Assembly: GCF_003710085.1 (NCBI RefSeq)
Contig: NZ_CP033324.1
Coordinates: forward strand, 1,116,001-1,180,000
Length of the DNA: 64,000 nt
Reading direction: 5' to 3'
Origin: Nocardioides pantholopis
GTDB taxonomy: Bacteria > Actinomycetota > Actinomycetes > Propionibacteriales > Nocardioidaceae
Part shown: positions 1 through 64,000 of the stretch, piece after piece
Layout: each line of letters starts with the position of its first letter
How positions within the stretch are numbered: position 1 is the first letter of the stretch
Position numbers and translations under genes: made by a program
The notes under the pieces: generated by a model
Told to the model about the DNA's origin: nothing
The model's database searches: none
The model's input: only the letters and a program-made list of their open reading frames with translations

Positions 1-28
1 CCCGAGATTTGTCCACAGTTCCTCTTGT

Positions 29-41
29 GGAACGCTGTTCC
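29..41. promoter_or_regulatory. Putative IclR-type operator, site 1
   Basis: Perfect 5-3-5 inverted repeat GGAAC-GCT-GTTCC, 65 bp before the VOC gene starting at 107. The same geometry recurs at 7137, 7307, 15408, 16419 and 23245, always upstream of left-block operons. IclR-family operators such as E. coli IclR (TGGAAA-N3-TTTCCA) have this layout, and an IclR gene lies at 15448. The link is inferred. Confidence 0.6.
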
Positions 42-106
42 TGTAGGTGAAACTACCGGGGAGCCGAGGTGCCGAGCGCTCGGCGCACCACAGGATCGAG
101 GAAGCC

Positions 107-1054
107 ATGACCCAGCGGCCTGCCGTGTACGGCCCGCTGATCTCGACCGGTGAGGTCGACGCGCACGTGCGCCTGCTGACCGAGGTGTTCGGCATGGCGG
201 TGGTCGACCGGACAGCGCTCGACGCATCGGTCGCCTCGGACCTCTTCGGTGCCGGGATCGAGGCGGCGCAGCTGACGGTGCTGCAGACTCCCGGAGTCGC
301 GTCGGGGGCGGTGCTGGTCAGCTTCGAGCCGGCCTCGGCCGAGACCGTGCGCAGCTACGAGACCCGCGTGGACCGCGACGCGCTCAAGGTCATCGACTTC
401 TACGCCCCCGACTACGAGGGCGCGATCCGGCATGCCCGCTCGCTGGGCTACGAGGTCGTCGAGGCCCAGGCCGAGTACGAGCTGCCCGAGGGCGTGTTCC
501 GGGAGGCGCACCTGTGGGCCCCGGACAACGTGGTGACGGCCTTCCTCGGCGGACCCGCGGAGTTCTTCGCGGACTTCGCCCAGGTCCTCGACCGCCGCAC
601 CAGCGAGGTGCAGAGCATCTCGGCGCCGCTCAGCGACGGCCAGGCGGCGGTGGACTACTACCGGGCCGTCTTCGGCTGGGACGTCGTCTACGAGTACGCG
701 ATCGACGACCCGAGCTTCGCCGAGCTGCTCGGCATCGACGAGCCGCTGCGGCTGCGCTCGCGCAACGTCGGGGCGAGCACCCGGGAGCCCTACGTGGGGC
801 TCATCGACTACGGGCTCCCGCCCGAGGTCGGCGGGTCGCTGCTCGGACGGGCCGTCGCTCCGCGCCGGGGCCTGCTCGGCGTGGCGGTGAGCGTCGAGGA
901 CCTCGACGCCACCGTGGCCGCCGCGGCGGCAGCCGTCCCGGGCTCGGCGGGCCCGGTGTGCCCGGTTGCGCTGGCTCCGTTCGGAGGGGGGCGCGCCGCC
1001 GTGCTGACCCCGCCGCACGCCGTACCGCACCTGGTGCTGGAACGCCAGGGCTGA
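107..1054 (+). CDS. Double-domain VOC (glyoxalase/extradiol dioxygenase fold) protein
   Basis: 315 residues, starting at the ATG after GAGGAAG at 98-104; an earlier in-frame ATG at 47 has no good ribosome site. Two VOC modules are visible, about residues 5-150 and 160-312, the second with YYRAVFGWDVV. The VOC superfamily includes dioxygenases, lyases and isomerases. The usual His/Glu metal ligands are not obvious, so it may be catalytically unusual or a binding protein. It resembles in layout the 310-residue double-VOC protein at 6179-7111. An IclR-type operator precedes it and a hairpin follows. The reaction cannot be assigned. Confidence 0.8.
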   Translation: MTQRPAVYGPLISTGEVDAHVRLLTEVFGMAVVDRTALDASVASDLFGAGIEAAQLTVLQTPGVASGAVLVSFEPASAETVRSYETRVDRDALKVIDFYAPDYEGAIRHARSLGYEVVEAQAEYELPEGVFREAHLWAPDNVVTAFLGGPAEFFADFAQVLDRRTSEVQSISAPLSDGQAAVDYYRAVFGWDVVYEYAIDDPSFAELLGIDEPLRLRSRNVGASTREPYVGLIDYGLPPEVGGSLLGRAVAPRRGLLGVAVSVEDLDATVAAAAAAVPGSAGPVCPVALAPFGGGRAAVLTPPHAVPHLVLERQG

Positions 1055-1088
1055 TCCGCCGTCGGCGCTGCGGCGCCGGCGTGACAGG

Positions 1089-1112
1089 ACCTCCGACACA
1101 GTCGTCGGAGGT
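1089..1112 (+). terminator. Hairpin after VOC gene
   Basis: 9-bp perfect arms (ACCTCCGAC / GTCGGAGGT) around a 6-nt loop, with no T-run. It may be a weak terminator between the VOC gene and the following ABC operon. Confidence 0.45.
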
Positions 1113-1234
1113 TGCGAACCAAGTTGACACTCGTCGCGGCGCACCAGGGCCGGGACGGTCTCCCCACGGGGGGACAGGAGGAGGCCGACGATGACACCGA
1201 CACCCAGGGACCCGGCGACGGAGGGAAGCAGCTG

Positions 1235-2200
1235 ATGGTGCGGATGACGCTCTCGCGGCTGGCCTCGGCCGTGCCGGTGCTGCTGCTGATCTCCCTGGTG
1301 GCCTTCACGCTGCTGCGGCTGGCGCCCGGTGACCCGGCGCTGCTCTCGGTCGGCATGGAGGCGCCGCCCGAGGCGCTGGCCCAGGCCCGCGCCGACATGC
1401 GCCTCGACGACCCGATCTGGCTGCAGTACTGGACGTGGATGACCGACCTGGTCCGCGGCGACCTCGGGGTCTCCTACTCCGACAAGGCGCCGGTCACCGA
1501 CGCCCTCGCCGACCGGCTGCCGGTGACGCTCCAGCTCGCGGTCCTCGCGCTGCTGCTCATGGTCCTCGTCGGCGTCCCGCTCGGCGTGATCTCCGCGCTG
1601 CGCGCCAACCGCGCCACCGACCAGGTGATCCGGGTGCTGTCGCTGGCCGGGATCTCGGTGCCCAACTTCGTCGTCGCGCTGTTCCTGGTGCTGGCGTTCG
1701 GCTGGTGGTTCCCCGGGATCATGCCCTACCAGGGCTTCGTCCGGCTCGGTGACGACTGGGTGATGAGCCTGAAGACCACCCTGCTGCCGGCCATCGCCCT
1801 CGCGGCCCCCCAGATCGGCCTGGTCGCGCGGCTGACCCGCTCCAGCATGCTCGAGGTGCTGGGCCAGGACTACGTGTCCGCCGCGCGCGCCATGGGGGTG
1901 CGCGAGCGGGTGATCATCTGGAAGGACACCCTGCGCAACGCGCTGCTGCCCGTGGTCACGGTCCTCGGCGTCCAGACCGGGTTCCTGCTGGGTGGCTCCG
2001 TGGTCGTCGAGACCGTCTTCGGCATCCCCGGCCTCGGCCGGCTGCTCGTGGAGTCGTTCACGATCCGCGACTACCCCGTGACGATCGGCGTGATGATGTT
2101 CATCGCCGCTGTCTTCGTCCTCATCAACATCGTCGTCGACCTCCTCTACGGCGTCATCAACCCCCGGATCCGGGTCGGCTACGCGACCGGGAAGGAGTGA
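1235..2200 (+). CDS. Peptide/nickel-type ABC transporter permease (DppB-like)
   Basis: 321 residues, about six membrane segments, inner membrane. Start chosen at ATG 1235 after GAGGGAAG; an upstream in-frame extension to 1112 is hydrophilic and lacks a ribosome site. It has family hallmarks: GDLGVSYSDKAPV after the first large loop, the EAA-type loop AARAMGVRERVIIWKDTLRN, and the NPRIRVG end. It is the first gene of a DppB-C-D-F operon (1235-5422) with no binding protein of its own. E. coli Dpp can also carry haem and aminolevulinate, so the substrate need not be a peptide. Confidence 0.92.
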   Translation: MVRMTLSRLASAVPVLLLISLVAFTLLRLAPGDPALLSVGMEAPPEALAQARADMRLDDPIWLQYWTWMTDLVRGDLGVSYSDKAPVTDALADRLPVTLQLAVLALLLMVLVGVPLGVISALRANRATDQVIRVLSLAGISVPNFVVALFLVLAFGWWFPGIMPYQGFVRLGDDWVMSLKTTLLPAIALAAPQIGLVARLTRSSMLEVLGQDYVSAARAMGVRERVIIWKDTLRNALLPVVTVLGVQTGFLLGGSVVVETVFGIPGLGRLLVESFTIRDYPVTIGVMMFIAAVFVLINIVVDLLYGVINPRIRVGYATGKE

Positions 2201-2205
2201 GTGCG

Positions 2206-3276
2206 ATGACCAGCAGCATGTCCGTGTCGCCCGCCTCGGTGCACCGGGCCGACGAGATCGGCCTCGTGCGCCGCCTCGCCTCGAAGAAGCTCTCGCTGTT
2301 CAGCCTGATCGGCGTGGCGCTGTTCCTGCTCCTCGCGCTGGTCGGCCCGTTCCTGGCCCCGCACGACCCGGCCGCCCTCGGGGACAACCCGATGGCCGCC
2401 CCCAGCGGCGCCCACTGGATGGGCACCGACGCCGTCGGGCGCGACGTGTTCTCCCGCTTCCTCTACGGGTCGCGGGTCTCGATCCTGGTCGGCTTCCTGG
2501 CCGTCCTGGTCGCGCTCGTCCTCGGCAGCCTGCTCGGGATGCTCGCCGGCATGAAGTCCGGGAAGTGGCGCGACACCGTCATCATGCGGCTCATGGACGT
2601 CGTCCTGGCGTTCCCGCTGCTCGTCCTGGTGCCGGTCATCACCGGCATCATCGGCCAGCGCGACCTCTCGATCGGGCGTTTCACGATCGGTCCCGAGGTC
2701 CTGGTGGCCACCGCGATCGGCGTGGTGCTGACGCCGGTCTTCGCCCGGATCGCCCGGGCCAGCGTGCTCGCCGAGATGCGCGAGGACTACGTCATGGCGG
2801 TGCGTTCCTTCGGCGGCCGCGGCCGCGACATCCTGGTCCGCAACCTGCTGCCGAACATCGCGGCGCCGCTCGTGGTGCAGGCCGCCTTCGGGCTCGCGAT
2901 GGCGATCACGGTCGAGGCGGCCGTCTCGTTCCTGGGACTCGGCGTGCAGCCGCCCGGCGCCAGCTGGGGCACGATGCTCGCCGACGCCCGCCAGTACGTC
3001 ACCCTGGGCGCTTGGTGGCTGGTGGTCTTCCCGTCCGTGGCGATCGCGCTGTTCGTGCTGGTCTTCAACCTCCTGGGCGACCAGCTGCGCGACGAGCTGG
3101 ACCCGCGGGCCAAGACCGGCGCCAAGCGCAAGCCGGCCAAGCCGGCCGATGCCGCCAGCACCGAGGCGAACGCCGACAGCGTTCCCGCGACCGAGACCCA
3201 CGCCGGCTCCGCCACCCCGGTGCCCGGCGCCGCCCCGGGACCGGTCGAGCCCGTCGACGAGGGAGATCAGCGATGA
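2206..3276 (+). CDS. Peptide-type ABC transporter permease (DppC-like)
   Basis: 356 residues. ATG 2206 sits 8 nt after GAAGGAG; a GTG at 2197 overlapping the previous stop is an alternative. One N-terminal membrane segment is followed by GTDAVGRDVFSR, typical of DppC, and then about five more. The EAA loop is AVRSFGGRGRDILVRNLLPN. After the last membrane segment there is an unusual roughly 50-residue Ala/Pro/Glu-rich cytoplasmic tail not usual in DppC. It pairs with the permease at 1235. Confidence 0.92.
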   Translation: MTSSMSVSPASVHRADEIGLVRRLASKKLSLFSLIGVALFLLLALVGPFLAPHDPAALGDNPMAAPSGAHWMGTDAVGRDVFSRFLYGSRVSILVGFLAVLVALVLGSLLGMLAGMKSGKWRDTVIMRLMDVVLAFPLLVLVPVITGIIGQRDLSIGRFTIGPEVLVATAIGVVLTPVFARIARASVLAEMREDYVMAVRSFGGRGRDILVRNLLPNIAAPLVVQAAFGLAMAITVEAAVSFLGLGVQPPGASWGTMLADARQYVTLGAWWLVVFPSVAIALFVLVFNLLGDQLRDELDPRAKTGAKRKPAKPADAASTEANADSVPATETHAGSATPVPGAAPGPVEPVDEGDQR

Positions 3277-4328
3277 GCACCGAGTCCGTTCCGAGCACCG
3301 GCGCCGTCGCGCCGACGCAGGCCCCCGAGGTGCTGCGCGTCACGAACCTGCAGACCAGCTACCAGTTCCGCGGTACGCCGGTCCCGGCGGTCCAGGAGTT
3401 CTCGCTCTCGGTGCAGCCCGGCGAGATCGTCGGCCTGGTGGGGGAGAGCGGCTCCGGGAAGAGCACCGCGCTGAAGTCGATCCTCGGGATGCTGCGGCCG
3501 CCGGCCGAGGTGGTCGCCGACGAGATCGTCCTGGACGGCCGCGATCTGCGCGAGCTCTCCGAGGAGGAGGCCCGACGGGTCCGCGGCGGCGAGATGTCGA
3601 TGATCTTCCAGGACCCGATCAACTCCTTCAACCCGGCCTGGACGATCGGCAGCCAATTCCGCCGGGTGCTCGCGCTGCACCGGCCGGACCTGAAGCGCAA
3701 GGAGTACGACGAGGAGATCATCCGGCTGCTGCGCGGCGTCGGCATCGACGGCCGCGGCAAGCTGAAGTCCTACCCGTTCCAGTTCAGCCAGGGCCAGCTG
3801 CAGCGGATCATGATCGCTGTCGCCTGCGCGAGCCGCGAGCTGAAGGTGCTGCTCGCCGACGAGCCCACCACCAGCCTCGACGTCACCATCGAGGCCCAGG
3901 TGCTGGAGCTGCTCCGGGGCCTGCGCGCCGAGCGGAACCTCGCGATGGTCCTGGTCACCCACGACCTCTCGGTCGTGGCGGAGATGTGCGACAAGGTCGT
4001 CGTGATGTACGCCGGCCGCGTCGTCGAGGTCGCGAACGTCTACGACCTCTTCGAGCGGCCCCAGCACCCGTACACCAAGCAGCTGCTCCAGGCGATCCCG
4101 GGCTTCCCCCACGACGGCGAGCGTCTCTACGCGATGCGTGGTGCCGTGCCCGGACTGGACGCCCAGGTCACCGGCTGCCCCTTCGCCGACCGGTGCGACT
4201 CCAAGATCGGCGCGGTCTGCGACACGCACCGCCCCGAGCTGTACCCGGTCGCCGACCTCGGAGGCCGATCCGCCTGCCACTGGGCCGCGGACGGGCTCTC
4301 CACCGCCACGCACAGGGAGATGAGCTGA
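3273..4328 (+). CDS. ABC transporter ATP-binding protein (DppD-like)
   Basis: 351 residues, ATG overlapping the previous TGA by 4 bp. Walker A GESGSGKS at about residues 57-64. The signature is FSQGQLQR rather than LSGGQ, a tolerated variant. Walker B is VLLADEPT, and the H-loop lies in LVTHDLSVV. The C-terminal oligopeptide-ATPase extension has the GCPFADRCD cysteine motif typical of DppD/OppD, which can carry an iron-sulfur cluster. It powers the permeases at 1235 and 2206 together with the ATPase at 4331. Confidence 0.93.
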   Translation: MSTESVPSTGAVAPTQAPEVLRVTNLQTSYQFRGTPVPAVQEFSLSVQPGEIVGLVGESGSGKSTALKSILGMLRPPAEVVADEIVLDGRDLRELSEEEARRVRGGEMSMIFQDPINSFNPAWTIGSQFRRVLALHRPDLKRKEYDEEIIRLLRGVGIDGRGKLKSYPFQFSQGQLQRIMIAVACASRELKVLLADEPTTSLDVTIEAQVLELLRGLRAERNLAMVLVTHDLSVVAEMCDKVVVMYAGRVVEVANVYDLFERPQHPYTKQLLQAIPGFPHDGERLYAMRGAVPGLDAQVTGCPFADRCDSKIGAVCDTHRPELYPVADLGGRSACHWAADGLSTATHREMS

Positions 4329-4330
4329 CC

Positions 4331-5422
4331 ATGAGCATTGATCCGTCGAACTCTGATCCGTCGAGCCCTGGTTCGTTGGGCACCGGTTCGTCCGACGTCG
4401 TCGAGCCGCTCGTCTCGGTGCGCGACCTGCGCACCCACTTCCCGGTCGGGGGCGGGGCGCTCGCCCGGCTGCGCGGCAGCCGCCGGGTGGTGCACGCGCT
4501 GGACGGCGTCACCGTCGACATCCACCCGCGCGAGACGCTCGCCGTGATCGGCGAGAGCGGGTCGGGCAAGAGCACCATGGGGCGCAGCATCCTGCGCCTG
4601 GAGGAGCCGACCTCGGGGTCGGTGGCGTTCCGCGGCAAGGACGTCACCTCGCTCTCCCGCGAGGAGCTGCGCCGCGAGCGGCAGCACATGCAGATGGTCT
4701 TCCAGAACCCGTACTCCTCGGTCAACCGGCGCAACCGGCTCATCGACATCGTGGCCGAGCCGCTGCGGGTGCACGGGATCGGGGACGCCGCCTCGCGCCG
4801 CGCCCGCGCCACCGAGCTGCTGGAGCTGGTCGGCCTCAACCCGGACTTCCTGCACCGCTATCCGCACGAGGTCTCCGGCGGCCAGCTGCAGCGGATCGGG
4901 ATCGCCCGGGCACTGGCCACCGGCCCGGACTTCCTGGTCGCCGACGAGCCGACCGCCAGCCTCGACGTCAGCGTCCGCGCGCAGGTGATGAACCTGCTGG
5001 CCGACCTCAAGGAGGAGCTCGGTCTGACGCTGATGTTCATCAGCCACGACCTGGCGGTGGTCTCCTACATCGCCGACCACATCGCGGTGATGTACCTCGG
5101 CCGGATCGTCGAGGTCGGCACCAAGGCGCAGCTCGAGTCCGCCCCCCAGCACCCGTACACCCGGGCGCTCTTCGAGGCGGCGCCGAAGCCGGACCCCCGG
5201 CTGCGCAAGAAGGAGGCCGCGCCGCTGGGCGAGGTCCCCAGCGCCATCGACCGGCCCTCGGGGTGCCACTACCACCCGCGCTGCCCGCTGGCCATGGAGA
5301 TCTGCAAGGTCGAGTACCCGGCCCTGGAGGTCAAGGCCAACGGTCAGCAGGCGGCCTGCCACGCGGTGCCGCCGGCCGGTGTCCCTGCCGGGGCGACGGT
5401 CCTCCCGGTCACGGTGGTCTGA
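4331..5422 (+). CDS. ABC transporter ATP-binding protein (DppF-like)
   Basis: 363 residues, starting 2 nt after the previous stop. The N-terminus has a Ser/Pro-rich run with repeated DPS-type triplets. Walker A GESGSGKS, signature VSGGQLQR, Walker B FLVADEPT and switch ISHDLAVV are all intact. The C-terminal motif CHYHPRCPLAMEIC marks the oligopeptide family. It is the last gene of the operon and is followed by a strong hairpin. Confidence 0.93.
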   Translation: MSIDPSNSDPSSPGSLGTGSSDVVEPLVSVRDLRTHFPVGGGALARLRGSRRVVHALDGVTVDIHPRETLAVIGESGSGKSTMGRSILRLEEPTSGSVAFRGKDVTSLSREELRRERQHMQMVFQNPYSSVNRRNRLIDIVAEPLRVHGIGDAASRRARATELLELVGLNPDFLHRYPHEVSGGQLQRIGIARALATGPDFLVADEPTASLDVSVRAQVMNLLADLKEELGLTLMFISHDLAVVSYIADHIAVMYLGRIVEVGTKAQLESAPQHPYTRALFEAAPKPDPRLRKKEAAPLGEVPSAIDRPSGCHYHPRCPLAMEICKVEYPALEVKANGQQAACHAVPPAGVPAGATVLPVTVV

Positions 5423-5427
5423 CCCGG

Positions 5428-5471
5428 ACACACCGACGGCCCCGCTCCTCGGAGCGGGGCCGTCGGTGTGT
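5428..5471. terminator. Strong bidirectional terminator hairpin
   Basis: 21-bp perfect arms (5428-5448 and 5451-5471) with a 2-nt spacer, placed exactly between the convergent DppF (+) and SDR (-) genes. It serves both operons. Confidence 0.9.
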
Positions 5472-5480
5472 GGAGCGCGC

Positions 5481-6182
5481 TCAGTCGCGCAGCTGGCCGA
5501 GGTCGACCCGGTCCCAGGTGGCCGCGCCGCCGAGGTCGAGACAGCTCAGCACCGTGTGCGCGACGGTGGCCGGCGGGATCGTCGCGACGTCACGACCGGC
5601 GCTCATCTCGCTCTCCACCGTGGCCGAGACGACCAGGTCGGTGAGCTTGATGCCGGTCCCGGCGACCTCGCCGCGCAGGCTCTCGACGAGCCCGCGCAGG
5701 CCGTGCTTGGACGCCGCGTAGGCGGACCCGGTCGGGAACCCGACCACGCCGGCGCCGGAGTTCAGCGTGAAGACGTGGCCGCGGCCGTCGTCGAGGCGCT
5801 CCTGGTCGCGCATCCGGCGTACCGCCGCCTGGAGGGTCAGGAAGGCGCCGGTGAGGTTGACCCGGACCTGGCGCTCCCAGTCGTCCAGGGCGAGGTCGGC
5901 GACCGGGCCCCGGGCGAAGACCCCGGCCGAGGCGACCACGACGTCCAGGCGGCCGGGGGTGCTGGCCAGCAGGTCGCTCACCGCTCCCTCGTCGGCCACG
6001 TCGAGGGCGTGCGCGCTGATCACGCCGGCGCCGGCCTCCGCGGCGAGCGTCTCCAGGGGCTCGGAGCGCCGGCCCACGGCCAGCACCCGGTGGCCGCGGT
6101 CGGCGAGCGCCAGGGCGACGGCCCGGCCGATGCCGGTGCCGGCCCCGGTCACCAGGGCCACGCCGCGCGGAGCGGTGCTCAC
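5481..6182 (-). CDS. Short-chain dehydrogenase/reductase
   Basis: 233 residues. Start is GTG at 6182, overlapping the stop of the VOC gene by 4 bp. The Rossmann motif TGAGTGIG lies near residues 12-19, the NAG-type motif is ASAG, and the catalytic YAASK is present with a Ser in LNSGAGVV. It is a classical NAD(P)-dependent SDR acting on an unknown alcohol or carbonyl. It is translationally coupled to the upstream double-VOC protein, so both probably act on the same metabolite. Confidence 0.9.
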   Translation of the reverse strand: MSTAPRGVALVTGAGTGIGRAVALALADRGHRVLAVGRRSEPLETLAAEAGAGVISAHALDVADEGAVSDLLASTPGRLDVVVASAGVFARGPVADLALDDWERQVRVNLTGAFLTLQAAVRRMRDQERLDDGRGHVFTLNSGAGVVGFPTGSAYAASKHGLRGLVESLRGEVAGTGIKLTDLVVSATVESEMSAGRDVATIPPATVAHTVLSCLDLGGAATWDRVDLGQLRD

Positions 6183-7111
6183 CGGCGCTCGTAGAACTCG
6201 AGGCGCTCGTCGTCGGGCCCGAAGTAGCTGCGGGTCGCGACAGTCCCCAGCCCCGGGAGGTCGAGCTCGACACGCTCGCCGGCCGGCTCCGCGCCGATCG
6301 CCTGCAGCAGCAGCTCGGCCGCGGCCAGGTCGTCGGTCTCGAGGGCCGCGCTGAGGATGCCCAGGGCGGGCGGCACCGCCCGGTCCCGCTGGGAGCGGCC
6401 CGGGAAGCCGACGTACTGGGCGATCTCGAGGCGGCCCAGGTCCGGCGCGGCCGGGTTCATCATGTTGATGTTGTGCAGCTCGGTCCCGGCCGGGAGCCCG
6501 AAGAAGGACTCCATCTCGCGCAGCACCTTGTCGTAGAGCGGGCGCATGCCGAGGGCGGCGTAGAAGAGCGCCGAACGCCGCGCGTCGCTGCTGTGGATGG
6601 CCACGGTCTGCAGCGGCGAGGGGCGGCCGTCGTACTCCGCCAGCAGCGAGCCGGGGGCCGGCTCGAGCTCGAAGACGTCGAGCAGCACCCGGTCCGGGTC
6701 GTAGGACAGCGAGTCCCAGGCCGAGAGGTCGGGAGTGACGGTCCAGTGGGTCGGGCCGGACCTGCTCGAGCCGCCGTGGGCGCGGATGGCGGCGACCGCC
6801 GACTGGATCTCGGGCACCCGGACGTTCAGCGCGTAGTGGCCGTAGTCCTGCATCCGGGAGTAGTCGCCCCAGTACAGCTCGCCCGGGCGGTCGAACTGCA
6901 CCAGGCGCAGCAGTCCGCTGGTGGCGCCCGCGGGACCGAGCAGCACGGTCTCCGCGCTCATGCCCTCCGGCAGCCCCCACAGCTGGCCCGCGGCGGGACC
7001 GCTGACGGTGCCCGTCCCCAGGACGGCGTAGTCGAAGGTGGCGCAGTAGAACTCCTGCGACCGCTCGAGGTCGCCGACCCCGACCGTCGCCACGCGGATC
7101 TCGCTGAACAT
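6179..7111 (-). CDS. Double-domain VOC family protein
   Basis: 310 residues, the same length class as the VOC protein at 107-1054. The N-terminal module (about 1-150) contains FYCATFDYAVLG; the second (about 160-308) contains ALFYAALGMRPLY and ends with DERLEFYERR. It is the first gene of a two-gene operon with the SDR. A perfect GAAAC-AGT-GTTTC operator lies 26 bp before its ATG. Family members are dioxygenases, isomerases or sequestering proteins; no metal triad can be fixed by eye. Confidence 0.82.
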   Translation of the reverse strand: MFSEIRVATVGVGDLERSQEFYCATFDYAVLGTGTVSGPAAGQLWGLPEGMSAETVLLGPAGATSGLLRLVQFDRPGELYWGDYSRMQDYGHYALNVRVPEIQSAVAAIRAHGGSSRSGPTHWTVTPDLSAWDSLSYDPDRVLLDVFELEPAPGSLLAEYDGRPSPLQTVAIHSSDARRSALFYAALGMRPLYDKVLREMESFFGLPAGTELHNINMMNPAAPDLGRLEIAQYVGFPGRSQRDRAVPPALGILSAALETDDLAAAELLLQAIGAEPAGERVELDLPGLGTVATRSYFGPDDERLEFYERR

Positions 7112-7136
7112 GGACGTCCCCTTTGTTCCGTTATTG

Positions 7137-7149
7137 GAAACAGTGTTTC
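7137..7149. promoter_or_regulatory. Putative IclR-type operator, site 2
   Basis: Perfect inverted repeat GAAAC-AGT-GTTTC in the divergent region between the VOC/SDR operon and the second ABC operon, 26 bp from the VOC start. It overlaps a second, everted arrangement (TGTTCC ... GGAAACA). Confidence 0.6.
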
Positions 7150-7306
7150 GATCCTGCTGCGGCGGGCATCCACTGTCAAGGGTGGGGTCGGTCGTGCGGC
7201 GAGTTCCGCCCCAGAAACCGGGGCAGCGGGGGCGTTCCGGAGGTCGGGCCTGCCCTCGTTAAGTCGGACTTTATTCCCGCCGGGCGGTCGCCCGCCTACT
7301 GTGAGC

Positions 7307-7319
7307 GAAACCACGTTGC
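7307..7319. promoter_or_regulatory. Putative IclR-type operator, site 3 (degenerate)
   Basis: GAAAC-CAC-GTTGC, one mismatch from a 5-3-5 repeat, with an extra GGAAC half-site at 7327-7331. It lies about 50 bp before the DppB start at 7368. Confidence 0.45.
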
Positions 7320-7367
7320 GCATAGCGGAACGCGATGTGCGGTCGATCTCACGGAAGGGAGGTGCCC

Positions 7368-8333
7368 ATGCTGTCATACGTGCTCCGACGCCTCGGCGGG
7401 GTCCTGGTCGTCCTCGTCCTCGTCCTCACCATGGTGTTCCTGATGCTGCACGCGACCCCGGGTGGTCCCGAGACGGCCTACCTCGGCAGCAACCCGACCC
7501 CGGAGAAGCGCGCGGCCGTGATGGCCCAGCTCGGCCTCGACCAGCCGCTGTGGGCGCAGTACCTCTCCTTCGTCGCCAGCGTGCTCACCTTCGACCTGGG
7601 CAGCTCCCTGACCACCGGCGCGCCGGTGACCGAGCTCCTCGGCGACCGGATGCTCGTCACGCTCGAGCTCGGCCTGGTCTCGTTCCTCGTGTGGACCGCG
7701 ATCGGCATGCTCGCCGGTGCGCTGGCCGCGGCCCGCCGCGGTCGCACCCTGGACGGGGTGGTCCGGGTCGGCAGCGTCGTGGCGCTCTCGATCCCCAGCT
7801 TCTGGCTCGGCCTGGTGCTGGTGATGATCTTCGGCCTCTACCTCCCGGGGGTGCTGCCGAGCTCCGGCTGGGTGCCGTTCAGCGAGGACCCGGTCGAGAA
7901 CCTGCGGTCGCTGGTGCTGCCGGCCTTCACGCTGGGCATCGGCGCCTCGGCGGTGATCGCGCGGACCCTGCGGGCCTCGATGATCGACGCCCTCGAGGCC
8001 GACCACGTCGCGTTCGGGCGGGCCCTGGGCCTCCCGGAGCGGACGGTGCTGTCCCGGCTGGCGCTGCGCAACGCGGTGATCCCGACGCTGACGGTGCTCG
8101 GGATGATGCTCGGCACCTTCATCGGGGGAGCGGTGCTGGTCGAGAACGTCTTCAACGTCCCCGGGATCGGCCAGCTCGTCGTGACCTCGTTCCTCACCCA
8201 CGACTACCCGGTGGCGATCGCGGCGACCGTCTGGACCGCCGGCACCTTCCTGGTCAGCACGCTCGTGGTCGACCTGCTCTACTTCGCGATCAACCCGCGG
8301 ATCCGTGCCCAGTTCGTCGGAGGTTCGCGATGA
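7368..8333 (+). CDS. Peptide-type ABC transporter permease (DppB-like), second system
   Basis: 321 residues. ATG 7368 is chosen for the GGAAGGGAGGT ribosome site; an in-frame ATG at 7335 lacks one. About six membrane segments. GSSLTTGAPV and the EAA loop AFGRALGLPERTVLSRLALR are typical of the family. It is the first gene of a complete five-gene transporter (7368-12926), preceded by operator sites 2 and 3. Confidence 0.92.
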   Translation: MLSYVLRRLGGVLVVLVLVLTMVFLMLHATPGGPETAYLGSNPTPEKRAAVMAQLGLDQPLWAQYLSFVASVLTFDLGSSLTTGAPVTELLGDRMLVTLELGLVSFLVWTAIGMLAGALAAARRGRTLDGVVRVGSVVALSIPSFWLGLVLVMIFGLYLPGVLPSSGWVPFSEDPVENLRSLVLPAFTLGIGASAVIARTLRASMIDALEADHVAFGRALGLPERTVLSRLALRNAVIPTLTVLGMMLGTFIGGAVLVENVFNVPGIGQLVVTSFLTHDYPVAIAATVWTAGTFLVSTLVVDLLYFAINPRIRAQFVGGSR

Positions 8334-9208
8334 GCGCGCTCGCCGCTCCCACTCGCCGGCGGCCCAGCCTGCCGCGGCTCTCGGTCCTCGGGTGGGTCGG
8401 GCTGGTCCTGGTCACCGCCTTCTGCCTGCTCGCGATCGTCGGCCCGCTGTTCTCGCTGCCGCCGGACGAGCGGACCGGCGGGGCCCTCGAGGCGCCGAGC
8501 ATGGCGCACTGGTTCGGCACCGACGACCTGGGCCGCGACGTGTTCGCCCGCACCGCCGTGGGCGCCCGGCTCTCCCTGTTCGTCGCGCTCGGCAGCGTCG
8601 CCGCCGGACTCGTGGTCGCGGTCCCCATCGGCCTGCTCGCGGGCTACCGGGGCGGCACCTGGGTCGACGACGCGCTGATGCGGGTGATGGAGGCCCTCCA
8701 GGCCCTGCCGGTCTTCGTCCTGGCGCTGTTCGTCGTCGGCATGATCGGCACCGGTCCCACCGACGTCGGCCCGATCACGCTCTCCGCCGGGACCAAGGTG
8801 ATCGCGCTGCTGGCGATCTCGTTCCTGCCGTTCTTCGCCCGGGTCACCCGGGCTGCCACCCTGGTCGAGGTCCAGGAGGAGTACGTCGACGCACTGCGCG
8901 TCGTGGGCGTCTCCCGGCGCCGGATCATGCTGGGCGAGCTGCTGCCCAACGTGCTGCCCCCGGTGCTGGTCCAGGCCTTCCTCTGGGTGGGCGTTGCGGT
9001 CTTCGCCGAGAGCGCCCTGTCCTTCCTGGGCCTCGGGGTCCAGCCGCCGCAGGCGAGCCTCGGCAACCTGCTCTCGGACGCCACGAGCGCCCTGATGATC
9101 GGCGGCTGGTGGCTCTCGGTGATCCCCGGCCTGGCGATCCTGCTCGTCACCATCGGCGTCAACCTGCTCGGCGACGAGGTCGAGCAGCGCCTCGGCGGCC
9201 GCCACTGA
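8330..9208 (+). CDS. Peptide-type ABC transporter permease (DppC-like), second system
   Basis: 292 residues, 4-bp overlap with the permease before it. GTDDLGRDVFAR follows the first membrane segment; the EAA loop is ALRVVGVSRRRIMLGELLPN. It lacks the long hydrophilic tail of the first system's DppC, and the two systems are clearly diverged rather than a recent duplication. Confidence 0.92.
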   Translation: MSALAAPTRRRPSLPRLSVLGWVGLVLVTAFCLLAIVGPLFSLPPDERTGGALEAPSMAHWFGTDDLGRDVFARTAVGARLSLFVALGSVAAGLVVAVPIGLLAGYRGGTWVDDALMRVMEALQALPVFVLALFVVGMIGTGPTDVGPITLSAGTKVIALLAISFLPFFARVTRAATLVEVQEEYVDALRVVGVSRRRIMLGELLPNVLPPVLVQAFLWVGVAVFAESALSFLGLGVQPPQASLGNLLSDATSALMIGGWWLSVIPGLAILLVTIGVNLLGDEVEQRLGGRH

Positions 9209-9295
9209 CCGACCGGCTACCCGGTCCGCTCGCCCGCACCGCCCCCCCTGATCCTCGGGTCCGCTCCAACCTCTCTTCTCTTCTAGGAGTTCCTC

Positions 9296-10870
9296 ATGAC
9301 GTCTGGTTCCTTCGCCCTCTCCCGCCGCGGCCTGCTCGGCGGCCTCGGGGTGCTCACCGCCGGCCTGGCCCTGGCCAGCTGCGGCGACAGCGACAGCAGC
9401 AGCTCCGGGGGGAAGACCGGCGGCAAGCCGGTGGCCGGCGGCGCGCTCGTCCTGGGCCTGCCCTCGCTCTCGGACTACCTCAACCCGCTGGTCGCCACCA
9501 CCAACTCGCTGGCCTGGGTGACCGACCCGATCGTCGAGTCGCTCTACACCTACGACGAGGAGATGAACTCGGTCCCGCTGCTCGCCGCCGGTGACCCGAC
9601 CATCTCCGAGGACGGCCTGACCTGGACCATCGAGCTGGTCGACGGCGTCACCTTCTCCAACGGCGACCCGCTCACCGCCGACCACGTCGCCGCGGTGATC
9701 AACCACGTCAGCGACCCCAGCGCCTACACCGACTGGACCAGCTACTTCGCCTACTTCGTCTCCGGCGCCAAGGCGAAGGGCAAGCAGACTGTCGTCATCT
9801 CGTTGGCCATGCCCTACGGCGTGCTGCGCTCGCACCTGACGAGCCTGCCGATCGTGCACGCGGACACCCTGAAGAAGACCGACACCACGATCGGCACCGG
9901 CCCCTACGTGATCGACAAGGTCACCCAGGGCCAGTCGGTGCTGCTGCGCCGCAACGAGGGGTACCACGGCACCGCGCCGGGCCCGGACACGCTGGAGTTC
10001 AAGGCCATCCCGGACGCCGGCACCCGACTGGTGAACCTGCGCGAGGGCAAGATCCACGTGATGACCGACGTCCCGGCCAGCAACGTGGAGACCCTGAAGA
10101 AGGACAAGGCGCTGAGCGTCCAGGTCGTCGACGCGCCGATCTCGATCCTGACCTACTTCAACGCCACCAAGGCGCCGTTCGACGACGTCCGGGTGCGCCA
10201 GGCGCTGGCCCACTCGATGGACCGCGAGGGCGTCGCCGAGCTCGTGTACGGCGGCACCGCGACCCCCGCCCAGGGCCCGGCCGGCCCGGCGCTGGAGGCC
10301 CACGACCCGGACCTCGACCTCTACCCGACCACGCCCGACATCGAGAAGGCCAAGGAGCTGCTCGCCGAGGCCGGCGTCGACAAGGTCGAGTTCACCCTGA
10401 CGATCAGCAGCTCCTCGGAGGCCACGGTGAAGATGGCCGAGGTGCTCGCGCAGGGCTGGGCCAAGGCCGGGATCACCTGCCGCCTCGACACCACCGACGC
10501 CGGCACCTGGATCACCCGCTGGATGGAGGGTGACTACGAGATGGCGATGACCAACTACATCACCGGTGTCAGCGCCGGCGACTCGGCGTTCCCGCTGTTC
10601 ACCTCCTACGCGTCGACGAACACGATGAACTTCGGCTACGCGAACAAGGAGGCCGACGGCCTGATGACCCAGGCCTGGGCCACCACCGACCCCGCGGAGC
10701 GCGCCTCGCTGACCAAGCAGGTCGACCGGATCCTCGCCGAGGACGCCGTCGCGATCCCGCCGGTCTACCCGCGGATGCTCATCGCGCAGCGCCGCGACGT
10801 CACCGCCCTGGACGAGTCGCAGCTCGCCGTGGGCCGCATCGACGCGGCCGCGCTGCGGCGTCTGGGCTGA
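9296..10870 (+). CDS. Extracellular solute-binding lipoprotein, family 5 (DppA/OppA-like)
   Basis: 524 residues. The signal has a twin-arginine-like SRRGLLGG and a lipobox LASC with Cys29, followed by a Ser/Gly linker; it is probably exported by Tat and lipid-anchored. The body shows family-5 features, such as VRQALAHSMDRE and DGLTWTIELVDGVTFSNGDPL. It is the only binding protein for two DppBCDF sets in this block, so it might feed both. The family binds peptides, nickel, haem and opines; the ligand is unknown. An AGGAG site lies before the ATG. Confidence 0.93.
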   Translation: MTSGSFALSRRGLLGGLGVLTAGLALASCGDSDSSSSGGKTGGKPVAGGALVLGLPSLSDYLNPLVATTNSLAWVTDPIVESLYTYDEEMNSVPLLAAGDPTISEDGLTWTIELVDGVTFSNGDPLTADHVAAVINHVSDPSAYTDWTSYFAYFVSGAKAKGKQTVVISLAMPYGVLRSHLTSLPIVHADTLKKTDTTIGTGPYVIDKVTQGQSVLLRRNEGYHGTAPGPDTLEFKAIPDAGTRLVNLREGKIHVMTDVPASNVETLKKDKALSVQVVDAPISILTYFNATKAPFDDVRVRQALAHSMDREGVAELVYGGTATPAQGPAGPALEAHDPDLDLYPTTPDIEKAKELLAEAGVDKVEFTLTISSSSEATVKMAEVLAQGWAKAGITCRLDTTDAGTWITRWMEGDYEMAMTNYITGVSAGDSAFPLFTSYASTNTMNFGYANKEADGLMTQAWATTDPAERASLTKQVDRILAEDAVAIPPVYPRMLIAQRRDVTALDESQLAVGRIDAAALRRLG

Positions 10871-10872
10871 GC

Positions 10873-11877
10873 ATGGCCGCCGTCGTGAGCTCGCTCCCCG
10901 GTCCGGCCGGAGCGGACCAGGAGGCCACCGGGCCGCTGCTGCACGTGGAGCGGCTCGGGGTCACCTACCGGACCCCGGCCGGTCCGCTGCCCGCGGTGCG
11001 GGACGTGTCCTTCACCGTGGGCCGAGGTGAGGTCTTCGGCCTGGTCGGGGAGTCCGGATCGGGCAAGAGCACGCTGCTCTCCGCCCTGATGCGGCTGCTG
11101 GCCCGGGGGACCGAGCTCACGGCGGCCCGGCTCGAGCTGGACGGCCAGGACCTGCTGGGCCTGAACGAGTCCGGTCTGCGCGCCCTGCGGGGCACCCAGA
11201 TCGGGCTGGTGCCGCAGCGGCCGATGACCTCGCTGTCGCCGGTCACCCCGGTGGCCACCCAGCTGCGCCGGCTCACCGGCGGGACCGTGAGCGACGAGCG
11301 GCTGCACGAGCTGCTGACCAGCGTCGGGCTCGGCGGGCTGCGGCAGCGACTGGGCGACTACCCGTTCCAGTTCTCCGGCGGCCAGCTGCAGCGGATGCTG
11401 ATCGCGATCGCGGTCCTGGCGCGCGAGCCGCGCCTGGTGCTGGCCGACGAGCCGACCACGACCCTCGACGCGACGGTGCAGGCCCAGGTGCTCCGGCTCC
11501 TGGTCGACCTGCGCGAGCGGCTGGGCAACACCGTCGTGCTGGTGACCCACGACCTCAACGTCGTGGCCCAGGTGTGCGACCGGGTCGGCGTCATGTACGG
11601 CGGGCGGCTGGTCGAGGTCGCGCCGACCCGGCAGCTGTTCGAGGACCCCCAGCACCCGTACACGGCCGCGCTGCTCGCGGCGATGCCCAGCAAGCACCTC
11701 CCCGGCGAGCGGCTGCGGCCGATCCCGGGGACGGTCAGCGGGGCGCAGCGGCTGCCCGGGTGCCCGTTCGCGCCACGCTGCCCGCGCGCCGACGACCGGT
11801 GCCGCGAGGTCGACCCCGAGCCCCGCCTGATCGGTGTCCACACGGTCCGGTGCCACCACCCCGGAGGAATGGCATGA
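10873..11877 (+). CDS. ABC transporter ATP-binding protein (DppD-like), second system
   Basis: 334 residues, starting 2 nt after the binding-protein stop. Walker A GESGSGKS, signature FSGGQLQR, Walker B LVLADEPT and H-loop VTHDLNVV are intact. The C-terminal GCPFAPRCPRADDRC cysteine motif is that of oligopeptide ATPases. Confidence 0.93.
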   Translation: MAAVVSSLPGPAGADQEATGPLLHVERLGVTYRTPAGPLPAVRDVSFTVGRGEVFGLVGESGSGKSTLLSALMRLLARGTELTAARLELDGQDLLGLNESGLRALRGTQIGLVPQRPMTSLSPVTPVATQLRRLTGGTVSDERLHELLTSVGLGGLRQRLGDYPFQFSGGQLQRMLIAIAVLAREPRLVLADEPTTTLDATVQAQVLRLLVDLRERLGNTVVLVTHDLNVVAQVCDRVGVMYGGRLVEVAPTRQLFEDPQHPYTAALLAAMPSKHLPGERLRPIPGTVSGAQRLPGCPFAPRCPRADDRCREVDPEPRLIGVHTVRCHHPGGMA

Positions 11878-12926
11878 CCATCGCCGAGCAGAGCGCGCCC
11901 GGCCCCGTCGTCACCGTCGAGGGCCTGGTCAAGCACTACCCGCTGCGCGGCGGGCGCCGCCGGGGGAGCCGTGGTGCCGACGCGCCAGTCGTGCACGCGG
12001 TCGACGGCCTCGACCTGCGTATCGAGCGCGGGGAGTCGGTGGCCCTGATCGGGGAGTCCGGCTGCGGCAAGTCCACTGTCGCGAAGGTGCTCGTCGGGCT
12101 GGTCGAGCCGACCGAGGGCCTGGTCCAGGTCGGGGGCCGCGACGTCGTCACGGTCACCGTCAAGGACCTGGCCGCCCGCCGGCGGGTGCAGCTGGTCTCG
12201 CAGAACCCGTGGTCGGCGCTGAACCGCTCCCGGTCGGTGCGCCACATCCTGAGCCAGCCGATCCTGCTGCACGGCCTGGCCTCCGGCAAGGAAGCCGTGG
12301 AGCGCCGGGTCCAGGAGCTGCTGGGCCTGGTCGGGCTGCCGGTGGAGTACCTGGACCGCCGGCCCCGCGACCTCAGCGGCGGCGAGCTCCAGCGGGTGAC
12401 CGTGGCGCGGGCCCTGGCCGCCGAGCCCGAGCTGCTGGTGCTCGACGAGCCGACCGCGAGCCTCGACGTCAGCGTGAAGGCGACCCTGGTCAACCTGCTC
12501 AAGGACCTGCGCGAGCAGCTCGGCCTGACCTACCTGCTGATCACCCACGAGCTCGACGTGGCCCGGCACCTGGTCGACCGGGTCGCGGTGATGTACCTCG
12601 GCGTGGTCGTGGAGAACGGCTCGGCCGAGCAGGTCTTCACCGCCCCCGAGCACCCGTACACGCGGGCGCTGCTGGCGGCCTCGCCGGCCGAGCTCGTCGT
12701 GGGCGAGCTGCACGGCGACGGGCTGGTCGGCGAGGTGCCCTCGGCGGTGGACATCCCGTCCGGGTGCCGCTTCCACACCCGCTGCCCGGCCGCCGTGGCC
12801 AAGTGCCGCACCGAGGTCCCCATTCTCAGCACGCAGCCGGACGGTCGAACCGTCGCCTGCGTGCGCATCGACGAGCTGTCCGGCACCCGCGCCGGCGGCG
12901 ACACCTCCGGAAGGAACCCGCAATGA
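11874..12926 (+). CDS. ABC transporter ATP-binding protein (DppF-like), second system
   Basis: 350 residues, 4-bp overlap with DppD. Walker A GESGCGKS, signature LSGGELQR, Walker B LLVLDEPT and switch ITHELDVA are present, and the C-terminal motif is GCRFHTRCPAAVAKC. Its stop overlaps the start of the small calycin-like gene at 12923, so that protein is made with the transporter. Confidence 0.93.
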   Translation: MTIAEQSAPGPVVTVEGLVKHYPLRGGRRRGSRGADAPVVHAVDGLDLRIERGESVALIGESGCGKSTVAKVLVGLVEPTEGLVQVGGRDVVTVTVKDLAARRRVQLVSQNPWSALNRSRSVRHILSQPILLHGLASGKEAVERRVQELLGLVGLPVEYLDRRPRDLSGGELQRVTVARALAAEPELLVLDEPTASLDVSVKATLVNLLKDLREQLGLTYLLITHELDVARHLVDRVAVMYLGVVVENGSAEQVFTAPEHPYTRALLAASPAELVVGELHGDGLVGEVPSAVDIPSGCRFHTRCPAAVAKCRTEVPILSTQPDGRTVACVRIDELSGTRAGGDTSGRNPQ

Positions 12927-13375
12927 ACTCCTGGGACGCCGAATTCCCGATCCTCAGCAAGCACCTGGGCGAGTGGGAGGGCGAGTACGTCCACCTCGAC
13001 CCCGAGGGCAACGAGATCGACCGGCACGCCTCGCACCTGAAGATGTGGGTGCCCGAGGACGGCTCGTGCGACATCAAGCAGATCAACACCTACACCTGGC
13101 CCGACGGCCGGGTCGAGGCCGTGGAGTTCCCGGGCATGCTCAAGGGCCGCGACGTGCTCTTCGAGACCGACCGGATCAGCGGCCACATGCACCAGGCCGA
13201 CGAGCAGAACATCCTGCTGACCTGGACCTACAAGGAGCTGCTCAAGGAGGGCAACTACCTCTACGAGCTGATCCAGCTCAGCCGCGACGGCCAGCAGAAG
13301 GTGCGCACCTGGCACTGGATGGAGGACGACCGCCTGGTCAAGCGCACGGTGATCCGCGAGCGCAAGACCGCCTGA
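12923..13375 (+). CDS. Small calycin/lipocalin-like protein of unknown function
   Basis: 150 residues, 4-bp overlap with DppF. Residues 16-20 are GEWEG, followed by a D-x-EGN stretch. The same arrangement (GEWHG at 15-19, then DAEGN) starts the larger protein at 50081-51034 in the Rieske operon. The G-x-W start and beta-rich pattern (TWTYKELL, RTWHWMEDD) suggest a lipocalin/DUF3598-like barrel, a fold also used by bilin-handling CpcS/CpcT. No signal peptide, so cytoplasmic. I infer ligand binding or an isomerase/hydratase role on the imported compound. Confidence 0.55.
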   Translation: MNSWDAEFPILSKHLGEWEGEYVHLDPEGNEIDRHASHLKMWVPEDGSCDIKQINTYTWPDGRVEAVEFPGMLKGRDVLFETDRISGHMHQADEQNILLTWTYKELLKEGNYLYELIQLSRDGQQKVRTWHWMEDDRLVKRTVIRERKTA

Positions 13376-13461
13376 CCCCCGTCGGCGGGCCGATGCCTCC
13401 CGGCGCCGGCCCGCCGTACCTCCACCGAGTCGATCCCCGACCGAGCGAACGAGAGCGAGCC

Positions 13462-14478
13462 ATGCACGCAGACACGAACCCGGGGCGCTATCCGGTGGCC
13501 CCGCTGGCGCAGGACGCCTGGACCCTCGGGGTGGCACAGTCCCGGATCCATCCCGCCGCGGATCGCGCCGAGATGGAGGACAACCTCCAGCACATGCTCC
13601 ACCTCATCGACAACGCCTTCCACTACGGCGCCGGCCCGGACCTGCTGCTCTTCCACGAGTTCCCGATCAGCGGCTGGGACACCTGGACCCGGGAGGAGGC
13701 GCTGGAGCGCTGTATCACCCTGGACGGTCCCGAGGTGGCGGCGATCGCGGCCAAGGCCCGGCAGTACGGCTCCTACATCGCCTTCGGCGCCTACGTGAAG
13801 GACGACGTCGACTGGCCCGGCCACGTGCTGAGCATGACCAACCTGGTCGGCCCGGACGGCGAGCTGGTCGCGAGCCACTGGAAGGCCCGCAACGTCCGGG
13901 GGCTGTTCCCCGGTTTCGAGCTGTTCACGACGGCGATCTACGACGTGCTCGACGAGTACGTCGCGCGCTACGGTGCCGACGCGGTGCTGCCCATCGCGAA
14001 GACCCCGCTGGGCAACATCACGCTCTCCTCGACCCAGCTGGAGCCCGAGCTGATGCGGGCCCTCGCGATCAAGGGCGCCGAGGTCATCCTGCGGACCGCC
14101 AGCGGCAGCTTCACCGAGACCGACATCGCGGCCTCGGCGCTGTACAACCGGGTCTACGTGGCGGTCGCGAACAACGCGCTGCTGCTGCGCAAGGGCCCGT
14201 ACTTCGAGGACACCGGCGCCGGCGGCTCGGCGATCTACGGACCCGACGGCCGGGTGCTGGCGCGGGCCGAGAGCAAGCACGAGACGCTGCTCCAGGCACG
14301 GATCCCGATCGCGGAGTTCCGGGCCCGGCACCTGCAGCCCGACGTCCACTGGGACCTCTACCGCGACGTCTTCGACGGCTATGTCAGCAGGTTCCCGCCG
14401 AACCTGTTCTCGCAGACCCGCCCGGCCACCCTGGCCGAGACCGCTGACTACGTCGTCGGCCGGAGCCGGTGGTCCTGA
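13462..14478 (+). CDS. Nitrilase/amidase-superfamily protein without catalytic Cys
   Basis: 338 residues. The carbon-nitrogen hydrolase fold is recognisable: Glu66 in LLLFHEFPISG, Lys141 in SHWKARN, and the strand before the nucleophile ending in GNITLSSTQLEPELMRAL. Where active members have Cys (ICYD-x3-PE) this one has Ser189. It may be an inactive homologue, a binding protein or a Ser-based variant. It lies 86 bp after the calycin-like gene and probably belongs to the same transcript. A GAGAGCGAG site precedes the ATG. Confidence 0.82.
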   Translation: MHADTNPGRYPVAPLAQDAWTLGVAQSRIHPAADRAEMEDNLQHMLHLIDNAFHYGAGPDLLLFHEFPISGWDTWTREEALERCITLDGPEVAAIAAKARQYGSYIAFGAYVKDDVDWPGHVLSMTNLVGPDGELVASHWKARNVRGLFPGFELFTTAIYDVLDEYVARYGADAVLPIAKTPLGNITLSSTQLEPELMRALAIKGAEVILRTASGSFTETDIAASALYNRVYVAVANNALLLRKGPYFEDTGAGGSAIYGPDGRVLARAESKHETLLQARIPIAEFRARHLQPDVHWDLYRDVFDGYVSRFPPNLFSQTRPATLAETADYVVGRSRWS

Positions 14479-14545
14479 GCCGGTCGTCCTGAGCCGGTGG
14501 CTCTGACCTGCCGCCGCTCCCCGGGACCCGGGGAGCGGCAGCCGG

Positions 14546-15361
14546 TCATCGGGGCGTCGCGGCCGACCTGCCGAGGACCTCGTCGTGGGCGTTCAGGAAC
14601 AGCTCCTGGGTGAGGTCCATCAGCTCGCCGGAGAGCCGCTCGGCCCCCTCGACGTCCTGGTTGCGGACCAGGACGGCGAGCCGCTCGTGCCGCGCGGCGG
14701 TGTCGGTGCTGAAGCGCTGGTACCGCTGGAAGTCGGGGACCTGGAGGCAGGCGTGCACAGTGCCGGCGAGCCGGGCGAGCATCTGGTTGCCCGAGCCGAG
14801 GTAGAGCAGCCGGTGGAACGCGGTGTCGGCCTCGATCATCAGGCGCGGGTCCCGGGCCCGGGTCGCCCGGTCGATCCGCACGGCCGCCGCCTCCAGTGCG
14901 TCCAGCGCCGCGGCGTCCTGGTGCCGGGCGCTGAGCCCGGCCGCCAGCGGCTCCAGCCGGGCGCGCAGCTGCAGGGACTCCCGCAGCTGGGCGAACCGGC
15001 GCGGGCCGGAGGCGCGCCAGCGGATCACCTGCTCGTCGAGCAGGGCCCACTGGGTGGAGTCGGTGACGGTGGTGCCCGAGCGCTGGCGGGCCTGCACCAT
15101 GCCCTTGGCGCCCAGGGTGCGCAGGCACTCGCGCAGCAAGGACCGGGAGACGCCGAGCTCCGCGACGATCCGGTCGGGGTCGAGGACGCCGGTGAGCTCG
15201 CCGGTCGCGATCAGGCTGCCGAGGCGCTCGACCACCCGCCCGTGCATGCTCGAGAGCTGGGCCGGGTCGGCCGGGACCCGGTGCGGAGCAGGCGGACCCC
15301 CGTCGCCGACCGCGTCGGAGGAGGACGGGCCCGCGGGCCCGACGGAGCGGCGGTCCGACAT
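14546..15361 (-). CDS. GntR/FadR-family transcriptional regulator (FCD domain)
   Basis: 271 residues. ATG 15361 is chosen for GGAAGGGG just upstream; in-frame codons to 15403 would overlap the operator. The winged helix at about 40-110 contains ELGVSRSLLRECLRTLGAKG, followed by an all-helical FCD ligand/metal domain with D-x3-H (ADTAFHRLLY) and a late H (RHERL). It is divergent from the IclR gene, with a shared operator between them. It probably senses an organic acid of the pathway. Confidence 0.9.
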   Translation of the reverse strand: MSDRRSVGPAGPSSSDAVGDGGPPAPHRVPADPAQLSSMHGRVVERLGSLIATGELTGVLDPDRIVAELGVSRSLLRECLRTLGAKGMVQARQRSGTTVTDSTQWALLDEQVIRWRASGPRRFAQLRESLQLRARLEPLAAGLSARHQDAAALDALEAAAVRIDRATRARDPRLMIEADTAFHRLLYLGSGNQMLARLAGTVHACLQVPDFQRYQRFSTDTAARHERLAVLVRNQDVEGAERLSGELMDLTQELFLNAHDEVLGRSAATPR

Positions 15362-15407
15362 CGGTCGTCCCCTTCCGAGAGTGGAGCAGCAGTGACCGCA
15401 CATTATA

Positions 15408-15420
15408 GGAATGTCGTTCC
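15408..15420. promoter_or_regulatory. Putative IclR-type operator, site 4 (between two regulators)
   Basis: GGAAT-GTC-GTTCC. The right arm also pairs with GGAAC at 15428-15432 across 7 bp. It is placed between the divergent GntR and IclR genes, as expected for auto-regulation by the IclR protein. Confidence 0.65.
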
Positions 15421-15447
15421 GGCATGCGGAACCCCAGAGAGGCGACC

Positions 15448-16317
15448 ATGACGATCTCCATCGACCCGGCGACGGTGCCGGTCCAGCCGGCGACCGCCGA
15501 CGACGAGGACGGTGGCACGCCCGCCGGTCCGGGCGCCACCGGTGTCACGATCGCCACGGTGGAGCGGGCCGCGGACGTGCTCCTCGAGCTGACCCGCGCT
15601 CCGCGGGAGGGCCTCGGGGTGCCGCAGCTGGCCGCCGCCATCGGGATGTCGCGCTCGGCGACCCGCCGCACGCTCGGCTCCCTGCGGGCCAGCGGCCTCG
15701 TCGAGGTCGACGAGAGCACGCACCGCTATGTCCTGGGGGTCGGGGCGCTGCGCCTGGGCGTGAGCTACCTGAACCGCATCGACGTACGGCGGATGGCCCG
15801 GCCGGCGCTGGAGGACCTCTCCGCCGACACCGGGGAGACGGCCACGCTCTCGGTGCTGCTCGGCGAGCGCGCCCGCGTGTACGTCGACCAGGTGACCCCC
15901 GACCGGGAGGTCATCGTGTCGGTGACCCTCGACCAGCCCTACCCGCTGCACGTGGGGGCGTCCTCGCGCGCCTTCCTCGCGTACCTGCCCGAGGCCCACC
16001 TGGAGCGGCACCTCGCTCCGACGCCGCGCCGGCTCCGCTCGGGAGTGCTCGTCGACGGCCCGGACCTGCCGCAGCTGCGCCGCGACCTGGCTCAGGTCCG
16101 GGCGCGCGGCTGGGCGACCTCGACCGGGGAGCGGCAGGACGGGGCGGCGTCGGTGGCGGCCCCGGTGCTCCAGCACGACGGGCGTCCGGTCGCGGTCCTC
16201 AGCGTGTGCGGCCCCGCGGCCCGGCTGGCCGGCAGCCTGGGGGACTGCCGCGACCGGCTGCTCGCGGCGACCGGCGCCCTCTCCGCGCTGCTCGGCTGGG
16301 ACTCGGGGCCGGACTGA
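15448..16317 (+). CDS. IclR-family transcriptional regulator
   Basis: 289 residues. ATG 15448 has AGAGAGGCG upstream and is preferred over ATG 15424, which would leave the operator against the start. Winged helix at about 35-95 (GVPQLAAAIGMSRSATRRTL), then the IclR effector domain (SSRAFLAYLPE, DGAASVAAPVLQHDG). The typical GLSVAVS-type region is replaced by the more usual AVLSVCGPAAR. I infer that it binds the 5-3-5 repeats found before the left-block operons. Confidence 0.92.
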   Translation: MTISIDPATVPVQPATADDEDGGTPAGPGATGVTIATVERAADVLLELTRAPREGLGVPQLAAAIGMSRSATRRTLGSLRASGLVEVDESTHRYVLGVGALRLGVSYLNRIDVRRMARPALEDLSADTGETATLSVLLGERARVYVDQVTPDREVIVSVTLDQPYPLHVGASSRAFLAYLPEAHLERHLAPTPRRLRSGVLVDGPDLPQLRRDLAQVRARGWATSTGERQDGAASVAAPVLQHDGRPVAVLSVCGPAARLAGSLGDCRDRLLAATGALSALLGWDSGPD

Positions 16318-16418
16318 GGTCGGGCGGGGCTGGCCCGAGAACCCGGAAGTCGGCCGACCCGAGCGGCGGACCGCGGCAGCCCCCGGACGTCGTCGGTGCG
16401 AGAATGATTCCGCCATCA

Positions 16419-16431
16419 GGAACATTGTTTC
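16419..16431. promoter_or_regulatory. Putative IclR-type operator, site 5
   Basis: GGAAC-ATT-GTTTC, one mismatch from perfect, ending 17 bp before the tandem hydrolase ATG. Confidence 0.6.
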
Positions 16432-16448
16432 GAATGTGAGGCGAGCGC

Positions 16449-18107
16449 ATGATCGAACGGCACTACGTGAATCTCCCGGGCGGCCAGCTGCACTACCGGC
16501 GGGCCGGGGAGGGGCCGCCGGTCGTGGTGCTGCACTCCTCACCGATGTCCTCCGCGGCCATGGTGCCGTGGATCGAGCGGCTCGCGGCGGACTTCACCGT
16601 CTACGCCCTCGACACCCCGGGCTACGGCCAGTCCGACCCGCTGCCCTACGGCGGCCCGGACCCGGAGATCCCGGACTACGCCCGCCGGGTGGTCGAGTTC
16701 GCCGACGCCCTCGGCCTGGACCGGTTCGTGCTCGGCGGCACCCACACCGGCTCCAAGATCGCGCTCGCCACGGCCGTGGCCGCCCCCGAGCGGGTCGCCC
16801 AGCTGGTCATGGACGGGCTGGGCCTCTACACCGTGGAGGAGATGGCCGAGCAGCTCGAGCGCTACACCCCGCCGACGGTGCCGGTCTGGCACGGCGGCCA
16901 CCTGGTCGAGGCGTGGCACCGGATGCGGAACATGTGGACGTTCTGGCCCTGGTACCGCCAGGAGGGCGAGCGCCGGCTCGACGAGTCGATGCCGTCGCTG
17001 GCCGACCTGCACCTGATGACCATGGACATGCTGCGCGCCGGCCTGGACTGGGGCGTGGCCTACCGCGCGGCGTTCCGGTACGACGCGCGCGCCGCGCTGG
17101 GCGGCCTGCGGGTCCCGGCCCTGCTGATCGCCAAGCACGCCGACCCGCTCCACGAGCACCTGGACCGGCTCCGGGTCGAGGCCCCGACGATGACCGTGCA
17201 CAGCGTCGGGAACGAGGAGCACCTGGACCGGCTGATGGCCGCGTTCGACCGCGACCTCGGACTGCCGGACGCCCCGCCGTCCCCGGTGGTCGAGCACGCC
17301 GGCGGCACCACCCGCCGCTACGTCACCACCGAGCACGGCGTCAGCCACGTCCGGATCGACGGCGACCCCGCCGCGCCGCCGCTGCTGCTCGTGCACGGCT
17401 CCCCGGGCTCCGCCGACAGCTTCGACGCGCTGGTCCGCGACCTGGCCGCCGACCACCTGGTGATCGCGCCCGACACGCTCGGCAACGGCTACTCGACCCC
17501 GAGCCGGGCCGAGGACCCGCGGATCGGCGACTTCGCGGACGCGACCGGCGCGGTCCTCGAGGCGCTCGGGCTCGCCGGGGTCCAGGCCTACGGCAGCCAC
17601 ACCGGCGCCTGCATCTCGCTGGAGCTCGCCGTCCGGCGCCCGGACCTGGTCTCCTCGGTGGTGGCCGACGGCCTGCCGGTCCTCGCGGAGGAGGAGCGCG
17701 CCGACCTGCTCGAGAACTACTTCATCTCGATGGCGCCCGAGCGGCACGGGGAGCACCTGCTCCGCGCCTGGCACACGATCCGCGACGTGATGCTCTTCTG
17801 GCCGTGGTACCGCCAGGACGCCGCGCACGTGCGGCCCACCGGCCCGGGGGAGACCGAGCACCTGCACCGGCTGGTGCTCGAGTTCCTCAAGAGCGGGCCG
17901 ACGTACCAGGACTCCTACCGCGCGGCGTTCCTGTTCGAGTCCCAGGCGCGGCTGGCGGCGGCCGAGGTCCCGGTCCTGGTCTGCGCCGCCCCGGACGACA
18001 TGCTGCGCCAGGGCAGCGAGGAGGCGAGCGCCGGGGAGCCTGTCACGTTCGTCGAGCTGGACCCGGCCGCCGGCCGGGGAGCGGCCTGGGCGGTGCGCCG
18101 AGCCTGA
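16449..18107 (+). CDS. Tandem alpha/beta-hydrolase protein with His at the nucleophile position
   Basis: 552 residues, two alpha/beta-hydrolase units (about 1-280 and 290-540), each with its own cap segment ending in a near-identical FWPWYRQ. The oxyanion strands are VVLHSSP and LLVHGSPGS. The nucleophile elbows read GTHTG and GSHTG, so the usual Ser of G-x-S-x-G is His in both halves. Such GxHTG proteins exist among unassigned homologues and may use another mechanism or be non-hydrolytic. It is monocistronic, with operator site 5 before it and a strong terminator after. Confidence 0.82.
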   Translation: MIERHYVNLPGGQLHYRRAGEGPPVVVLHSSPMSSAAMVPWIERLAADFTVYALDTPGYGQSDPLPYGGPDPEIPDYARRVVEFADALGLDRFVLGGTHTGSKIALATAVAAPERVAQLVMDGLGLYTVEEMAEQLERYTPPTVPVWHGGHLVEAWHRMRNMWTFWPWYRQEGERRLDESMPSLADLHLMTMDMLRAGLDWGVAYRAAFRYDARAALGGLRVPALLIAKHADPLHEHLDRLRVEAPTMTVHSVGNEEHLDRLMAAFDRDLGLPDAPPSPVVEHAGGTTRRYVTTEHGVSHVRIDGDPAAPPLLLVHGSPGSADSFDALVRDLAADHLVIAPDTLGNGYSTPSRAEDPRIGDFADATGAVLEALGLAGVQAYGSHTGACISLELAVRRPDLVSSVVADGLPVLAEEERADLLENYFISMAPERHGEHLLRAWHTIRDVMLFWPWYRQDAAHVRPTGPGETEHLHRLVLEFLKSGPTYQDSYRAAFLFESQARLAAAEVPVLVCAAPDDMLRQGSEEASAGEPVTFVELDPAAGRGAAWAVRRA

Positions 18108-18134
18108 GCCCCGGCCCCGGTGGGGCCGGACGTG

Positions 18135-18181
18135 CGACGAGGGGGTGGTGACCGGGGATCCCGGTCACCACCCCCTCGTCG
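18135..18181. terminator. Strong bidirectional terminator hairpin
   Basis: 22-bp perfect arms (18135-18156 and 18160-18181) with a GAT loop, between the convergent tandem hydrolase and dihydropyrimidinase-like genes. Confidence 0.9.
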
Positions 18182-18197
18182 TACGAGGCGCGAACGC

Positions 18198-19664
18198 TCA
18201 GGCGGTGGGGCGCGAGAGGTAGCGGCCGACGGGCTCGGTGGTGACGACGCCGTCGGTCATGACCTGCTGGCCGCGCACGAAGGTGTCGGTGACCTTGGCC
18301 TTCAGCTCGGCGCCCTCGAACGGGGTGTACTCCTGGGTCGACTCCGACTCCTCGGCGCGCACCGTCCAGGTGTGGTCGGTGTCGACCAGGGCGACGTCGG
18401 CGTCCATGCCGACCTTGATCGCGCCCTTGGTCGCGCCCAGGCCGTAGCGCTCGGCGGGGTTGGTGGCTGTCAGCTCGGCGATCCGGCCGAAGGACAGGCC
18501 GCGCTTGGAGCCCTCGGTGACCATGCCGGCCAGCAGGTACTCGGCGCCGCCGAAGCCGGACTTGGCCAGGAAGACGTCGTCCTTCGGGTCGCCGAACTTC
18601 AGCTCCTCCTTGCAGCAGGCGTGGTCGGAGACGACCCAGTCGATCTTGCCGTCGAGCAGGAAGCCCCACAGCGCCTCGACGTCCTCGCGCGGGCGCAGCG
18701 GCGGGTTCACCTTGCCGCCGACGCCGTGCGCGGTGTCGCAGTCGGCGAGCAGGTGCCCGACGGTGACCTCGCGGCGGAAGTCGATGTGCGGGAAGGCGGC
18801 CGCCATCGTCAGCGCCGCCTCGACGGCCTTGCGCGAGGTCAGGTGCAGCAGGTTGATCGTCGGCAGGTCGGTCTCGTGCGCCAGGTAGGAGGCGATCGTG
18901 ACCGCGAGGCCCTCGGAGTGCGGCGGGCGCGAGGCGCTGTACGCCGGGAGGCCGGTCAGCGTGCCCTCCTCCTCGACCATCTTGGTGTAGGCGCTCATGA
19001 TCTCGGCGGTCTCGCAGTGCAGCGACAGCGAGATCTGGTCGGCGATCTCCGGGTTCTCCTCGCGGGCCTTCTGCACCCCGCGCATCACGAACTCGAAGTG
19101 GGCGTAGTCGTAGCGCTCGCCCTCGGGCGTCATCAGGAACGAGCTCTGGTCGGTGCTGCGCCCGTGCAGGCCGTGGCTGCCGTAGAACATGAAGACCTTG
19201 AACGACGTCACGCCGTGGTCGGTGACCAGCGACGGGATCTCGCTGATGTGCTTCTTGCTCATCGGGGCCAGGTGGTAGGCGTAGTCGATGACCGCCTTGC
19301 CGTCGGTCAGCTCGAGGACCTCGGGGAAGAAGTCGGCGTAGTCGCCGCCCTTGTTGAGGTAGTACTGGCCGGTGCGCATGTAGGACAGCGCGGTGGTGAC
19401 GCCGCCCTGGGCCGACGCGCGGCTCTCGCTGACGACGTCCTCGGGCAGCGGGTTGTAGATGCCCCAGTGCTGGTGGGCGTCCACGACGCCGGGGAACGCG
19501 GTGCGGCCCCGTCCGTCGACGACGGTCTCGGCGAGCTCGGGGGAGAGGTTGGCCTCGAGGCGGGCGAACTTCCCGTCCTTGATGCCGATGTCGACGCGCT
19601 GGGGCTCGGACTCGCCGGCCAGCACGACCGCGACGTTGGTGATGATCAGGTCGAGCTCGCTCAC
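18198..19664 (-). CDS. Dihydropyrimidinase/hydantoinase-like cyclic amidohydrolase
   Basis: 488 residues. The binuclear-zinc amidohydrolase set is visible: His64 and His66 (DAHQH), Lys156 (TSFKVFMF, carboxylated in the family), His216 (SLHCE), His274 (LLHLTS) and Asp347 (VSDHA). The family opens cyclic amides: dihydropyrimidines, hydantoins, allantoin and, in imidases, succinimide or maleimide. It is the last gene of the minus-strand operon 23215 to 18198 after the MmgE/PrpD, cyclase-type hydrolase and CoA transferase genes. I favour an imide or lactam from the pathway as substrate, but this is inference. Confidence 0.88.
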   Translation of the reverse strand: MSELDLIITNVAVVLAGESEPQRVDIGIKDGKFARLEANLSPELAETVVDGRGRTAFPGVVDAHQHWGIYNPLPEDVVSESRASAQGGVTTALSYMRTGQYYLNKGGDYADFFPEVLELTDGKAVIDYAYHLAPMSKKHISEIPSLVTDHGVTSFKVFMFYGSHGLHGRSTDQSSFLMTPEGERYDYAHFEFVMRGVQKAREENPEIADQISLSLHCETAEIMSAYTKMVEEEGTLTGLPAYSASRPPHSEGLAVTIASYLAHETDLPTINLLHLTSRKAVEAALTMAAAFPHIDFRREVTVGHLLADCDTAHGVGGKVNPPLRPREDVEALWGFLLDGKIDWVVSDHACCKEELKFGDPKDDVFLAKSGFGGAEYLLAGMVTEGSKRGLSFGRIAELTATNPAERYGLGATKGAIKVGMDADVALVDTDHTWTVRAEESESTQEYTPFEGAELKAKVTDTFVRGQQVMTDGVVTTEPVGRYLSRPTA

Positions 19665-21124
19665 TTGGACTCCTCAGCAGGGATCAGGGTGGACATTGCA
19701 GCCAGGGGGGCAGCCAGGGGGGCAGCCAGGGGGGACAGGACTCGGGCGACGTCGCCCGCTCCCTGGAGGTCGAGCACGTCACGGCGTACGGCGGCCGCGG
19801 CGGTGTCGGAGAGGCGCCCAGTGACGTTGTCGCTGAACTTGGTGGCCAGCTCCTCGTCGCTCAGCGGTCGTGCGGGTCCGCCCCGGTTGGTGAGGACCTC
19901 CTCGACCAGGACCTCGCCCGTGGTCGTCGTCAGCGTGACGACGGCCGGGAACTGGAACGGGTAGATCTCGTTGCAGCGCTCGTCGGCGACCACGTCGACC
20001 TTGGCCATCAGCTCCCGCCGCGCGGGATCGGTGGCCAGGGCGTCGCTGTAGTCGTCCAGCGCGGCGCCGAGCCCGCCGCCGCCGAGCAGGCCGGTGGCGA
20101 ACGCGAAGGGGCCGGAGAACTGGGCCTGGTAGCCGGTCTCCGGGGTCCGCTTGACCTCGATCGGCTCGCCGATGGTGCGCACGGTGGAGCCGGCGACCCC
20201 GACGACGACCTTCGCGACCTGGTCGGGGGTGATCCCGCGCTCGCGGAAGGCCCGGCCGGCGTCGACGGTCGTGTGCGTGAAGTGGTTGGCCGGGTAGGGC
20301 TTGAAGAAGATGCCGGGGACCGACCAGTCGGAGCCGAGGCCGTCGGTGACCGCGTCGGGGAAGAACTGGCCGTGCAGCCAGGCCTGGAAGAACCCGAACC
20401 GGCCCTCGAGCACGGTCGGCGGGCCGGTGAACCCGCGCCGGACCAGCTGCGCGGCGTTCACGCCGGCCTGGGCCGCGAGGCCGCAGTGCAGCCGCTTGAC
20501 GGTGCCGCCGGTGCGGTTCGCCTCGATGATGCCGGAGGCCATCGACGCGGTGAGCCCGAGGGCGTCCAGGACGCCCTGCTCGTCGAGGCCGTACGCCAGG
20601 GCGGCGGCGACCGCCGAGCCCATGGCGCCGGTGATCGAGGTGGCGTGCTGGCCGTGCTCGAAGAAGACCGAGTTGCCGAGCTCCTGGTCGTAGCCGGCCA
20701 TGCCGAGCCGGACCGCCACCTCCAGGCCGACGGCGATCGCGCGGACCGTGAGCTCCCCGCTGGCGCCGGCGTGCTCGGCGGCGGCGAGCGCGGCCGGGAC
20801 CACGCTGGCGCTGGGGTGCAGGACCGAGGGCAGGTGGGTGTCGTCGTAGTCCAGCGAGTGCGCGAGCACCCCGTTGGCGAACGCGGCCTGGGCAGCGGTC
20901 ACCCGGGTCGGGGAGCCGACGATCGTGGCCTGCTCGTGGCCGCCCTGGTCGAGCACGTGCGCGATCGCCGCGGCGCTGGTCGGCAGCCGGTGGGCCGCGA
21001 CGCACAGGCCGAGCACGTCGAGGGTGCGCTGGTGCACGCTGGCGGCGACGTCGGCCGGCACGCCGTCCTTGGCGCTGCGGACGGCGAACGCCGCGAGCTG
21101 GGCGCCGAGGGTTGGCTCGCTCAT
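19661..21124 (-). CDS. MmgE/PrpD family protein
   Basis: 487 residues, 4-bp overlap with the genes on both sides. The family (2-methylcitrate dehydratase PrpD, cis-aconitate decarboxylase) dehydrates or decarboxylates branched tricarboxylates and similar acids. Typical stretches are LAHSLDYDDTH, AATSITGAMGSAVAA-like helices and KPYPANHFTHTTVDA. Near the C-terminus a 12-bp tandem repeat encodes an extra LAAP-LAAP-LAAM stretch. It probably acts on a substituted dicarboxylate or its CoA-free relative in this operon. Confidence 0.88.
   Translation of the reverse strand: MSEPTLGAQLAAFAVRSAKDGVPADVAASVHQRTLDVLGLCVAAHRLPTSAAAIAHVLDQGGHEQATIVGSPTRVTAAQAAFANGVLAHSLDYDDTHLPSVLHPSASVVPAALAAAEHAGASGELTVRAIAVGLEVAVRLGMAGYDQELGNSVFFEHGQHATSITGAMGSAVAAALAYGLDEQGVLDALGLTASMASGIIEANRTGGTVKRLHCGLAAQAGVNAAQLVRRGFTGPPTVLEGRFGFFQAWLHGQFFPDAVTDGLGSDWSVPGIFFKPYPANHFTHTTVDAGRAFRERGITPDQVAKVVVGVAGSTVRTIGEPIEVKRTPETGYQAQFSGPFAFATGLLGGGGLGAALDDYSDALATDPARRELMAKVDVVADERCNEIYPFQFPAVVTLTTTTGEVLVEEVLTNRGGPARPLSDEELATKFSDNVTGRLSDTAAAAVRRDVLDLQGAGDVARVLSPLAAPLAAPLAAMSTLIPAEESK
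19698..19733. repeat. 12-bp tandem repeat, three copies, inside MmgE/PrpD gene
   Basis: Unit GCAGCCAGGGGG three times in perfect tandem. On the coding strand it encodes a repeated four-residue PLAA block near the C-terminus; length variation would stay in frame. Confidence 0.9.
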
Positions 21125-21951
21125 GCCCCGACCACCGCGATCGGGCGCACGGGGGAGCCGGTGGCGCCGAAGAACTTCAGCGGCGAGAGCACGAAGAGGA
21201 ACTCGTGGACGCTGTCGCGGCCCATCTCCTCCAGGTCGAGTGCCTCGATGATGTAGATGCCGCGCTCGACCAGGAGCACCCGGTGCGCCGGGAGCAGCCC
21301 GTGGCCGGCGCCGGGCGCGAGCCGCTCGTAGGCGATCGTGTCCGCGCCGGTGGCGTGGATGCCGTGCCCGGCCAGCCAGGTCGCGCCCGCGGCGCCGACG
21401 CCGGGGACGCCGGTGCTCAGGCCGCGGTAGAGGTCGTTGTCGCCGTTGTCGAAGTGCTGGCCCCAGCCGCTGCGGACCAGGACCACGTCGCCCTCGCGGA
21501 TCTCGGTGCCCTGCTGCTCGCAGGTGCGCTCCAGGTCCGCCACGGTGATCTCCTGGCCGGCCTCGAGCCGGCCGACGCCGAGGGCGGCGGGGACGTCGAG
21601 CAGCACGCCGCGGCGCACCATCGGGGCGATCGTGTGCGCGCCGAGCTGGACGTAGCGCCCGCCCTCGAGGGCGTCGCCGGCGTCCAGGCCGCCGTACATC
21701 TTCCCGTCCTGGGAGACGTGGGAGAGCGCGTCGATGTGGGTGCCGACGTGAGTGCCCATCGTGATCATGTCGTTGGCCGCGGATCCGCCGTCGGAGCGCA
21801 CCATGTCGCCGTGCCGGCGGGGCAGGGAGTGCCAGTACGCCGGGTGGTTGGGCGACTGCGGCATGCCCACGGTCAGGGTGCGGCCCATGTCGACCACGCG
21901 CACACCCGCCGCGATCGCGGCGAGCAGCTGGTCGGTGGTGTTCTCGGTCAT
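21121..21951 (-). CDS. Cyclase-family metal hydrolase (kynurenine formamidase-like)
   Basis: 276 residues, 4-bp overlap with the MmgE/PrpD gene. The family signature H-x-G-T-H-x-D-x3-H is present as GTHVGTHIDALSH. The domain is shared by kynurenine formamidase and by cyclase/isatin-hydrolase types that open lactams, N-formyl groups or enol lactones. In this operon it could open a ring or remove a formyl group before or after the dihydropyrimidinase-like step. Confidence 0.87.
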   Translation of the reverse strand: MTENTTDQLLAAIAAGVRVVDMGRTLTVGMPQSPNHPAYWHSLPRRHGDMVRSDGGSAANDMITMGTHVGTHIDALSHVSQDGKMYGGLDAGDALEGGRYVQLGAHTIAPMVRRGVLLDVPAALGVGRLEAGQEITVADLERTCEQQGTEIREGDVVLVRSGWGQHFDNGDNDLYRGLSTGVPGVGAAGATWLAGHGIHATGADTIAYERLAPGAGHGLLPAHRVLLVERGIYIIEALDLEEMGRDSVHEFLFVLSPLKFFGATGSPVRPIAVVGA

Positions 21952-22018
21952 CTGTCCTCTTCGTTGCGGATCCGGGTCTGCCCGGGATCGGGGGTCGGCT
22001 CGGCTGGTCTGGCGGCGC

Positions 22019-23215
22019 TCAGCCGATGACGGCGCGGCTGCGCAGGTCGGCCAGCTCGTCGGCGGAGAGCCCGAGCTCGCCGAGCACGGTCTCGGTGTCC
22101 TCGCCGTGGGCCCGGCCGGTGAACCGGATCGAGCCGGGGGTCTCCGACATCCGCCACATCACGTTGTGCTGCAGCAGCGGGCCGAGGTCGGCGTCGTCGA
22201 CCTCGGTGAGCATCTGGGTCTCGCGGATGTGGGGGTCCTCGACGATCTCCTTCGCGGAGTAGATCGGGGCGATGGCCGCGCCGGCCTCGGTGAACGCGGT
22301 GACGACCTGGTCGCGGGTGCGCGCGCCGATCCAGCCCCCGACGTACCCGTCGAGCTCGTCGGCGTGCTCGGCGCGGGTGTTGCCGGCGGCGAACCACGGC
22401 TCGTCGAGCACCTCGGGGTGGCCGACCAGGTGCATGACGCGCTCGGCGATCGCCTGCGCGCTGGTCGAGATCGCGACCCAGTGGCCGTCGGAGGTCTCGT
22501 AGGTGTTGCGCGGGGCGTTGTTCGTGGACCGGTTGCCGTGCCGCATGCCGACGACGCCGGTCTGCTGGTAGACCGTCGGGCCGGGCCCGACCGCGGTCAT
22601 GATCGGGGAGAGCAGGTCCAGGTCGATGACCTGGCCCTTGCCGCCGTTGCGCTCGCGGGCCAGCAGGGCCATCGAGATCGCGGACGAGGCGGCGATGCCG
22701 CAGATCGAGTCCGCGAGGCCGAACGCCGGCAGCGTCGGGGGCCCGTCGGGCTGGCCGGTCAGGTGGGCGAAGCCGCTCATCGACTCCGCGAGCGTGCCGA
22801 AGCCGGCCCGGGAGGAGTACGGCCCGGTCTGGCCGAAGCCGGTCACCCGGGCGATCACCAGGCCGGGGTTGACCTCGTGCAGCCGGTCGGGGCCGACGCC
22901 CCACTTCTCGAGCGTGCCGGGGCGGAAGTTCTCCACCACGACGTCGGCGGTGGCCGCCAGCCGGAGGAACAGCGCGGCGCCGTCGGGGTCCTTCAGGCTC
23001 AGGCCGACCGTGCGCTTGTTGCGCGAGATCTCCTTCCACCAGATCGGGGTGCCGTCCTTGGCTGGGCCGTGACCGCGCATCCCGTCGACCTTGGTGGGGT
23101 GCTCGATCTTGATCACCTCGGCCCCGTAGTCGCCCAGGATCTGGCACGCGAGGGGGCCCGCGAGGATGGTCGAGGCGTCGATCACCTTGATGCCGTCGAG
23201 CGGTCCTGCGGTCAC
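22019..23215 (-). CDS. CaiB/BaiF-type CoA transferase (family III)
   Basis: 398 residues from GTG 23215, chosen because AGGAGG lies directly upstream and the homologue at 26001 starts at the same point; ATG 23239 and 23230 lack ribosome sites. Family III motifs: GPLACQILGDYGAEVIKIEHP near the start and Asp169 (LADS), the residue that forms the acyl-aspartate intermediate. It transfers CoA between carboxylic acids. It is the first gene of a four-gene minus-strand operon with operator site 6 just upstream, and related to the enzyme at 26001. Confidence 0.9.
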   Translation of the reverse strand: MTAGPLDGIKVIDASTILAGPLACQILGDYGAEVIKIEHPTKVDGMRGHGPAKDGTPIWWKEISRNKRTVGLSLKDPDGAALFLRLAATADVVVENFRPGTLEKWGVGPDRLHEVNPGLVIARVTGFGQTGPYSSRAGFGTLAESMSGFAHLTGQPDGPPTLPAFGLADSICGIAASSAISMALLARERNGGKGQVIDLDLLSPIMTAVGPGPTVYQQTGVVGMRHGNRSTNNAPRNTYETSDGHWVAISTSAQAIAERVMHLVGHPEVLDEPWFAAGNTRAEHADELDGYVGGWIGARTRDQVVTAFTEAGAAIAPIYSAKEIVEDPHIRETQMLTEVDDADLGPLLQHNVMWRMSETPGSIRFTGRAHGEDTETVLGELGLSADELADLRSRAVIG

Positions 23216-23244
23216 GAGCTCCTCCTGCATCTGTTCCATGTTGT

Positions 23245-23257
23245 GGAACGGTATTCC
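23245..23257. promoter_or_regulatory. Putative IclR-type operator, site 6
   Basis: GGAAC-GGT-ATTCC flanked by T and A, 30 bp before the GTG of the CoA transferase operon and after the stop of the acyl-CoA ligase gene, so it serves only the downstream operon. Confidence 0.65.
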
Positions 23258-23377
23258 AATTCTGCTCAGAATAGGGCGGGATGGCGCACGAGCGCCAGTG
23301 CCCGGCGTCCCCGCGTCGGCCCAGTTCCGCGGATCGGACGCCGGCGACGGCGCGGGCCGACCCGGGCGGGCCCGTGG

Positions 23378-24907
23378 TCAGCCGGGGGTCAGCTCCCGCT
23401 TGACGACCTTCCCGCCGGCGTTGCGGGGCAGCGCCGCGGCGCCGTACCAACGCCGCGGGACCTTGTAGCCGGCCAGCTGCCCGCGGCAGTGCGCCTCCAG
23501 GCCCACCGCGTCCAGCTCGAAGCCGGGACGCAGCACCACATGGGCGGCCACGGTCTCGCCCCAGCGCTCGTCGGGCTCGCCGACGACAGCGGCCTCGACC
23601 ACGGCGGGGTGCTGGGCCAGCACCTCCTCGACCTCGCGCGGGTAGACGTTCGTCCCGCCGGAGATGATCAGGTCCTTCTTGCGGTCCACGATCGAGATGA
23701 AGCCCGCCTCGTCGGCGACCGCGATGTCCCCGCAGGTCACGAAGCCGTCCTCGGTCGTGCAGGCGGCTGTCGCCTCCGGGTCGTCGAGGTAGCCGTTCAT
23801 CAGGTACGGCGAGCGGCTGAACAGCTCGCCGGGGGTGCCGGCCGGCACCGGGATCCCCGCGTCGTCGACGATCCGCACCTCGGTGAGGTACCAGGGGTGG
23901 CCCACCGAACCCGGCTTCGCACGCATCTGCGCGGGGCGCAGGTTCGTGATGATCCCGGACTCGGTGGAGCCGTAGAGCTCGTGCACGCCGCAGGCGGGGA
24001 ACGTGTCCATCACCCACTGCTTGAGCGCCCACGGCAGCGCGGCGGCGTTGAAGTAGAGCGTGTCGAGGCACTTCAGGTCGCGCCGGGCGATCGCGTCCGG
24101 TCCCAGGGCCCGCAGGGCGTGCGCGTGGGTGGGGATGAGGAACGCCGACTGGACCCGGTCGCGCTCGACCAGGTCGAGGAACGCCTCGGCGTCCCAGCGG
24201 CGCAGCATCGTGACGGTGCCGCCGGTGAAGACCGGAGCGTAGCCGAACGCGAACCCGGCCCCGTGGTACATCGGGGCGACGGCCGCGGAGACCCGCCCCG
24301 CGCCCAGGCCCCACTCCAGGGCGCTCATCGAGAAGGTCAGCACCCGGCTGCGGTGGGAGATCAGCACGCCCTTGGGGCGCCCGGTGGTGCCGGAGGTGTA
24401 GGTGATGCAGAACGGGTCCTGCTCGGCGACCTCGGTCAGCGGGTCGTCCGCGGGGGCCGCGGCGAGCGCCTCCTCGTACGCCGGACCCAGGGTGGTGCCG
24501 TCGAGGACCAGGCAGGGCAGCGCGCGGTCGCGCACGGTGTCGTCGACGATCGGCGCGAGCAGGTCGTCGAGCACGACCGCCCGGGCGTCGCTGTGCTCGA
24601 GGATGTAGCGCGCCTCCGGCGGGGTGAGCCGGGGGTTGAGCGGCACCATCACCAGGCCCGCCTTCGCGATGCCGGCGGCGACCTCGGGATACTCCAGCCG
24701 GTTGCCGAGCAGCACGGCGACCCGGTCGCCGCGGGCGAGCCCGGTGCCGAGCAGGTGCTGGGCGAGCCGGCTGGCGCGCTCGTCGAGGTCGGCGAAGCTC
24801 AGCGTCCGGTCGCCGTCGATCACCGCGGTCCCGGACGGCGTGGCCGCGGCGAACTCGCGCACGCCGGCCACGATCGAGAGGGGCGCGCCGCCGGGGTTGA
24901 TCGCCAT
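23378..24907 (-). CDS. AMP-forming acyl-CoA synthetase/ligase
   Basis: 509 residues; ATG after CAGGAGAACC. The adenylate-forming set is present: TYTSGTTGRPKG (P-loop), LYGSTES, CGDIAV, VDRKKDLIISGG, and the C-terminal catalytic Lys in GGKVVKREL. It activates a carboxylic acid to its CoA thioester. It follows the HMG-CoA-lyase-like gene by 74 bp and is probably co-transcribed. Substrates could be a branched fatty acid (such as a phytol-derived acid) or an aromatic/pyrrolic acid; specificity cannot be read from the sequence. Confidence 0.9.
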   Translation of the reverse strand: MAINPGGAPLSIVAGVREFAAATPSGTAVIDGDRTLSFADLDERASRLAQHLLGTGLARGDRVAVLLGNRLEYPEVAAGIAKAGLVMVPLNPRLTPPEARYILEHSDARAVVLDDLLAPIVDDTVRDRALPCLVLDGTTLGPAYEEALAAAPADDPLTEVAEQDPFCITYTSGTTGRPKGVLISHRSRVLTFSMSALEWGLGAGRVSAAVAPMYHGAGFAFGYAPVFTGGTVTMLRRWDAEAFLDLVERDRVQSAFLIPTHAHALRALGPDAIARRDLKCLDTLYFNAAALPWALKQWVMDTFPACGVHELYGSTESGIITNLRPAQMRAKPGSVGHPWYLTEVRIVDDAGIPVPAGTPGELFSRSPYLMNGYLDDPEATAACTTEDGFVTCGDIAVADEAGFISIVDRKKDLIISGGTNVYPREVEEVLAQHPAVVEAAVVGEPDERWGETVAAHVVLRPGFELDAVGLEAHCRGQLAGYKVPRRWYGAAALPRNAGGKVVKRELTPG

Positions 24908-24981
24908 CTGGTTCTCCTGCTCGGTGGGTGCCGGGGTCGGCGGGTGCCGGGGTGGGCTGCCGGGGGGACGGGTGCCGGCTC

Positions 24982-25935
24982 TCAGCCGAGGGCGGAGCCG
25001 AACCAGCCGGCCCGGCCCAGCATCGCCGGGGCCCGGTCCAGCCCGAGCTGCTCGGAGATCCAGGTGCCGGTCGCCGCGACGGCCGCCGGGTCGATGCCGG
25101 TCGGCAGGCCGGAGCGGTGCAGGAGGTAGAGCAGGTCCTCGGTCGCGATGTTGCCGGTGGCGCCGGGCGCGAACGGACAGCCGCCGATGCCGCCAGCGGA
25201 GGCGTCGAGCACGCCGACGCCGGCGTCGATCGCGGCCAGGGCGTTGGCGTAGCCGGTGTTGCGGGTGTTGTGGAAGTGGGCGCGCAGCGGAACCTCGGGC
25301 GCCAGCGCGCGCAGCCCGCCGACGATCGCGGTGACCTGGCGGGGGACGCCCACCCCGATGGTGTCGGCGATCGCGAGCTCGTCCGGTCCGCCGTCCAGGC
25401 AGCCCTTGGCCACCTCGAGCACCCGCTCGGTGGACACCTCGCCGTCGAAGGGGCAGCCGAACGCGGCCGCGATGATCACGCTCGCCTTCATCCCGGCGGC
25501 CCGCGCGTCGGCGGCGATCGTGTGCCAGGCCTCGATCTGCGCAGCGGTGTCCGCGCCCTGGTTCCTCAGGGCCAGGCCGTCGGAGGCGACCACGACCGCG
25601 GTGATCTCGTCGCAGCCGGCCGCGACCGCGCGCTCCAGACCCTTGCGGTTGAGCACCAGGCCGATCGCGGTGAGGCGCGGGTCGCCGACCACCTCGGCCA
25701 GCAGCGCCTCGGCGTCGGCCATCTGCGGCACCCGGTCCGGGCGCGCGAACGCGGTGACCTCGATGCGGCGCAGGCCGGCGTCCAGGCTGCGGCGTACCAG
25801 CTCGGCCTTGACGTCGGTCGGTAGCACCCGCGCCTCGTTCTGCAGACCGTCGCGCGGGGCGACCTCGACGATCTCGACAGCGGGGACGAGGCTCGGAACG
25901 TCTGCGGCGGGGGAGCCGGGCTCGTCAGGGCTCAC
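24982..25935 (-). CDS. HMG-CoA lyase-like (HMGL) aldolase
   Basis: 317 residues from GTG 25935. Catalytic and metal motifs are complete: APRDGLQNE (Arg28-Asp29), the H-x-H ligands in RAHFHNTRNTG, and the Cys loop GGCPFAPGATGN. Family members cleave 3-hydroxy-3-methylglutaryl-CoA or related citramalyl-type thioesters to acetyl- or pyruvate-type products. With the ligase and the CoA transferases nearby it could finish the breakdown of a branched dicarboxylate. It is divergent from the CoA transferase at 26001. Confidence 0.9.
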   Translation of the reverse strand: MSPDEPGSPAADVPSLVPAVEIVEVAPRDGLQNEARVLPTDVKAELVRRSLDAGLRRIEVTAFARPDRVPQMADAEALLAEVVGDPRLTAIGLVLNRKGLERAVAAGCDEITAVVVASDGLALRNQGADTAAQIEAWHTIAADARAAGMKASVIIAAAFGCPFDGEVSTERVLEVAKGCLDGGPDELAIADTIGVGVPRQVTAIVGGLRALAPEVPLRAHFHNTRNTGYANALAAIDAGVGVLDASAGGIGGCPFAPGATGNIATEDLLYLLHRSGLPTGIDPAAVAATGTWISEQLGLDRAPAMLGRAGWFGSALG

Positions 25936-25977
25936 GGGGTACCGTCCAAACTTGTCGGGGGCAGTGCGACGCCCAGG

Positions 25978-25988
25978 ATATCGGATAT
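25978..25988. promoter_or_regulatory. AT-rich ATAT-N3-ATAT element (a) with likely leaderless start
   Basis: ATAT-CGG-ATAT in the divergent promoter between the lyase gene and the CoA transferase. A TACGAT -10-like box (25988-25993) ends 7 bp before ATG 26001, which has no ribosome site, suggesting leaderless mRNA. The same ATAT-N3-ATAT element occurs at 38329, 46229 and 56593. Confidence 0.5.
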
Positions 25989-26000
25989 ACGATCAGCCGC

Positions 26001-27209
26001 ATGACGAGTTCCGAGACCGGGTCCGGCCCCCTCCGCGGGGTGCGCGTCCTCGAGGCCGGCCAGCTGCTCGCCGGCCCGTTCGCCGCCACGCTGATGGGCG
26101 ACCAGGGCGCCGACGTGATCAAGATCGAGGCGCCCGGCACCGGCGACCCGATGCGTCAGTGGGGCCGCACCGACGGCAAGTCGCTGTGGTGGCCCGTGGT
26201 GGGCCGCAACAAGCGCGCGGTGACGCTGAACCTGCGCGAGGTCGAGGGTCAGGAGCTCTTCCTCGAGCTGGTCAAGCAGGCCGACATCGTGGTCGAGAAC
26301 TTCCGCGCCGGCACGTTGGAGAAGTGGAACCTCTCCTACGAGCGGCTCAAGGAGGTCAACCCCGGGATCATCCTGGTGCGGGTCAGCGGCTACGGCCAGA
26401 CCGGCCCGTACTCCGAGCGCGCCGGCTATGGCTCGATCGGCGAGGCGATGGGCGGGCTGCGCTACGTCCTCGGCGACCCCGACCGGCAGCCGGCCCGCGC
26501 GGGCATCTCGATCGGCGACTCGCTGGCCGCCATGCATGCCACCGTCGGCGCACTGTCCGCCCTGCAGCACCGCCACCTGACCGGTGAGGGCCAGGTCGTC
26601 GACAGCGCGATCTACGAGGCGGTCCTCGCGATGATGGAGAGCCTGGTCACCGAGTGGGACGCCGCGGGCTACCAGCGCGAGCGCACCGGCGCGATCCTGC
26701 CGAACGTCGCGCCCAGCAACGTCTACCCGACCAGCGACGGGCAGCTGATCCTGATCGCTGCCAACCAGGACTCGGTCTTCACCCGGCTGGCCGCCGCCAT
26801 GGGCCGGCCCGAGTGGTCGGCGCCGGGCCACGAGTACTCCACCCACGTGGGCCGGGGCCGCGCGCAGACAGTGCTCGACGAGCTCATCTCGGAGTGGACC
26901 GCGACGGTGCCGGCCGAGAAGCTCCTCGAGCTGATGAACGACGGCGGCGTCCCCGCCGGTCGCATCTACAAGGCCGCGGACATGCTCGAGGACCCGCACT
27001 TCCAGGCCCGCGAGGCCATCGTGCGGGTCCCGGACCCGCACTTCGGGTCCCTGGCCATGCAGAACGTGGTGCCCAAGCTCTCCGCCACCCCGGGCTCGGT
27101 CCGCTGGTCCGGCCCCGAGATGGGCCAGCACAACGACGAGGTCTACGGCGAGCTGCTCGGCCTCTCCGTCGAGCGGCGCGCCGAGCTCGCCGAGCGCGGC
27201 GTGATCTGA
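26001..27209 (+). CDS. CaiB/BaiF-type CoA transferase (family III), second
   Basis: 402 residues, clearly paralogous to 22019-23215 (shared GADVIKIE, NFRAGTLEKW and YGQTGPYSERAG stretches). The catalytic Asp is Asp173 in SIGDS. It is first in a plus-strand operon with an isochorismatase-like amidase and a cupin-like protein. The ATG seems to be used without a leader. Two paralogues of this class suggest two different acids, or opposite stereochemistry, activated in the pathway. Confidence 0.9.
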   Translation: MTSSETGSGPLRGVRVLEAGQLLAGPFAATLMGDQGADVIKIEAPGTGDPMRQWGRTDGKSLWWPVVGRNKRAVTLNLREVEGQELFLELVKQADIVVENFRAGTLEKWNLSYERLKEVNPGIILVRVSGYGQTGPYSERAGYGSIGEAMGGLRYVLGDPDRQPARAGISIGDSLAAMHATVGALSALQHRHLTGEGQVVDSAIYEAVLAMMESLVTEWDAAGYQRERTGAILPNVAPSNVYPTSDGQLILIAANQDSVFTRLAAAMGRPEWSAPGHEYSTHVGRGRAQTVLDELISEWTATVPAEKLLELMNDGGVPAGRIYKAADMLEDPHFQAREAIVRVPDPHFGSLAMQNVVPKLSATPGSVRWSGPEMGQHNDEVYGELLGLSVERRAELAERGVI

Positions 27210-27211
27210 CC

Positions 27212-27910
27212 ATGGCCGCCGAGCGCTCCGAGGACTACACCTCCGCCGGCTTCCTGGGCCGCGTCGGCTCGGGCAGCGCCCCGGCCGTCGTCGTCGTGGA
27301 CGTGTGCCGGGCCTACCTCGAGGGCGGCCCGCTGACCGACGAGGGCGGCCGCTTCGAGGCGGCGCGGGTCAGCGCAGAGCGGGTCGTGGCCGCCGCCCGC
27401 GAGGCCGGGCACCCGGTGCTCTTCACCGAGGTGCGGATCGCCGCCGGCGGCGCGGACGCCGGCTGGTTCGCCGTCAAGGTCCCCGGTCTGACCGCCTTCG
27501 AGCCGGGCTCGCCCTGGGCCGAGCCGCCCGCGGCGCCGGCGCCGCTGTCGGGCGAGGTGGTCGTCACCAAGCAGTACGCCTCGGGGTTCTTCGGCACCTC
27601 CCTGGCCTCCACCCTGCGCGCGCTGGGGGTCGACACCACCTACGTCCTGGGCTTCTCCACGAGCGGCTGCGTGCGGGCCACCGCGCTCGACGCGCTCCAG
27701 CACGGCTTCCGCCCGCTCGTCGTGCGGGAGGCCTGCGGCGACCGGGACGCGACCACGCACGAGCAGAACCTGTTCGACCTCGACGCCAAGTACGCCGACG
27801 TCGTCTCCGAGGAGGAGGCGCTCGAGCTGCTCCGCGCCACGCCAGCCGCCCCTGGTCGCGGCACTCCGCCCGCCCCCGGCCGGGGCACTCCGACGAAGGG
27901 AACCGCATGA
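27212..27910 (+). CDS. Isochorismatase-like cysteine amidase
   Basis: 232 residues, starting 2 nt after the CoA transferase stop. The Asp-Lys-Cys triad of the family: Asp30 in VVVVDVC, Lys120 in VTKQYASGFFGT, Cys153 in GFSTSGCVRATA. Members include N-carbamoylsarcosine amidase, maleamate amidase, ureidoacrylate amidase and nicotinamidase, all cleaving linear amides. Maleamate-type half-amides would be the expected product of an imidase, so this enzyme fits after the amidohydrolase at 18198. The C-terminus has a short repeat (PAPGRGTP twice). Confidence 0.9.
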   Translation: MAAERSEDYTSAGFLGRVGSGSAPAVVVVDVCRAYLEGGPLTDEGGRFEAARVSAERVVAAAREAGHPVLFTEVRIAAGGADAGWFAVKVPGLTAFEPGSPWAEPPAAPAPLSGEVVVTKQYASGFFGTSLASTLRALGVDTTYVLGFSTSGCVRATALDALQHGFRPLVVREACGDRDATTHEQNLFDLDAKYADVVSEEEALELLRATPAAPGRGTPPAPGRGTPTKGTA

Positions 27911-28485
27911 GCGTCATCGACCTCGATTCGCCCGACCTGGCCTGGGGCCACCACCCCGTCGCCGGCGCCGAGGTGCCCGCCGGAATGGTGATGCTGCACG
28001 CGGATCCCGAGCGCCCCTACCGGGCCGTGCTCGTCGGCTTCCCGTCCGGCTGGCGTCGCGACGCCACCGGCAACCAGCCCGCGGGGGAGGAGATGGTCGT
28101 CATCTCCGGCGCCCTGCACATCAGCGGTCGCACCTGCAGCACCGGCGAGCTCCTGGTCGCCGAGCCGCACGCGACCCGGGCTGCGACCTCCACCGACGAC
28201 GACACCCGTGCGGTCGTGTGGTTCACCGGCCAGCCCGGCGGCTGGGCCGAGGGCCCGGCGTCCGAGCCGGGCGCCCTGGACGTGGTCGTCCTGGAGCCGG
28301 GGGCCGTGCGCGGCCCGCGCGCCGCCTTCCCGGGCTCGGTCGAGGTCCGCACCGACGTCGTGGGGGAGACCTTCGACTGCGCCGCCGACCTGGTGTGGCC
28401 CGACAGCCGCAAGTACGCCCACCTGCCGGCCGGCACCCCCGCCCCCGCCATCGCGGGCCGGGTCGTCGTCCGGCTCTGGGACTGA
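27907..28485 (+). CDS. Cupin-like protein of unknown function
   Basis: 192 residues, 4-bp overlap with the amidase gene. The region 30-105 reads like a cupin barrel (GEEMVVISGALHISG, then LVAEPHATRAATST), where the E and H residues could bind metal; a second half lacks clear motifs. No signal peptide. The tight coupling to a CoA transferase and an amidase points to the same pathway. It may be an isomerase, decarboxylase or dioxygenase, but no activity can be named. Confidence 0.6.
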   Translation: MSVIDLDSPDLAWGHHPVAGAEVPAGMVMLHADPERPYRAVLVGFPSGWRRDATGNQPAGEEMVVISGALHISGRTCSTGELLVAEPHATRAATSTDDDTRAVVWFTGQPGGWAEGPASEPGALDVVVLEPGAVRGPRAAFPGSVEVRTDVVGETFDCAADLVWPDSRKYAHLPAGTPAPAIAGRVVVRLWD

Positions 28486-28570
28486 CCGGCGCCGCCCGCC
28501 GGGTCGGGTGACGTGCTGACCTGCTGACTGGGCGGGTCGGTGCGGGTGAGCGGCCGGGTGGCTGCGGGTG

Positions 28571-28665
28571 AGCGGTGAGCCTGCCACCGTTTTGAACTGC
28601 CGCCAGGGTGCCGGCGGTGAGCCTGCCACGGTTCGGGTGCGCCGAAGGGTGGCCAGCTCACCGCT
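28571..28665. repeat. Short direct and inverted repeats in intergenic gap
   Basis: The 196-bp gap between two convergent genes holds two copies of GCGGTGAGCCTGCCAC (about 28572 and 28613) and an inverted pair AGCGGTGAGC / GCTCACCGCT (28571-28580 and 28656-28665). No gene is visible here. Confidence 0.6.
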
Positions 28666-28681
28666 GACCGGACCACCCGGC

Positions 28682-29266
28682 TCAGGCCGGAACTGTCGAC
28701 TCCTCGACCTGTCCGCCGTCCAGAGGCGGCGGTGCCGGGTCGCCGGCGGCGGCGGATGCACGGCGTACCTCGGCCTCGGCCCAGAGGTCGAGGACGGCCG
28801 CGGGCCAGATCTCCGCGCCGGTGCCGGCGATCTCGTCCCTGCTCCACCAGCGGTGCTCGGTCATCGTGATCCGCTCCTCGGGCGTGTGACCGGCGTCGGA
28901 GACCTCGAAGGCCGGCACCCAGACTGCGTAGAAGACGTCCTCCTGGTCCAGGACGACGTCGGTGTAGCCGTGCACGACCCGCCGAACGAGGACGGGGCCG
29001 ACCATCTGGGACGGCGCGACGGCGAGGCCGGTCTCCTCCTCGAGCTCGCGTACGGCGGCCGCCAGGTCACTCTCGCCGGGATCCACGCCGCCGCCGGGGG
29101 TGATCCACCACCGCGACCCGGGCAGCCCGGGGTCGGTGTCGCCGAAGAGCAGCAGCCGGTCCCGGTCGTCGACGACGAGGACCCGCGCGGTCCGGCGTAC
29201 GCGGCGCGGACGCTCGGCGGCGGGCACGGGGACGAGGGTGCGCGCGGGCTCGGTCGGGTTGGTCAC
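28682..29266 (-). CDS. Nudix hydrolase
   Basis: 194 residues. A complete Nudix box starts at Gly59 (GVDPGE...VRELEEETG), with Glu65 and Arg73 in register. The family hydrolyses nucleoside diphosphate derivatives; the substrate is unknown. It is a single gene, minus strand, with no link to the catabolic operons. Confidence 0.9.
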   Translation of the reverse strand: MTNPTEPARTLVPVPAAERPRRVRRTARVLVVDDRDRLLLFGDTDPGLPGSRWWITPGGGVDPGESDLAAAVRELEEETGLAVAPSQMVGPVLVRRVVHGYTDVVLDQEDVFYAVWVPAFEVSDAGHTPEERITMTEHRWWSRDEIAGTGAEIWPAAVLDLWAEAEVRRASAAAGDPAPPPLDGGQVEESTVPA

Positions 29267-29526
29267 CTGCCCAGCCTGCCCTCTCGGGCGACGGTCCGGG
29301 GAATCAGTGGTTCATCCGCCGGGAGTGGCGAGCCGGCGGGGCCTGGGTCGCCCGGTGAACGGCGGCTCTCGTAGCCAATGAAGAACGTCGAATGCCACGT
29401 GTTTCTACGCCGAGCAAGTTATCCACAGATCCTAAATATCCCAACGCGGCCCTATTCCTCGGAATCGAACAGATGCACGATTGCGGCAGTGGCAGAGGTT
29501 GCCGCAGGGGACTTCCGGGGGCTGCG

Positions 29527-30786
29527 ATGGCGGAGATGGTTCACCCGTTGCTGGCGGGCGCCGCGTCGATCGAGGACGTCCTGGACAAGCTCGTGGACCT
29601 GGAGCCGGTCTTCCTGCCGGTGACGGAGAAGCGTGAGGCGCTGATGGCGCTGGCGCGGTTGTCCTCGCGCGTCGAGGCTCTGCAGGCGAAGCTGATCGCC
29701 TGTGCCGAGGACGTCGCCGATGCCGAGGGGCACCGCGACGTGGCGGGGTGGCTGGCACACCGGACCCACGCCTCGGGAGTGGCGGCCCGGCGGGCTCAGC
29801 GGCTCGGGGTCGCGTGCGACCGCCGCTGGCAGCGTCTCGGCGGAGCGCTGCTCGCCGGGCAGGTGAACGTGGACCAGGGCCACGTGATCGCGGGCGCGCT
29901 CGACGACCTGGCCTCGGCTGCCGCGCTGGTGGAGATCGGCGCCGAGGAGTGGGGACACGTCCTGGCCTTGGCGGAGGCGCACCTGGTCGAGCAGGCGGCG
30001 CACTTCGGGCCGCGTGAGCTGCGGCGCCTCGGGGAGCGGATCCTGGAGGTGGTCGCGCCGGAGCTGGCCGAGCAGGTGGAGGCGGACCAGCTCGCCGACG
30101 CCGAGCGCCGCGCCCGTCGGCGTACGTCGCTGCGCATCCAGCACCTCGGCGACGGGACCGCGCTGATCAGGGCGCGGCTGCCGGAGGCCGTCGCGCTGCG
30201 CCTCAAGACCTCGCTGGAGGCGTTCACGAGCCCGCGCCGGGCAGACGGGCGCTGTGCGAGGGACGGGGAGACCGTCCCGTACGAGCGGCGCATGGGGGAG
30301 GCGTTCTGCTCACTGCTCGAGGCCCTGGACCCGGCCCGGCTGCCGCTGCACGGCGGCGACGCCACGACGATGATGATCACGATGGACCTCGAGGCGCTGA
30401 CCACCGGCCTGGGGACCGCCACGCTCGCGGACGGGTCCCGGATCACGGCCGGCGAGGCGCGTCGGATGGCGTGCACGGCGAACCTCGTCCCGGCCGTCCT
30501 GGGGACCCGGTCGGTGCCGCTCGACCTGGGCCACACGGCCCGGCTGTTCACCCCGGCGCAGCGCAAGGCGCTGGCCCTGCGGGACCGGGAATGTCGCGCC
30601 GACGGATGCTCGATCCCCGCGACCTGGTGCGAGGCACATCATCTGCAGCCCTGGCTCCTCGGCGGGCGGACCGACCTCGCGAACGGGGTCCTGCTCTGCT
30701 CCCGGCACCACCATCTGGTCCACGACGACCGCTATCTCCACGACCGCCTGCCGAACGGCGATATTCGGTTCGCTCGCCGCAGCTAA
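29527..30786 (+). CDS. DUF222/HNH endonuclease-domain protein
   Basis: 419 residues from ATG 29527 (MAEMVHPLL, the usual type of start); earlier in-frame ATGs at 29392 and 29473 give an atypical N-terminus. The DUF222 helical region covers about 20-330, then a C-terminal HNH module with ADGC, CEAHH and LCSRHHHLVHD, which provide zinc ligands and the catalytic His. These proteins are multi-copy in Nocardioidaceae and their role is unclear. A partial copy of this gene lies at 33280-33369. A TTATCCACA sequence lies upstream at 29419. Confidence 0.9.
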   Translation: MAEMVHPLLAGAASIEDVLDKLVDLEPVFLPVTEKREALMALARLSSRVEALQAKLIACAEDVADAEGHRDVAGWLAHRTHASGVAARRAQRLGVACDRRWQRLGGALLAGQVNVDQGHVIAGALDDLASAAALVEIGAEEWGHVLALAEAHLVEQAAHFGPRELRRLGERILEVVAPELAEQVEADQLADAERRARRRTSLRIQHLGDGTALIRARLPEAVALRLKTSLEAFTSPRRADGRCARDGETVPYERRMGEAFCSLLEALDPARLPLHGGDATTMMITMDLEALTTGLGTATLADGSRITAGEARRMACTANLVPAVLGTRSVPLDLGHTARLFTPAQRKALALRDRECRADGCSIPATWCEAHHLQPWLLGGRTDLANGVLLCSRHHHLVHDDRYLHDRLPNGDIRFARRS

Positions 30787-30954
30787 GCCGTAATTGCGAA
30801 TTGCTGAGCAATGCGCGCGCAAACGGGTAGGCGTCCCGGCGTGCTCCTCGCGCGGTCCGCCGTATCTGGCGGGCGCAAGAAGGACGGCGTTCCGCGTACA
30901 GGTCGAAGTTCGACAAACGTGCCGCGCCGGTCACCACGCACGTACCTTGGGCCC

Positions 30955-31137
30955 ATGCAGCCCGAGTCAGTCGCCACGATCATCTACTTCGTGGTCCTCG
31001 CGCTGATGTCGACCTGGGCGTTGTTCTGGGTCATCCGTCTGGCCGTGCGTTACGGGATGAGCGACGCGCTCCGCATGAACCAGGATCTGCTTCGCAACGA
31101 CACCGAAGCGCGTGCAGGGGATCCAGCCCGGACGTGA
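30955..31137 (+). CDS. Small single-pass membrane protein
   Basis: 60 residues with one membrane segment at about 6-28 (VATIIYFVVLALMSTWALF) and a charged C-terminus. No ribosome site precedes the ATG, but a TACCTT box at 30943-30948 ends 6 bp before it, which fits leaderless translation. Function unknown. Confidence 0.55.
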   Translation: MQPESVATIIYFVVLALMSTWALFWVIRLAVRYGMSDALRMNQDLLRNDTEARAGDPART

Positions 31138-31155
31138 CCGCCCGGATCTGGCGCC

Positions 31156-31302
31156 GTGCGGGCGGCCGTACGGATCTATCGCGATGCGCTCACCCCTGCC
31201 GAGATCCGGATGGCGGGATACGTGGGTGAGATGGCCCTCAGGCGGCGGATGCTGGCCCTTGCCGACGAAGAGCAACGGCGGCGCGGGTTGTTCGCCGGGT
31301 AG
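31156..31302 (+). CDS. Possible small hypothetical protein
   Basis: GTG-started frame of 48 residues, rich in Arg, Ala and Glu and probably helical (ALTPAEIRMAGYVGEMALRR). It ends 68 bp before the VOC gene. There is no ribosome site or homologue I recognise; it may be a fragment or chance. Confidence 0.25.
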   Translation: MRAAVRIYRDALTPAEIRMAGYVGEMALRRRMLALADEEQRRRGLFAG

Positions 31303-31370
31303 ACAGAATTCGATTGCAACGCGATCGTCGGGGCACATGATGCGTCACCAGCGTGCAGCGAAGGAGCCTC

Positions 31371-31757
31371 ATGGAGCGGGTCACCGGCATCGGCGGGGTG
31401 TTCTTCAGAGCAGAGGATCCCAGCAAGCTCACGGCTTGGTATGCCGAGCATCTGGGCGTCGACCCGCCGCCGCTGTCGTATGAGACCTCGCCTTGGTGGC
31501 AACAGCCAGGACCGACCGTGTTTGCCGCCATGCCCGCCGACTCAGAGCACTTCGGCGCCGCAGCGAACTCCTGGTCGATCAACTTTCGGGTCGTCGACCT
31601 CGACGCCATGGTGCGCCAACTGCGTGAGGCGGGAATCGAGGTGGATGTCGACACTGAGGAGTACCCAAACGGTCGGTTCGCCGGGCTTCGCGATCCGGAG
31701 GGCAACGGGATCCAGCTCTGGCAACCCGCGGGAGCCGACCTGCGCGGTTCCCCATGA
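31371..31757 (+). CDS. Glyoxalase/VOC family protein (single domain)
   Basis: 128 residues; ATG after AAGGAGCC. Standard single VOC unit: GVFFRAEDPSKLTAWYAEHLG at the start, SINFRVVDLDAMVRQL in the middle and RDPEGNGIQLWQP at the end, where the last Gln/Glu position usually binds metal. It is unrelated in layout to the double-VOC proteins of the left block. It probably has a detoxification or isomerase role. Confidence 0.88.
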   Translation: MERVTGIGGVFFRAEDPSKLTAWYAEHLGVDPPPLSYETSPWWQQPGPTVFAAMPADSEHFGAAANSWSINFRVVDLDAMVRQLREAGIEVDVDTEEYPNGRFAGLRDPEGNGIQLWQPAGADLRGSP

Positions 31758-31901
31758 GGCGGCCGCGCTGACCCATCCCGCACTTGCATCACGCCGGGTG
31801 AGGACCCCCAACTTGGACGCACGCACTGCTGCAGATCTGAGATGACTGCTCCACCACCCTCCCGTCTCGTCAGCCGATGAACCCAGCATCGTCGACGCCG
31901 A

Positions 31902-31990
31902 GGATCACCGCCTCCGGCGTCGCTCGGCTTCGGCTGTGGTCCCTGTGGGTGCAGCAGCCGATGGAGGCCCGCCGGGCTGGCTGAGCGATC
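31902..31990 (-). pseudogene. Decayed GNAT acetyltransferase fragment
   Basis: On the minus strand the frame reads RRASIGCCTHRD...ATPEAVILG, matching GRASIGYWAHRDSRRSGV and SEAV of the GNAT gene at 33267-33890. The start and end of the domain are missing. It lies in the 340-bp gap before the sigma-factor gene, which otherwise holds nothing recognisable. Confidence 0.65.
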
Positions 31991-32097
31991 GCCGGCGCCT
32001 CTACCTGTCCGACGGCGGTCCCGCCGCCGAGCCTGGTCACACCCGGCTCGGCCAGTGCGTCGGACGGGTGACCGGCACAGGTGGAAGGGTGGGACAC

Positions 32098-32943
32098 GTG
32101 GACCAGACGGACCTGTTCGAGGCCGAGCGACCCCGGCTGGTGGGGATAGCGAGCCGGGTGCTGGGGGACCATGCGGAGGCCGAGGACATCGTGCAGCAGG
32201 CCTGGCTGCGGCTGCACGGGACGCAGGCCGAGATCGAGAACCTGCCGGCCTGGCTCACGACCGTGACCACGCGCCTGTGCCTGGACCGGCTGCGCTCGCG
32301 CACCCCGGAGCCCGTCGAGGCCGCCGACCACCTCGAGGCGGGGCAGGCCGCGGGTGACCCGGCCGAGGACGCGGCCCTGGCCGACACCGTCGGCCTTGCC
32401 CTCCACGTCGTGCTGGACCGGCTCTCCCCGCGAGAGCGGGTCGCCTTCGTGCTCCACGACAGCTTCGCGTTCGAGTTCGCGACGATCGCGGCGGTGCTGG
32501 ACACCACCCCGGCGGCCGCGCGCAAGCTCGCCTCACGGGCCCGGGCGAAGGTCGCCCAGCCCGCGCCCGAGGACCCGCTGGCCGACTGGGAGGTCGTCGA
32601 CGCCTTCCTGGCTGCCGCGCGGACCGGCGACCTCGACCGGCTGCTGCGGTTGCTCGCTCCCGACGCCCTGGTGAGCGCCGACGAGGCGGCGCTGCGGGCC
32701 GGGACCCCCGAGCGGATCGCGGGCCGCGGCGAGGTGGCGGCGTTCTTCGACGGCAGTGCCCAGTCGGCCCTCCCGGTCTTCGTCGGCGACCGGCCGGGCG
32801 CGGCCTGGTTCCACCTCGGCGCCGCCAAGGTCGTCTTCGACTTCACCGTCGAGGGCGGCCTCGTCCGGTCGATCACCTTCCGGGCCGCCCCCGACGTGCT
32901 CTCCCAGGTCGTACGCCGCGCCGGTGCCGCGCGGCGCGGCTGA
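32098..32943 (+). CDS. ECF sigma factor, SigJ-type with SnoaL-like C-terminus
   Basis: 281 residues from GTG 32098 after GGAAGGG. Sigma region 2 is near 5-75 (HAEAEDIVQQAWLRL), region 4 near 105-165 (LSPRERVAFVLHDSFAFEFATIA), and a SnoaL/NTF2-like domain from about 170 (VDAFLAAARTGDLDRLLRLLAPD). No anti-sigma gene is adjacent; in this group the C-terminal domain may control activity. Confidence 0.9.
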   Translation: MDQTDLFEAERPRLVGIASRVLGDHAEAEDIVQQAWLRLHGTQAEIENLPAWLTTVTTRLCLDRLRSRTPEPVEAADHLEAGQAAGDPAEDAALADTVGLALHVVLDRLSPRERVAFVLHDSFAFEFATIAAVLDTTPAAARKLASRARAKVAQPAPEDPLADWEVVDAFLAAARTGDLDRLLRLLAPDALVSADEAALRAGTPERIAGRGEVAAFFDGSAQSALPVFVGDRPGAAWFHLGAAKVVFDFTVEGGLVRSITFRAAPDVLSQVVRRAGAARRG

Positions 32944-33008
32944 GCCGGTCACATCCGGCCCGCCCCGATCGTCAAGGAAGTGACCCACCACCACACGAGG
33001 AGACCACC

Positions 33009-33245
33009 ATGAAGACCATGACCTGTCGGGCCCTGGGCGGCCCCTGCGACCTCGAGCACCGCGGCGAGACCGCCGACGACGTCATCAACGCCCAGGACCG
33101 CCACCTCAAGGAGGCGGAGCGGGCCGGTGACGCGACCCACCAGGAGGCCCGCGACGCCATGAAGGGCCGCTGGCGCCACCCCAAGAAGTCGCTGGGGTGG
33201 TACCGCGACATGAAGCATGCCTTCGCCGCCCTGCCCGAGGAATGA
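33009..33245 (+). CDS. DUF1059-like small protein
   Basis: 78 residues; AGGAGACC before the ATG. The start MKTMTCRALGGPCDLEHRGE matches the DUF1059 pattern (two Cys in a small beta unit). It is 65 bp downstream of the sigma gene, possibly co-transcribed. Function unknown. Confidence 0.75.
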   Translation: MKTMTCRALGGPCDLEHRGETADDVINAQDRHLKEAERAGDATHQEARDAMKGRWRHPKKSLGWYRDMKHAFAALPEE

Positions 33246-33266
33246 GCCCCGACCGGCCCCGGCCGG

Positions 33267-33890
33267 CTACTCGCCGGCGCCCGGTCGGTGCCGCTCGACC
33301 TCGGCCACACGACCCGGCTGTTCACGCCCGCGCAGCGCAGGGCGCTGGCCCTGCGCGCCCGGGAGACGCGCATACAGACACGCATCCCGCCGTACGCCGT
33401 TCACTGGCGCGAAGGACCGCATCAGCCCCTCCCGTTCGAACCCGGCTCGCTCGGCAACGCGGATCGAGCCGACGTTCCCTGGCTCGATGTATGCCTCGAG
33501 CCGGGCCACGTTGCCCGCGCTGAGCAGCCAGGTGGCTGCAGCGGTCACCGCCTCGGAGGTGACGCCGCTTCGGCGACTGTCGCGATGAGCCCAGTAGCCG
33601 ATGGAGGCGCGCCCGGCCGACTGAGCGGTCCACAGTGCTCCGACATACCCGAGAGCAGGTCCGCCCCCGACCGTGATCGCCCAAGCCCACCCGGTTCCTG
33701 CTTCGCAGCGGCCGCGCTGGCTGGCGATGAAGGCACGCGCGCTGGCCGGGCCGAGCTGGTTCGGAACCTCACTGACCAGTGGGATCAGGGGGTCCGAGGC
33801 GAGCGACAGCACGACGTTCAGATCGCCGTCCTCCCAAGGGCGCAGCGTCACGCGTTCACCGCGAAGGACCGGCGCCAGCGCGCCTGTCAT
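33267..33890 (-). CDS. GNAT acetyltransferase whose C-terminus runs into an inverted HNH fragment
   Basis: 207 residues. Residues 1-172 form a RimJ/RimL-type GNAT domain (VTLRPWEDGDLNVV at the start, acetyl-CoA loop region ending in SIRVAERAGFEREG). The natural end should be near DACLYARLP; from there the frame continues for about 30 residues through the antisense strand of a DUF222/HNH fragment, so its own stop codon was lost. The domain itself looks intact and may still be active. Confidence 0.7.
   Translation of the reverse strand: MTGALAPVLRGERVTLRPWEDGDLNVVLSLASDPLIPLVSEVPNQLGPASARAFIASQRGRCEAGTGWAWAITVGGGPALGYVGALWTAQSAGRASIGYWAHRDSRRSGVTSEAVTAAATWLLSAGNVARLEAYIEPGNVGSIRVAERAGFEREGLMRSFAPVNGVRRDACLYARLPGAQGQRPALRGREQPGRVAEVERHRPGAGE
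33280..33369 (+). pseudogene. DUF222/HNH gene fragment
   Basis: About 90 bp, highly similar to the part of the HNH gene at 29527 that encodes SVPLDLGHTARLFTPAQRKA; here it reads VPLDLGHTTRLFTPAQRRA. No start or HNH centre remains. It marks a recombination breakpoint next to the GNAT gene. Confidence 0.8.
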
Positions 33891-33915
33891 GCCCTGGCTG
33901 GACTCGGGCGGGTGC

Positions 33916-34161
33916 TCAAAGCCCGCCCCGTCGGTGCAGGTCCATGCCCCAGGCGACGCCCTGGGCCACGGCGCCGACCAGCAGGAAGGCGGCACCGACG
34001 GCGAAGGACGCCCATCCGAGCGCCAGCGGGCCGTTGTCGGTGACCATCCACAGGCCGGCGAACACCAGCACCACCCCGGGGACCAATGCCGCGCTCGGCG
34101 AGCTCGGTGCCCCCTGGGGGACGGTCTGGGACTTCCTCGAGGGACCTGCGGATTCAGCCAC
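33916..34161 (-). CDS. Small two-segment membrane protein
   Basis: 81 residues from GTG 34161 (an upstream ATG at 34218 is possible). Two hydrophobic segments: ALVPGVVLVFAGLWMV and FAVGAAFLLVGAVAQGVAW. No family recognised. Confidence 0.55.
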   Translation of the reverse strand: MAESAGPSRKSQTVPQGAPSSPSAALVPGVVLVFAGLWMVTDNGPLALGWASFAVGAAFLLVGAVAQGVAWGMDLHRRGGL

Positions 34162-34237
34162 GGGGGAAACTCTCGCACGTCCGCCGACCGGGTTCCGGCG
34201 ATCGGCGCCAGTCGCCACGCCGCAGCCCCCGGGCCGG

Positions 34238-35662
34238 CTACTCGACCTCGCCGGCGCCCGCCGGACCGACCTGCGCCCGGGCGGCGTCGTCCTCGAAGGT
34301 GTCGCGGATCCACAGCAGCGCCAGCACCGCTGCGAACATGGCCGGGACCAGCACCAGCATGGCCAGGGCGAGCGGCTCGCCGTCGTAGCTGGTGGCGCCG
34401 ACGATGTCCGAGGTCAGCCCGATCAGGAACGGGCCGAGGGCGCCGCCGAGCGTGACCAGGAACGTCAGCAGCGCGAAGCCCATGCCGCGCCGGTGCGCCG
34501 GGACGACGTCGGCCGAGGCGGCGGTGAGGTTCGGGATGGCGGCCGCGAAGCCGGCGCACGCGACAGCGATCAGCGTCACCCGGACCGGCAGTCCGGGCAC
34601 GAGGACGGCACCGGTGAGGCCGACGGCGCCGACGAGCAGGAACCAGGTGGCGACCTTGATCCGCCAGCCGGGGCGGACGCCGTGGTGGCGGTCGCCCATC
34701 CGGCTGCCGAGGATGATGCCGATCACGATGCCGGTGCCGCCGACGCCGCCGGCGAGGCCGGACGCGGCGTCGTAGCCGAGGTCCTCGGTGCGCTCCAGGA
34801 ACGTGGGCAGCCAGTAGAACAGCCCGGCCACCCCGAGGGAGAGCAGCGCCTGGCCGAGGATGATGCCCTTGAGGGTCTTGACCTTGAGCAGCTCGCGCGC
34901 GGAGGCGAGCAGCGAGGCGGTGTCGGTCAGGGCGACGTGCCCGCCCTCGGGGTCGACCGACCCGGTGCGCAGGCGGTCCATCTGGTCCCCGAGGCCGCGC
35001 ATCGGCTCCTTGACAGTCAGCACCAGGACGGCGACGAGCAGGCCGGGGATCGCGGCGATGAAGAAGACCGCGCGCCAGTCCAGCGCCTCGGCGATGGCGC
35101 CGCCGAGGATGACGCCGGTCGGCAGGCCCATGTAGTAGCCGGCCCGCTCGAAGCCGTACGCCTTGCCGCGGCTGCGGGCGGGGTAGTAGTCGGCGAGCAG
35201 GCTGGAGGCCGGCGGGTTGTAGAGCTGGCCGGCGGCGCCGATGAGGACGCGGACGGCGAAGAACATCACGAAGGTGGTGGCGATGCCGCTGAGCACCGAG
35301 CAGATCGACCACACCAGGACGACGACAGCGATCGTCACGACGCGGGGTGCCCGGTCGGCCAGCCGGCCGGCCGGCAGGAGCAGCAGCGCGGCGGCGATGC
35401 TGGCAGCGGTCGGGATCGCGCCGCCCACCGTGTCGCTGAAGCCGAAGTGGTCCTGGATGGCCGGCAGCGCGCCGGAGATCAGGTTGATCTCGACCCGGTC
35501 GATGAAGGCCACCAGGGCCACCACGATCGCCGGCCACCAGCCCAGCGGCGCGGGCTTGGAGAGATCGACCGCCTGCGCCGGGCGCTTCGGAAAGACTGTC
35601 ATCTCCACCGTCGACGCCGACGGGGGCGGCTCCGGAGGGGCGACGTCGTAGGTGTCGGTCAT
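34238..35662 (-). CDS. MFS transporter
   Basis: 474 residues, about 12 membrane segments. Motif A-like GRLADRAPRV follows the second segment; there is a long central loop (about 215-270) between segments 6 and 7, and RAGYYMGLPTG in segment 5. The Spinster/organic-acid:proton symporter branch is most likely. It is divergent from the tandem nitrilase gene with an AT-rich shared promoter, so it probably imports the substrate or exports a product of that enzyme. Confidence 0.9.
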   Translation of the reverse strand: MTDTYDVAPPEPPPSASTVEMTVFPKRPAQAVDLSKPAPLGWWPAIVVALVAFIDRVEINLISGALPAIQDHFGFSDTVGGAIPTAASIAAALLLLPAGRLADRAPRVVTIAVVVLVWSICSVLSGIATTFVMFFAVRVLIGAAGQLYNPPASSLLADYYPARSRGKAYGFERAGYYMGLPTGVILGGAIAEALDWRAVFFIAAIPGLLVAVLVLTVKEPMRGLGDQMDRLRTGSVDPEGGHVALTDTASLLASARELLKVKTLKGIILGQALLSLGVAGLFYWLPTFLERTEDLGYDAASGLAGGVGGTGIVIGIILGSRMGDRHHGVRPGWRIKVATWFLLVGAVGLTGAVLVPGLPVRVTLIAVACAGFAAAIPNLTAASADVVPAHRRGMGFALLTFLVTLGGALGPFLIGLTSDIVGATSYDGEPLALAMLVLVPAMFAAVLALLWIRDTFEDDAARAQVGPAGAGEVE

Positions 35663-35705
35663 GAGATGTGCTCCTGCCGCGGGACCGGATGTGTCAGGCT
35701 GTGAC

Positions 35706-35727
35706 GTACATCGTACAAGATATATTC
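35706..35727. promoter_or_regulatory. Divergent promoter/operator region with AT-rich element (b)
   Basis: GTAC-ATC-GTAC (35706-35716) followed by GATATATTC (35719-35727) between the MFS and nitrilase genes. The 4-3-4 geometry is like the ATAT-N3-ATAT sites elsewhere. A GntR gene lies 1.7 kb away; the link is inferred. Confidence 0.45.
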
Positions 35728-35737
35728 AGGAGGAATC

Positions 35738-37420
35738 GTGCCGCAGGTCCGGGTCGCCGCGCTCCAGTTCGCCGTCACCGAGGACGTCGCCGAGAACCTC
35801 GCGACCTGCCTGCGCATGGTCGACCAGGCCGCCGCGGGGGGCGCCGAGGTCGTGGTGCTTCCGGAGTTCTGCAACCACGTCTCCTGGTACGCCGGACGCG
35901 AGCACGCCCGCGAGAAGGCCGTGACGCTGGACGGCGAGTTCGTGGCAGCACTCGCCGAGCGCGCTGCTCGGCACCGGATCCACCTGATGGCCAACTGCAC
36001 GCTGCTGCGCGAGGACGGCCGGGTGAGCGGCAGCAACATCCTGCTCGGCCCGGACGGCACGGTGCTGGCCGTCAGTGACAAGCAGGTGCTGATGGGCAGC
36101 GAGCGCGACCACATCGACTCCGCCGTCGAGCGCTCCACCGTCGTGGACACCCCGGTCGGCCGGGTGGGCCTCTACTCCTGCATGGACGGGGTCATCAACG
36201 AGACGCCGCGGATGCTGGCCGTCGAGGGCGCCCAGCTGCTGCTCAACAGCGTGAACTCCTTCGCCCTGGACGAGGCGACCCTGCACGTCCCGGTGCGCGC
36301 GGTCGAGAACAAGGTGTGGGTGGTGGCCGGCAACAAGGTGGGTCCGCTGGTGCCCGGCCACAGCATCGCCGCGGTCGCGGAGCGGGTCGGGGTCCCGGTG
36401 GAGCGCCTGCACGGCGCGGGCGAGGCCCAGGTCGTCGCGCCGGACGGCACAGTCGTCGCGAAGGGCCCGCTGACCGGCGAGGCAGTGGTCCTCGCCGACA
36501 TCGACCTGGCGGCCGCCGACGACAAGCGTCGCCCCGACGGCACCGACGTGATGGCGGCCCGCCGTCCCGAGATCTACGGCCCGATCGCCGCGGCGCCGCG
36601 GGGCCGGGTGGCACCCGCCGGCGCGGCCCGCGCGCAGGCGGTGGTCGTCGCGCCCGCCGAGGGTGAGGACGTCGCCGCCCTTCTGGCCGCAGCGGTGGCT
36701 GAGCGGCCCGACCTGGTCGTGCTCCCCGAGCTCGCTGCCCACGACGGCGGGACCGCCGACGCGGCCCCGGCACCCGAGCTCTCGATCGAGGCGCTCACCG
36801 CGCTGCTCGCCGGCTCCCCGACGCTCGTCGTGACGAGCGTCGTCGACGGCGGGCGCCACCTCGGCGTGGTCGTCGGCGCCGACGGCGTGATGCTCGAGCA
36901 GCCGCAGCTGCACCGCAGCGCCCGGCACGCCGCCTGGCACACCGACCTCGGCGACGCGGTAGCGGTGCTCGACGCGCCGTTCGGCCGGCTGGCCGTGCTG
37001 GTCGGCGACGACGCGCTCTACCCCGAGGCCTTCCGGCTCGCGGCGCTGCAGGACGCGGACGTCGTGGCGGTCCCGTTCACGGTCGCCGCCCCCCACGACC
37101 TCGACCTGCTGCTGCTGGAGCGGGCTGCCGAGAACCGGGTCAACCTGGTCGCCGGCGCCCGGCGCACCGCGTCCGGGCTCACCGGGGGAGCGGTGCCGCT
37201 CTCCCCGGACTTCACGCTGTGGGGCGACGGCTGGGAGGGCGAGTTCGCCGGCGTCATCAGCCGCCCCGAGCTTGTCGTCGCCACCGAGTCGCTGACCCGG
37301 GTGGTGCTGCGTCCGGAGTGCGCGACCAACCGCTTCGTCAGCAAGGGCACCGACCTGGTCGACGGGCGCCCGTGGGCGCTCGCGGCGCCGCTGGTCACGC
37401 CCGCGGTCGCGCCGGTCTGA
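35738..37420 (+). CDS. Tandem nitrilase-superfamily protein, second domain apparently inactive
   Basis: 560 residues from GTG 35738 after AGGAGGAA. The first domain (about 1-285) has the full Glu43 (LPEFCNH), Lys115 (SDKQVLMG), Cys148 (YSCMDG) triad of carbon-nitrogen hydrolases. The second (about 295-540) keeps the Glu (VLPELAAHD) and the PE motif, but the nucleophile region reads VGDDALYPEA with no Cys, and no Lys is evident. It probably acts as an amidase or nitrilase with a regulatory or structural second half. Divergent from the MFS gene. Confidence 0.87.
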   Translation: MPQVRVAALQFAVTEDVAENLATCLRMVDQAAAGGAEVVVLPEFCNHVSWYAGREHAREKAVTLDGEFVAALAERAARHRIHLMANCTLLREDGRVSGSNILLGPDGTVLAVSDKQVLMGSERDHIDSAVERSTVVDTPVGRVGLYSCMDGVINETPRMLAVEGAQLLLNSVNSFALDEATLHVPVRAVENKVWVVAGNKVGPLVPGHSIAAVAERVGVPVERLHGAGEAQVVAPDGTVVAKGPLTGEAVVLADIDLAAADDKRRPDGTDVMAARRPEIYGPIAAAPRGRVAPAGAARAQAVVVAPAEGEDVAALLAAAVAERPDLVVLPELAAHDGGTADAAPAPELSIEALTALLAGSPTLVVTSVVDGGRHLGVVVGADGVMLEQPQLHRSARHAAWHTDLGDAVAVLDAPFGRLAVLVGDDALYPEAFRLAALQDADVVAVPFTVAAPHDLDLLLLERAAENRVNLVAGARRTASGLTGGAVPLSPDFTLWGDGWEGEFAGVISRPELVVATESLTRVVLRPECATNRFVSKGTDLVDGRPWALAAPLVTPAVAPV

Positions 37421-37473
37421 CAGGCGGTCCGGCCGCCGGGGCGCCCGGGCGCCCGTCAGGCCGTACGGCGTCC

Positions 37474-38178
37474 TTAGGCGGCGCCGGAGCCCTCGCGGTT
37501 GGCGAGCGCGGTCAGCATCGCCTGCTGGCTGCTGTCCAGGTGGGCGATCCAGGCGGCCTTGAGGCCCTCGGCGTCGCGCGCGGCGGCCAGGTCGAGGAGC
37601 TTGCGGTGCTCCTCGATGCGGATCTGCTGGGTCTCCGGCTCCCGGTCGATGTTGTCCATCAGCAGGTGGAGGTACCGGTCGGAGGACTTCCACAGCAGCT
37701 CGAGCACGCGCCGGTCGGCGGTGCCGAGCACGTCGGCCAGCATCGCCGCGTGGAACGCGTGGTGCTTCGCGGCCAGGGCGGCGGGCTCCCGGACGATGTC
37801 GACGTACTCGGCCAGCGCGCGCTCGGCGTCGGCGAGGCGCTCCTCGGTCATCGTGGCCGTGGCGCGCAGCGTCATCTCGCCCTCGATGAGCTTGCGCAGC
37901 TCGTAGATGTTCGTGAGGTCCTCGGCGCTGAGCGAGGCGACCAGCGCGGAGCGGCCGGGGCGCAGGCTGATGACGCCCTCGCTCTCCAGGCGGCGCAGGG
38001 CCTCGCGGACGGGGATGTGGCTCACCGCGAACTGCTCGCACAGGTCCACGATCGAGACCGCGGACCCGGGCGCGATGTCGCCGTTGAGGATCGCCCGGTG
38101 GAGCTCGTCGGTGACCCGGTCGACGAGCGACTGGTGGGCGATCGGACGGACCGATGTCGAGGCGCCCGCTCTGCTCAT
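37474..38178 (-). CDS. GntR-family transcriptional regulator (FCD/VanR-like)
   Basis: 234 residues. Winged helix at about 15-80 (FAVSHIPVREALRRLESEGV), then an FCD domain with metal-binding positions in HHAFHAAML and EEHRKLL. Divergent from the flavin-reductase operon. The intergenic region has two AT-rich elements (38219-38230 and 38329-38339), fitting auto-regulation plus control of that operon. Candidate regulator for the other ATAT-N3-ATAT sites. Confidence 0.9.
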   Translation of the reverse strand: MSRAGASTSVRPIAHQSLVDRVTDELHRAILNGDIAPGSAVSIVDLCEQFAVSHIPVREALRRLESEGVISLRPGRSALVASLSAEDLTNIYELRKLIEGEMTLRATATMTEERLADAERALAEYVDIVREPAALAAKHHAFHAAMLADVLGTADRRVLELLWKSSDRYLHLLMDNIDREPETQQIRIEEHRKLLDLAAARDAEGLKAAWIAHLDSSQQAMLTALANREGSGAA

Positions 38179-38218
38179 GACGGCTCCTGGGTGATCGAGA
38201 GGGAGAAGTACACCTCGC

Positions 38219-38230
38219 GATCATATATCG
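38219..38230. promoter_or_regulatory. AT-rich element (c) before the GntR gene
   Basis: GATCATATATCG on the plus strand; read toward the GntR gene it gives a TATGAT -10-like box about 40 bp before the ATG. It may combine a -10 element and an operator half. Confidence 0.4.
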
Positions 38231-38328
38231 AGACGGCCAGGTTCCCTGCCGCGTCCCCGGCGCGCCCGGTCGCCCGTCCGGACGGCTCGGCGGGTTTGTG
38301 CCGCCGGACCGGTGCGCCCGGTGAAAAG

Positions 38329-38339
38329 ATATTGTATAT
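38329..38339. promoter_or_regulatory. AT-rich ATAT-N3-ATAT element (d)
   Basis: ATAT-TGT-ATAT, including a TATATT -10-like box (38335-38340), 26 bp before the flavin-reductase ATG. A GAGGAGGTGAG ribosome site follows. Confidence 0.55.
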
Positions 38340-38365
38340 TCTGACACGACTGAGGAGGTGAGCGC

Positions 38366-39703
38366 ATGGTCCAGCCCGACGTGTTCCGGGGTGTGATGGC
38401 CCAATGGCCGAGCGGTGTCACGGTGGTGACGACGTTGGCTGCCGACGGTTCCGCCCACGGAATGACCGCGAGCTCGTTCTCCAGCGTGAGCCTCGAGCCG
38501 CCGTTGGTCTCGATCTGCCTGGACCGCAGGCTCTACACCCACCAGCTGGTCTCCGACAGCCTGGTCTTCGGCATCAACGTGCTGGCCAAGGACCAGATCG
38601 AGGTCGGCCGCCGGTTCGCCGGGATGGTCAAGGACTGCCCGGACCGCTTCGCGGGGGAGACCTGGTCGACCGCCGAGACCGGGGTGAAGCTGCTGGACTC
38701 CGCCCTGGGCTGGCTCGACTGCCGCGTCGTCCACGCGTACGACGGCGGCGACCACACGATCTTCGTCGGTGAGGTCGTCGCGGCCCGCGCCGCCCGCCGG
38801 TCCGCGCCGCTGCTGTTCCACTCCCGCGGCTGGGGCCAGTTCGCCGACGTGCTCCCCGAGGTGGCGACGCTCGCCGACACCGGGCTGGTCAGCGTGCTGC
38901 GCGACCAGTGCGGCGACCGGTCCGGCCTGGCCGCGACCGTCGGTGCCGTCGGGCGCGCCGGGGTCCGGGCCCGGGTGCTCGACCTCGTTGCCGCGACCGA
39001 CGTCGACCGCGAGCTCGCCACAGTCCCCGAGGGCGTGGAGCTCGCCGCGACCAGCGGCCTGGTCGCCGACCGCGTCCAGGCCCACCGGGTCCTCGAGCTC
39101 GGCGTCGGCGTGGTTGAGATCGTCGCCGACCCGGCCGACGAGCACAGCGTCAACCAGGCACTCGCCACGGTGGACGGCATCGAGGACCGCTGCGCCGTGC
39201 ACCTGGTCAACCCGTTCGGCCCCGGCCGCACCGACGCGGTGCTCGCGCTGGTCGCCGAGCTGCGCGCCCGCGGCGTGCTGGAGATCTGCCTGCCCGACGA
39301 GGGCGGCCGGGCCACCCCGCTCCAGGTGCGCGCGGTGCTCCAGGAGACCGTCGCCCTGGCCCGTCCGGTCGCGCTGCGCGTGCGCCTGCACGACCGTGAC
39401 CGGCTCGGCCTGGTCAAGGCGCTGACCGCGCTCAAGAGCGGCGTGACCCACTTCGACAGCACCCTGGCCGGCCTCGACCAGGCGGTCGCGACCGAGGACC
39501 TGATCCGGCTCCTGGAGACCCTCGACGTCACCACCCCGGCCGACACCCACGCCCTCACGGTCCTGGCCCAGCAGCTGCGCGGCGAGACCGCACCCGGACG
39601 GGTCGGGCCGGCGTCGGTGCCGGACCGCGACGGCTCTGCTCCGGACCACACCACCACCGAGCCCGAATCGGGCACCCCCGAGAACGTAGGAGCCGCAGGA
39701 TGA
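38366..39703 (+). CDS. Flavin reductase fused to a degenerate HMGL-like barrel
   Basis: 445 residues. About 1-165 is an HpaC/DIM6-type flavin reductase (WPSGVTVVTT, MTASSFSSVSLEPPLVSICL, FGINVLA), giving reduced FMN or FAD. About 170-405 resembles the TIM barrel of HMG-CoA-lyase/pyruvate-carboxyltransferase enzymes (KALTALKSGVTHFDSTLAGL), but the H-x-H metal motif is reduced to RLHDRDR and the Cys loop is missing, so it is probably inactive. A hydrophilic tail of 40 residues ends the protein. Its stop overlaps the next gene, which looks like the partner oxygenase. Confidence 0.75.
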   Translation: MVQPDVFRGVMAQWPSGVTVVTTLAADGSAHGMTASSFSSVSLEPPLVSICLDRRLYTHQLVSDSLVFGINVLAKDQIEVGRRFAGMVKDCPDRFAGETWSTAETGVKLLDSALGWLDCRVVHAYDGGDHTIFVGEVVAARAARRSAPLLFHSRGWGQFADVLPEVATLADTGLVSVLRDQCGDRSGLAATVGAVGRAGVRARVLDLVAATDVDRELATVPEGVELAATSGLVADRVQAHRVLELGVGVVEIVADPADEHSVNQALATVDGIEDRCAVHLVNPFGPGRTDAVLALVAELRARGVLEICLPDEGGRATPLQVRAVLQETVALARPVALRVRLHDRDRLGLVKALTALKSGVTHFDSTLAGLDQAVATEDLIRLLETLDVTTPADTHALTVLAQQLRGETAPGRVGPASVPDRDGSAPDHTTTEPESGTPENVGAAG

Positions 39704-41037
39704 CGGCACAGCTGACCGCCGAGAAGCTTCTCCCCGACATGAGCGAGGCCGAGCGCCGGCGCGCCGAGCGGGTCGAGGCGGTGCTCCCGGCGATCGCCGC
39801 CGCCGCCGCCGAGGCCGACGAGCTCGGCGAGTTCCCGCCCGGCCACGTCGAGATCCTGGCCGAGTCCGGCCTCCTCGGTCTCGTCGTCCCCGAGGAGTAC
39901 GGCGGCCTCGGCGGCGGCCTGCGCGACCTCGCCGCGACGACGTACGCGCTGGGCACCGTGTGCGGCTCGACCGCCCTCGCGTTCTTCTTCCACTGCTCGG
40001 CGTCCTCGCGCGGGATGCTGCCGCTGGCGGCGCTCGAGGCGGGCCTCTACACCGAGGAGGAGGCCCCGCAGATCCGGGCCTTCGCCGAGAAGGTCCTCTT
40101 CTTCATGGGGCGCGACCGCAAGCTGCTGGCGAACTTCGCCAGCGAGGCGGTCAAGGCCAGCAACGCGAACGTGCTGATCCGCACCAGCGCCACCCGCACC
40201 GAGGGCGGCTGGCTGCTGGACGGCGAGAAGTCCTTCGGCTGCCTCTCCGGCACTGCCGACTACTACCTCGTCACCGCCAAGCGCGACGACGTGGAGGGTG
40301 TGGACGGGCTGAGCCTGTTCCTGGTGGACCGCCGCTCGGAGGCCGCCCGCCCGCGCACGAAGTGGAACGGCCTCGGCATGCGCGCCTCGGCGAACGACGG
40401 CCTGGTCATGGAGCAGTGCTTCGTCCCCGACGACCTCGCGCTGACGGTCCCCGGCGGCTTCACCCGCGCCACCCAGATGTCGCGCGGCTCGTGGGTCGGC
40501 AACCAGGTCGCGATCGCGGCGATCTACGCCGGCATCGCCCGCGGCGTGTGGGAGTACGCCCTGGCCCGCACGATGGCTGCCACGTTCGCCGACACCGGCA
40601 AGCCGATCGCCTCCAGCCCGATGCACCAGGTGCTCATCGGCGAGGCCGAGGAGACCCTGGCCGAGGCGCACCTGTGGCTGCGCCGCCAGGTCGACCTCGA
40701 GGCCAGCGACCCGCCGATCCTGCCCAAGCCCGAGGTCGTCCAGAGCTGGAAGCTCGCCAAGGGCGCCATCTGCGAGCGGGCCTTCACCGTGGCCAGCCTC
40801 GCGCTGAAGATGTGCGGCACCTCCGGCGCCCTGATGGACAACATCATCGGCCGCTCGATGCGCGACACCGCCATGGGCCTGGTCCAGGCGTTCCCGTCCG
40901 AGCGCGGCAAGCTGGACCTGGCCAAGATGGTCGTGGAGAACGAGGGTTGGCAGGGCCTCACCACCGCCGACAACCTCGGGAAGCCCGCCTCGAACGGCAC
41001 CACGCCCGCGGCGACGGCAGCGGCAGGCACGGCATGA
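39700..41037 (+). CDS. Acyl-CoA-dehydrogenase-fold flavoprotein (likely monooxygenase or dehydrogenase)
   Basis: 445 residues, 4-bp overlap with the flavin reductase. The N-terminal helical domain has VPEEYGGLGGGLRD, the middle barrel has GEKSFGCLSGTADYYLVTA, and the C-terminal helical domain has KMCGTSGALMDNIIGRSMRD. The catalytic Glu of dehydrogenases is not obvious. Because the flavin reductase precedes it directly, a two-component monooxygenase (DszC/HsaA/HpaB-like fold) is more likely than a true acyl-CoA dehydrogenase. A pyrrolic or phenolic ring would be a suitable substrate. Confidence 0.8.
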   Translation: MTAQLTAEKLLPDMSEAERRRAERVEAVLPAIAAAAAEADELGEFPPGHVEILAESGLLGLVVPEEYGGLGGGLRDLAATTYALGTVCGSTALAFFFHCSASSRGMLPLAALEAGLYTEEEAPQIRAFAEKVLFFMGRDRKLLANFASEAVKASNANVLIRTSATRTEGGWLLDGEKSFGCLSGTADYYLVTAKRDDVEGVDGLSLFLVDRRSEAARPRTKWNGLGMRASANDGLVMEQCFVPDDLALTVPGGFTRATQMSRGSWVGNQVAIAAIYAGIARGVWEYALARTMAATFADTGKPIASSPMHQVLIGEAEETLAEAHLWLRRQVDLEASDPPILPKPEVVQSWKLAKGAICERAFTVASLALKMCGTSGALMDNIIGRSMRDTAMGLVQAFPSERGKLDLAKMVVENEGWQGLTTADNLGKPASNGTTPAATAAAGTA

Positions 41038-42542
41038 CCGCCGCCTCCGAGGCGCCGGTGCGGGGCGAGCGGATCGACCTGCCCGCCGTCGAGCAGCTGG
41101 TCGCCGGCACCTGGAGCGTGCCCGGGGCCCGGCTCGACATGGTGCTCGAGGACCCCTACCTCGGCGTGCCTCTCGGCAACGCCGTGGCCAGCACCGACGC
41201 GGACGTCGAGGCGGCTGCGGCCGCCGCCGACGCCGTCCACACCAGCGGCGCCTGGGCCGACGTCCCCGTGGAGCGGCGCGCCGAGATCCTGGACGCGGTC
41301 GCCGACGCCCTGGAGCCCGAGCTCCCGCGCCTGGCGGCCCTCGAGGCGTTCGCGACCGGGGTCCCGGTCAGCCAGACCGGCATCGTCGGCGTGATCGTGC
41401 CGGGCGCCTTCCGGCTCGCGGCGCAGATGCTGCGCAACGGCGTGCTCCTGGAGACCCTCCAGGGTGAGAACGGCCAGCCGGTCGAGGTGCACCGTCTTCC
41501 GCTCGGCCCCGCCCTGGCGCTGGTGCCGTGGAACGCCCCGGCTCCGATGGCGGCGCACAAGATCGCCAGCTCGCTGGCGGCCGGTGCCCCCACGATCCTC
41601 AAGCCCAGCGAGTACGCGCCGTACGGCACGACCGAGCTCGCCCGGGTCGTCGACCGGGTGCTCACCGCCCACGGCGCCCCGGCCGGCACGCTCCAGGTCG
41701 TCCAGGGCGGCGCCCACCAGGGCGGCGCGCTGGTCACCGACCAGCGCATCCGTGCTGTCACGTTCACCGGCGGGCTCGTCGGCGGCCGGGCGATCGCGGC
41801 GGCCTGCGCGGCGAACTTCACGGCGCTCCAGCTCGAGCTCGGCGGCAACAACCCGCTGGTCGTCATGCCGGACGCCGACCCCGCCGACGCCGCGCGCGCG
41901 GCGGTCGACCTGCTCACCACCCTCAACGGCCAGTGGTGCCGCGCCCTGGGTCGCCTGGTGGTCCCGGCGGAGCTCGCCGACGAGATCGTCGAGCTCGCCC
42001 TCGGCCACCTCGCGCAGCTGCGCGCCGGCGACCCCCTCGACCCGGCGACCGAGCTCGGCCCGATCGTGCACTCGGGGCACCTGGCGCGGCTGCGCGAGGA
42101 GCTCACGATCCGCGAGGGCGCGGGCGGCACCGCGCGCAGCGCCACCACGCTGCCCGACGGCCCCGGCCACTTCCTGGCACCCACGCTGGTGACCGGCGTG
42201 CCCTCGCAGGCCGCCACCGAGGAGATGTTCGGTCCGCTGGCGACCGTGCACCCCTACACCTCCGTGGACGAGGCGATCGAGCTCGCCAACGCGACGCCGT
42301 TCGGGCTCGAGGGCTACGTGCTCGGAGCCGACACCGACGCCGCGCTGGCCGTGGCCCGACGGGTCCGCGCGGGCGAGGTGAAGGTCAACGGCTCCACGAT
42401 CATGAGCCTGCACCTGATGACGCCCCGCCCGGCGTGGGGCTGGTCCGGGATGGGCGAGGAGGGCACGGTCGAGACCATCCGGATCTTCACCGGTGCCCGG
42501 GTCGTCGGGGTCGAGGGCGGCTTCGCCCTCCACCGCCGGTGA
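41034..42542 (+). CDS. Aldehyde dehydrogenase family protein (1)
   Basis: 502 residues, 4-bp overlap. Motifs: VPWNAPAPMAAHKIASSL, TFTGGLVGGRAI, the Glu region LELGGNNP, and the catalytic Cys in NGQWCRALGR (an unusual flanking sequence compared with the common GQVC). NAD(P)-dependent oxidation of an aldehyde to an acid is expected. It is the third gene of the 38366-46191 operon. Confidence 0.9.
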   Translation: MTAASEAPVRGERIDLPAVEQLVAGTWSVPGARLDMVLEDPYLGVPLGNAVASTDADVEAAAAAADAVHTSGAWADVPVERRAEILDAVADALEPELPRLAALEAFATGVPVSQTGIVGVIVPGAFRLAAQMLRNGVLLETLQGENGQPVEVHRLPLGPALALVPWNAPAPMAAHKIASSLAAGAPTILKPSEYAPYGTTELARVVDRVLTAHGAPAGTLQVVQGGAHQGGALVTDQRIRAVTFTGGLVGGRAIAAACAANFTALQLELGGNNPLVVMPDADPADAARAAVDLLTTLNGQWCRALGRLVVPAELADEIVELALGHLAQLRAGDPLDPATELGPIVHSGHLARLREELTIREGAGGTARSATTLPDGPGHFLAPTLVTGVPSQAATEEMFGPLATVHPYTSVDEAIELANATPFGLEGYVLGADTDAALAVARRVRAGEVKVNGSTIMSLHLMTPRPAWGWSGMGEEGTVETIRIFTGARVVGVEGGFALHRR

Positions 42543-43468
42543 CCAGCGGCCCGCTCCGGGCCGCCCCGGCCGGGGCTCCCGACCGGCTGCGGGCCCTGCT
42601 GGCCGCTGACGACCTGGTGCACTTGCCGGGAGTCCACGACGCGGTCAGCGCCCGGCTCGCCCGGCGCAGCGGAGCCCGCGCCGTGCACCTCTCGGGGGCC
42701 GCGGTCTCGATCTCCGAGCTGGGCGTGCCCGACCTGGGCTTCGTGCACGGCACCGACATCGCCCGGCGGGCGGCGCTGGTCGCGGCCTCGCTGGACGGCG
42801 TACCGGTGCTGGCCGACGCCGACACCGGCTACGGCAACGCCCTGCAGGCGCGCCACACCGCGCTCGGCTACGCCGCCGCTGGCGCGGCCGGCCTCCACCT
42901 GGAGGACCAGGCCTCGCCGAAGCGGTGCGGGCACCTGGCCGGCAAGGCAGTGATCGGGCGCGCCGAGGCGGTGCAGAAGGTCCGCGCCACTGTCGACGCC
43001 GGCACCGCGCTCGTGGTCGTGGCCCGCACCGACGCCTTGTCGGTGGAGGGTCTCGGCTCGGTGGTCGAGCGCTGCGTGGCGTTCGCCGACGTCGGCGCCG
43101 ACGCGGTCTTCCCCGAGGGGGCCGCGCTGGCCGACCTGGAGCAGGTGCGCGCCGCCCTGGACGCGGCCGGCCACCGGCTGCCACTGGTCTGGAACCGGTC
43201 CGAGGCCGCGGGGCCGGTCGAGTCCGGCCCGACTCCGGCCCAGCTGGCCGAGGTCGGCGTCCGGGCGGTCATCCACCCGGTGTCCGCGCTCCTGGCCGCC
43301 GCCCGCGCCATGGAGCGCGTCTACGCCGCGATCGCGGAGTCCGGCTCCGCGGCCGGCACCGAGCGCTGGGAGTGGTCGGCCCTCACCGGGCTGGTCGGCC
43401 AGCCCGAGCTGCTCGACGAAGAGCTGCAGTACGCCGTCGCCGAGGACCCGTCCTCGGCGCACCTCTGA
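42539..43468 (+). CDS. Isocitrate lyase/PEP mutase family lyase (2-methylisocitrate or dimethylmalate lyase-like)
   Basis: 309 residues from GTG 42539 (4-bp overlap). The signature KRCGH with the catalytic Cys is present (SPKRCGHLAGK), along with DADTGYGNA and EDQA metal-site strands and VVARTDAL. The family splits 2-methylisocitrate, 2,3-dimethylmalate, oxaloacetate or related C-C bonds. A dimethylmalate-lyase-like reaction would suit alkyl-substituted malates formed from substituted maleimides, giving pyruvate and a short acid. The exact substrate is not determined. Confidence 0.85.
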   Translation: MTSGPLRAAPAGAPDRLRALLAADDLVHLPGVHDAVSARLARRSGARAVHLSGAAVSISELGVPDLGFVHGTDIARRAALVAASLDGVPVLADADTGYGNALQARHTALGYAAAGAAGLHLEDQASPKRCGHLAGKAVIGRAEAVQKVRATVDAGTALVVVARTDALSVEGLGSVVERCVAFADVGADAVFPEGAALADLEQVRAALDAAGHRLPLVWNRSEAAGPVESGPTPAQLAEVGVRAVIHPVSALLAAARAMERVYAAIAESGSAAGTERWEWSALTGLVGQPELLDEELQYAVAEDPSSAHL

Positions 43469-43489
43469 GCACGTCTGAAAGGGAACCCG

Positions 43490-44755
43490 ATGACCAGCAC
43501 CCCTGGCACCCCCGCCCCCGACCACGCCACCGTCCTCGTGGCCGGCGCCGGTGCGGTCGGCCTGACCGCCGCCCTGGTCGTCGCCCGGGCCGGTGTGCCG
43601 GTGACCGTCCTGGAGGCCGGCTCCGGCCTCTCGACCGAGTCCCGGGCCTCGACCTTCCACCCGCCGAGCCTGGAGATGCTCGACGACCTCGGCGTCCTCG
43701 AGCCGCTGATGGAGCGCGGCATCGTGTCCACCGGCTTCCAGTACCGCGACCGGCGGACCGGCCCGATCGCCGACCTGGACCTGGGCGTCCTCGCGGAGGA
43801 CACCCGGTTCCCGTTCCGGGTCCAGTGCGAGCAGTCCAAGCTCACCCCGATCCTGCTCGAGGCGCTGCAGCAGCTCGACCACGTGACCGTGCACTTCGAT
43901 CAGCGGGTGGTGCGGGCCGAGACCACCGCGGAGTCGGCGACGCTGACCACCGAGGCCGGCGACGTGTTCACCGCCGACTGGGTGCTCGGCGCCGACGGCT
44001 CGAACTCGCAGGTGCGCCAGACCGCTGGCTTCAGCTTCGAGGGCATGACCTACCCCGAGCGCTTCCTGGTCGCCTCGACCACCGAGGACCTCGAGACGAT
44101 CCTGCCGGGCATCTCGGCCGTCAACTACGTCTTCGACCCGACCGAGTGGCTGGTCCTGCTCCGCACCCCGGAGCACTGGCGGATCCTGTTCCCGACCGAC
44201 CAGGACACCCCCGACGAGGTCGAGATCGACCCCGCCCGGATCCAGGAGCGGCTCGCCGGCGTCGCCGACCTCGGCCGTGCCTGGGACGTCCTGCACACCA
44301 CGCTCTACCGGGTGCACCAGCGGGTGGCCGACACCTTCCGCAAGGACCGGCTGATCCTGATGGGCGACGCCGCCCACATCAACAACCCGCTCGGCGGCAT
44401 GGGCATGAACAGCGGCGTCCACGACGCGATGCTCGAGGCCCTGGCGCTGGTCGGCGTGCTCGACGGCTCGGCCTCGCTCGACGACCTCGACGAGGTCTGC
44501 GAGGCCCGCCGCCAGGTGGCGCTGTCGTACGTCAAGACGATCACCCACGACAACTGGGAGAAGCTGCGCCAGGACGACCCGGAGGCCCAGCGGGCCTACC
44601 ACGACGAGCTGCGCGCGCTGGCCTCCGACACCGCGAAGATGCGCCGCCACCTGCTCAACACCTCGATGATCAACTCGCTGCGCGACGGCAAGGTCGTGGA
44701 CATGGTCGGCGTCGGGGCCGGGGCCGGGGCCGGGGCCGGGGGAGCCTCCGCGTGA
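43490..44755 (+). CDS. FAD-dependent monooxygenase (PF01494-type hydroxylase)
   Basis: 421 residues; ATG after GAAAGGGA. The FAD-binding GAGAVGLTAAL is near residue 18, the DG motif is in LGADGSNSQVR, and the GD motif in GDAAHINNPLGGMGMNSG. It has no C-terminal thioredoxin-like extension. It is a p-hydroxybenzoate-hydroxylase-type enzyme using NAD(P)H and oxygen, probably hydroxylating or oxidising an aromatic or pyrrolic ring. A GAGAGAG repeat closes the protein. Confidence 0.9.
   Translation: MTSTPGTPAPDHATVLVAGAGAVGLTAALVVARAGVPVTVLEAGSGLSTESRASTFHPPSLEMLDDLGVLEPLMERGIVSTGFQYRDRRTGPIADLDLGVLAEDTRFPFRVQCEQSKLTPILLEALQQLDHVTVHFDQRVVRAETTAESATLTTEAGDVFTADWVLGADGSNSQVRQTAGFSFEGMTYPERFLVASTTEDLETILPGISAVNYVFDPTEWLVLLRTPEHWRILFPTDQDTPDEVEIDPARIQERLAGVADLGRAWDVLHTTLYRVHQRVADTFRKDRLILMGDAAHINNPLGGMGMNSGVHDAMLEALALVGVLDGSASLDDLDEVCEARRQVALSYVKTITHDNWEKLRQDDPEAQRAYHDELRALASDTAKMRRHLLNTSMINSLRDGKVVDMVGVGAGAGAGAGGASA
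44713..44740 (+). repeat. Hexamer repeat GGGGCC at gene end
   Basis: About four GGGGCC units coding a Gly-Ala run just before the stop of the FAD monooxygenase. Confidence 0.7.
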
Positions 44756-46191
44756 GGATCGAGCGCGAGAACCCGGCCCGCACCGACGAGGTCGTCGGCA
44801 CGGTCGCGGTGGCGGACGCCGACGCGGTCGACGCCGCCGTACGCCGCGCGCGCTCGGCGCAGGCCGCCTGGGCGGACACCGACCTCGCCCACCGCGCGGA
44901 GCTGCTGCGCCAGGGGGTCGCCCGGCTGCGCGAACACCTCGAGGAGCTGGCCGAGCTCACCGCCCGGGAGACCGGGAAGGTGCTCGCGGACGCGCGCGGC
45001 GAGGCCGGCTTCGCCGCGACCGTGCTCGGCTTCTACGCCGACCGCGGCGAGGCGCTGCTGACCGACGGCGGGTACGACGACCAGCGGGGCCGGATGGTGG
45101 TTCGGCACCGCCCCTTCGGCGTGGTCGCGGCCGTGACGCCGTGGAACGCCCCGCTGATCCTGACCATGCTCAAGCTGGCGCCCGCCCTGGTGGCCGGGAA
45201 TGCAGTGGTCGTCAAGCCCTCGCCGCTGGCACCGTTCGGCGTGAGCCGGCTGCTGGAGCTGGTCGCCACGGGCCTGCCCGAGGGCCTGGTCCAGGTCGTC
45301 CACGGGGGAGCGGAGACGGCCTCGGCGCTGGTCGCCCACCCGGGCGTGGACCGGGTGGCCTTCACCGGCGGCGACGCCGCCGGCCGGGCGATCGCCGGCC
45401 TGGCGGCCCGCGCGCTCACCCCCAGCGTGCTCGAGCTCGGCGGCAACGACCCGGCGGTCCTGCTCGACGACGTCGAGCTGGGGGAGGCGGCGATGGAGCG
45501 GCTGGTGATGGCGACGTTCGCCACCAGCGGCCAGGTCTGCATGGCGGTCAAGCGGCTCTACGTGCACCGGTCCCGCCTCGACGAGGCAGTGGACGCGTTC
45601 TGCGCGGCCGCCGACCGGGTGCTGCGCCTGGGGGACCCGCTGCACGCGGGCTCCAGCGCGGGCCCGGTGGTCAGCGCGGCCTCCGCGGAGCGGGTCGAGG
45701 GGCTGGTCGACGAGGCCCGCGCGGCGGGCGCCTCGGTGCTGCCGCTGGGCGTCGTCGACCCCGACACCGACCTCTCCCGCGGCTACTACGTGCGTCCGAC
45801 GCTGGTGCTCGGGGCGGCCGAGGAGTCCCGGATCGTCGCCGAGGAGCAGTTCGGCCCGACGCTGCCGGTGCTCGCCTTCGACTCGGTCGAGGAGGTCGTG
45901 TCCCGGGCGAACGCCGGGGAGCTGGGCCTGGGGGCGTCGGTGTGGTCCGCCGACGAGGACCGCGCCTTCGACGTGGCCCGCCGCCTCGAGGCCGGCTTCG
46001 CGTTCGTCAACACCCACAACCGCACCGGCATGGCGCTGCACGCGCCCTTCGGCGGGGTCAAGCGCTCCGGCTGGGGCCGCGAGTACGGCGACGAGGGGCT
46101 CATGGAGTACGTCCAGCCCTGCGTCGTGCACGCCCCGGCCGTGTTCCGCGCCGGGGCCGCGGGCCTCGCGGCGAACGCCTATCCGGGCTGA
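44752..46191 (+). CDS. Aldehyde dehydrogenase family protein (2)
   Basis: 479 residues from GTG 44752 (4-bp overlap with the monooxygenase). Canonical set: TPWNAPLILTMLKLAPAL, FTGGDAAGRAI, ELGGNDPAV and the catalytic Cys in SGQVCMAVKR, plus EEQFGPTLPVL. It resembles benzaldehyde/vanillin or succinate-semialdehyde dehydrogenases. Last gene of the operon that starts at 38366. Both aldehyde dehydrogenases could also oxidise phytol-derived aldehydes. Confidence 0.92.
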   Translation: MRIERENPARTDEVVGTVAVADADAVDAAVRRARSAQAAWADTDLAHRAELLRQGVARLREHLEELAELTARETGKVLADARGEAGFAATVLGFYADRGEALLTDGGYDDQRGRMVVRHRPFGVVAAVTPWNAPLILTMLKLAPALVAGNAVVVKPSPLAPFGVSRLLELVATGLPEGLVQVVHGGAETASALVAHPGVDRVAFTGGDAAGRAIAGLAARALTPSVLELGGNDPAVLLDDVELGEAAMERLVMATFATSGQVCMAVKRLYVHRSRLDEAVDAFCAAADRVLRLGDPLHAGSSAGPVVSAASAERVEGLVDEARAAGASVLPLGVVDPDTDLSRGYYVRPTLVLGAAEESRIVAEEQFGPTLPVLAFDSVEEVVSRANAGELGLGASVWSADEDRAFDVARRLEAGFAFVNTHNRTGMALHAPFGGVKRSGWGREYGDEGLMEYVQPCVVHAPAVFRAGAAGLAANAYPG

Positions 46192-46228
46192 GGCAAATGA
46201 GGACCAAAGTCCCGACTCAGGGTGCGGG

Positions 46229-46239
46229 ATATAATATAT
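46229..46239. promoter_or_regulatory. ATAT-N3-ATAT element (e) with consensus -10
   Basis: ATAT-AAT-ATAT in an otherwise GC-rich gap, containing a perfect TATAAT (46230-46235), about 38 bp before the first gene of the RCCR/Rieske operon. A ribosome site AGAGGA follows. Confidence 0.65.
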
Positions 46240-46277
46240 AGTTCGGGGCGTCAGCCCCACCGACTGCAGAGGACGTC

Positions 46278-47087
46278 ATGAGCCAGAACCTCAAGTTCGT
46301 CCAGGAGTTCCTGGACGAGGCCGGACCCACGGATGTCTCGGCGACGTTCGCCGACTGGACAGCTCTCGTGGACCGGCTGGCCGCCAAGGTCAAGGACCGG
46401 TTCGAGCTCCACCGCGACCCGTCGACCGACGCGCTGGAGTCCTTCGCCGCCGAGAACGGGCCGAAGGGCAGCATCCGCGGCTACACCGGTCCCGAGATCG
46501 ACTGGATGATCCACTCGCACATGGAGAACGCCGCCGCCGGCTTCGTCAACGTGCACCTCACCATCTGGCTCGGCCCGCAGGTCAAGGTCCCGCACTTCGG
46601 CATGGCGCTGGGCGCCTTCCCGCAGGGCTGGCTCTTCCTCGACAGCGTCCCGCGCTCGTACCTGATGGAGGACACCGAGTCCTACGACAAGTACTACGAG
46701 CCGCTGAACGCCGAGTGGGAGCGGGTCCAGGCCGAGAACGACTTCATCGAGCCGTTCGTCAGCCGCAGCGCGTTCGTGCGCGCCAGCCTCTCGCCGACCG
46801 CGATGTGCTTCATGGCCCCCGGCGACGGCCGGCTGACCGAGCTGGTCACCGACGTCGCCGAGCGCCACCTCGACCGCTGGCTGCAGTGGGTCGACGAGGC
46901 CGAGCGGGTCCCCGAGGAGGAGCAGGCCGCCCTGGCCGCCACCGACGAGGCGATCCGTCGCAACATCGCCGAGCGGGACCCCGCCAACGTGATGGGCGAG
47001 CGGTTCTTCGGCCCCGAGATGACCCAGGACCTGGTCCGCGCCCTGTGGGGTGGCGGCCGGGTGCTGCCGCGGCCGCTCGAGCGCTGA
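46278..47087 (+). CDS. RCCR-like (red chlorophyll catabolite reductase family) protein 1
   Basis: 269 residues. From memory, plant RCCR has YVSPSLFVRSAFSPTA and later RRDKSFRRKSIE; here residues 160-175 are FVSRSAFVRASLSPTA and 222-230 TDEAIRRNI, with matching P-x-F (VPHFGMAL, 105-112), DKYYEPL and LDRWLQWV stretches. RCCR reduces the oxidised open-chain chlorophyll product and belongs to the ferredoxin-dependent bilin reductases. The acid at the reductase position (Glu/Asp in the family) is Ala110 here, while Asp223 is kept, so it may be a chaperone, a different reductase or a ligand-binding homologue. First gene of an eight-gene operon. Confidence 0.75.
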   Translation: MSQNLKFVQEFLDEAGPTDVSATFADWTALVDRLAAKVKDRFELHRDPSTDALESFAAENGPKGSIRGYTGPEIDWMIHSHMENAAAGFVNVHLTIWLGPQVKVPHFGMALGAFPQGWLFLDSVPRSYLMEDTESYDKYYEPLNAEWERVQAENDFIEPFVSRSAFVRASLSPTAMCFMAPGDGRLTELVTDVAERHLDRWLQWVDEAERVPEEEQAALAATDEAIRRNIAERDPANVMGERFFGPEMTQDLVRALWGGGRVLPRPLER

Positions 47088-48082
47088 TGGCGCAGCCACC
47101 GCTCGTCCGGGCACTGCGGGACGCCGTGCGCGTCCCGGGTGCCGTCGCGCCCTACGACACCGTCCACCTGACGGTGCGCTACCCGGCGCGTCCGGCGGAG
47201 ACCACCGCCGAGCGGATGAGCGGTGTGCTGCCCGCCCACGCGGACGGCGCGCCGTACCCGGTCGTGGTGGTGCTGCCCGGCGTCAACGTCGCGGCCGAGG
47301 GCTACCGGTGGCTGGCCACCGCGCTGGTCGAGGCCGGCTACGTCTGCGCGACCTTCGACTGGGTGGGGGAGCTCTTCCCCGGCCAGCACGGGCTCACGCC
47401 GGGGGTCGACCTGGCGGCGGTCACGCCCGAGGCGTACGGCCAGCGCCCCACCACCCCGGCCCTGGCGCCGGTGCTCGAGGCGCTCGCGCGCCTGGGCGCC
47501 GACGGCGTGCTGGCCGGCCTGCTCGACCTGGACCGGGTGGCCCTGCTGGGACACTCGGCCGGCGGCACCGTGGCGCTGCAGTCGGCGAGCCCGGCGTGGT
47601 TCCCCGGCGTCCGCGCGGTCGTCACCTACGGCGCCCACACGATGGCCTCCCAACAGCTCGGCTTCCCGGCCGGCACCCTGCTGCCGTCCCCGGCGCAGGC
47701 GCCGGTCCTGATGGTCACCGGCGAGCTGGACGGCGTGGTCGCCGCGAGCGCCGTGCGGTACGGCGAGGACGCCGGCGCGCCCGCGCACGACCCGGTCACC
47801 CGCACCTGGGCCGAGGCGTTCCCCGACGGCACCGAGGCCTGGCTCGCGGTGCTCGCCGGCGCCGGGCACATGCTCCCGATCGACCCCGACGACCCGACCT
47901 CGGCCCGCGGCTTCCTGGAGGAGCCGCTGACCGCCGACCAGGACTCCCTGCGGGTCGTGCTGGTCGACCTGGTCACGACCTTCCTGCACGCACGCCTTCG
48001 CGACGACCCGGCCGCGAAGGCATCCCTGGACGACCTCTGCACCAACCCCGCACCCGTATTCGCCGATCTTCGGCGACGCTAG
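47087..48082 (+). CDS. Chlorophyllase/dienelactone-hydrolase-like alpha/beta hydrolase
   Basis: 331 residues; TGATG overlap with the RCCR-like gene. The triad is visible: Ser157 in GHSAGG (chlorophyllases have GHSRGG), Asp215 in GELDG and His261 in AGAGHML, with VVVLPGVN as oxyanion strand and GYVCATFDWVGELF after it. No signal peptide. In the context of the neighbours it is the natural candidate to split the phytyl ester or another propionate ester of a tetrapyrrole; a generic esterase role is possible. Confidence 0.8.
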   Translation: MAQPPLVRALRDAVRVPGAVAPYDTVHLTVRYPARPAETTAERMSGVLPAHADGAPYPVVVVLPGVNVAAEGYRWLATALVEAGYVCATFDWVGELFPGQHGLTPGVDLAAVTPEAYGQRPTTPALAPVLEALARLGADGVLAGLLDLDRVALLGHSAGGTVALQSASPAWFPGVRAVVTYGAHTMASQQLGFPAGTLLPSPAQAPVLMVTGELDGVVAASAVRYGEDAGAPAHDPVTRTWAEAFPDGTEAWLAVLAGAGHMLPIDPDDPTSARGFLEEPLTADQDSLRVVLVDLVTTFLHARLRDDPAAKASLDDLCTNPAPVFADLRRR

Positions 48083-48093
48083 GAGGACCACCG

Positions 48094-49347
48094 ATGTTCA
48101 AGAACTTCTGGTACGCCGTCGAGTTCAGCTCGGATGTGGTTGCCGGCCAGCCCAAGAAGGTCAAGCTGCTCGGCCAGCAGCTGGTCGTCTACCGCAAGAC
48201 CAGCGACAACTCCCTGGTCGCGATGTCGGACCTGTGCGTGCACCGCGGTGCCGCGCTCTCCGACGGCAAGGTCAAGGGCGACTGCCTGGTCTGCCCGTAC
48301 CACGGCTGGGAGTACAACGCCGGTGGCGAGGTCACCAAGATCCCCGCGCACCCCGACAAGGGCATCCCGCGCAAGGCCCGCATCGACTCCTACCCGGTGC
48401 AGGACAAGTACAAGATGGTGTGGATCTACATGGGCGACCTCCCCGAGGAGGACCGCCCGCCGATCCCCGACTGGTCGGCTGTCGACGACACCGAGACCTA
48501 CGCCGCCGTCACCGGCAGCTTCCTGTGGAAGTCGAACTACGAGCGCATCCTCGAGAACGGCGTGGACGTCGCGCACACCCCGTTCGTCCACGGCGGCGTC
48601 TTCGGCAACCCGGAGAAGCCCGAGGTCCCCGAGTTCGAGATCGAGGAGAGCCCCTGGCACTGCAAGGTGTCGGTCAAGCTCAACCCGCCGAAGTCCAAGG
48701 GCCTGTGGGGCGTCATCAACCCCAACAAGCAGGACCTGAAGAACCGCCCGCAGGTGCCGGTCTCCACCACCTGGTGGCTGCCGAACATGATCCTGCTCGA
48801 GGTCGACACCCCGATGGGTGCGATGAAGATCTTCGACGTCAACATCCCGATCGACGAAGACACCACGATGGTCAAGTTCATCGCGCTGCGCACGTTCTTC
48901 AAGGGCAAGTGGGCCGACCGCGACGCCAAGCGCCGCGTCTTCAAGGTGCTCTACGAGGACCAGAGCATCGTGGACGCCGTTCGTCCCGAGCTGCTTCCGT
49001 TCGACCTCTCCGACGAGCTGCACGTCAAGAGCGACTACAACGCCGTCCTCTACCGCCGCCGTCGCCAGCAGCTCATCGACATGGGCTGGTCGGTCGAGGG
49101 CAACACGATCGTCGGCGAGGGCCCGGCGCGGGTCGAGGCGCGGGTCATCCCCTCGCCGATCCGCAAGGAGGTCCCCGAGCTCGCGAGCGCCTGGAACTTC
49201 AAGGAGGTCCGCAGCCGCGAGATCAAGGCCGGCCTCGCCGAGAAGGAGGCCGCGGCCAAGGACGTCGCGAAGTCCCGCACCAACGGCGCCAAGAACGGCG
49301 CCACCCCCACCGCTGCCCCCACCAAGAACGAGGACGTCAAGGCATGA
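48094..49347 (+). CDS. PAO-like Rieske non-haem iron oxygenase
   Basis: 417 residues; AGGAGG site. Rieske cluster Cys48-x-His50 and Cys67-x2-His70 (CVHRGAAL ... CPYHGW); mononuclear iron His161 and His166 with Asp158 and Asn155 (ENGVDVAHTPFVH), third ligand probably Asp289 (YEDQSIV). The architecture fits pheophorbide a oxygenase/VanA-type enzymes. Unlike plant PAO it has no membrane anchor and no C-terminal CxxC, but an Ala/Lys-rich tail. It would open a macrocyclic ring or O-demethylate; electron donors are not encoded here. Confidence 0.85.
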   Translation: MFKNFWYAVEFSSDVVAGQPKKVKLLGQQLVVYRKTSDNSLVAMSDLCVHRGAALSDGKVKGDCLVCPYHGWEYNAGGEVTKIPAHPDKGIPRKARIDSYPVQDKYKMVWIYMGDLPEEDRPPIPDWSAVDDTETYAAVTGSFLWKSNYERILENGVDVAHTPFVHGGVFGNPEKPEVPEFEIEESPWHCKVSVKLNPPKSKGLWGVINPNKQDLKNRPQVPVSTTWWLPNMILLEVDTPMGAMKIFDVNIPIDEDTTMVKFIALRTFFKGKWADRDAKRRVFKVLYEDQSIVDAVRPELLPFDLSDELHVKSDYNAVLYRRRRQQLIDMGWSVEGNTIVGEGPARVEARVIPSPIRKEVPELASAWNFKEVRSREIKAGLAEKEAAAKDVAKSRTNGAKNGATPTAAPTKNEDVKA

Positions 49348-50084
49348 GCCTGCCCGAAGCACTGTGTGTCGGCACCCTGGAAGAGATCGTCAAGCGCGGG
49401 AACCTGACCGAGGTCACCGGCGCCGACGGCGGGCCCTTCCAGGTCCTCGGGTCCGTCATGGGACCCGACCCGGTCGGGTCGGTCCGGATCTTCTCCGGGG
49501 AGAAGATCGGCAAGGTCGTCTACGTCGGCATTGTGGTGCCGCAGATCCAGATGGACAGCCACATGGTGTTCGCGTTCATGCCGGACGGCTCGCCGGTCCC
49601 GCACTACACGCTGGACTCGGTCCACGCCGGTGGGCACTTCGCCTTCCACCTCGACCTGATCCAGCGCGCCGACGCCGGCACGCACATGGTCTACAACGAC
49701 TGGGCGCACACGCCGCTGACCGAGACCTACGAGCAGATCAACGCGATGGAGGGCCTCTCCAAGGCGGCCCTGGAGCCGCGCCAGCTCACTGTCATGTCGT
49801 CGTGGATGGTGGCCAGCCGCGCCACCGAGGAGGCCTTCGGCCAGCTCGACGCGCCGGTCCGCGCCTACCTCGACCACTGGTTCTCCCTCGTCGAGGGCGA
49901 GGTGCCGGCCGAGGTGGCCGCCGACCTGGCCGACACCGACCTGGCCGACCGCGACGCCAAGAACCGCGCGCTGCTGTTCAGCCCGGCGGTCGACAAGGTC
50001 TGGGCCCAGATCTCGCGCCTGCTCACCGAGCCGGTGGCCGAGTCGATCCGCCTCCAGCTGGTCAACAACGAGATCCCTGGATGA
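49344..50084 (+). CDS. RCCR/ferredoxin-dependent bilin-reductase-like protein 2
   Basis: 246 residues, 4-bp overlap with the Rieske gene. The pattern P-x-[FY]-x-x-D-x-V around the catalytic Asp of bilin reductases is present as PHYTLDSV with Asp91, followed by FHLDLIQR. The late ADRDAKNR (Asp204) matches the position of the RCCR second acid, and ASRATEEAFGQLDAPVRAYL fits the central helix region. So this paralogue keeps the acids that protein 1 partly lost and is the better candidate for the active reductase. Ferredoxin would be expected as donor. Confidence 0.65.
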   Translation: MSLPEALCVGTLEEIVKRGNLTEVTGADGGPFQVLGSVMGPDPVGSVRIFSGEKIGKVVYVGIVVPQIQMDSHMVFAFMPDGSPVPHYTLDSVHAGGHFAFHLDLIQRADAGTHMVYNDWAHTPLTETYEQINAMEGLSKAALEPRQLTVMSSWMVASRATEEAFGQLDAPVRAYLDHWFSLVEGEVPAEVAADLADTDLADRDAKNRALLFSPAVDKVWAQISRLLTEPVAESIRLQLVNNEIPG

Positions 50085-51034
50085 GCGAGACCCAGGCCAG
50101 CGACTGGCAGAAGCGGATCGCGGGGGAGTGGCACGGCCGCCCGTCGCTGTTCGACGCCGAGGGCAACCACGTCGGCTTCGAGCGGATCGCCCGGGCGAGC
50201 GTGGTCGAGAACGGCGAGACCAGCTACTGGATGAAGAGCCAGCTCGAGGGCAGCGGACCGCTGCGCAACCGCCTCGAGGTGGGTGCGACGTTCAACTTCG
50301 GGATCGTGGACTCCGGCGAGAACCGGGTCTACGTCGGGCCGGACTTCTTCGGCACCGGGCAGCCGTACGGCACGCTGGTCGACGCGAACTACTACTCGCC
50401 GGCCTGGCAGGCCGACATGCACACCTGGAACCAGGTGCTGCCCGACGGCGAGACCCAGGTCTACTCCTCGATCCTGTACGACGGCTGGTCGGTCGTGGCG
50501 CTGTTCAACGGCGTCTACAAGCGGACCTTCGACCACGAGTCGAACCCCGAGACGCAGGCCTACGTCGAGGACTGGATCGCCGCCGAGACCCGGCGCGGTC
50601 CGGTCCCGCAGGTGCTGCCCACCAAGGAGGCCGGCAGCTACGCGGGCGTCCTCGCGGTGGTCGGCGAGGACCAGAAGCCGGTCGGCGAGGTGGCGGTGCG
50701 CATCGAGCACGAGCCGGTCGGCCTGCGCACGGTCCGGCACCGGGTGACCTGGTCGGGCGCGCTGGAGCGCTCCTACACCTACGAGCGGCAGCGCGACGGG
50801 GCCCGGGTGCTCTACGAGGGCCCCGAGGTCTACGGCAACGCGATGACCTTCGGCCGGGCGATCTTCACCAACCAGCACCTCGTCGGCCCGGACGCGACCG
50901 GCGTGGAGAAGATCCGTGGCCGCGAGTACGTCGTGGACCCCGAGACCCGTGACCTCGCGGTGGTCTGGCGGCTCTTCCACGGCGACCGCACCAGCCACTT
51001 CGTGCACGGCCTGCTGACCTGGGAGCCCCGATGA
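50081..51034 (+). CDS. Calycin/DUF3598-like protein, large form
   Basis: 317 residues, 4-bp overlap. GEWHG at 15-19 and DAEGN at 25-29 repeat the start of the small protein at 12923. Two beta-rich halves seem present (about 10-160 and 175-315, with TYEGPEV-like and AVVWRLFHGDRTSHFVHG stretches), which suggests two lipocalin-like barrels. No signal peptide. I infer cytosolic binding of a linear tetrapyrrole or its hydrophobic partner, but there is no direct proof. Confidence 0.55.
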   Translation: MSETQASDWQKRIAGEWHGRPSLFDAEGNHVGFERIARASVVENGETSYWMKSQLEGSGPLRNRLEVGATFNFGIVDSGENRVYVGPDFFGTGQPYGTLVDANYYSPAWQADMHTWNQVLPDGETQVYSSILYDGWSVVALFNGVYKRTFDHESNPETQAYVEDWIAAETRRGPVPQVLPTKEAGSYAGVLAVVGEDQKPVGEVAVRIEHEPVGLRTVRHRVTWSGALERSYTYERQRDGARVLYEGPEVYGNAMTFGRAIFTNQHLVGPDATGVEKIRGREYVVDPETRDLAVVWRLFHGDRTSHFVHGLLTWEPR

Positions 51035-51840
51035 GCGCCGGGTCGGGCCGCGTCGTCGTCGTCACCGGCGGCACCCGCGGCATCGGGCTGGGCCTGGCGC
51101 GGGAGTTCCTCGCCCGCGGCTGCCGCGTGGTGATCTGCGGCCGCACGACCGGCGCCGTCGACAAGGCCCTCGCCGAGCTCGGGCAGGGCGACCGGGCGAC
51201 CGGCCTGGCCACCGACGTCCAGGACCGCGAGGCGGTCCAGGCCCTGTGGGACCACGCCGTCGCGACCTTCGGGCGCGTCGACGTGTGGATCAACAACGCC
51301 GGACTCTCCGCTCCTCGCGGCCCGCTGCACACGGTGCCCACGGGCGCGGTGCGCGACGTCGTCGCGGTGAACCTGGTCGGTGCCCTCAACGGCAGCGCGG
51401 TCGCCTCGCAGGCGATGGCCGCGCAGTCCGGCGGCGGCTGGATCTGGAACATGGAGGGCTTCGGCTCCCGGGGCGAGCACCAGCCCGGCATGGCCGTGTA
51501 CGGCGCCTCCAAGCGTGCCGTGCAGTACCTCACCGAGGCCCTGGTCAAGCAGACCAAGGACACCGAGGTGAAGGTCGGCTTCCTCTCCCCGGGCATCGTG
51601 GCCACCGACCTGCTGGTCGGCGACTACACCGACGACCCCGACGGGTTCGACAAGGTCAAGAAGGTCTTCAACATCCTCGGGGACCGGGTCGAGACAGTCA
51701 CCCCGTGGCTCGCCGACCAGGTGCTCGCCGCCCGCAAGCACGGCACCCGCGTCGCGTGGCTGACCAAGACCAAGGCGATGCGCCGCTTCATGGGCGCCGG
51801 CTTCACCAAGCGCGACATCTTCGCCCCCGAGGCCGACTGA
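51031..51840 (+). CDS. NYC1/NOL-like (chlorophyll b reductase-type) SDR
   Basis: 269 residues, 4-bp overlap. SDR motifs: TGGTRGIG (12-19), NNAG (88-91), Tyr157 and Lys161 in YGASK. The wider segment is strikingly like plant NOL/NYC1 as I remember it: VWINNAG, GGGWIWNMEGFGS (plants GGHIFNMDGAGS), AVYGASK, FLSPGIVATDLLV (plants ASPGMVLTDLLL), FNILGDRVETV (plants FNIICELPETV). In plants this enzyme reduces the C7 formyl group of chlorophyll b. Placed beside Rieske and RCCR-like genes it supports a chlorophyll substrate. Confidence 0.8.
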   Translation: MSAGSGRVVVVTGGTRGIGLGLAREFLARGCRVVICGRTTGAVDKALAELGQGDRATGLATDVQDREAVQALWDHAVATFGRVDVWINNAGLSAPRGPLHTVPTGAVRDVVAVNLVGALNGSAVASQAMAAQSGGGWIWNMEGFGSRGEHQPGMAVYGASKRAVQYLTEALVKQTKDTEVKVGFLSPGIVATDLLVGDYTDDPDGFDKVKKVFNILGDRVETVTPWLADQVLAARKHGTRVAWLTKTKAMRRFMGAGFTKRDIFAPEAD

Positions 51841-52562
51841 TGCTGGCCGCCCAGGCGATCGACGTCTGCGCCGAGTACGACGTGGCGCTGGCCGTGGAGG
51901 ACTTCGTCCCCTGCGTGCTGGCCCTCGCGGCGCTCATCGTCCTGGCCCGGGCGGTCCGGATCAGGGTGCCGAGGGCGTACCGCGTCGCCCTGCTCGGCGG
52001 CCTGGTGATCTCCGCAGGCGGCTTCGGCAAGGCCACCTGGAAGCTCCTGGTCGCCACCGGCTGCTGGGAGTACCCCTGGCTCGAGGCGCTGCTGTTCCCG
52101 TGCCTGTCCTTCGGGTTCGCCGCCGTCGCGTGGGCGGTGCTCAGCGCCGTCAAGGGGCGCGAGGTCAAGCCGCTGTGGTTCGTCCTGTTCCCGCTCGCCG
52201 CGGGCGTGGGGTCGGCCTGGATGAGCATCTCGGCGGGCGAGTACCAGAACTGGCCGCTGCTCATCGGTGCCGCCGTGGGTGCCACCTTCCTGGGCATCAC
52301 GCTGGCCGTGACCGCGTTCAAGGCGGGCAAGCCCTCGGTCGGCGCGCTCTTCGTGTTCTACACGCTCGGCACGAACGTCCTGCCGCCCCTGGCGGCCCAG
52401 CCGAACCAGTCCGCCGAGCTGCAGTGGGCCGAGCAGCTCACCAACTCCGCAGTCCAGCTGTGCTTCCTCCTGGGGGCGCTCTGGCTGCGCGAGCACCTGA
52501 CCACGAAGGCGGCCCATGCGGGACTCGCAGCCGCCGAGAAGCAGACGGGAGTCACCGCGTGA
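51840..52562 (+). CDS. Multi-pass membrane protein of unknown function
   Basis: 240 residues, ATG overlapping the SDR stop by 1 bp. Six or seven hydrophobic segments (for example VPCVLALAALIVLARAV, WPLLIGAAVGATFLGITLAV and GALFVFYTLGTNVLPPLA). No transporter signature seen. It may be a permease-like or membrane-anchoring partner; the 4-bp overlap on its 3' side shows that it is co-expressed with the catabolic genes. Confidence 0.7.
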   Translation: MLAAQAIDVCAEYDVALAVEDFVPCVLALAALIVLARAVRIRVPRAYRVALLGGLVISAGGFGKATWKLLVATGCWEYPWLEALLFPCLSFGFAAVAWAVLSAVKGREVKPLWFVLFPLAAGVGSAWMSISAGEYQNWPLLIGAAVGATFLGITLAVTAFKAGKPSVGALFVFYTLGTNVLPPLAAQPNQSAELQWAEQLTNSAVQLCFLLGALWLREHLTTKAAHAGLAAAEKQTGVTA

Positions 52563-53308
52563 GCGCGGACCGCCTGGGCTGGCGCCGCAAGTTCGGCGTC
52601 ATCGCCCCCAGCACGAACACCATCGTCCAGCCCGAGTTCGACATGATGCGGGTCCCCGGCGTCACCTCGCACTACGGCCGGATCCTGATCCGCGACGGTC
52701 GGATCGCCGACGACGAGGGGATGGAGAAGCTGCTGGTCCAGATCCGTGCCTCCCTCGCCGACTGCGTCGAGGGCATCATGACGATGCAGCCCGACTACAT
52801 GGTCATGGGCATGAGCGCGGAGACCTTCTGGGACGGCGTCGAGGGCAACCGCGAGTTCGTCCGGCAGATCCAGGAGCTCTCCGGCGGGCTGGGCGTCGCG
52901 ACCGGCGCCGAGGCGTGCGAGCGGGCCCTGAAGCTGTACGGCGCGAAGAAGATCGCCGTGGTCACGCCGTACACGCCGATCGGGGACGCGAACGTCCGCA
53001 AGTTCTTCACCGAGATCGGCTTCGAGGTCGGGCAGATCAAGGGGCTGTGCGTGAACAGTGCCGTCGAGATCGCCCAGGTCTCGGAGAAGACCCTGCGCGA
53101 GTCGCTGGTCGAGATCAACGACTCCGACGTCGACGCGATCGTCCAGTGCGGCACGAACCTGTGCATGACCGAGCTGGCCGACGAGGCCGAGCGCTGGCTG
53201 GACAAGCCCGTGATCGCGATCAACGCCGCCACCTGGTGGATGGCGCTGCGCGAGAACGGCATCGACGAGCAGCTGCACGGCTTCGGCTCGCTGCTGCGCG
53301 AGCACTAG
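52559..53308 (+). CDS. Asp/Glu-racemase-superfamily enzyme (arylmalonate decarboxylase/maleate isomerase-like)
   Basis: 249 residues from GTG 52559 (4-bp overlap). The family fold is recognisable (FGVIAPSTNTIVQPEF, KKIAVVTPYTPIGDANVRKFF). Racemases and maleate isomerases use two Cys; here the first position is Met-Ser (VMGMSAETF, residues 82-90), and only the second Cys197 (VQCGTN) remains, the pattern of single-Cys arylmalonate decarboxylase. It is likely a decarboxylase or isomerase acting on a substituted malonate or maleate. Last gene of the operon. Confidence 0.8.
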   Translation: MSADRLGWRRKFGVIAPSTNTIVQPEFDMMRVPGVTSHYGRILIRDGRIADDEGMEKLLVQIRASLADCVEGIMTMQPDYMVMGMSAETFWDGVEGNREFVRQIQELSGGLGVATGAEACERALKLYGAKKIAVVTPYTPIGDANVRKFFTEIGFEVGQIKGLCVNSAVEIAQVSEKTLRESLVEINDSDVDAIVQCGTNLCMTELADEAERWLDKPVIAINAATWWMALRENGIDEQLHGFGSLLREH

Positions 53309-53350
53309 CCAGCACTAGCCAGAACTAGCCAGCACTAGCCAGAACTAGCA
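53301..53350. repeat. 10-bp tandem repeat over the operon end
   Basis: Five tandem units of AGCACTAGCC / AGAACTAGCC. The first contains the TAG stop of the preceding gene, so every unit offers a stop in that frame. Confidence 0.9.
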
Positions 53351-53356
53351 GAGCCT

Positions 53357-53397
53357 CACGACAGCGCCCCCGCGGGTCCCGCGGGGGCGCTGTCGTG
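53357..53397. terminator. Strong bidirectional terminator hairpin
   Basis: 20-bp perfect arms (53357-53376, 53378-53397) with a single-base spacer, between the RCCR/Rieske operon and the convergent sortase operon. Confidence 0.92.
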
Positions 53398-53412
53398 CGT
53401 CGCTGTCGTGGG

Positions 53413-53571
53413 TCAGGGGCCGACGGTGATGTCGTCGAAGGGCAGCAGCGGCTCGACGGCCGGGAAGACGACTGTCATCAGCAGCGCCAGCGCGAGCAGC
53501 ACGAGGATGAGCGCCTCGGCGATCTTGAGCCACCGGGGGCCGGGCAGGATGCGCCACAGGGCTGCGTACAC
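53413..53571 (-). CDS. Sortase-associated small membrane protein
   Basis: 52 residues from GTG 53571 after GAGGAGAT. It starts VYAALWRILPGPRWLKI, has one membrane segment (AEALILVLLALALLMTVVF) and ends in PLLPFDDITV. Small proteins of this pattern regularly follow class E sortase genes in actinobacteria. 12 nt after the sortase stop, so co-transcribed. Confidence 0.8.
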   Translation of the reverse strand: MYAALWRILPGPRWLKIAEALILVLLALALLMTVVFPAVEPLLPFDDITVGP

Positions 53572-53583
53572 GTCTCGATCTCC

Positions 53584-54264
53584 TCAGGCGATGGCGGCGG
53601 GCGGTCCGGACGCGGCGGTCCGGCGTTCGACGAGCTGGGCGCCCACGACGAGCCGCTCGCTCGACCCCCACCTCGGGTGGCAGGTGACCAGTGTCAGTGT
53701 GCGCTGCTCGGGGGTGGCGCCCGGATAGCCGGCCACCGGCTCGACGACCTCGGTGGCCGAGGGGCTCACGATCCGCTCCCAGGTGACCTCGTAGGTCAGC
53801 CACTCGCCGACCGACTCCACGACGACCTGGTCGCCCACCTCGAGCCGGTCGAGGTCCGCGAACGGCTCGCCGTGCGTGGCCCGGTGGCCCGCGACCGCGA
53901 AGTTCCCGACCTGTCCGGGGAGTGCGGTGCCGGGGAAGTGCCCGGGGCCCTGGCTCAGCGCGTCGTCGGTGACGCCCTCGACCACCACCCACTCCCAGTC
54001 CTCGCCGAGCCGGGGGATGTGCAGGACGCCGAACCCCTCGCCGGCGTCCGGCTGCTGGAGCTCGCCGGGCTTCTCGGCCTTGGCGACGCCCTTGGACTGG
54101 TCGTGGAAGTCGTCGAGGAGGCCGCGCTGGGCGGCAGCGGTCTGCTGATTGGTCCACACCAGGAGGTAGAAGGCGAACGCGACCAGGACCAGGCCCGCGG
54201 TGACCGCGAGCTCGGCGACCAGACGAATGCCCGAGGTGAACGCTGAATGTAACGTCGCCGACAC
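53584..54264 (-). CDS. Class E sortase
   Basis: 226 residues from GTG 54264; a longer frame to 54384 would overlap the divergent gene. The start has no ribosome site and lies 5 bp after a TATTAT box, so leaderless translation is likely. Membrane segment at 15-37; catalytic His127 (AGHRATHG), Cys195 (TLVTCHPR) and Arg204. It is expected to anchor LPXTG-type proteins to the cell wall; two candidates lie 8 kb away (LPQTG and LPKTG proteins). Confidence 0.9.
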   Translation of the reverse strand: MSATLHSAFTSGIRLVAELAVTAGLVLVAFAFYLLVWTNQQTAAAQRGLLDDFHDQSKGVAKAEKPGELQQPDAGEGFGVLHIPRLGEDWEWVVVEGVTDDALSQGPGHFPGTALPGQVGNFAVAGHRATHGEPFADLDRLEVGDQVVVESVGEWLTYEVTWERIVSPSATEVVEPVAGYPGATPEQRTLTLVTCHPRWGSSERLVVGAQLVERRTAASGPPAAIA

Positions 54265-54267
54265 GAG

Positions 54268-54281
54268 GAATAATATATCAT
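54268..54281. promoter_or_regulatory. AT-rich divergent promoter (f)
   Basis: GGAATAATATATCA between the sortase and the large secreted protein. It provides -10-like boxes both ways (TATTAT toward the sortase). Confidence 0.5.
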
Positions 54282-54334
54282 CGCCGGACCACGGGTCCTT
54301 GCGGCCCGTCCGGCGACCGAGGGGGAACTGCTCG

Positions 54335-56593
54335 ATGCGTTCGAGAGCACGCCTGGCGATGGCCACTCTGGTCGTGGCCGCCACCGCGGCCGCCGGCCTC
54401 TCGAGCTTCGCCGAGCCCGCCGCCGCGGCGCCGCCCGAGGGCGGGTGCTGGAGCTATGCCCCGACGGGCCAGGTTCCGCCTGTCCCGGTGCCGCCGACCG
54501 TCCCGCCGACGCCTCCGACCGTCCCGCCTGAGTCCGCGGACCTCTCCGAGGACCCGGTGGTGGACCACTCCACCGAGCTCGAGCCCTGGTCGCTGAATCC
54601 CGACGTCGACTTCGCTCTGACCACCGGCGGTCCGACCGTCGTGGGCCGGGAGCGGACCGTCACGCTGACCATCCCCGAGGGTCCGGTGGTCAGCCCCACG
54701 CTGCTGACCTCCGGCACCGCGACCTTCCACCTCGCGGTCAACGGCACCGACATTGAGCCGATCGAGGCCGACTTCACGGTGGAGGCCGGCGAGCCGATCA
54801 CCGACCTGGTCGCCACGGGCACCTTCCCGATCGCGACCTCCGGCGCCCAGGTCGTGACGCTGCGGGCGGCCTTCTTCGACGCGCCGCTGCTGCTTCGACG
54901 CGTCGCCTGCAACGGCCAGACCGAGGGCGTTCCGGGCGCGATCAACCCCGCCACCACGCCGCTCGACACCAAGCTCACCACCGCCTTCACCTCGGTCGCG
55001 ACCTCGGGCGGCACGCTGACCTCGGTCACCGGCCAGCAGCTCACCACCGCGGCCCGGCCCGGCGACACCCTGCTGTTCACCACCACCGGCTTCGCCTCCG
55101 GCTCGGAGGGCAGCGCCCTCGGCAGCGCCCAGCTGTGCGGCGCCGACGGGACCTGCACGGACCCGACGACGTTCCCGACCAACGTCGACGGCGTCGGCGG
55201 CGGGCGGTACGTCGTACCCGGCACTGCCCCGGTCGGCCCGGTCGACCTGCGGCTCAGCGACGGCGACCAGATCGTCCAGATCCCGCTGACGGTGCTGGGC
55301 GGCCCCGCGATCGGCGGCGAGGAGCGCTCCGGGACCCGGCGCAGCATCGTGACAGTGACCGGCACCGGGTGGGATCCCGGGCGCGAGGTGACGCTCCAGG
55401 GGCTCACTGGCCGGAGCATCACCGCGCGGGTCGGCGACGACGAGAAGGTCGCGGCGACGCCCGGGTCTGACGGCAGCCTGGAGTCCAGGTTCGTGGTCTC
55501 CGACCGGGACATCCGGTCGCTGCGGGCCACCCAGCAGCGGCCCGACGGCTCGCGCCTGGTCGCGCTGGCCGCGGTCGAGGGGCCGCTGCCCGCCGGCGAC
55601 GGCCCGGTCGACGACGGCGACGAGAAGGGGAACGACGACGGCAACGCCGAGGGCGGCGACACGCAGACCCCCGCCGACCCGGGTGCGACCACCACGCTGC
55701 CGCCCGCCGCCGCGACCCCGCTCGTGATCCCGCCGCTGGCGATCCCGCAGCCGCTCCCGCTGCCGTTCGAGATGGTCGACCAGCCGCCGCTGCCCGCGCC
55801 CGTGCCGCCCGAGCCGACGCCGCTCGACCTCGTGGTCAGCGACCCGCGGCTCGACGGCTCGGTCTCCTTCGGGGAGCTGTTCGGCGGGGCGCCCGAGCGC
55901 ACCCTCACCTTCGACATCGAGAACCGGGGCGAGGCGACGGTCACCGAGCCGGTGATCGCGATCGCGATCGGGCGCTCCAGCGACCTGGAGCCGAGCCAGG
56001 TCGAGGCCGAGGTGCCGGCCCTGGAGCCGGGGGAGACCGCGACCGTGACGGTGGCGGTGGCGCTGCCCGCCGCGTCGTTCGGGACCTACCACGTCGTGGG
56101 CCAGGTCGGCGAGGGCGACGACGGCGCCTTCACGCTGCCGTGGGTCACCTACCCCTACGGGCTGTTCCTGCTCAACCTCCTCGGAGCTGGCCTGCTCGGG
56201 TACGGCGTACGCCGCCGCCTGCGCTCGCGCCCCTCGCCCCGGCTGCTCCCGGCGCCGGTGCTGGCAGCCCGCGAGGTGCCGGCGCTGACCAGCGAGGCCG
56301 TGGTGGACCTGACCCGGCTCGAGGCGTGGTGGCAGATCAAGGACAAGGGGGTCCGGCCGCCGGCGAAGCCGGTGCTGCCGGCCCTGGCTGCGGCGCTTCC
56401 GGCCTTCGCGATCCCCGGCGGGCGGCCCGCCGCACCGGCCGAGGACGCCGTCGTGGACCTCGACGCCGCGGACCTGTGGTGGCGCCGCCAGCTGGACACC
56501 CCGGGAGCCGCCCTGGAGGACGCGGTCGTCGACCTCGACGCCGCGGAGAAGTGGTGGTCCCAGTCTCGGGGAGGTGCTTCCACCCGTGCCTAA
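54335..56593 (+). CDS. Large secreted, membrane-anchored protein with repeated cytoplasmic tail
   Basis: 752 residues from ATG 54335 (GAGGGGGAA upstream). Signal peptide about 1-31 ending near PAAAA, then a Pro-rich VPPTVPPTPPTVPPE spacer, several beta/Ig-like domains (GTGWDPGREVTL), an acidic DDGDEKGNDDGN linker, a Pro-rich run and a CARDB-like domain (LTFDIENRGEATVTEP). A membrane segment at about 608-625 precedes an Arg-rich stop and a 120-residue cytoplasmic tail with three copies of AVVDL-x4-WW. It looks like an extracellular capture or adhesion protein with an inside signalling tail. No LPXTG motif. Confidence 0.7.
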   Translation: MRSRARLAMATLVVAATAAAGLSSFAEPAAAAPPEGGCWSYAPTGQVPPVPVPPTVPPTPPTVPPESADLSEDPVVDHSTELEPWSLNPDVDFALTTGGPTVVGRERTVTLTIPEGPVVSPTLLTSGTATFHLAVNGTDIEPIEADFTVEAGEPITDLVATGTFPIATSGAQVVTLRAAFFDAPLLLRRVACNGQTEGVPGAINPATTPLDTKLTTAFTSVATSGGTLTSVTGQQLTTAARPGDTLLFTTTGFASGSEGSALGSAQLCGADGTCTDPTTFPTNVDGVGGGRYVVPGTAPVGPVDLRLSDGDQIVQIPLTVLGGPAIGGEERSGTRRSIVTVTGTGWDPGREVTLQGLTGRSITARVGDDEKVAATPGSDGSLESRFVVSDRDIRSLRATQQRPDGSRLVALAAVEGPLPAGDGPVDDGDEKGNDDGNAEGGDTQTPADPGATTTLPPAAATPLVIPPLAIPQPLPLPFEMVDQPPLPAPVPPEPTPLDLVVSDPRLDGSVSFGELFGGAPERTLTFDIENRGEATVTEPVIAIAIGRSSDLEPSQVEAEVPALEPGETATVTVAVALPAASFGTYHVVGQVGEGDDGAFTLPWVTYPYGLFLLNLLGAGLLGYGVRRRLRSRPSPRLLPAPVLAAREVPALTSEAVVDLTRLEAWWQIKDKGVRPPAKPVLPALAAALPAFAIPGGRPAAPAEDAVVDLDAADLWWRRQLDTPGAALEDAVVDLDAAEKWWSQSRGGASTRA

Positions 56594-56603
56594 TATCCTA
56601 TAT
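56593..56603. promoter_or_regulatory. ATAT-N3-ATAT element (g) with likely leaderless start
   Basis: ATAT-CCT-ATAT, starting on the stop codon of the preceding gene. The TATATT box (56599-56604) ends 8 bp before GTG 56613, suggesting a leaderless mRNA for the binding protein. Confidence 0.55.
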
Positions 56604-56612
56604 TCTCTATCT

Positions 56613-58028
56613 GTGATCCGGATGACATCCAAGAAGGCCGACGTCAGCCACCGGCAGCAGCTGCCGCGTGCGCGGTCCCAGCGCACCCCCTGGTGGCGCG
56701 ACAAGGCGGCCTCGATCCGCACCGGTGTGATCGCCGCCGGGGTCTCGCTGGCCCTGGCCGGGTGCGGCGCGCTGCTCCCGGGCGACGTGTCCGACGGCGC
56801 GAGCGCCGCCGCGCAGGGACCCGGGCCGGGCGTCACCGAGGACTCGGTCAAGGTCGTCTTCGTCGCGGTCGACCTCGACGCGGTCCAGGAGACCACCGGC
56901 TTCAAGACGGCCTCGGTCGGCGACCAGAAGAAGCAGATCAAGGCGCTCGAGACCTGGGTGAACGACAACGGCGGGCTGGGCGGTCGCAAGATGGAGGCGG
57001 TCTTCCGCCTCTACGACGCCCAGGCCGACTCGCCGGCTGCCGAGGAGCAGCTGTGCAACCAGATCACCCAGGACGACCGCGCGTTCGCCGTGGTCCTCAC
57101 CGGGCAGTACCAGACCAACGCCCGGCCCTGCTACGCCCAGCGCAAGACGCTGATGCTGGACGCCTCGCTGGTGGCCAGCGACGTCGAGTACTACGAGGAG
57201 CTCAGCCCCTACCTGTGGTCGGCGAGCTTCCCCGAGTACGCCACGTTCATCAAGTCGTTCGTGAAGGTCCTCGACGACGAGGGGTTCTTCGAGGGTGAGA
57301 AGAGCATCGGCATCGTCGGCGCCGACACCGACGCCAACCGGCGCACGGTCACCGACGTCGCGCTGCCCCTGCTGAAGGAGGCGGGCGTCGACGTCGAGGT
57401 CGGCTGGGTCGACACCACCGACATCGGCACCCTGTACGCCGGCCACGAGCAGGCGATCGACACCTTCCGCAGCAAGAAGGTCGACCGGGTCACCTTCTTC
57501 GGCGGCTCCCGGCTCGCCTCGATCTTCGCGACCGTCGCCGCGTCCAAGCAGTTCACGGCGCGCTACGCGATCTCCAGCTTCGACAACCCCTCGTTCTTCG
57601 TGAACAACCCGACCCTGATCCCGGACAACACGATGGACGGCATGGTCGGCGTCGGGTTCCACCCGCCGCAGGACGTCGCAGACGACCAGATGCCCTTCCC
57701 GACCGGCGAGACCGAGGTCGAGTGCCTCGACGTGTTCAAGGACGCCGGGGTCACCTTCGAGACCCGCGAGTCGGCGCGGGTGGCGCTGCCGTACTGCGAC
57801 GCGGTCAAGGTGCTCAAGATGGGCGCCGACAACGCCTCCGGTGACCTGAACGCCGGCACCTGGGCGGAGGCGGTGCACGCCAACGGCTCCGAGTTCCGCA
57901 CCGCCGCCGGCTTCGGTGGCGCGCTGGGCGACGGCGGCTTCGCCGGCGCCGGCGGCTACCGGGTGCTGAAGTACGACGACGGCTGCTCCTGCTTCGTCTA
58001 CGAGGGCGACGAGGTGCCGTTCGAATGA
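56613..58028 (+). CDS. Branched-chain-type ABC transporter substrate-binding lipoprotein
   Basis: 471 residues from GTG 56613. A long 35-residue basic N-region precedes the hydrophobic part; lipobox LALAGC with Cys51. The body is a periplasmic-binding-protein type I (LivJ/receptor-family ligand-binding) with GVTEDSVKVVFVAVD and KSIGIVGADTDANRR. It works with the ATPase and the fused permease downstream. The HAAT family often takes hydrophobic or aromatic ligands, not only amino acids. Confidence 0.9.
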   Translation: MIRMTSKKADVSHRQQLPRARSQRTPWWRDKAASIRTGVIAAGVSLALAGCGALLPGDVSDGASAAAQGPGPGVTEDSVKVVFVAVDLDAVQETTGFKTASVGDQKKQIKALETWVNDNGGLGGRKMEAVFRLYDAQADSPAAEEQLCNQITQDDRAFAVVLTGQYQTNARPCYAQRKTLMLDASLVASDVEYYEELSPYLWSASFPEYATFIKSFVKVLDDEGFFEGEKSIGIVGADTDANRRTVTDVALPLLKEAGVDVEVGWVDTTDIGTLYAGHEQAIDTFRSKKVDRVTFFGGSRLASIFATVAASKQFTARYAISSFDNPSFFVNNPTLIPDNTMDGMVGVGFHPPQDVADDQMPFPTGETEVECLDVFKDAGVTFETRESARVALPYCDAVKVLKMGADNASGDLNAGTWAEAVHANGSEFRTAAGFGGALGDGGFAGAGGYRVLKYDDGCSCFVYEGDEVPFE

Positions 58029-58765
58029 GCCCCACGACACCGGTCCTGGAGTGCGCCGGGATCCGCGCCTCCTACGGGCCGATGCAGGTGCTCTTCGATG
58101 TCTCGCTGACCGTCGGCCAGGGCGAGATGGTCGCGCTCATGGGGCCGAACGGGGTCGGCAAGAGCACGCTGCTGAAGGTGGTCGGCGGGTTGCTTCGCCC
58201 GACCGCCGGCACGGTGCGGCTCAACGGCGTCGACGTCACCGGGGTCGCCACCCGCAAGCGGGTCGAGCAGGGGCTGTGCCAGGTCGTCGGACAGTCGGCG
58301 TTCGGCTCGCTCACCGTCGCCGAGAACCTCACGATGCACGGCTTCACCGCCACCGACCGCCGGTGGGCCCGGGAGGCCGTCGAGGCCGCCCTGGGGGTCT
58401 TCCCCCGGCTCAACGCGCGCCGCAACCAGCAGGCCTCGACCCTCTCCGGCGGCGAGCGGCAGATGCTCGCGATCGCGAAGGCGATCGTCGCCGAGCCCAA
58501 GGTGCTGGTCATCGACGAGTTCTCGCTCGGTCTCGCCCCGGTCGTCGTGGGCGGCCTGATGGACCTGCTGCGCCGGCTCAACGAACGTGGCGCCGCCGTG
58601 CTGCTCGTCGAGCAGTCGGTGAACGTCGCCCTGTCGCTGGTCGACCGGGCCTACATGATGGAGAAGGGCGAGATCATCGCTGAGGAGCGCGCCGCGGAGC
58701 TGGCCGCCAACCCCGACCGGATCCGGGCGCTGATGCTCGGCGGGCACGCGGAGGTGGCCCGATGA
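58025..58765 (+). CDS. ABC transporter ATPase (LivF-like)
   Basis: 246 residues, 4-bp overlap with the binding protein. Walker A GPNGVGKS, signature LSGGERQ, Walker B VLVIDEFS and the H-loop region LLVEQSVNV are present. The second ATPase of the system is fused to the permeases in the next gene. Confidence 0.92.
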   Translation: MSPTTPVLECAGIRASYGPMQVLFDVSLTVGQGEMVALMGPNGVGKSTLLKVVGGLLRPTAGTVRLNGVDVTGVATRKRVEQGLCQVVGQSAFGSLTVAENLTMHGFTATDRRWAREAVEAALGVFPRLNARRNQQASTLSGGERQMLAIAKAIVAEPKVLVIDEFSLGLAPVVVGGLMDLLRRLNERGAAVLLVEQSVNVALSLVDRAYMMEKGEIIAEERAAELAANPDRIRALMLGGHAEVAR

Positions 58766-61653
58766 GCCCGCTGCTGACGCCGCTCCTGGCGCTCTCGGAC
58801 TTCGACTTCGGCCCGGACCGGATCGTCATCGGCCTGTTCACCGGCCTGACCTACGGCCTGCTGGCCATCGGCCTGGTGCTGGTCTACCGGTCCAGCCGCT
58901 TCGTGAACTTCGCGCACGGCTCGGTGGGCGCCTTCGGCGCCTCGCTGCTGGCGCTGCTGGTCGCCGACTGGGGCGCGCCGTACTGGCTGGCCTTCGTGAT
59001 CGGCATCCTGGTCGCCGGCGGCCTCTCGGCCGGGATCGAGGTGCTCGTCGTACGCCGGCTCGCCGGCCGTCCGAGCCTGATCGGCATGATCGCCACGCTC
59101 GGGCTCTCCCAGTTCATCCTGATCATGGCGCTGGTGATCAACAGCGACGGCGTCAGCGGCTTCACGTTCCCGCAGCCGCCGTTCCTTCCGACGTGGGAGG
59201 TCGACTCGCTGCCGATCGGCCCGCCGTACATCGCGATGTTCATCCTCGGGCCGTGCCTGCTGGCAGGCCTCACCTGGTGGCTGCGCCACCACCGCCTCGG
59301 CATGGCGATCCGGGCCGCCGCCGACGACCCCGACGCCGCCCAGCTCGAGGGCATCCCGTCGCGCCGGATGGCGACCCTGGCCTGGGGCATCGCGGGCGGC
59401 ATCGCCGCCTTCTCCGCCATCCTGGTCACCCCGACCACGTCGGGCCAGGGCCTGGACGGACTCGGCGCCGACCTGCTCCTCAAGGGCCTCGCCGGCGCCG
59501 TCATCGGCCGGATGTCCTCGATCCCGATCGCGGTCGGGGCCTCGCTGGGCATCGGCCTGCTCGAGCAGCTGCTGCTGTCCAACCCCGAGACCGCCGACCT
59601 CGACATCGTCTTCATCGGCGTCGTCATCCTCATCGCCCTGCTGCGCCAGCCGATCCTGGGCCGCGCCGGCCAGGAGCGGATCGGCCTGCGCCGGGTCGTG
59701 GTGCCGCCACTGCCTGCGGCGTACCAGAAGGTCGCCTCGATCAAGTGGCTGCCGCGGGTCACGGTCACCGTGCTCGGCTGCGTGCTGATCGGCCTGGCCT
59801 ACGCCGTCACCAACGAGACGGCCTCGGTGTTCACCAGCGTCATCGGCTACACACTGGTCGGCCTCAGCGTCGGCCTGGTGACCGGCGTCGCGGGCCAGCT
59901 CTCGCTGGGCCAGTTCGCGTACGCCGGCATCGCGGCGGCCGGCTCGATGCACGTCGCCGACGCCACCGGGAGCTTCCTGTTCGGCATCCTCGCCGGCATG
60001 CTCTCGGCGGCGATCGCGTCCGTGGTCGTCGGCATCCCCGCGATGCGGCTCAAGGGCCTGGCCCTGGCGGTCTCCACACTCGCGTTCGCGCTGGTCACCA
60101 GCGACTGGCTGCTGCGCCGTGAGATCTTCCTCGGCGCCGGGGTCTCCCCGGCGAAGCCGACCTGGTGGGGCGAGCCGATGGAGCTCGCGGTGCGCTACTA
60201 CCTCTTCGCGCTGGTGATGCTCGCGATCGCGATCTGGTTCACCAACAACCTGCGGCACAGCGGCTTCGGCCGCTCCCTCCAGGCGCTGCGCGACAACGAG
60301 GAGGCCGGCCGGGCGTTCACCGTGCCGACCCAGCTGCGCAAGTTCCAGCTCTACGCCGTGGCCGGCATGATCGCCGGCGCCGGCGGTGTGGTGATCGGCC
60401 ACGGGCAGACCCAGCTGACAGTCAACTCGTTCCCCGCGGACGCCAGCATCGACGTCGTCGCGCTCACGGTGATCGGCGGCCTGGCCGTCACCTCGGGCCC
60501 GCTGATCGGCGCGATCATCCTGATCGGCATCCCGGCGATGACCACGATGAGCACCCTGGGCCAGGCCGGGCTCTCGATCTTCTGGCTGCTGGTCGTCATC
60601 CTGCTTCCCGACGGTCTCGGCGGGGTCTTCATCCGGCTGCGCGACCGGCTCTACGACGCGCTCGCCAGGCGGGCCGGCATCGACCCGGTGGAGGCGCGGC
60701 ACGGGGCCGTGGAGCCCACGGGCTCGCCGCTGCAGCAGCGGATGCGGCTCGAGGGCCTGGTCGAGCGGCCCGCCGACGAGGTCACCCGCCCCGGCCCGGT
60801 GCTGAGCGTGGAGGGCATCTCCCGACGGTTCGGGGGAGTGGTCGCGGTGGACGGTGCGAGCTTCGACCTCCAGCGCGGCGAGATCCTCGGCGTGATCGGC
60901 CCGAACGGCGCCGGCAAGACGACGATGTTCGAGATGGTGGCCGGCTTCACCAAGCCCGACGCCGGCCGGGTGCTCTTCGAGGGCGCGGACGTCACGGCGT
61001 TCACGCCGGAGAAGCGGGCCGAGGTCGGCCTGGTCCGGTCCTTCCAGGACGCGGCGCTGTTCCCGACCCTGACGGTTCGCGAGACCCTCATGGTCGCCCA
61101 GGAGCGGACCGCTCCGACGAGCCTGTGGTGGTCGGCGATCGGGGTCCGCTCCGCGGAGCTGGCCAAGGCCGAGGCCGCCGACGAGATCATCGACCGGATG
61201 GCGCTGGCGCCGTACGTGCACCGCACGATCTCCGAGCTCTCGACCGGGACCCGGCGGGTCGTGGAGCTGGCCTGCCTGTTGTCGCTGGAGCCGCGGGTGC
61301 TGCTCCTCGACGAGCCGTCGGCGGGCATCGCGCAGAGCGAGAGCGAGGCGCTGGGCGAGCTGCTGCTCGGGATCCGGCGCGAGCTCGGCACCACGATGGT
61401 CGTCATCGAGCACGACCTCCCGCTGCTGTCGAAGATCTCCGACCGGATGATCGCGATGAACCTCGGCCGCGTCGTGGCCTCCGGCACGCCGGAGGAGGTG
61501 CGCAACGACGAGGCAGTCGTCCGCTCCTACCTCGGCGGCGACGAGGCCGCGATCAACCGTTCCGGGGTCCCGGCGCCCGTTCCCGTGGCACCGTCCGGCG
61601 TGAACGGCACGGACGTCGCGCCCGAGCACATCCAGCCCGTGACGACCCGCTGA
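58762..61653 (+). CDS. Triple fusion LivH-LivM-LivG transporter protein
   Basis: 963 residues, 4-bp overlap. About 1-300 is a LivH permease (FVNFAHGSVGAFG), about 330-620 a LivM permease (GQLSLGQFAYAGIAAAG), and about 670-930 a LivG ATPase with Walker A GPNGAGKT (about 713), a divergent signature LSTGT, Walker B VLLLDEPS and IEHDLPLL. In most bacteria these are three separate genes. It would make one half-transporter polypeptide that pairs with LivF. The tail after 930 is Pro/Val-rich. Confidence 0.92.
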   Translation: MSPLLTPLLALSDFDFGPDRIVIGLFTGLTYGLLAIGLVLVYRSSRFVNFAHGSVGAFGASLLALLVADWGAPYWLAFVIGILVAGGLSAGIEVLVVRRLAGRPSLIGMIATLGLSQFILIMALVINSDGVSGFTFPQPPFLPTWEVDSLPIGPPYIAMFILGPCLLAGLTWWLRHHRLGMAIRAAADDPDAAQLEGIPSRRMATLAWGIAGGIAAFSAILVTPTTSGQGLDGLGADLLLKGLAGAVIGRMSSIPIAVGASLGIGLLEQLLLSNPETADLDIVFIGVVILIALLRQPILGRAGQERIGLRRVVVPPLPAAYQKVASIKWLPRVTVTVLGCVLIGLAYAVTNETASVFTSVIGYTLVGLSVGLVTGVAGQLSLGQFAYAGIAAAGSMHVADATGSFLFGILAGMLSAAIASVVVGIPAMRLKGLALAVSTLAFALVTSDWLLRREIFLGAGVSPAKPTWWGEPMELAVRYYLFALVMLAIAIWFTNNLRHSGFGRSLQALRDNEEAGRAFTVPTQLRKFQLYAVAGMIAGAGGVVIGHGQTQLTVNSFPADASIDVVALTVIGGLAVTSGPLIGAIILIGIPAMTTMSTLGQAGLSIFWLLVVILLPDGLGGVFIRLRDRLYDALARRAGIDPVEARHGAVEPTGSPLQQRMRLEGLVERPADEVTRPGPVLSVEGISRRFGGVVAVDGASFDLQRGEILGVIGPNGAGKTTMFEMVAGFTKPDAGRVLFEGADVTAFTPEKRAEVGLVRSFQDAALFPTLTVRETLMVAQERTAPTSLWWSAIGVRSAELAKAEAADEIIDRMALAPYVHRTISELSTGTRRVVELACLLSLEPRVLLLDEPSAGIAQSESEALGELLLGIRRELGTTMVVIEHDLPLLSKISDRMIAMNLGRVVASGTPEEVRNDEAVVRSYLGGDEAAINRSGVPAPVPVAPSGVNGTDVAPEHIQPVTTR

Positions 61654-61725
61654 ACGACCACTCACCGATCCGCAGCCCGATCCCCAGCACGATCCGCACC
61701 ACGATCCGCACCATGAGGAGAGACC

Positions 61726-62391
61726 GTGAAGAGATTCCCGACGCTCGCCAAGGCCTTGGCGGCCGGCGCAGCCATGACGATCGTGACGATCCTCAGCGCA
61801 CCGCCCACCATGGCCGCCGGCCCCACCCTCGAGGTCAGCCAGCTCACCGGGCTCAAGGACGGCCAGACGATCACGATCAGCGGAACCGGCTTCAAGCCCG
61901 GGCTCAGCAGCATCGCGGTGGGGCAGTGCATCGAGGGCATGACCGGGCCGTCGGACTGCAACCTGCCGTCCGGCTCCACGTTCCGCAACGCGGACGCCTC
62001 CGGGTCGATCGGTGAGTTCACGATCGTCGTCAACGAGAAGTTCGGCGCGAACGACTGCGCCAAGGTCAAGTGCGTGATCGGCGCCCAGCCGCTGCCGGGC
62101 GCGCAGGATGACGCGACGATCAACGCGAACATGGTCTTCCACGACATCAGCTTCGGCGCCGAGCCGGCCGCCGAGGCCGTGCAGGCCCCCGCGGCCCCCG
62201 CCGCGCCTGCTGCCCCCGCCGCGCCGGCCGCGCCTGCCGTCGCCGCGACCACCGCGACCTCCACGCTGCCGCAGACCGGCGGCGGCGACTCGCTGCCCGT
62301 CGTGCTCCTCGCCGGGTCGGCGCTGCTGCTCGGTGGCTTCGGTGTGCTGTTCGTGGTGCCGGCCCGTCGCCGCGAGCAGGCCGCCCGATGA
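61726..62391 (+). CDS. LPXTG cell-wall protein with neocarzinostatin-like domain
   Basis: 221 residues from GTG 61726 after GAGGAGAGA. Signal peptide to about residue 30 (PPTMAAG). Residues 31-140 resemble the neocarzinostatin/antibiotic-apoprotein fold: GLKDGQTITISGTGF, VGQCIEG and DCAKVKCVIGA, matching the disulfide and VGQC pattern of that family, which cradles a large flat chromophore. Then an APAAP repeat, the sorting signal LPQTGG, a membrane segment and RRRE. I infer wall-anchored binding of a bulky hydrophobic molecule. Confidence 0.7.
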   Translation: MKRFPTLAKALAAGAAMTIVTILSAPPTMAAGPTLEVSQLTGLKDGQTITISGTGFKPGLSSIAVGQCIEGMTGPSDCNLPSGSTFRNADASGSIGEFTIVVNEKFGANDCAKVKCVIGAQPLPGAQDDATINANMVFHDISFGAEPAAEAVQAPAAPAAPAAPAAPAAPAVAATTATSTLPQTGGGDSLPVVLLAGSALLLGGFGVLFVVPARRREQAAR

Positions 62392-63656
62392 GCGCCCGTA
62401 CGCTGCGCCGCGCCGCGGCCGCAACGTTCGCGGCCGGAGGCCTGGCGCTGCTCTCGCTGCCGATGCTGGCCTCGCCGGCGTCGGCGGCTCCTGGGGACAT
62501 CTCGGTCACCACCAAGATGGACTGCCAGTTCGCGACGTTCCCCCGGTTCGACTGGGATGCCGAGGTGGTGCTCAGCCAGGCCCGGGTCGACGCTTCCACG
62601 ATCGCGCTGTCCGCGACCATCAGCAACCAACCCGGTGTGGTCCCGGTGCCGCTGTCCAACGCTGCGCAAGAGGCCACGCTGACGATCGAGATCGATGGGA
62701 AGGAAGTCGAGCTCACTGGCTCGGGTCCGGTCACGGCCCCCTCCAAGACGCCCGTGCCGGTCCCTGACGTGAAGGGGACCTTGGCCTCCGCCACCGACCC
62801 GACCGCCTTCAAGATCGTCGCTTTCGAGAACACCTTCACGGCATTCGCTCTCAGCGGTGCTTGCGTGCCGAAGGGCGGGGTGCTGCCCACGCCCACGCCC
62901 ACGCCCACGCCCACGCCGACCCCGACTCCGACGCCGTCGCCCAGTCCGACGAAGGCCCCCGGCGGCGCCAAGGGGTCCCCGGCGACGGGCAACCCGAAGT
63001 TCGCCTGCACGCTCTCGCCGTTCAACAGCCCGTTCGACTACCCGGCGAAGCTCACGATCGCCGGTGCTCGGGCGACCGAGGACGGGACCGAGGTGAAGCT
63101 CGCCGGCACGCTCGGCGACATGCCGGGCGTCTCGCCGGTGGCGATCGACGCCCTTCCGATGCGCGTCAAGGTCGACGTGACCATCGACGGCAAGGCGACC
63201 ACGCTGAGCGGTGAGGCGCCGGTGTCCGCGGCCGCGAACGCGCCGGTGAAGATGCCGCCGCTCTCCGGCAGCGTCACCACCGACGCGACCAACGCCAAGG
63301 TCGAGGTGAAGGGCCTGAGCTTCGACATGGACGAGCTCGGCGGTCTGACCATCACCGCGAAGTGCACTGTCGCGTCCGGCGGTGCGCTGAGCGAGATGAA
63401 GATCGGCGTGGGCTCCCTGGACGAGGCCGGCGGCGGTGACGGCGACGCGGACGGGTCCGGCGGCGCCGGCGGTAGCGCCACGCCGGTTGCCTCCAGCGGT
63501 GGCTCGAGCACTGGCGGCGTGCTGCCGAAGACCGGCGGCGCGGACTCGATCCCGGTGATCGGCCTGTGGGCCGGCGGCCTGGCACTGCTGGGCGCGGCGA
63601 TCCTGGTGCTCGTGCCGGGCACCCCGGTGCGGGTGCGTGCCGGGAGGCACAGCTGA
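62388..63656 (+). CDS. LPXTG cell-wall protein with duplicated domain
   Basis: 422 residues, 4-bp overlap with the previous gene. Signal peptide to about 34 (SPASAAPG). Two copies of a roughly 110-residue domain (about 36-160 and 200-325), each with a TIEIDGKEVELTG / TIDGKATTLSG core and an end Cys, joined by a Pro-Thr repeat linker. A Gly/Ser-rich stalk leads to LPKTGG, a membrane segment and a basic end. It is probably displayed by the sortase at 53584; ligand unknown. Confidence 0.8.
   Translation: MSARTLRRAAAATFAAGGLALLSLPMLASPASAAPGDISVTTKMDCQFATFPRFDWDAEVVLSQARVDASTIALSATISNQPGVVPVPLSNAAQEATLTIEIDGKEVELTGSGPVTAPSKTPVPVPDVKGTLASATDPTAFKIVAFENTFTAFALSGACVPKGGVLPTPTPTPTPTPTPTPTPSPSPTKAPGGAKGSPATGNPKFACTLSPFNSPFDYPAKLTIAGARATEDGTEVKLAGTLGDMPGVSPVAIDALPMRVKVDVTIDGKATTLSGEAPVSAAANAPVKMPPLSGSVTTDATNAKVEVKGLSFDMDELGGLTITAKCTVASGGALSEMKIGVGSLDEAGGGDGDADGSGGAGGSATPVASSGGSSTGGVLPKTGGADSIPVIGLWAGGLALLGAAILVLVPGTPVRVRAGRHS
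62888..62942 (+). repeat. CCCACG/CCGACG hexamer repeat coding Pro-Thr linker
   Basis: In-frame repeat coding alternating Pro and Thr (then Pro-Ser) between the two domains of the LPKTG protein; units switch from CCCACG to CCGACC/CCGACT variants. Confidence 0.85.
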
Positions 63657-63754
63657 GCCGCGAGGCGCAGCACAGACTGCGGCGCGGGCCTGCGGGGGCC
63701 ATCACGCGCCGCTGACGGACAGCCCGAGGTCTGACCTCATGGGCTGGCCGGACG

Positions 63755-63791
63755 GGGCCGAGGCGGGGTTGGAGGACCCTCGCCTCGGCCC
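63755..63791 (+). terminator. Terminator-like hairpin
   Basis: 11-bp arms GGGCCGAGGCG / CGCCTCGGCCC with a 15-nt loop, followed by TTGTCG, about 100 bp after the last LPXTG gene. Confidence 0.6.
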
Positions 63792-63830
63792 TTGTCGTTC
63801 CCGCACAGTGGCGCCCGCTGGTCGTCCGGT

Positions 63831-64000
63831 GGTCGAGCCGTGAGCGCAGCGAGCGTCCGGCGGTCGAGCCGTGAGCGCAGCGAGCGTGTCGAGACCATCG
63901 GCTGCGGCCGGGACGGCGGGTGCCTGCGGGGGTCTCGACACTCTCAGGCGCCGGGGCGCCTTCGCGGCTCGACCACCGGGGCAGGTGGTCGAGCCGTGAG
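63831..64000. repeat. REP-like element
   Basis: Two direct copies of GGTCGAGCCGTGAGCGCAGC (followed by GAGCG) at 63831 and 63862, a third partial at 63987, an inverted GCGGCTCGACCACC at 63965-63978, and TGTCGAGACC paired with GGTCTCGACA. Such sequences are, as I recall, scattered between genes in Nocardioidaceae. The 344-bp gap after 63656 holds no gene. Confidence 0.7.

What the first reader, a model, noticed from the sequence alone, without database searches (positions are those of the whole stretch)
46278..53308. A bacterial operon resembling the plant chlorophyll-breakdown (PAO/phyllobilin) pathway
Within one tightly overlapping operon I see homologues of four classes of plant chlorophyll catabolic enzyme: RCCR-like (46278, and a second at 49344), a chlorophyllase-like GHSAGG hydrolase (47087), a PAO-like Rieske oxygenase (48094) and a NYC1/NOL-like SDR (51031). 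Two calycin-like or membrane proteins and a decarboxylase/isomerase complete it. Any one alone could be coincidence; together they suggest a heterotroph that de-esterifies, reduces, ring-opens and reduces chlorophyll or another macrocyclic tetrapyrrole. I know of no described bacterial operon of this make-up.
Basis: partly seen in the sequence, partly recalled or inferred. Interest (0 to 1): 0.96.

Follow-up and report, generated by a model that had tools for sequence, protein, structure and literature searches.

The report
Bacterial tetrapyrrole pigment breakdown gene island
Many actinomycete bacteria carry the same compact gene island, built around relatives of the plant enzyme that reduces a chlorophyll breakdown product, and it likely lets them dismantle linear pigment molecules that would come from heme or chlorophyll.

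The parts
46278..47087 (+). Gene A: RCCR/bilin-reductase family protein (269 aa)
   Evidence: PF06405 5e-18 and PF05996 1.4e-8; RCCR structures; in 80 of 80 loci by selection
47087..48082 (+). Gene B: alpha/beta serine hydrolase, GHSAGG; S157, D215, H261 invariant in 20 aligned members
   Evidence: 77 of 80 loci
48094..49347 (+). Gene C: Rieske non-heme iron oxygenase, VanA_C type, not PaO type
   Evidence: 79 of 80 loci
49344..50084 (+). Gene D: second RCCR/bilin-reductase-fold protein by prediction (246 aa)
50081..51034 (+). Gene E: double calycin by model (DUF3598/BFA1-like fold), possible bilin carrier
51031..51840 (+). Gene F: NOL-clade short-chain dehydrogenase/reductase
   Evidence: 79 of 80 loci
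51840..52562 (+). Gene G: membrane-like protein (by eye), no family
   Evidence: no Pfam; 41 of 80 loci by tblastn, 51 by clustering
52559..53308 (+). Gene H: Asp/Glu-racemase superfamily, nearest maleate isomerase and arylmalonate decarboxylase; Cys197 kept, first Cys absent
   Evidence: 71 of 80 loci, not in the 7 Acidimicrobiia
35738..37420 (+). Gene N: nitrilase-superfamily (CN_hydrolase) protein, amidase by inference; directly before A in many other genera
   Evidence: 77 of 80 loci
38366..39703 (+). u1: flavin reductase with an HMGL-like C-terminal part
   Evidence: 29 of 80 loci
39700..41037 (+). u2: acyl-CoA-dehydrogenase-family protein, possibly a flavin monooxygenase
   Evidence: 50 of 80 loci
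41034..42542 (+). u3: aldehyde dehydrogenase
   Evidence: 59 of 80 loci
42539..43468 (+). u4: PEP mutase/isocitrate lyase family, nearest methylisocitrate lyase (215 bits, equivalog cut-off 354)
   Evidence: 25 of 80 loci
43490..44755 (+). u5: FAD_binding_3 monooxygenase
   Evidence: 61 of 80 loci
44752..46191 (+). u6: aldehyde dehydrogenase
   Evidence: 66 of 80 loci
37474..38178 (-). GntR/FCD regulator
   Evidence: orthologs in 8 loci
15424..16317 (+). IclR regulator
   Evidence: 25 of 80 loci
18198..19664 (-). Hydantoinase/allantoinase-like amidohydrolase (below equivalog cut-offs)
   Evidence: 7 of 80 loci, exactly the 7 Acidimicrobiia; beside the third RCCR copy in L127, L129, L136
19661..21124 (-). 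MmgE/PrpD family protein
   Evidence: the same 7 of 80 loci
21121..21951 (-). Cyclase-family hydrolase, weakly arylformamidase-like
   Evidence: the same 7 of 80 loci
22019..23230 (-). CoA-transferase family III
   Evidence: the same 7 of 80 loci
24982..25935 (-). HMG-CoA-lyase family protein
   Evidence: 279 bits, subfamily cut-off 246; 12 of 80 loci
56613..58028 (+). Conserved 471-aa protein without family
   Evidence: 12 of 12 regions around the third RCCR copy; no family
58025..58765 (+). ABC transporter ATPase, branched-chain amino acid type by its neighbour
   Evidence: 11 of 12 regions
58762..61653 (+). Branched-chain-amino-acid-type ABC permease/ATPase fusion
   Evidence: 12 of 12 regions
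61726..62391 (+). Neocarzinostatin-family protein with LPXTG anchor motif
   Evidence: PF00960 63.3 bits, cut-off 25; 12 of 12 regions; only PF00960 match in the genome; 19 of 19 operon genomes against 7 of 226 without

Best explanation
This is a conserved actinobacterial gene island whose core operon encodes an RCCR homologue, a second protein predicted to share its fold, a Rieske oxygenase and a NOL-clade reductase, and it likely breaks down an open-chain tetrapyrrole (a bilin or phyllobilin) for carbon and nitrogen. Shown: gene content, conservation, family and predicted-fold assignments. Inferred, in order: a neocarzinostatin-family surface protein binds the pigment; a branched-chain-type ABC transporter imports it; the double calycin E carries it; the RCCR-fold proteins D, A and a third copy just outside the window reduce its conjugated bridges with ferredoxin electrons; the Rieske oxygenase C and flavin monooxygenases u2/u5 oxidise and cleave it; B removes esters and F reduces (or oxidises) a formyl or keto group. 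The pyrrolinone or maleimide pieces would then be opened by the nitrilase-type N, the hydantoinase-like hydrolase and the cyclase. The resulting alkylated C4 diacids would be processed by H (maleate-isomerase family), PrpD-like, CoA-transferase and PrpB/HMG-CoA-lyase-like enzymes and enter central metabolism. The bilin would come from heme or from chlorophyll; I cannot say which.
Confidence: 0.55

Rival explanations
1. A plant-like chlorophyll pathway: B de-esterifies, F reduces a chlorophyll b-type formyl group, the Rieske enzyme C opens the macrocycle in place of PAO, and A/D reduce the red product.
For: RCCR homologue, NOL clade, a Rieske oxygenase and a serine hydrolase in one operon; some B relatives match Chlorophyllase (12 of 20 at E up to 0.01, best 8.8e-8); 7 of 26 operon genomes lack a PF01126 heme oxygenase, so a bilin would have to come from elsewhere there.
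Against: C is not of the PaO family (0 of 23; none in the genome); the window hydrolase scores 13.4 bits against the 26-bit chlorophyllase cut-off, and its family matches DLH (15 of 20) and PETase (14 of 20) models as well; heme oxygenase accompanies the operon in 19 of 19 sampled family genomes; a second NOL-clade SDR lies outside the island.
Confidence: 0.2
2. The substrate is not a tetrapyrrole: an RCCR-like fold was recruited for another polycyclic or N-heterocyclic compound, degraded by the surrounding oxygenases, hydrolases and lyases.
For: Oxygenases, ALDHs and lyases are generic; C resembles SxtT, NdmA and VanA-type enzymes; A lacks an acid found in known bilin reductases; the fold exists in chloroplast motor-complex subunits.
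Against: Three RCCR-family or RCCR-fold proteins, a NOL-clade SDR and a calycin resembling bilin lyases together; heme oxygenase co-occurrence.
Confidence: 0.2
3. A biosynthetic island that makes a pigment or chromoprotein-type product, with the neocarzinostatin-family protein as carrier of that product.
For: PF00960 is named after chromoprotein apoproteins (recalled); 19 of the 26 family genomes that have it over cut-off are operon genomes, with a copy inside the island in each of the 19.
Against: Gene content is catabolic: ALDHs, C-C lyases, CoA-transferases, amidohydrolases, importers; I noticed no PKS- or NRPS-sized gene among the window and locus ORFs listed, but did not search for one.
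Confidence: 0.05

Closest known systems
Plant PAO/phyllobilin pathway (CLH/PPH, NYC1/NOL, PAO, RCCR)
   Same: RCCR-family reductase and a NOL-clade SDR, with a Rieske oxygenase and a serine hydrolase beside them
   Different: Rieske enzyme not of the PaO family; hydrolase not specifically a chlorophyllase; three RCCR-family or RCCR-fold proteins; hydrolases and lyases that would go on to mineralise the product; bacterial operon
Bacterial heme oxygenase plus FDBR (pre-PcyA clusters, PMC10151467, passages read)
   Same: FDBR/RCCR fold in non-photosynthetic bacteria; heme oxygenase co-occurs
   Different: No globin or V4R family among the 41 of 57 called window genes that I scanned with Pfam; A matches RCCR better than FDBR (65.7 against 35.1 bits); the surrounding genes are catabolic; heme oxygenase lies 2 Mb away
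Nicotinate/maleamate- and hydantoin-type catabolism
   Same: Nitrilase/hydantoinase-type hydrolases, maleate-isomerase-family protein, PrpB/PrpD-type enzymes
   Different: H keeps one of the two cysteines of maleate isomerase; linked to RCCR-fold proteins

Membership tests
RCCR (PF06405) | Score above curated family cut-off (gene A) | tested here: met
   65.7 bits, cut-off 24.9; third copy 54.3 bits
RCCR (PF06405) | Acid at RCCR Glu154 / FDBR Asp-99 position (Glu154 recalled; Asp-99 from PMC6755814) | tested here: not met
   Ala110, invariant in 26 rows; alignment-based
RCCR (PF06405) | Asp at RCCR Asp291 / FDBR Asp-219 position (Asp291 recalled) | tested here: met
   Asp234, invariant in 26 rows
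RCCR (PF06405) | Reduces red chlorophyll catabolite | not testable with these tools
   needs enzyme assay
FDBR/RCCR fold (gene D) | Shared fold | tested here: met
FDBR/RCCR fold (gene D) | Pfam family score | tested here: not met
   no PF06405 or PF05996 hit at E up to 0.1
FDBR/RCCR fold (gene D) | Catalytic acid pair | tested here: inconclusive
   Asp91 and Asp217, both invariant in 56 rows, fall at or within one or two residues of the two positions, depending on the alignment
PAO (pheophorbide a oxygenase) | PaO domain PF08417 | tested here: not met
   0 of 23 family members at E up to 0.01; none in the genome
PAO (pheophorbide a oxygenase) | Rieske cluster and mononuclear iron motif | tested here: met
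   CxH...CxxH and DxxH...H invariant in 23 rows, PF00355 23 of 23
Chlorophyllase (PF07224) | Score above curated cut-off (window protein) | tested here: not met
   13.4 bits, cut-off 26; 12 of 20 members match at E up to 0.01, alongside DLH 15 and PETase 14
NYC1/NOL chlorophyll b reductase | Clade with NOL apart from other SDRs | tested here: met
   100/100 clade with 13 plant NOL-type proteins (bootstrap not fully settled); 109 bits against 58 for the best SDR after the top two
NYC1/NOL chlorophyll b reductase | Relation to NYC1, and enzyme activity | not tested
   no NYC1 sequence included; no assay
Maleate isomerase | Two active-site cysteines (recalled) | tested here: not met
   second kept (Cys197), first replaced by Met in alignment with 2xed
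DUF3598 (gene E) | Pfam sequence match | tested here: not met
Neocarzinostatin family (61726) | PF00960 above cut-off | tested here: met
   63.3 bits, cut-off 25

The most novel reading that the evidence does not exclude
A dedicated bacterial tetrapyrrole-mineralisation system: a cell-wall-anchored neocarzinostatin-family receptor captures pigment, an ABC importer takes it in, two or three divergent RCCR-fold reductases (A and D perhaps working as a pair) and a non-PAO Rieske oxygenase dismantle it, and amidases, isomerase and lyases carry the maleimide-type fragments into central metabolism. It would be, to my knowledge, the first genetically defined route from linear tetrapyrroles to central metabolites, and would place RCCR-type and NOL-type enzymes in heterotrophs without chlorophyll.
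Probability: 0.4. Interest if true: 0.95.

Novelty: new variant of a known kind. Interest (0 to 1): 0.85.

Why it matters
Chlorophyll and heme are turned over on a global scale, yet what soil and marine bacteria do with the linear tetrapyrroles is, to my knowledge, without assigned genes. This island gives a defined set of about twenty-five genes, many of its hosts being named isolates, with a clear marker (the A-D pair), so the question becomes directly testable. It also bears on the origin of plant RCCR and NOL, and it offers the neocarzinostatin family a possible role outside antibiotics.

Tried and rejected
PAO identity of the Rieske protein: rejected. Chlorophyllase identity of the hydrolase: not established (nearest solved structures are PETase-like at 6e-4). 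A relation of E to A or D: none by profile comparison (probability 0.1%). A relation of the DUF3598_N protein at 12923 to E by profile comparison: none (probability 2.4%). D by sequence against solved structures: nothing convincing; E likewise. tRNA scan and Rfam scan (gathering threshold) of the window: nothing. Plasmid records for D: no match. Promoter and terminator scan after H: nothing. NYC1 was not tested. Some capped tools were left partly unused (one protein search, two family scans, one fold search).

Caveats on the counts: the 80 loci are the best 80 of 141 confirmed stretches from one scan seeded by two conserved peptides of A; 61 were not fetched. Genes in loci were called by a home-made GC3-based caller, so I quote tblastn counts where possible; they differ somewhat (for example amidohydrolase 7, PrpD 6, cyclase 4, CoA-transferase 6 loci against 7 each). 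In the tree the row L081_F is a wrong gene (a minus-strand SDR, 36% identical), the rows L088 and L107 are the same gene, and some of the 13 plant rows are named only hypothetical by their sources. Alignment A4 contains one wrong 20-residue fragment (L054) and was not used further. Alignments A2 and A3 hold 55 of the 75 D and 53 of the 77 E relatives listed, A5 to A7 about 20 each. One search looked at 12 of the 18 other operon genomes. Literature searches show at most 8 to 20 papers of each result, so an earlier report may have been missed.
Full report
Observation. The window is bases 1116001-1180000 of a 4.04 Mb single-contig genome; the closest named relatives of gene A are from Aeromicrobium and Nocardioides. 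Eight genes lie on the plus strand between 46278 and 53308 with gaps of -1, 11, -4, -4, -4, -1 and -4 bases. A second tight run, 38366-46191, ends 86 bases before the first gene.

The SDR. Plant NOL searched against the own genome gives 32 matches; gene F (109 bits) and one at C1:1720080 (116.5 bits) stand apart, the next having 58.3. F is 35% identical to Fragaria NOL over 252 residues. In a tree of 54 rows (53 different) the operon SDRs, the second own SDR and 13 plant NOL-type proteins form one clade (100/100, stem 1.44), with 26 other own SDR rows outside. One F row, L081, was a wrong gene and fell elsewhere, and the bootstrap had not fully settled. The second own SDR lies in a neighbourhood that reads, by eye only, like 5-oxoprolinase genes, so the subfamily is not a proof of chlorophyll work.

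Rieske and hydrolase. All 23 C proteins scanned match Rieske and VanA_C; none matches PaO, nor does anything in the genome. The nearest solved structures are SxtDIOX, SxtT and NdmA. B keeps Ser-Asp-His in all 20 aligned members; 12 of 20 match a chlorophyllase model, but 15 match DLH and 14 PETase.

Conservation. A profile scan of a collection of 84,980 species genomes confirmed 141 relatives of A; I examined the best 80. By tblastn, of 80 loci: A 80 (by selection), C, D, E and F 79 each, B 77, nitrilase-type N 77, H 71, u6 66, u5 61, u3 59, u2 50, G 41, u1 29, u4 25, IclR 25. A-F are all present in 77 and collinear on one strand in 69; one locus (L055) has A without B-F, and two lack B. The hosts include Nocardioides, Mumia, Streptomyces, Actinomadura, Actinoplanes, Micromonospora, Catellatospora, Nocardia, Streptosporangium and 7 Acidimicrobiia MAGs, where the order is partly changed and H is not found. 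The island is rare: 3 of 396 sampled Actinomycetota genomes have A, and the same 3 have D, 1.3 to 2.3 kb away.

Larger unit. In the 7 Acidimicrobiia loci the operon sits beside orthologs (54-63% where called) of window genes that lie 23-28 kb upstream of A on the minus strand: hydantoinase-like amidohydrolase, MmgE/PrpD, cyclase and CoA-transferase, 7 of 7 each by tblastn. Among 245 genomes of the own family (Nocardioidaceae, inferred), 19 have A, and all 19 have a second PF06405 gene 17-26 kb away on the other strand. In the own genome this third RCCR-family gene is at C1:1183336-1184172, just past the window end. In the 12 other genomes that I read around it, it is present with an epimerase-like gene and, nearby, the ABC permease fusion and the neocarzinostatin-family gene (12 of 12 each), and a small ABM-family gene (10 of 12). 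That family (PF00960) is over cut-off in 26 of 245 genomes: 19 of 19 with A and 7 of 226 without (Fisher 7e-23, not corrected for relatedness). In each of the 19 the best match lies between A and the third copy. In Nocardia and Micromonosporaceae, 22 of the 80 loci hold 41 such genes, 9 of 10 scanned being over cut-off. In 16 operon genomes, 23 of 24 PF00960 matches are over cut-off and by position lie within about 20 kb of A; the other, below cut-off, lies elsewhere (positions compared by hand).

Source of the bilin. Heme oxygenase is present in 19 of 19 operon genomes of the family and in 102 of 226 others (Fisher 7e-7, not corrected for relatedness). Across families it is in 19 of 26 operon genomes tried, against 7 of 149 sampled phylum genomes, own included. 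In the own genome it lies 2 Mb away. This favours bilins but does not make heme the only source.

Active sites. FDBRs use an aspartate pair, Asp-99 and Asp-219 in GtPEBB (PMC6755814, passages read). A and the third copy have Ala or Val near the first position and keep the second. D has Asp91 and Asp217 at or next to the two positions, invariant in 56 rows. D therefore looks like the more canonical reductase, and A a divergent partner; this is inference from alignments.

Downstream chemistry (inference). N is a nitrilase-superfamily protein, 18198 is hydantoinase/allantoinase-like, u4 is nearest methylisocitrate lyase, all below their equivalog cut-offs, and 24982 is an HMG-CoA-lyase subfamily member. 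H is nearest maleate isomerase but keeps only one cysteine. Such a set would suit opening of maleimide or pyrrolinone rings and cleavage of the alkylated C4 diacids, as expected from broken tetrapyrroles.

Literature. Ten full-text searches (the top 1 to 20 listings of each seen) showed no bacterial operon of this kind. Passages of PMC10151467 describe pre-PcyA bilin reductases in heterotrophs, with RCCR as outgroup; passages of PMC2716323 describe RCCR-like genes in Nostoc and Anabaena. The library lacks most subscription journals. Databases already label some relatives of A as RCC reductase.

Verdict.

Noticed in passing
L003:5336-6172 (C1:1183336-1184172, minus), just past the window end: A second PF06405 gene, third RCCR-fold member of the island, beside an epimerase-like gene and a small ABM-family gene; accompanies A in 19 of 19 family genomes.
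   Followed up: yes
61726-62391: Neocarzinostatin-family protein with LPXTG anchor motif; in the family sample PF00960 is over cut-off in 19 of 19 genomes with the operon and 7 of 226 without.
   Followed up: yes
L115:8077-8871 (C1:1720077-1720871): A second NOL-clade SDR outside the island, between genes that look by eye like 5-oxoprolinase components.
   Followed up: partly
53301-53349: About five tandem copies of a 10-base unit (AGCACTAGCC) across the stop codon of gene H, followed by a GC-rich inverted repeat seen by eye shortly downstream.
   Followed up: no
38366-39703: Flavin reductase fused to an HMG-CoA-lyase-like C-terminal part; what the second part does is unclear.
   Followed up: no
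12923-13375: Small DUF3598_N protein next to oligopeptide-type ABC genes and another CN_hydrolase at 13462-14478; profile comparison shows no link to gene E.
   Followed up: partly
56613-58028: A 471-aa protein with no family match that is present in 12 of 12 regions of the island in relatives.
   Followed up: no
L064:13661-16525: Acidimicrobiia versions of the locus add a DUF3891 gene and several proteins without family on the opposite strand; one of them (14332-15258) is weakly E-like.
   Followed up: partly
L116:3884-7774 (C1:3177884-3181774): The heme oxygenase gene (7112-7774) is next to ABC transporter genes that look by eye like a heme importer.
   Followed up: no
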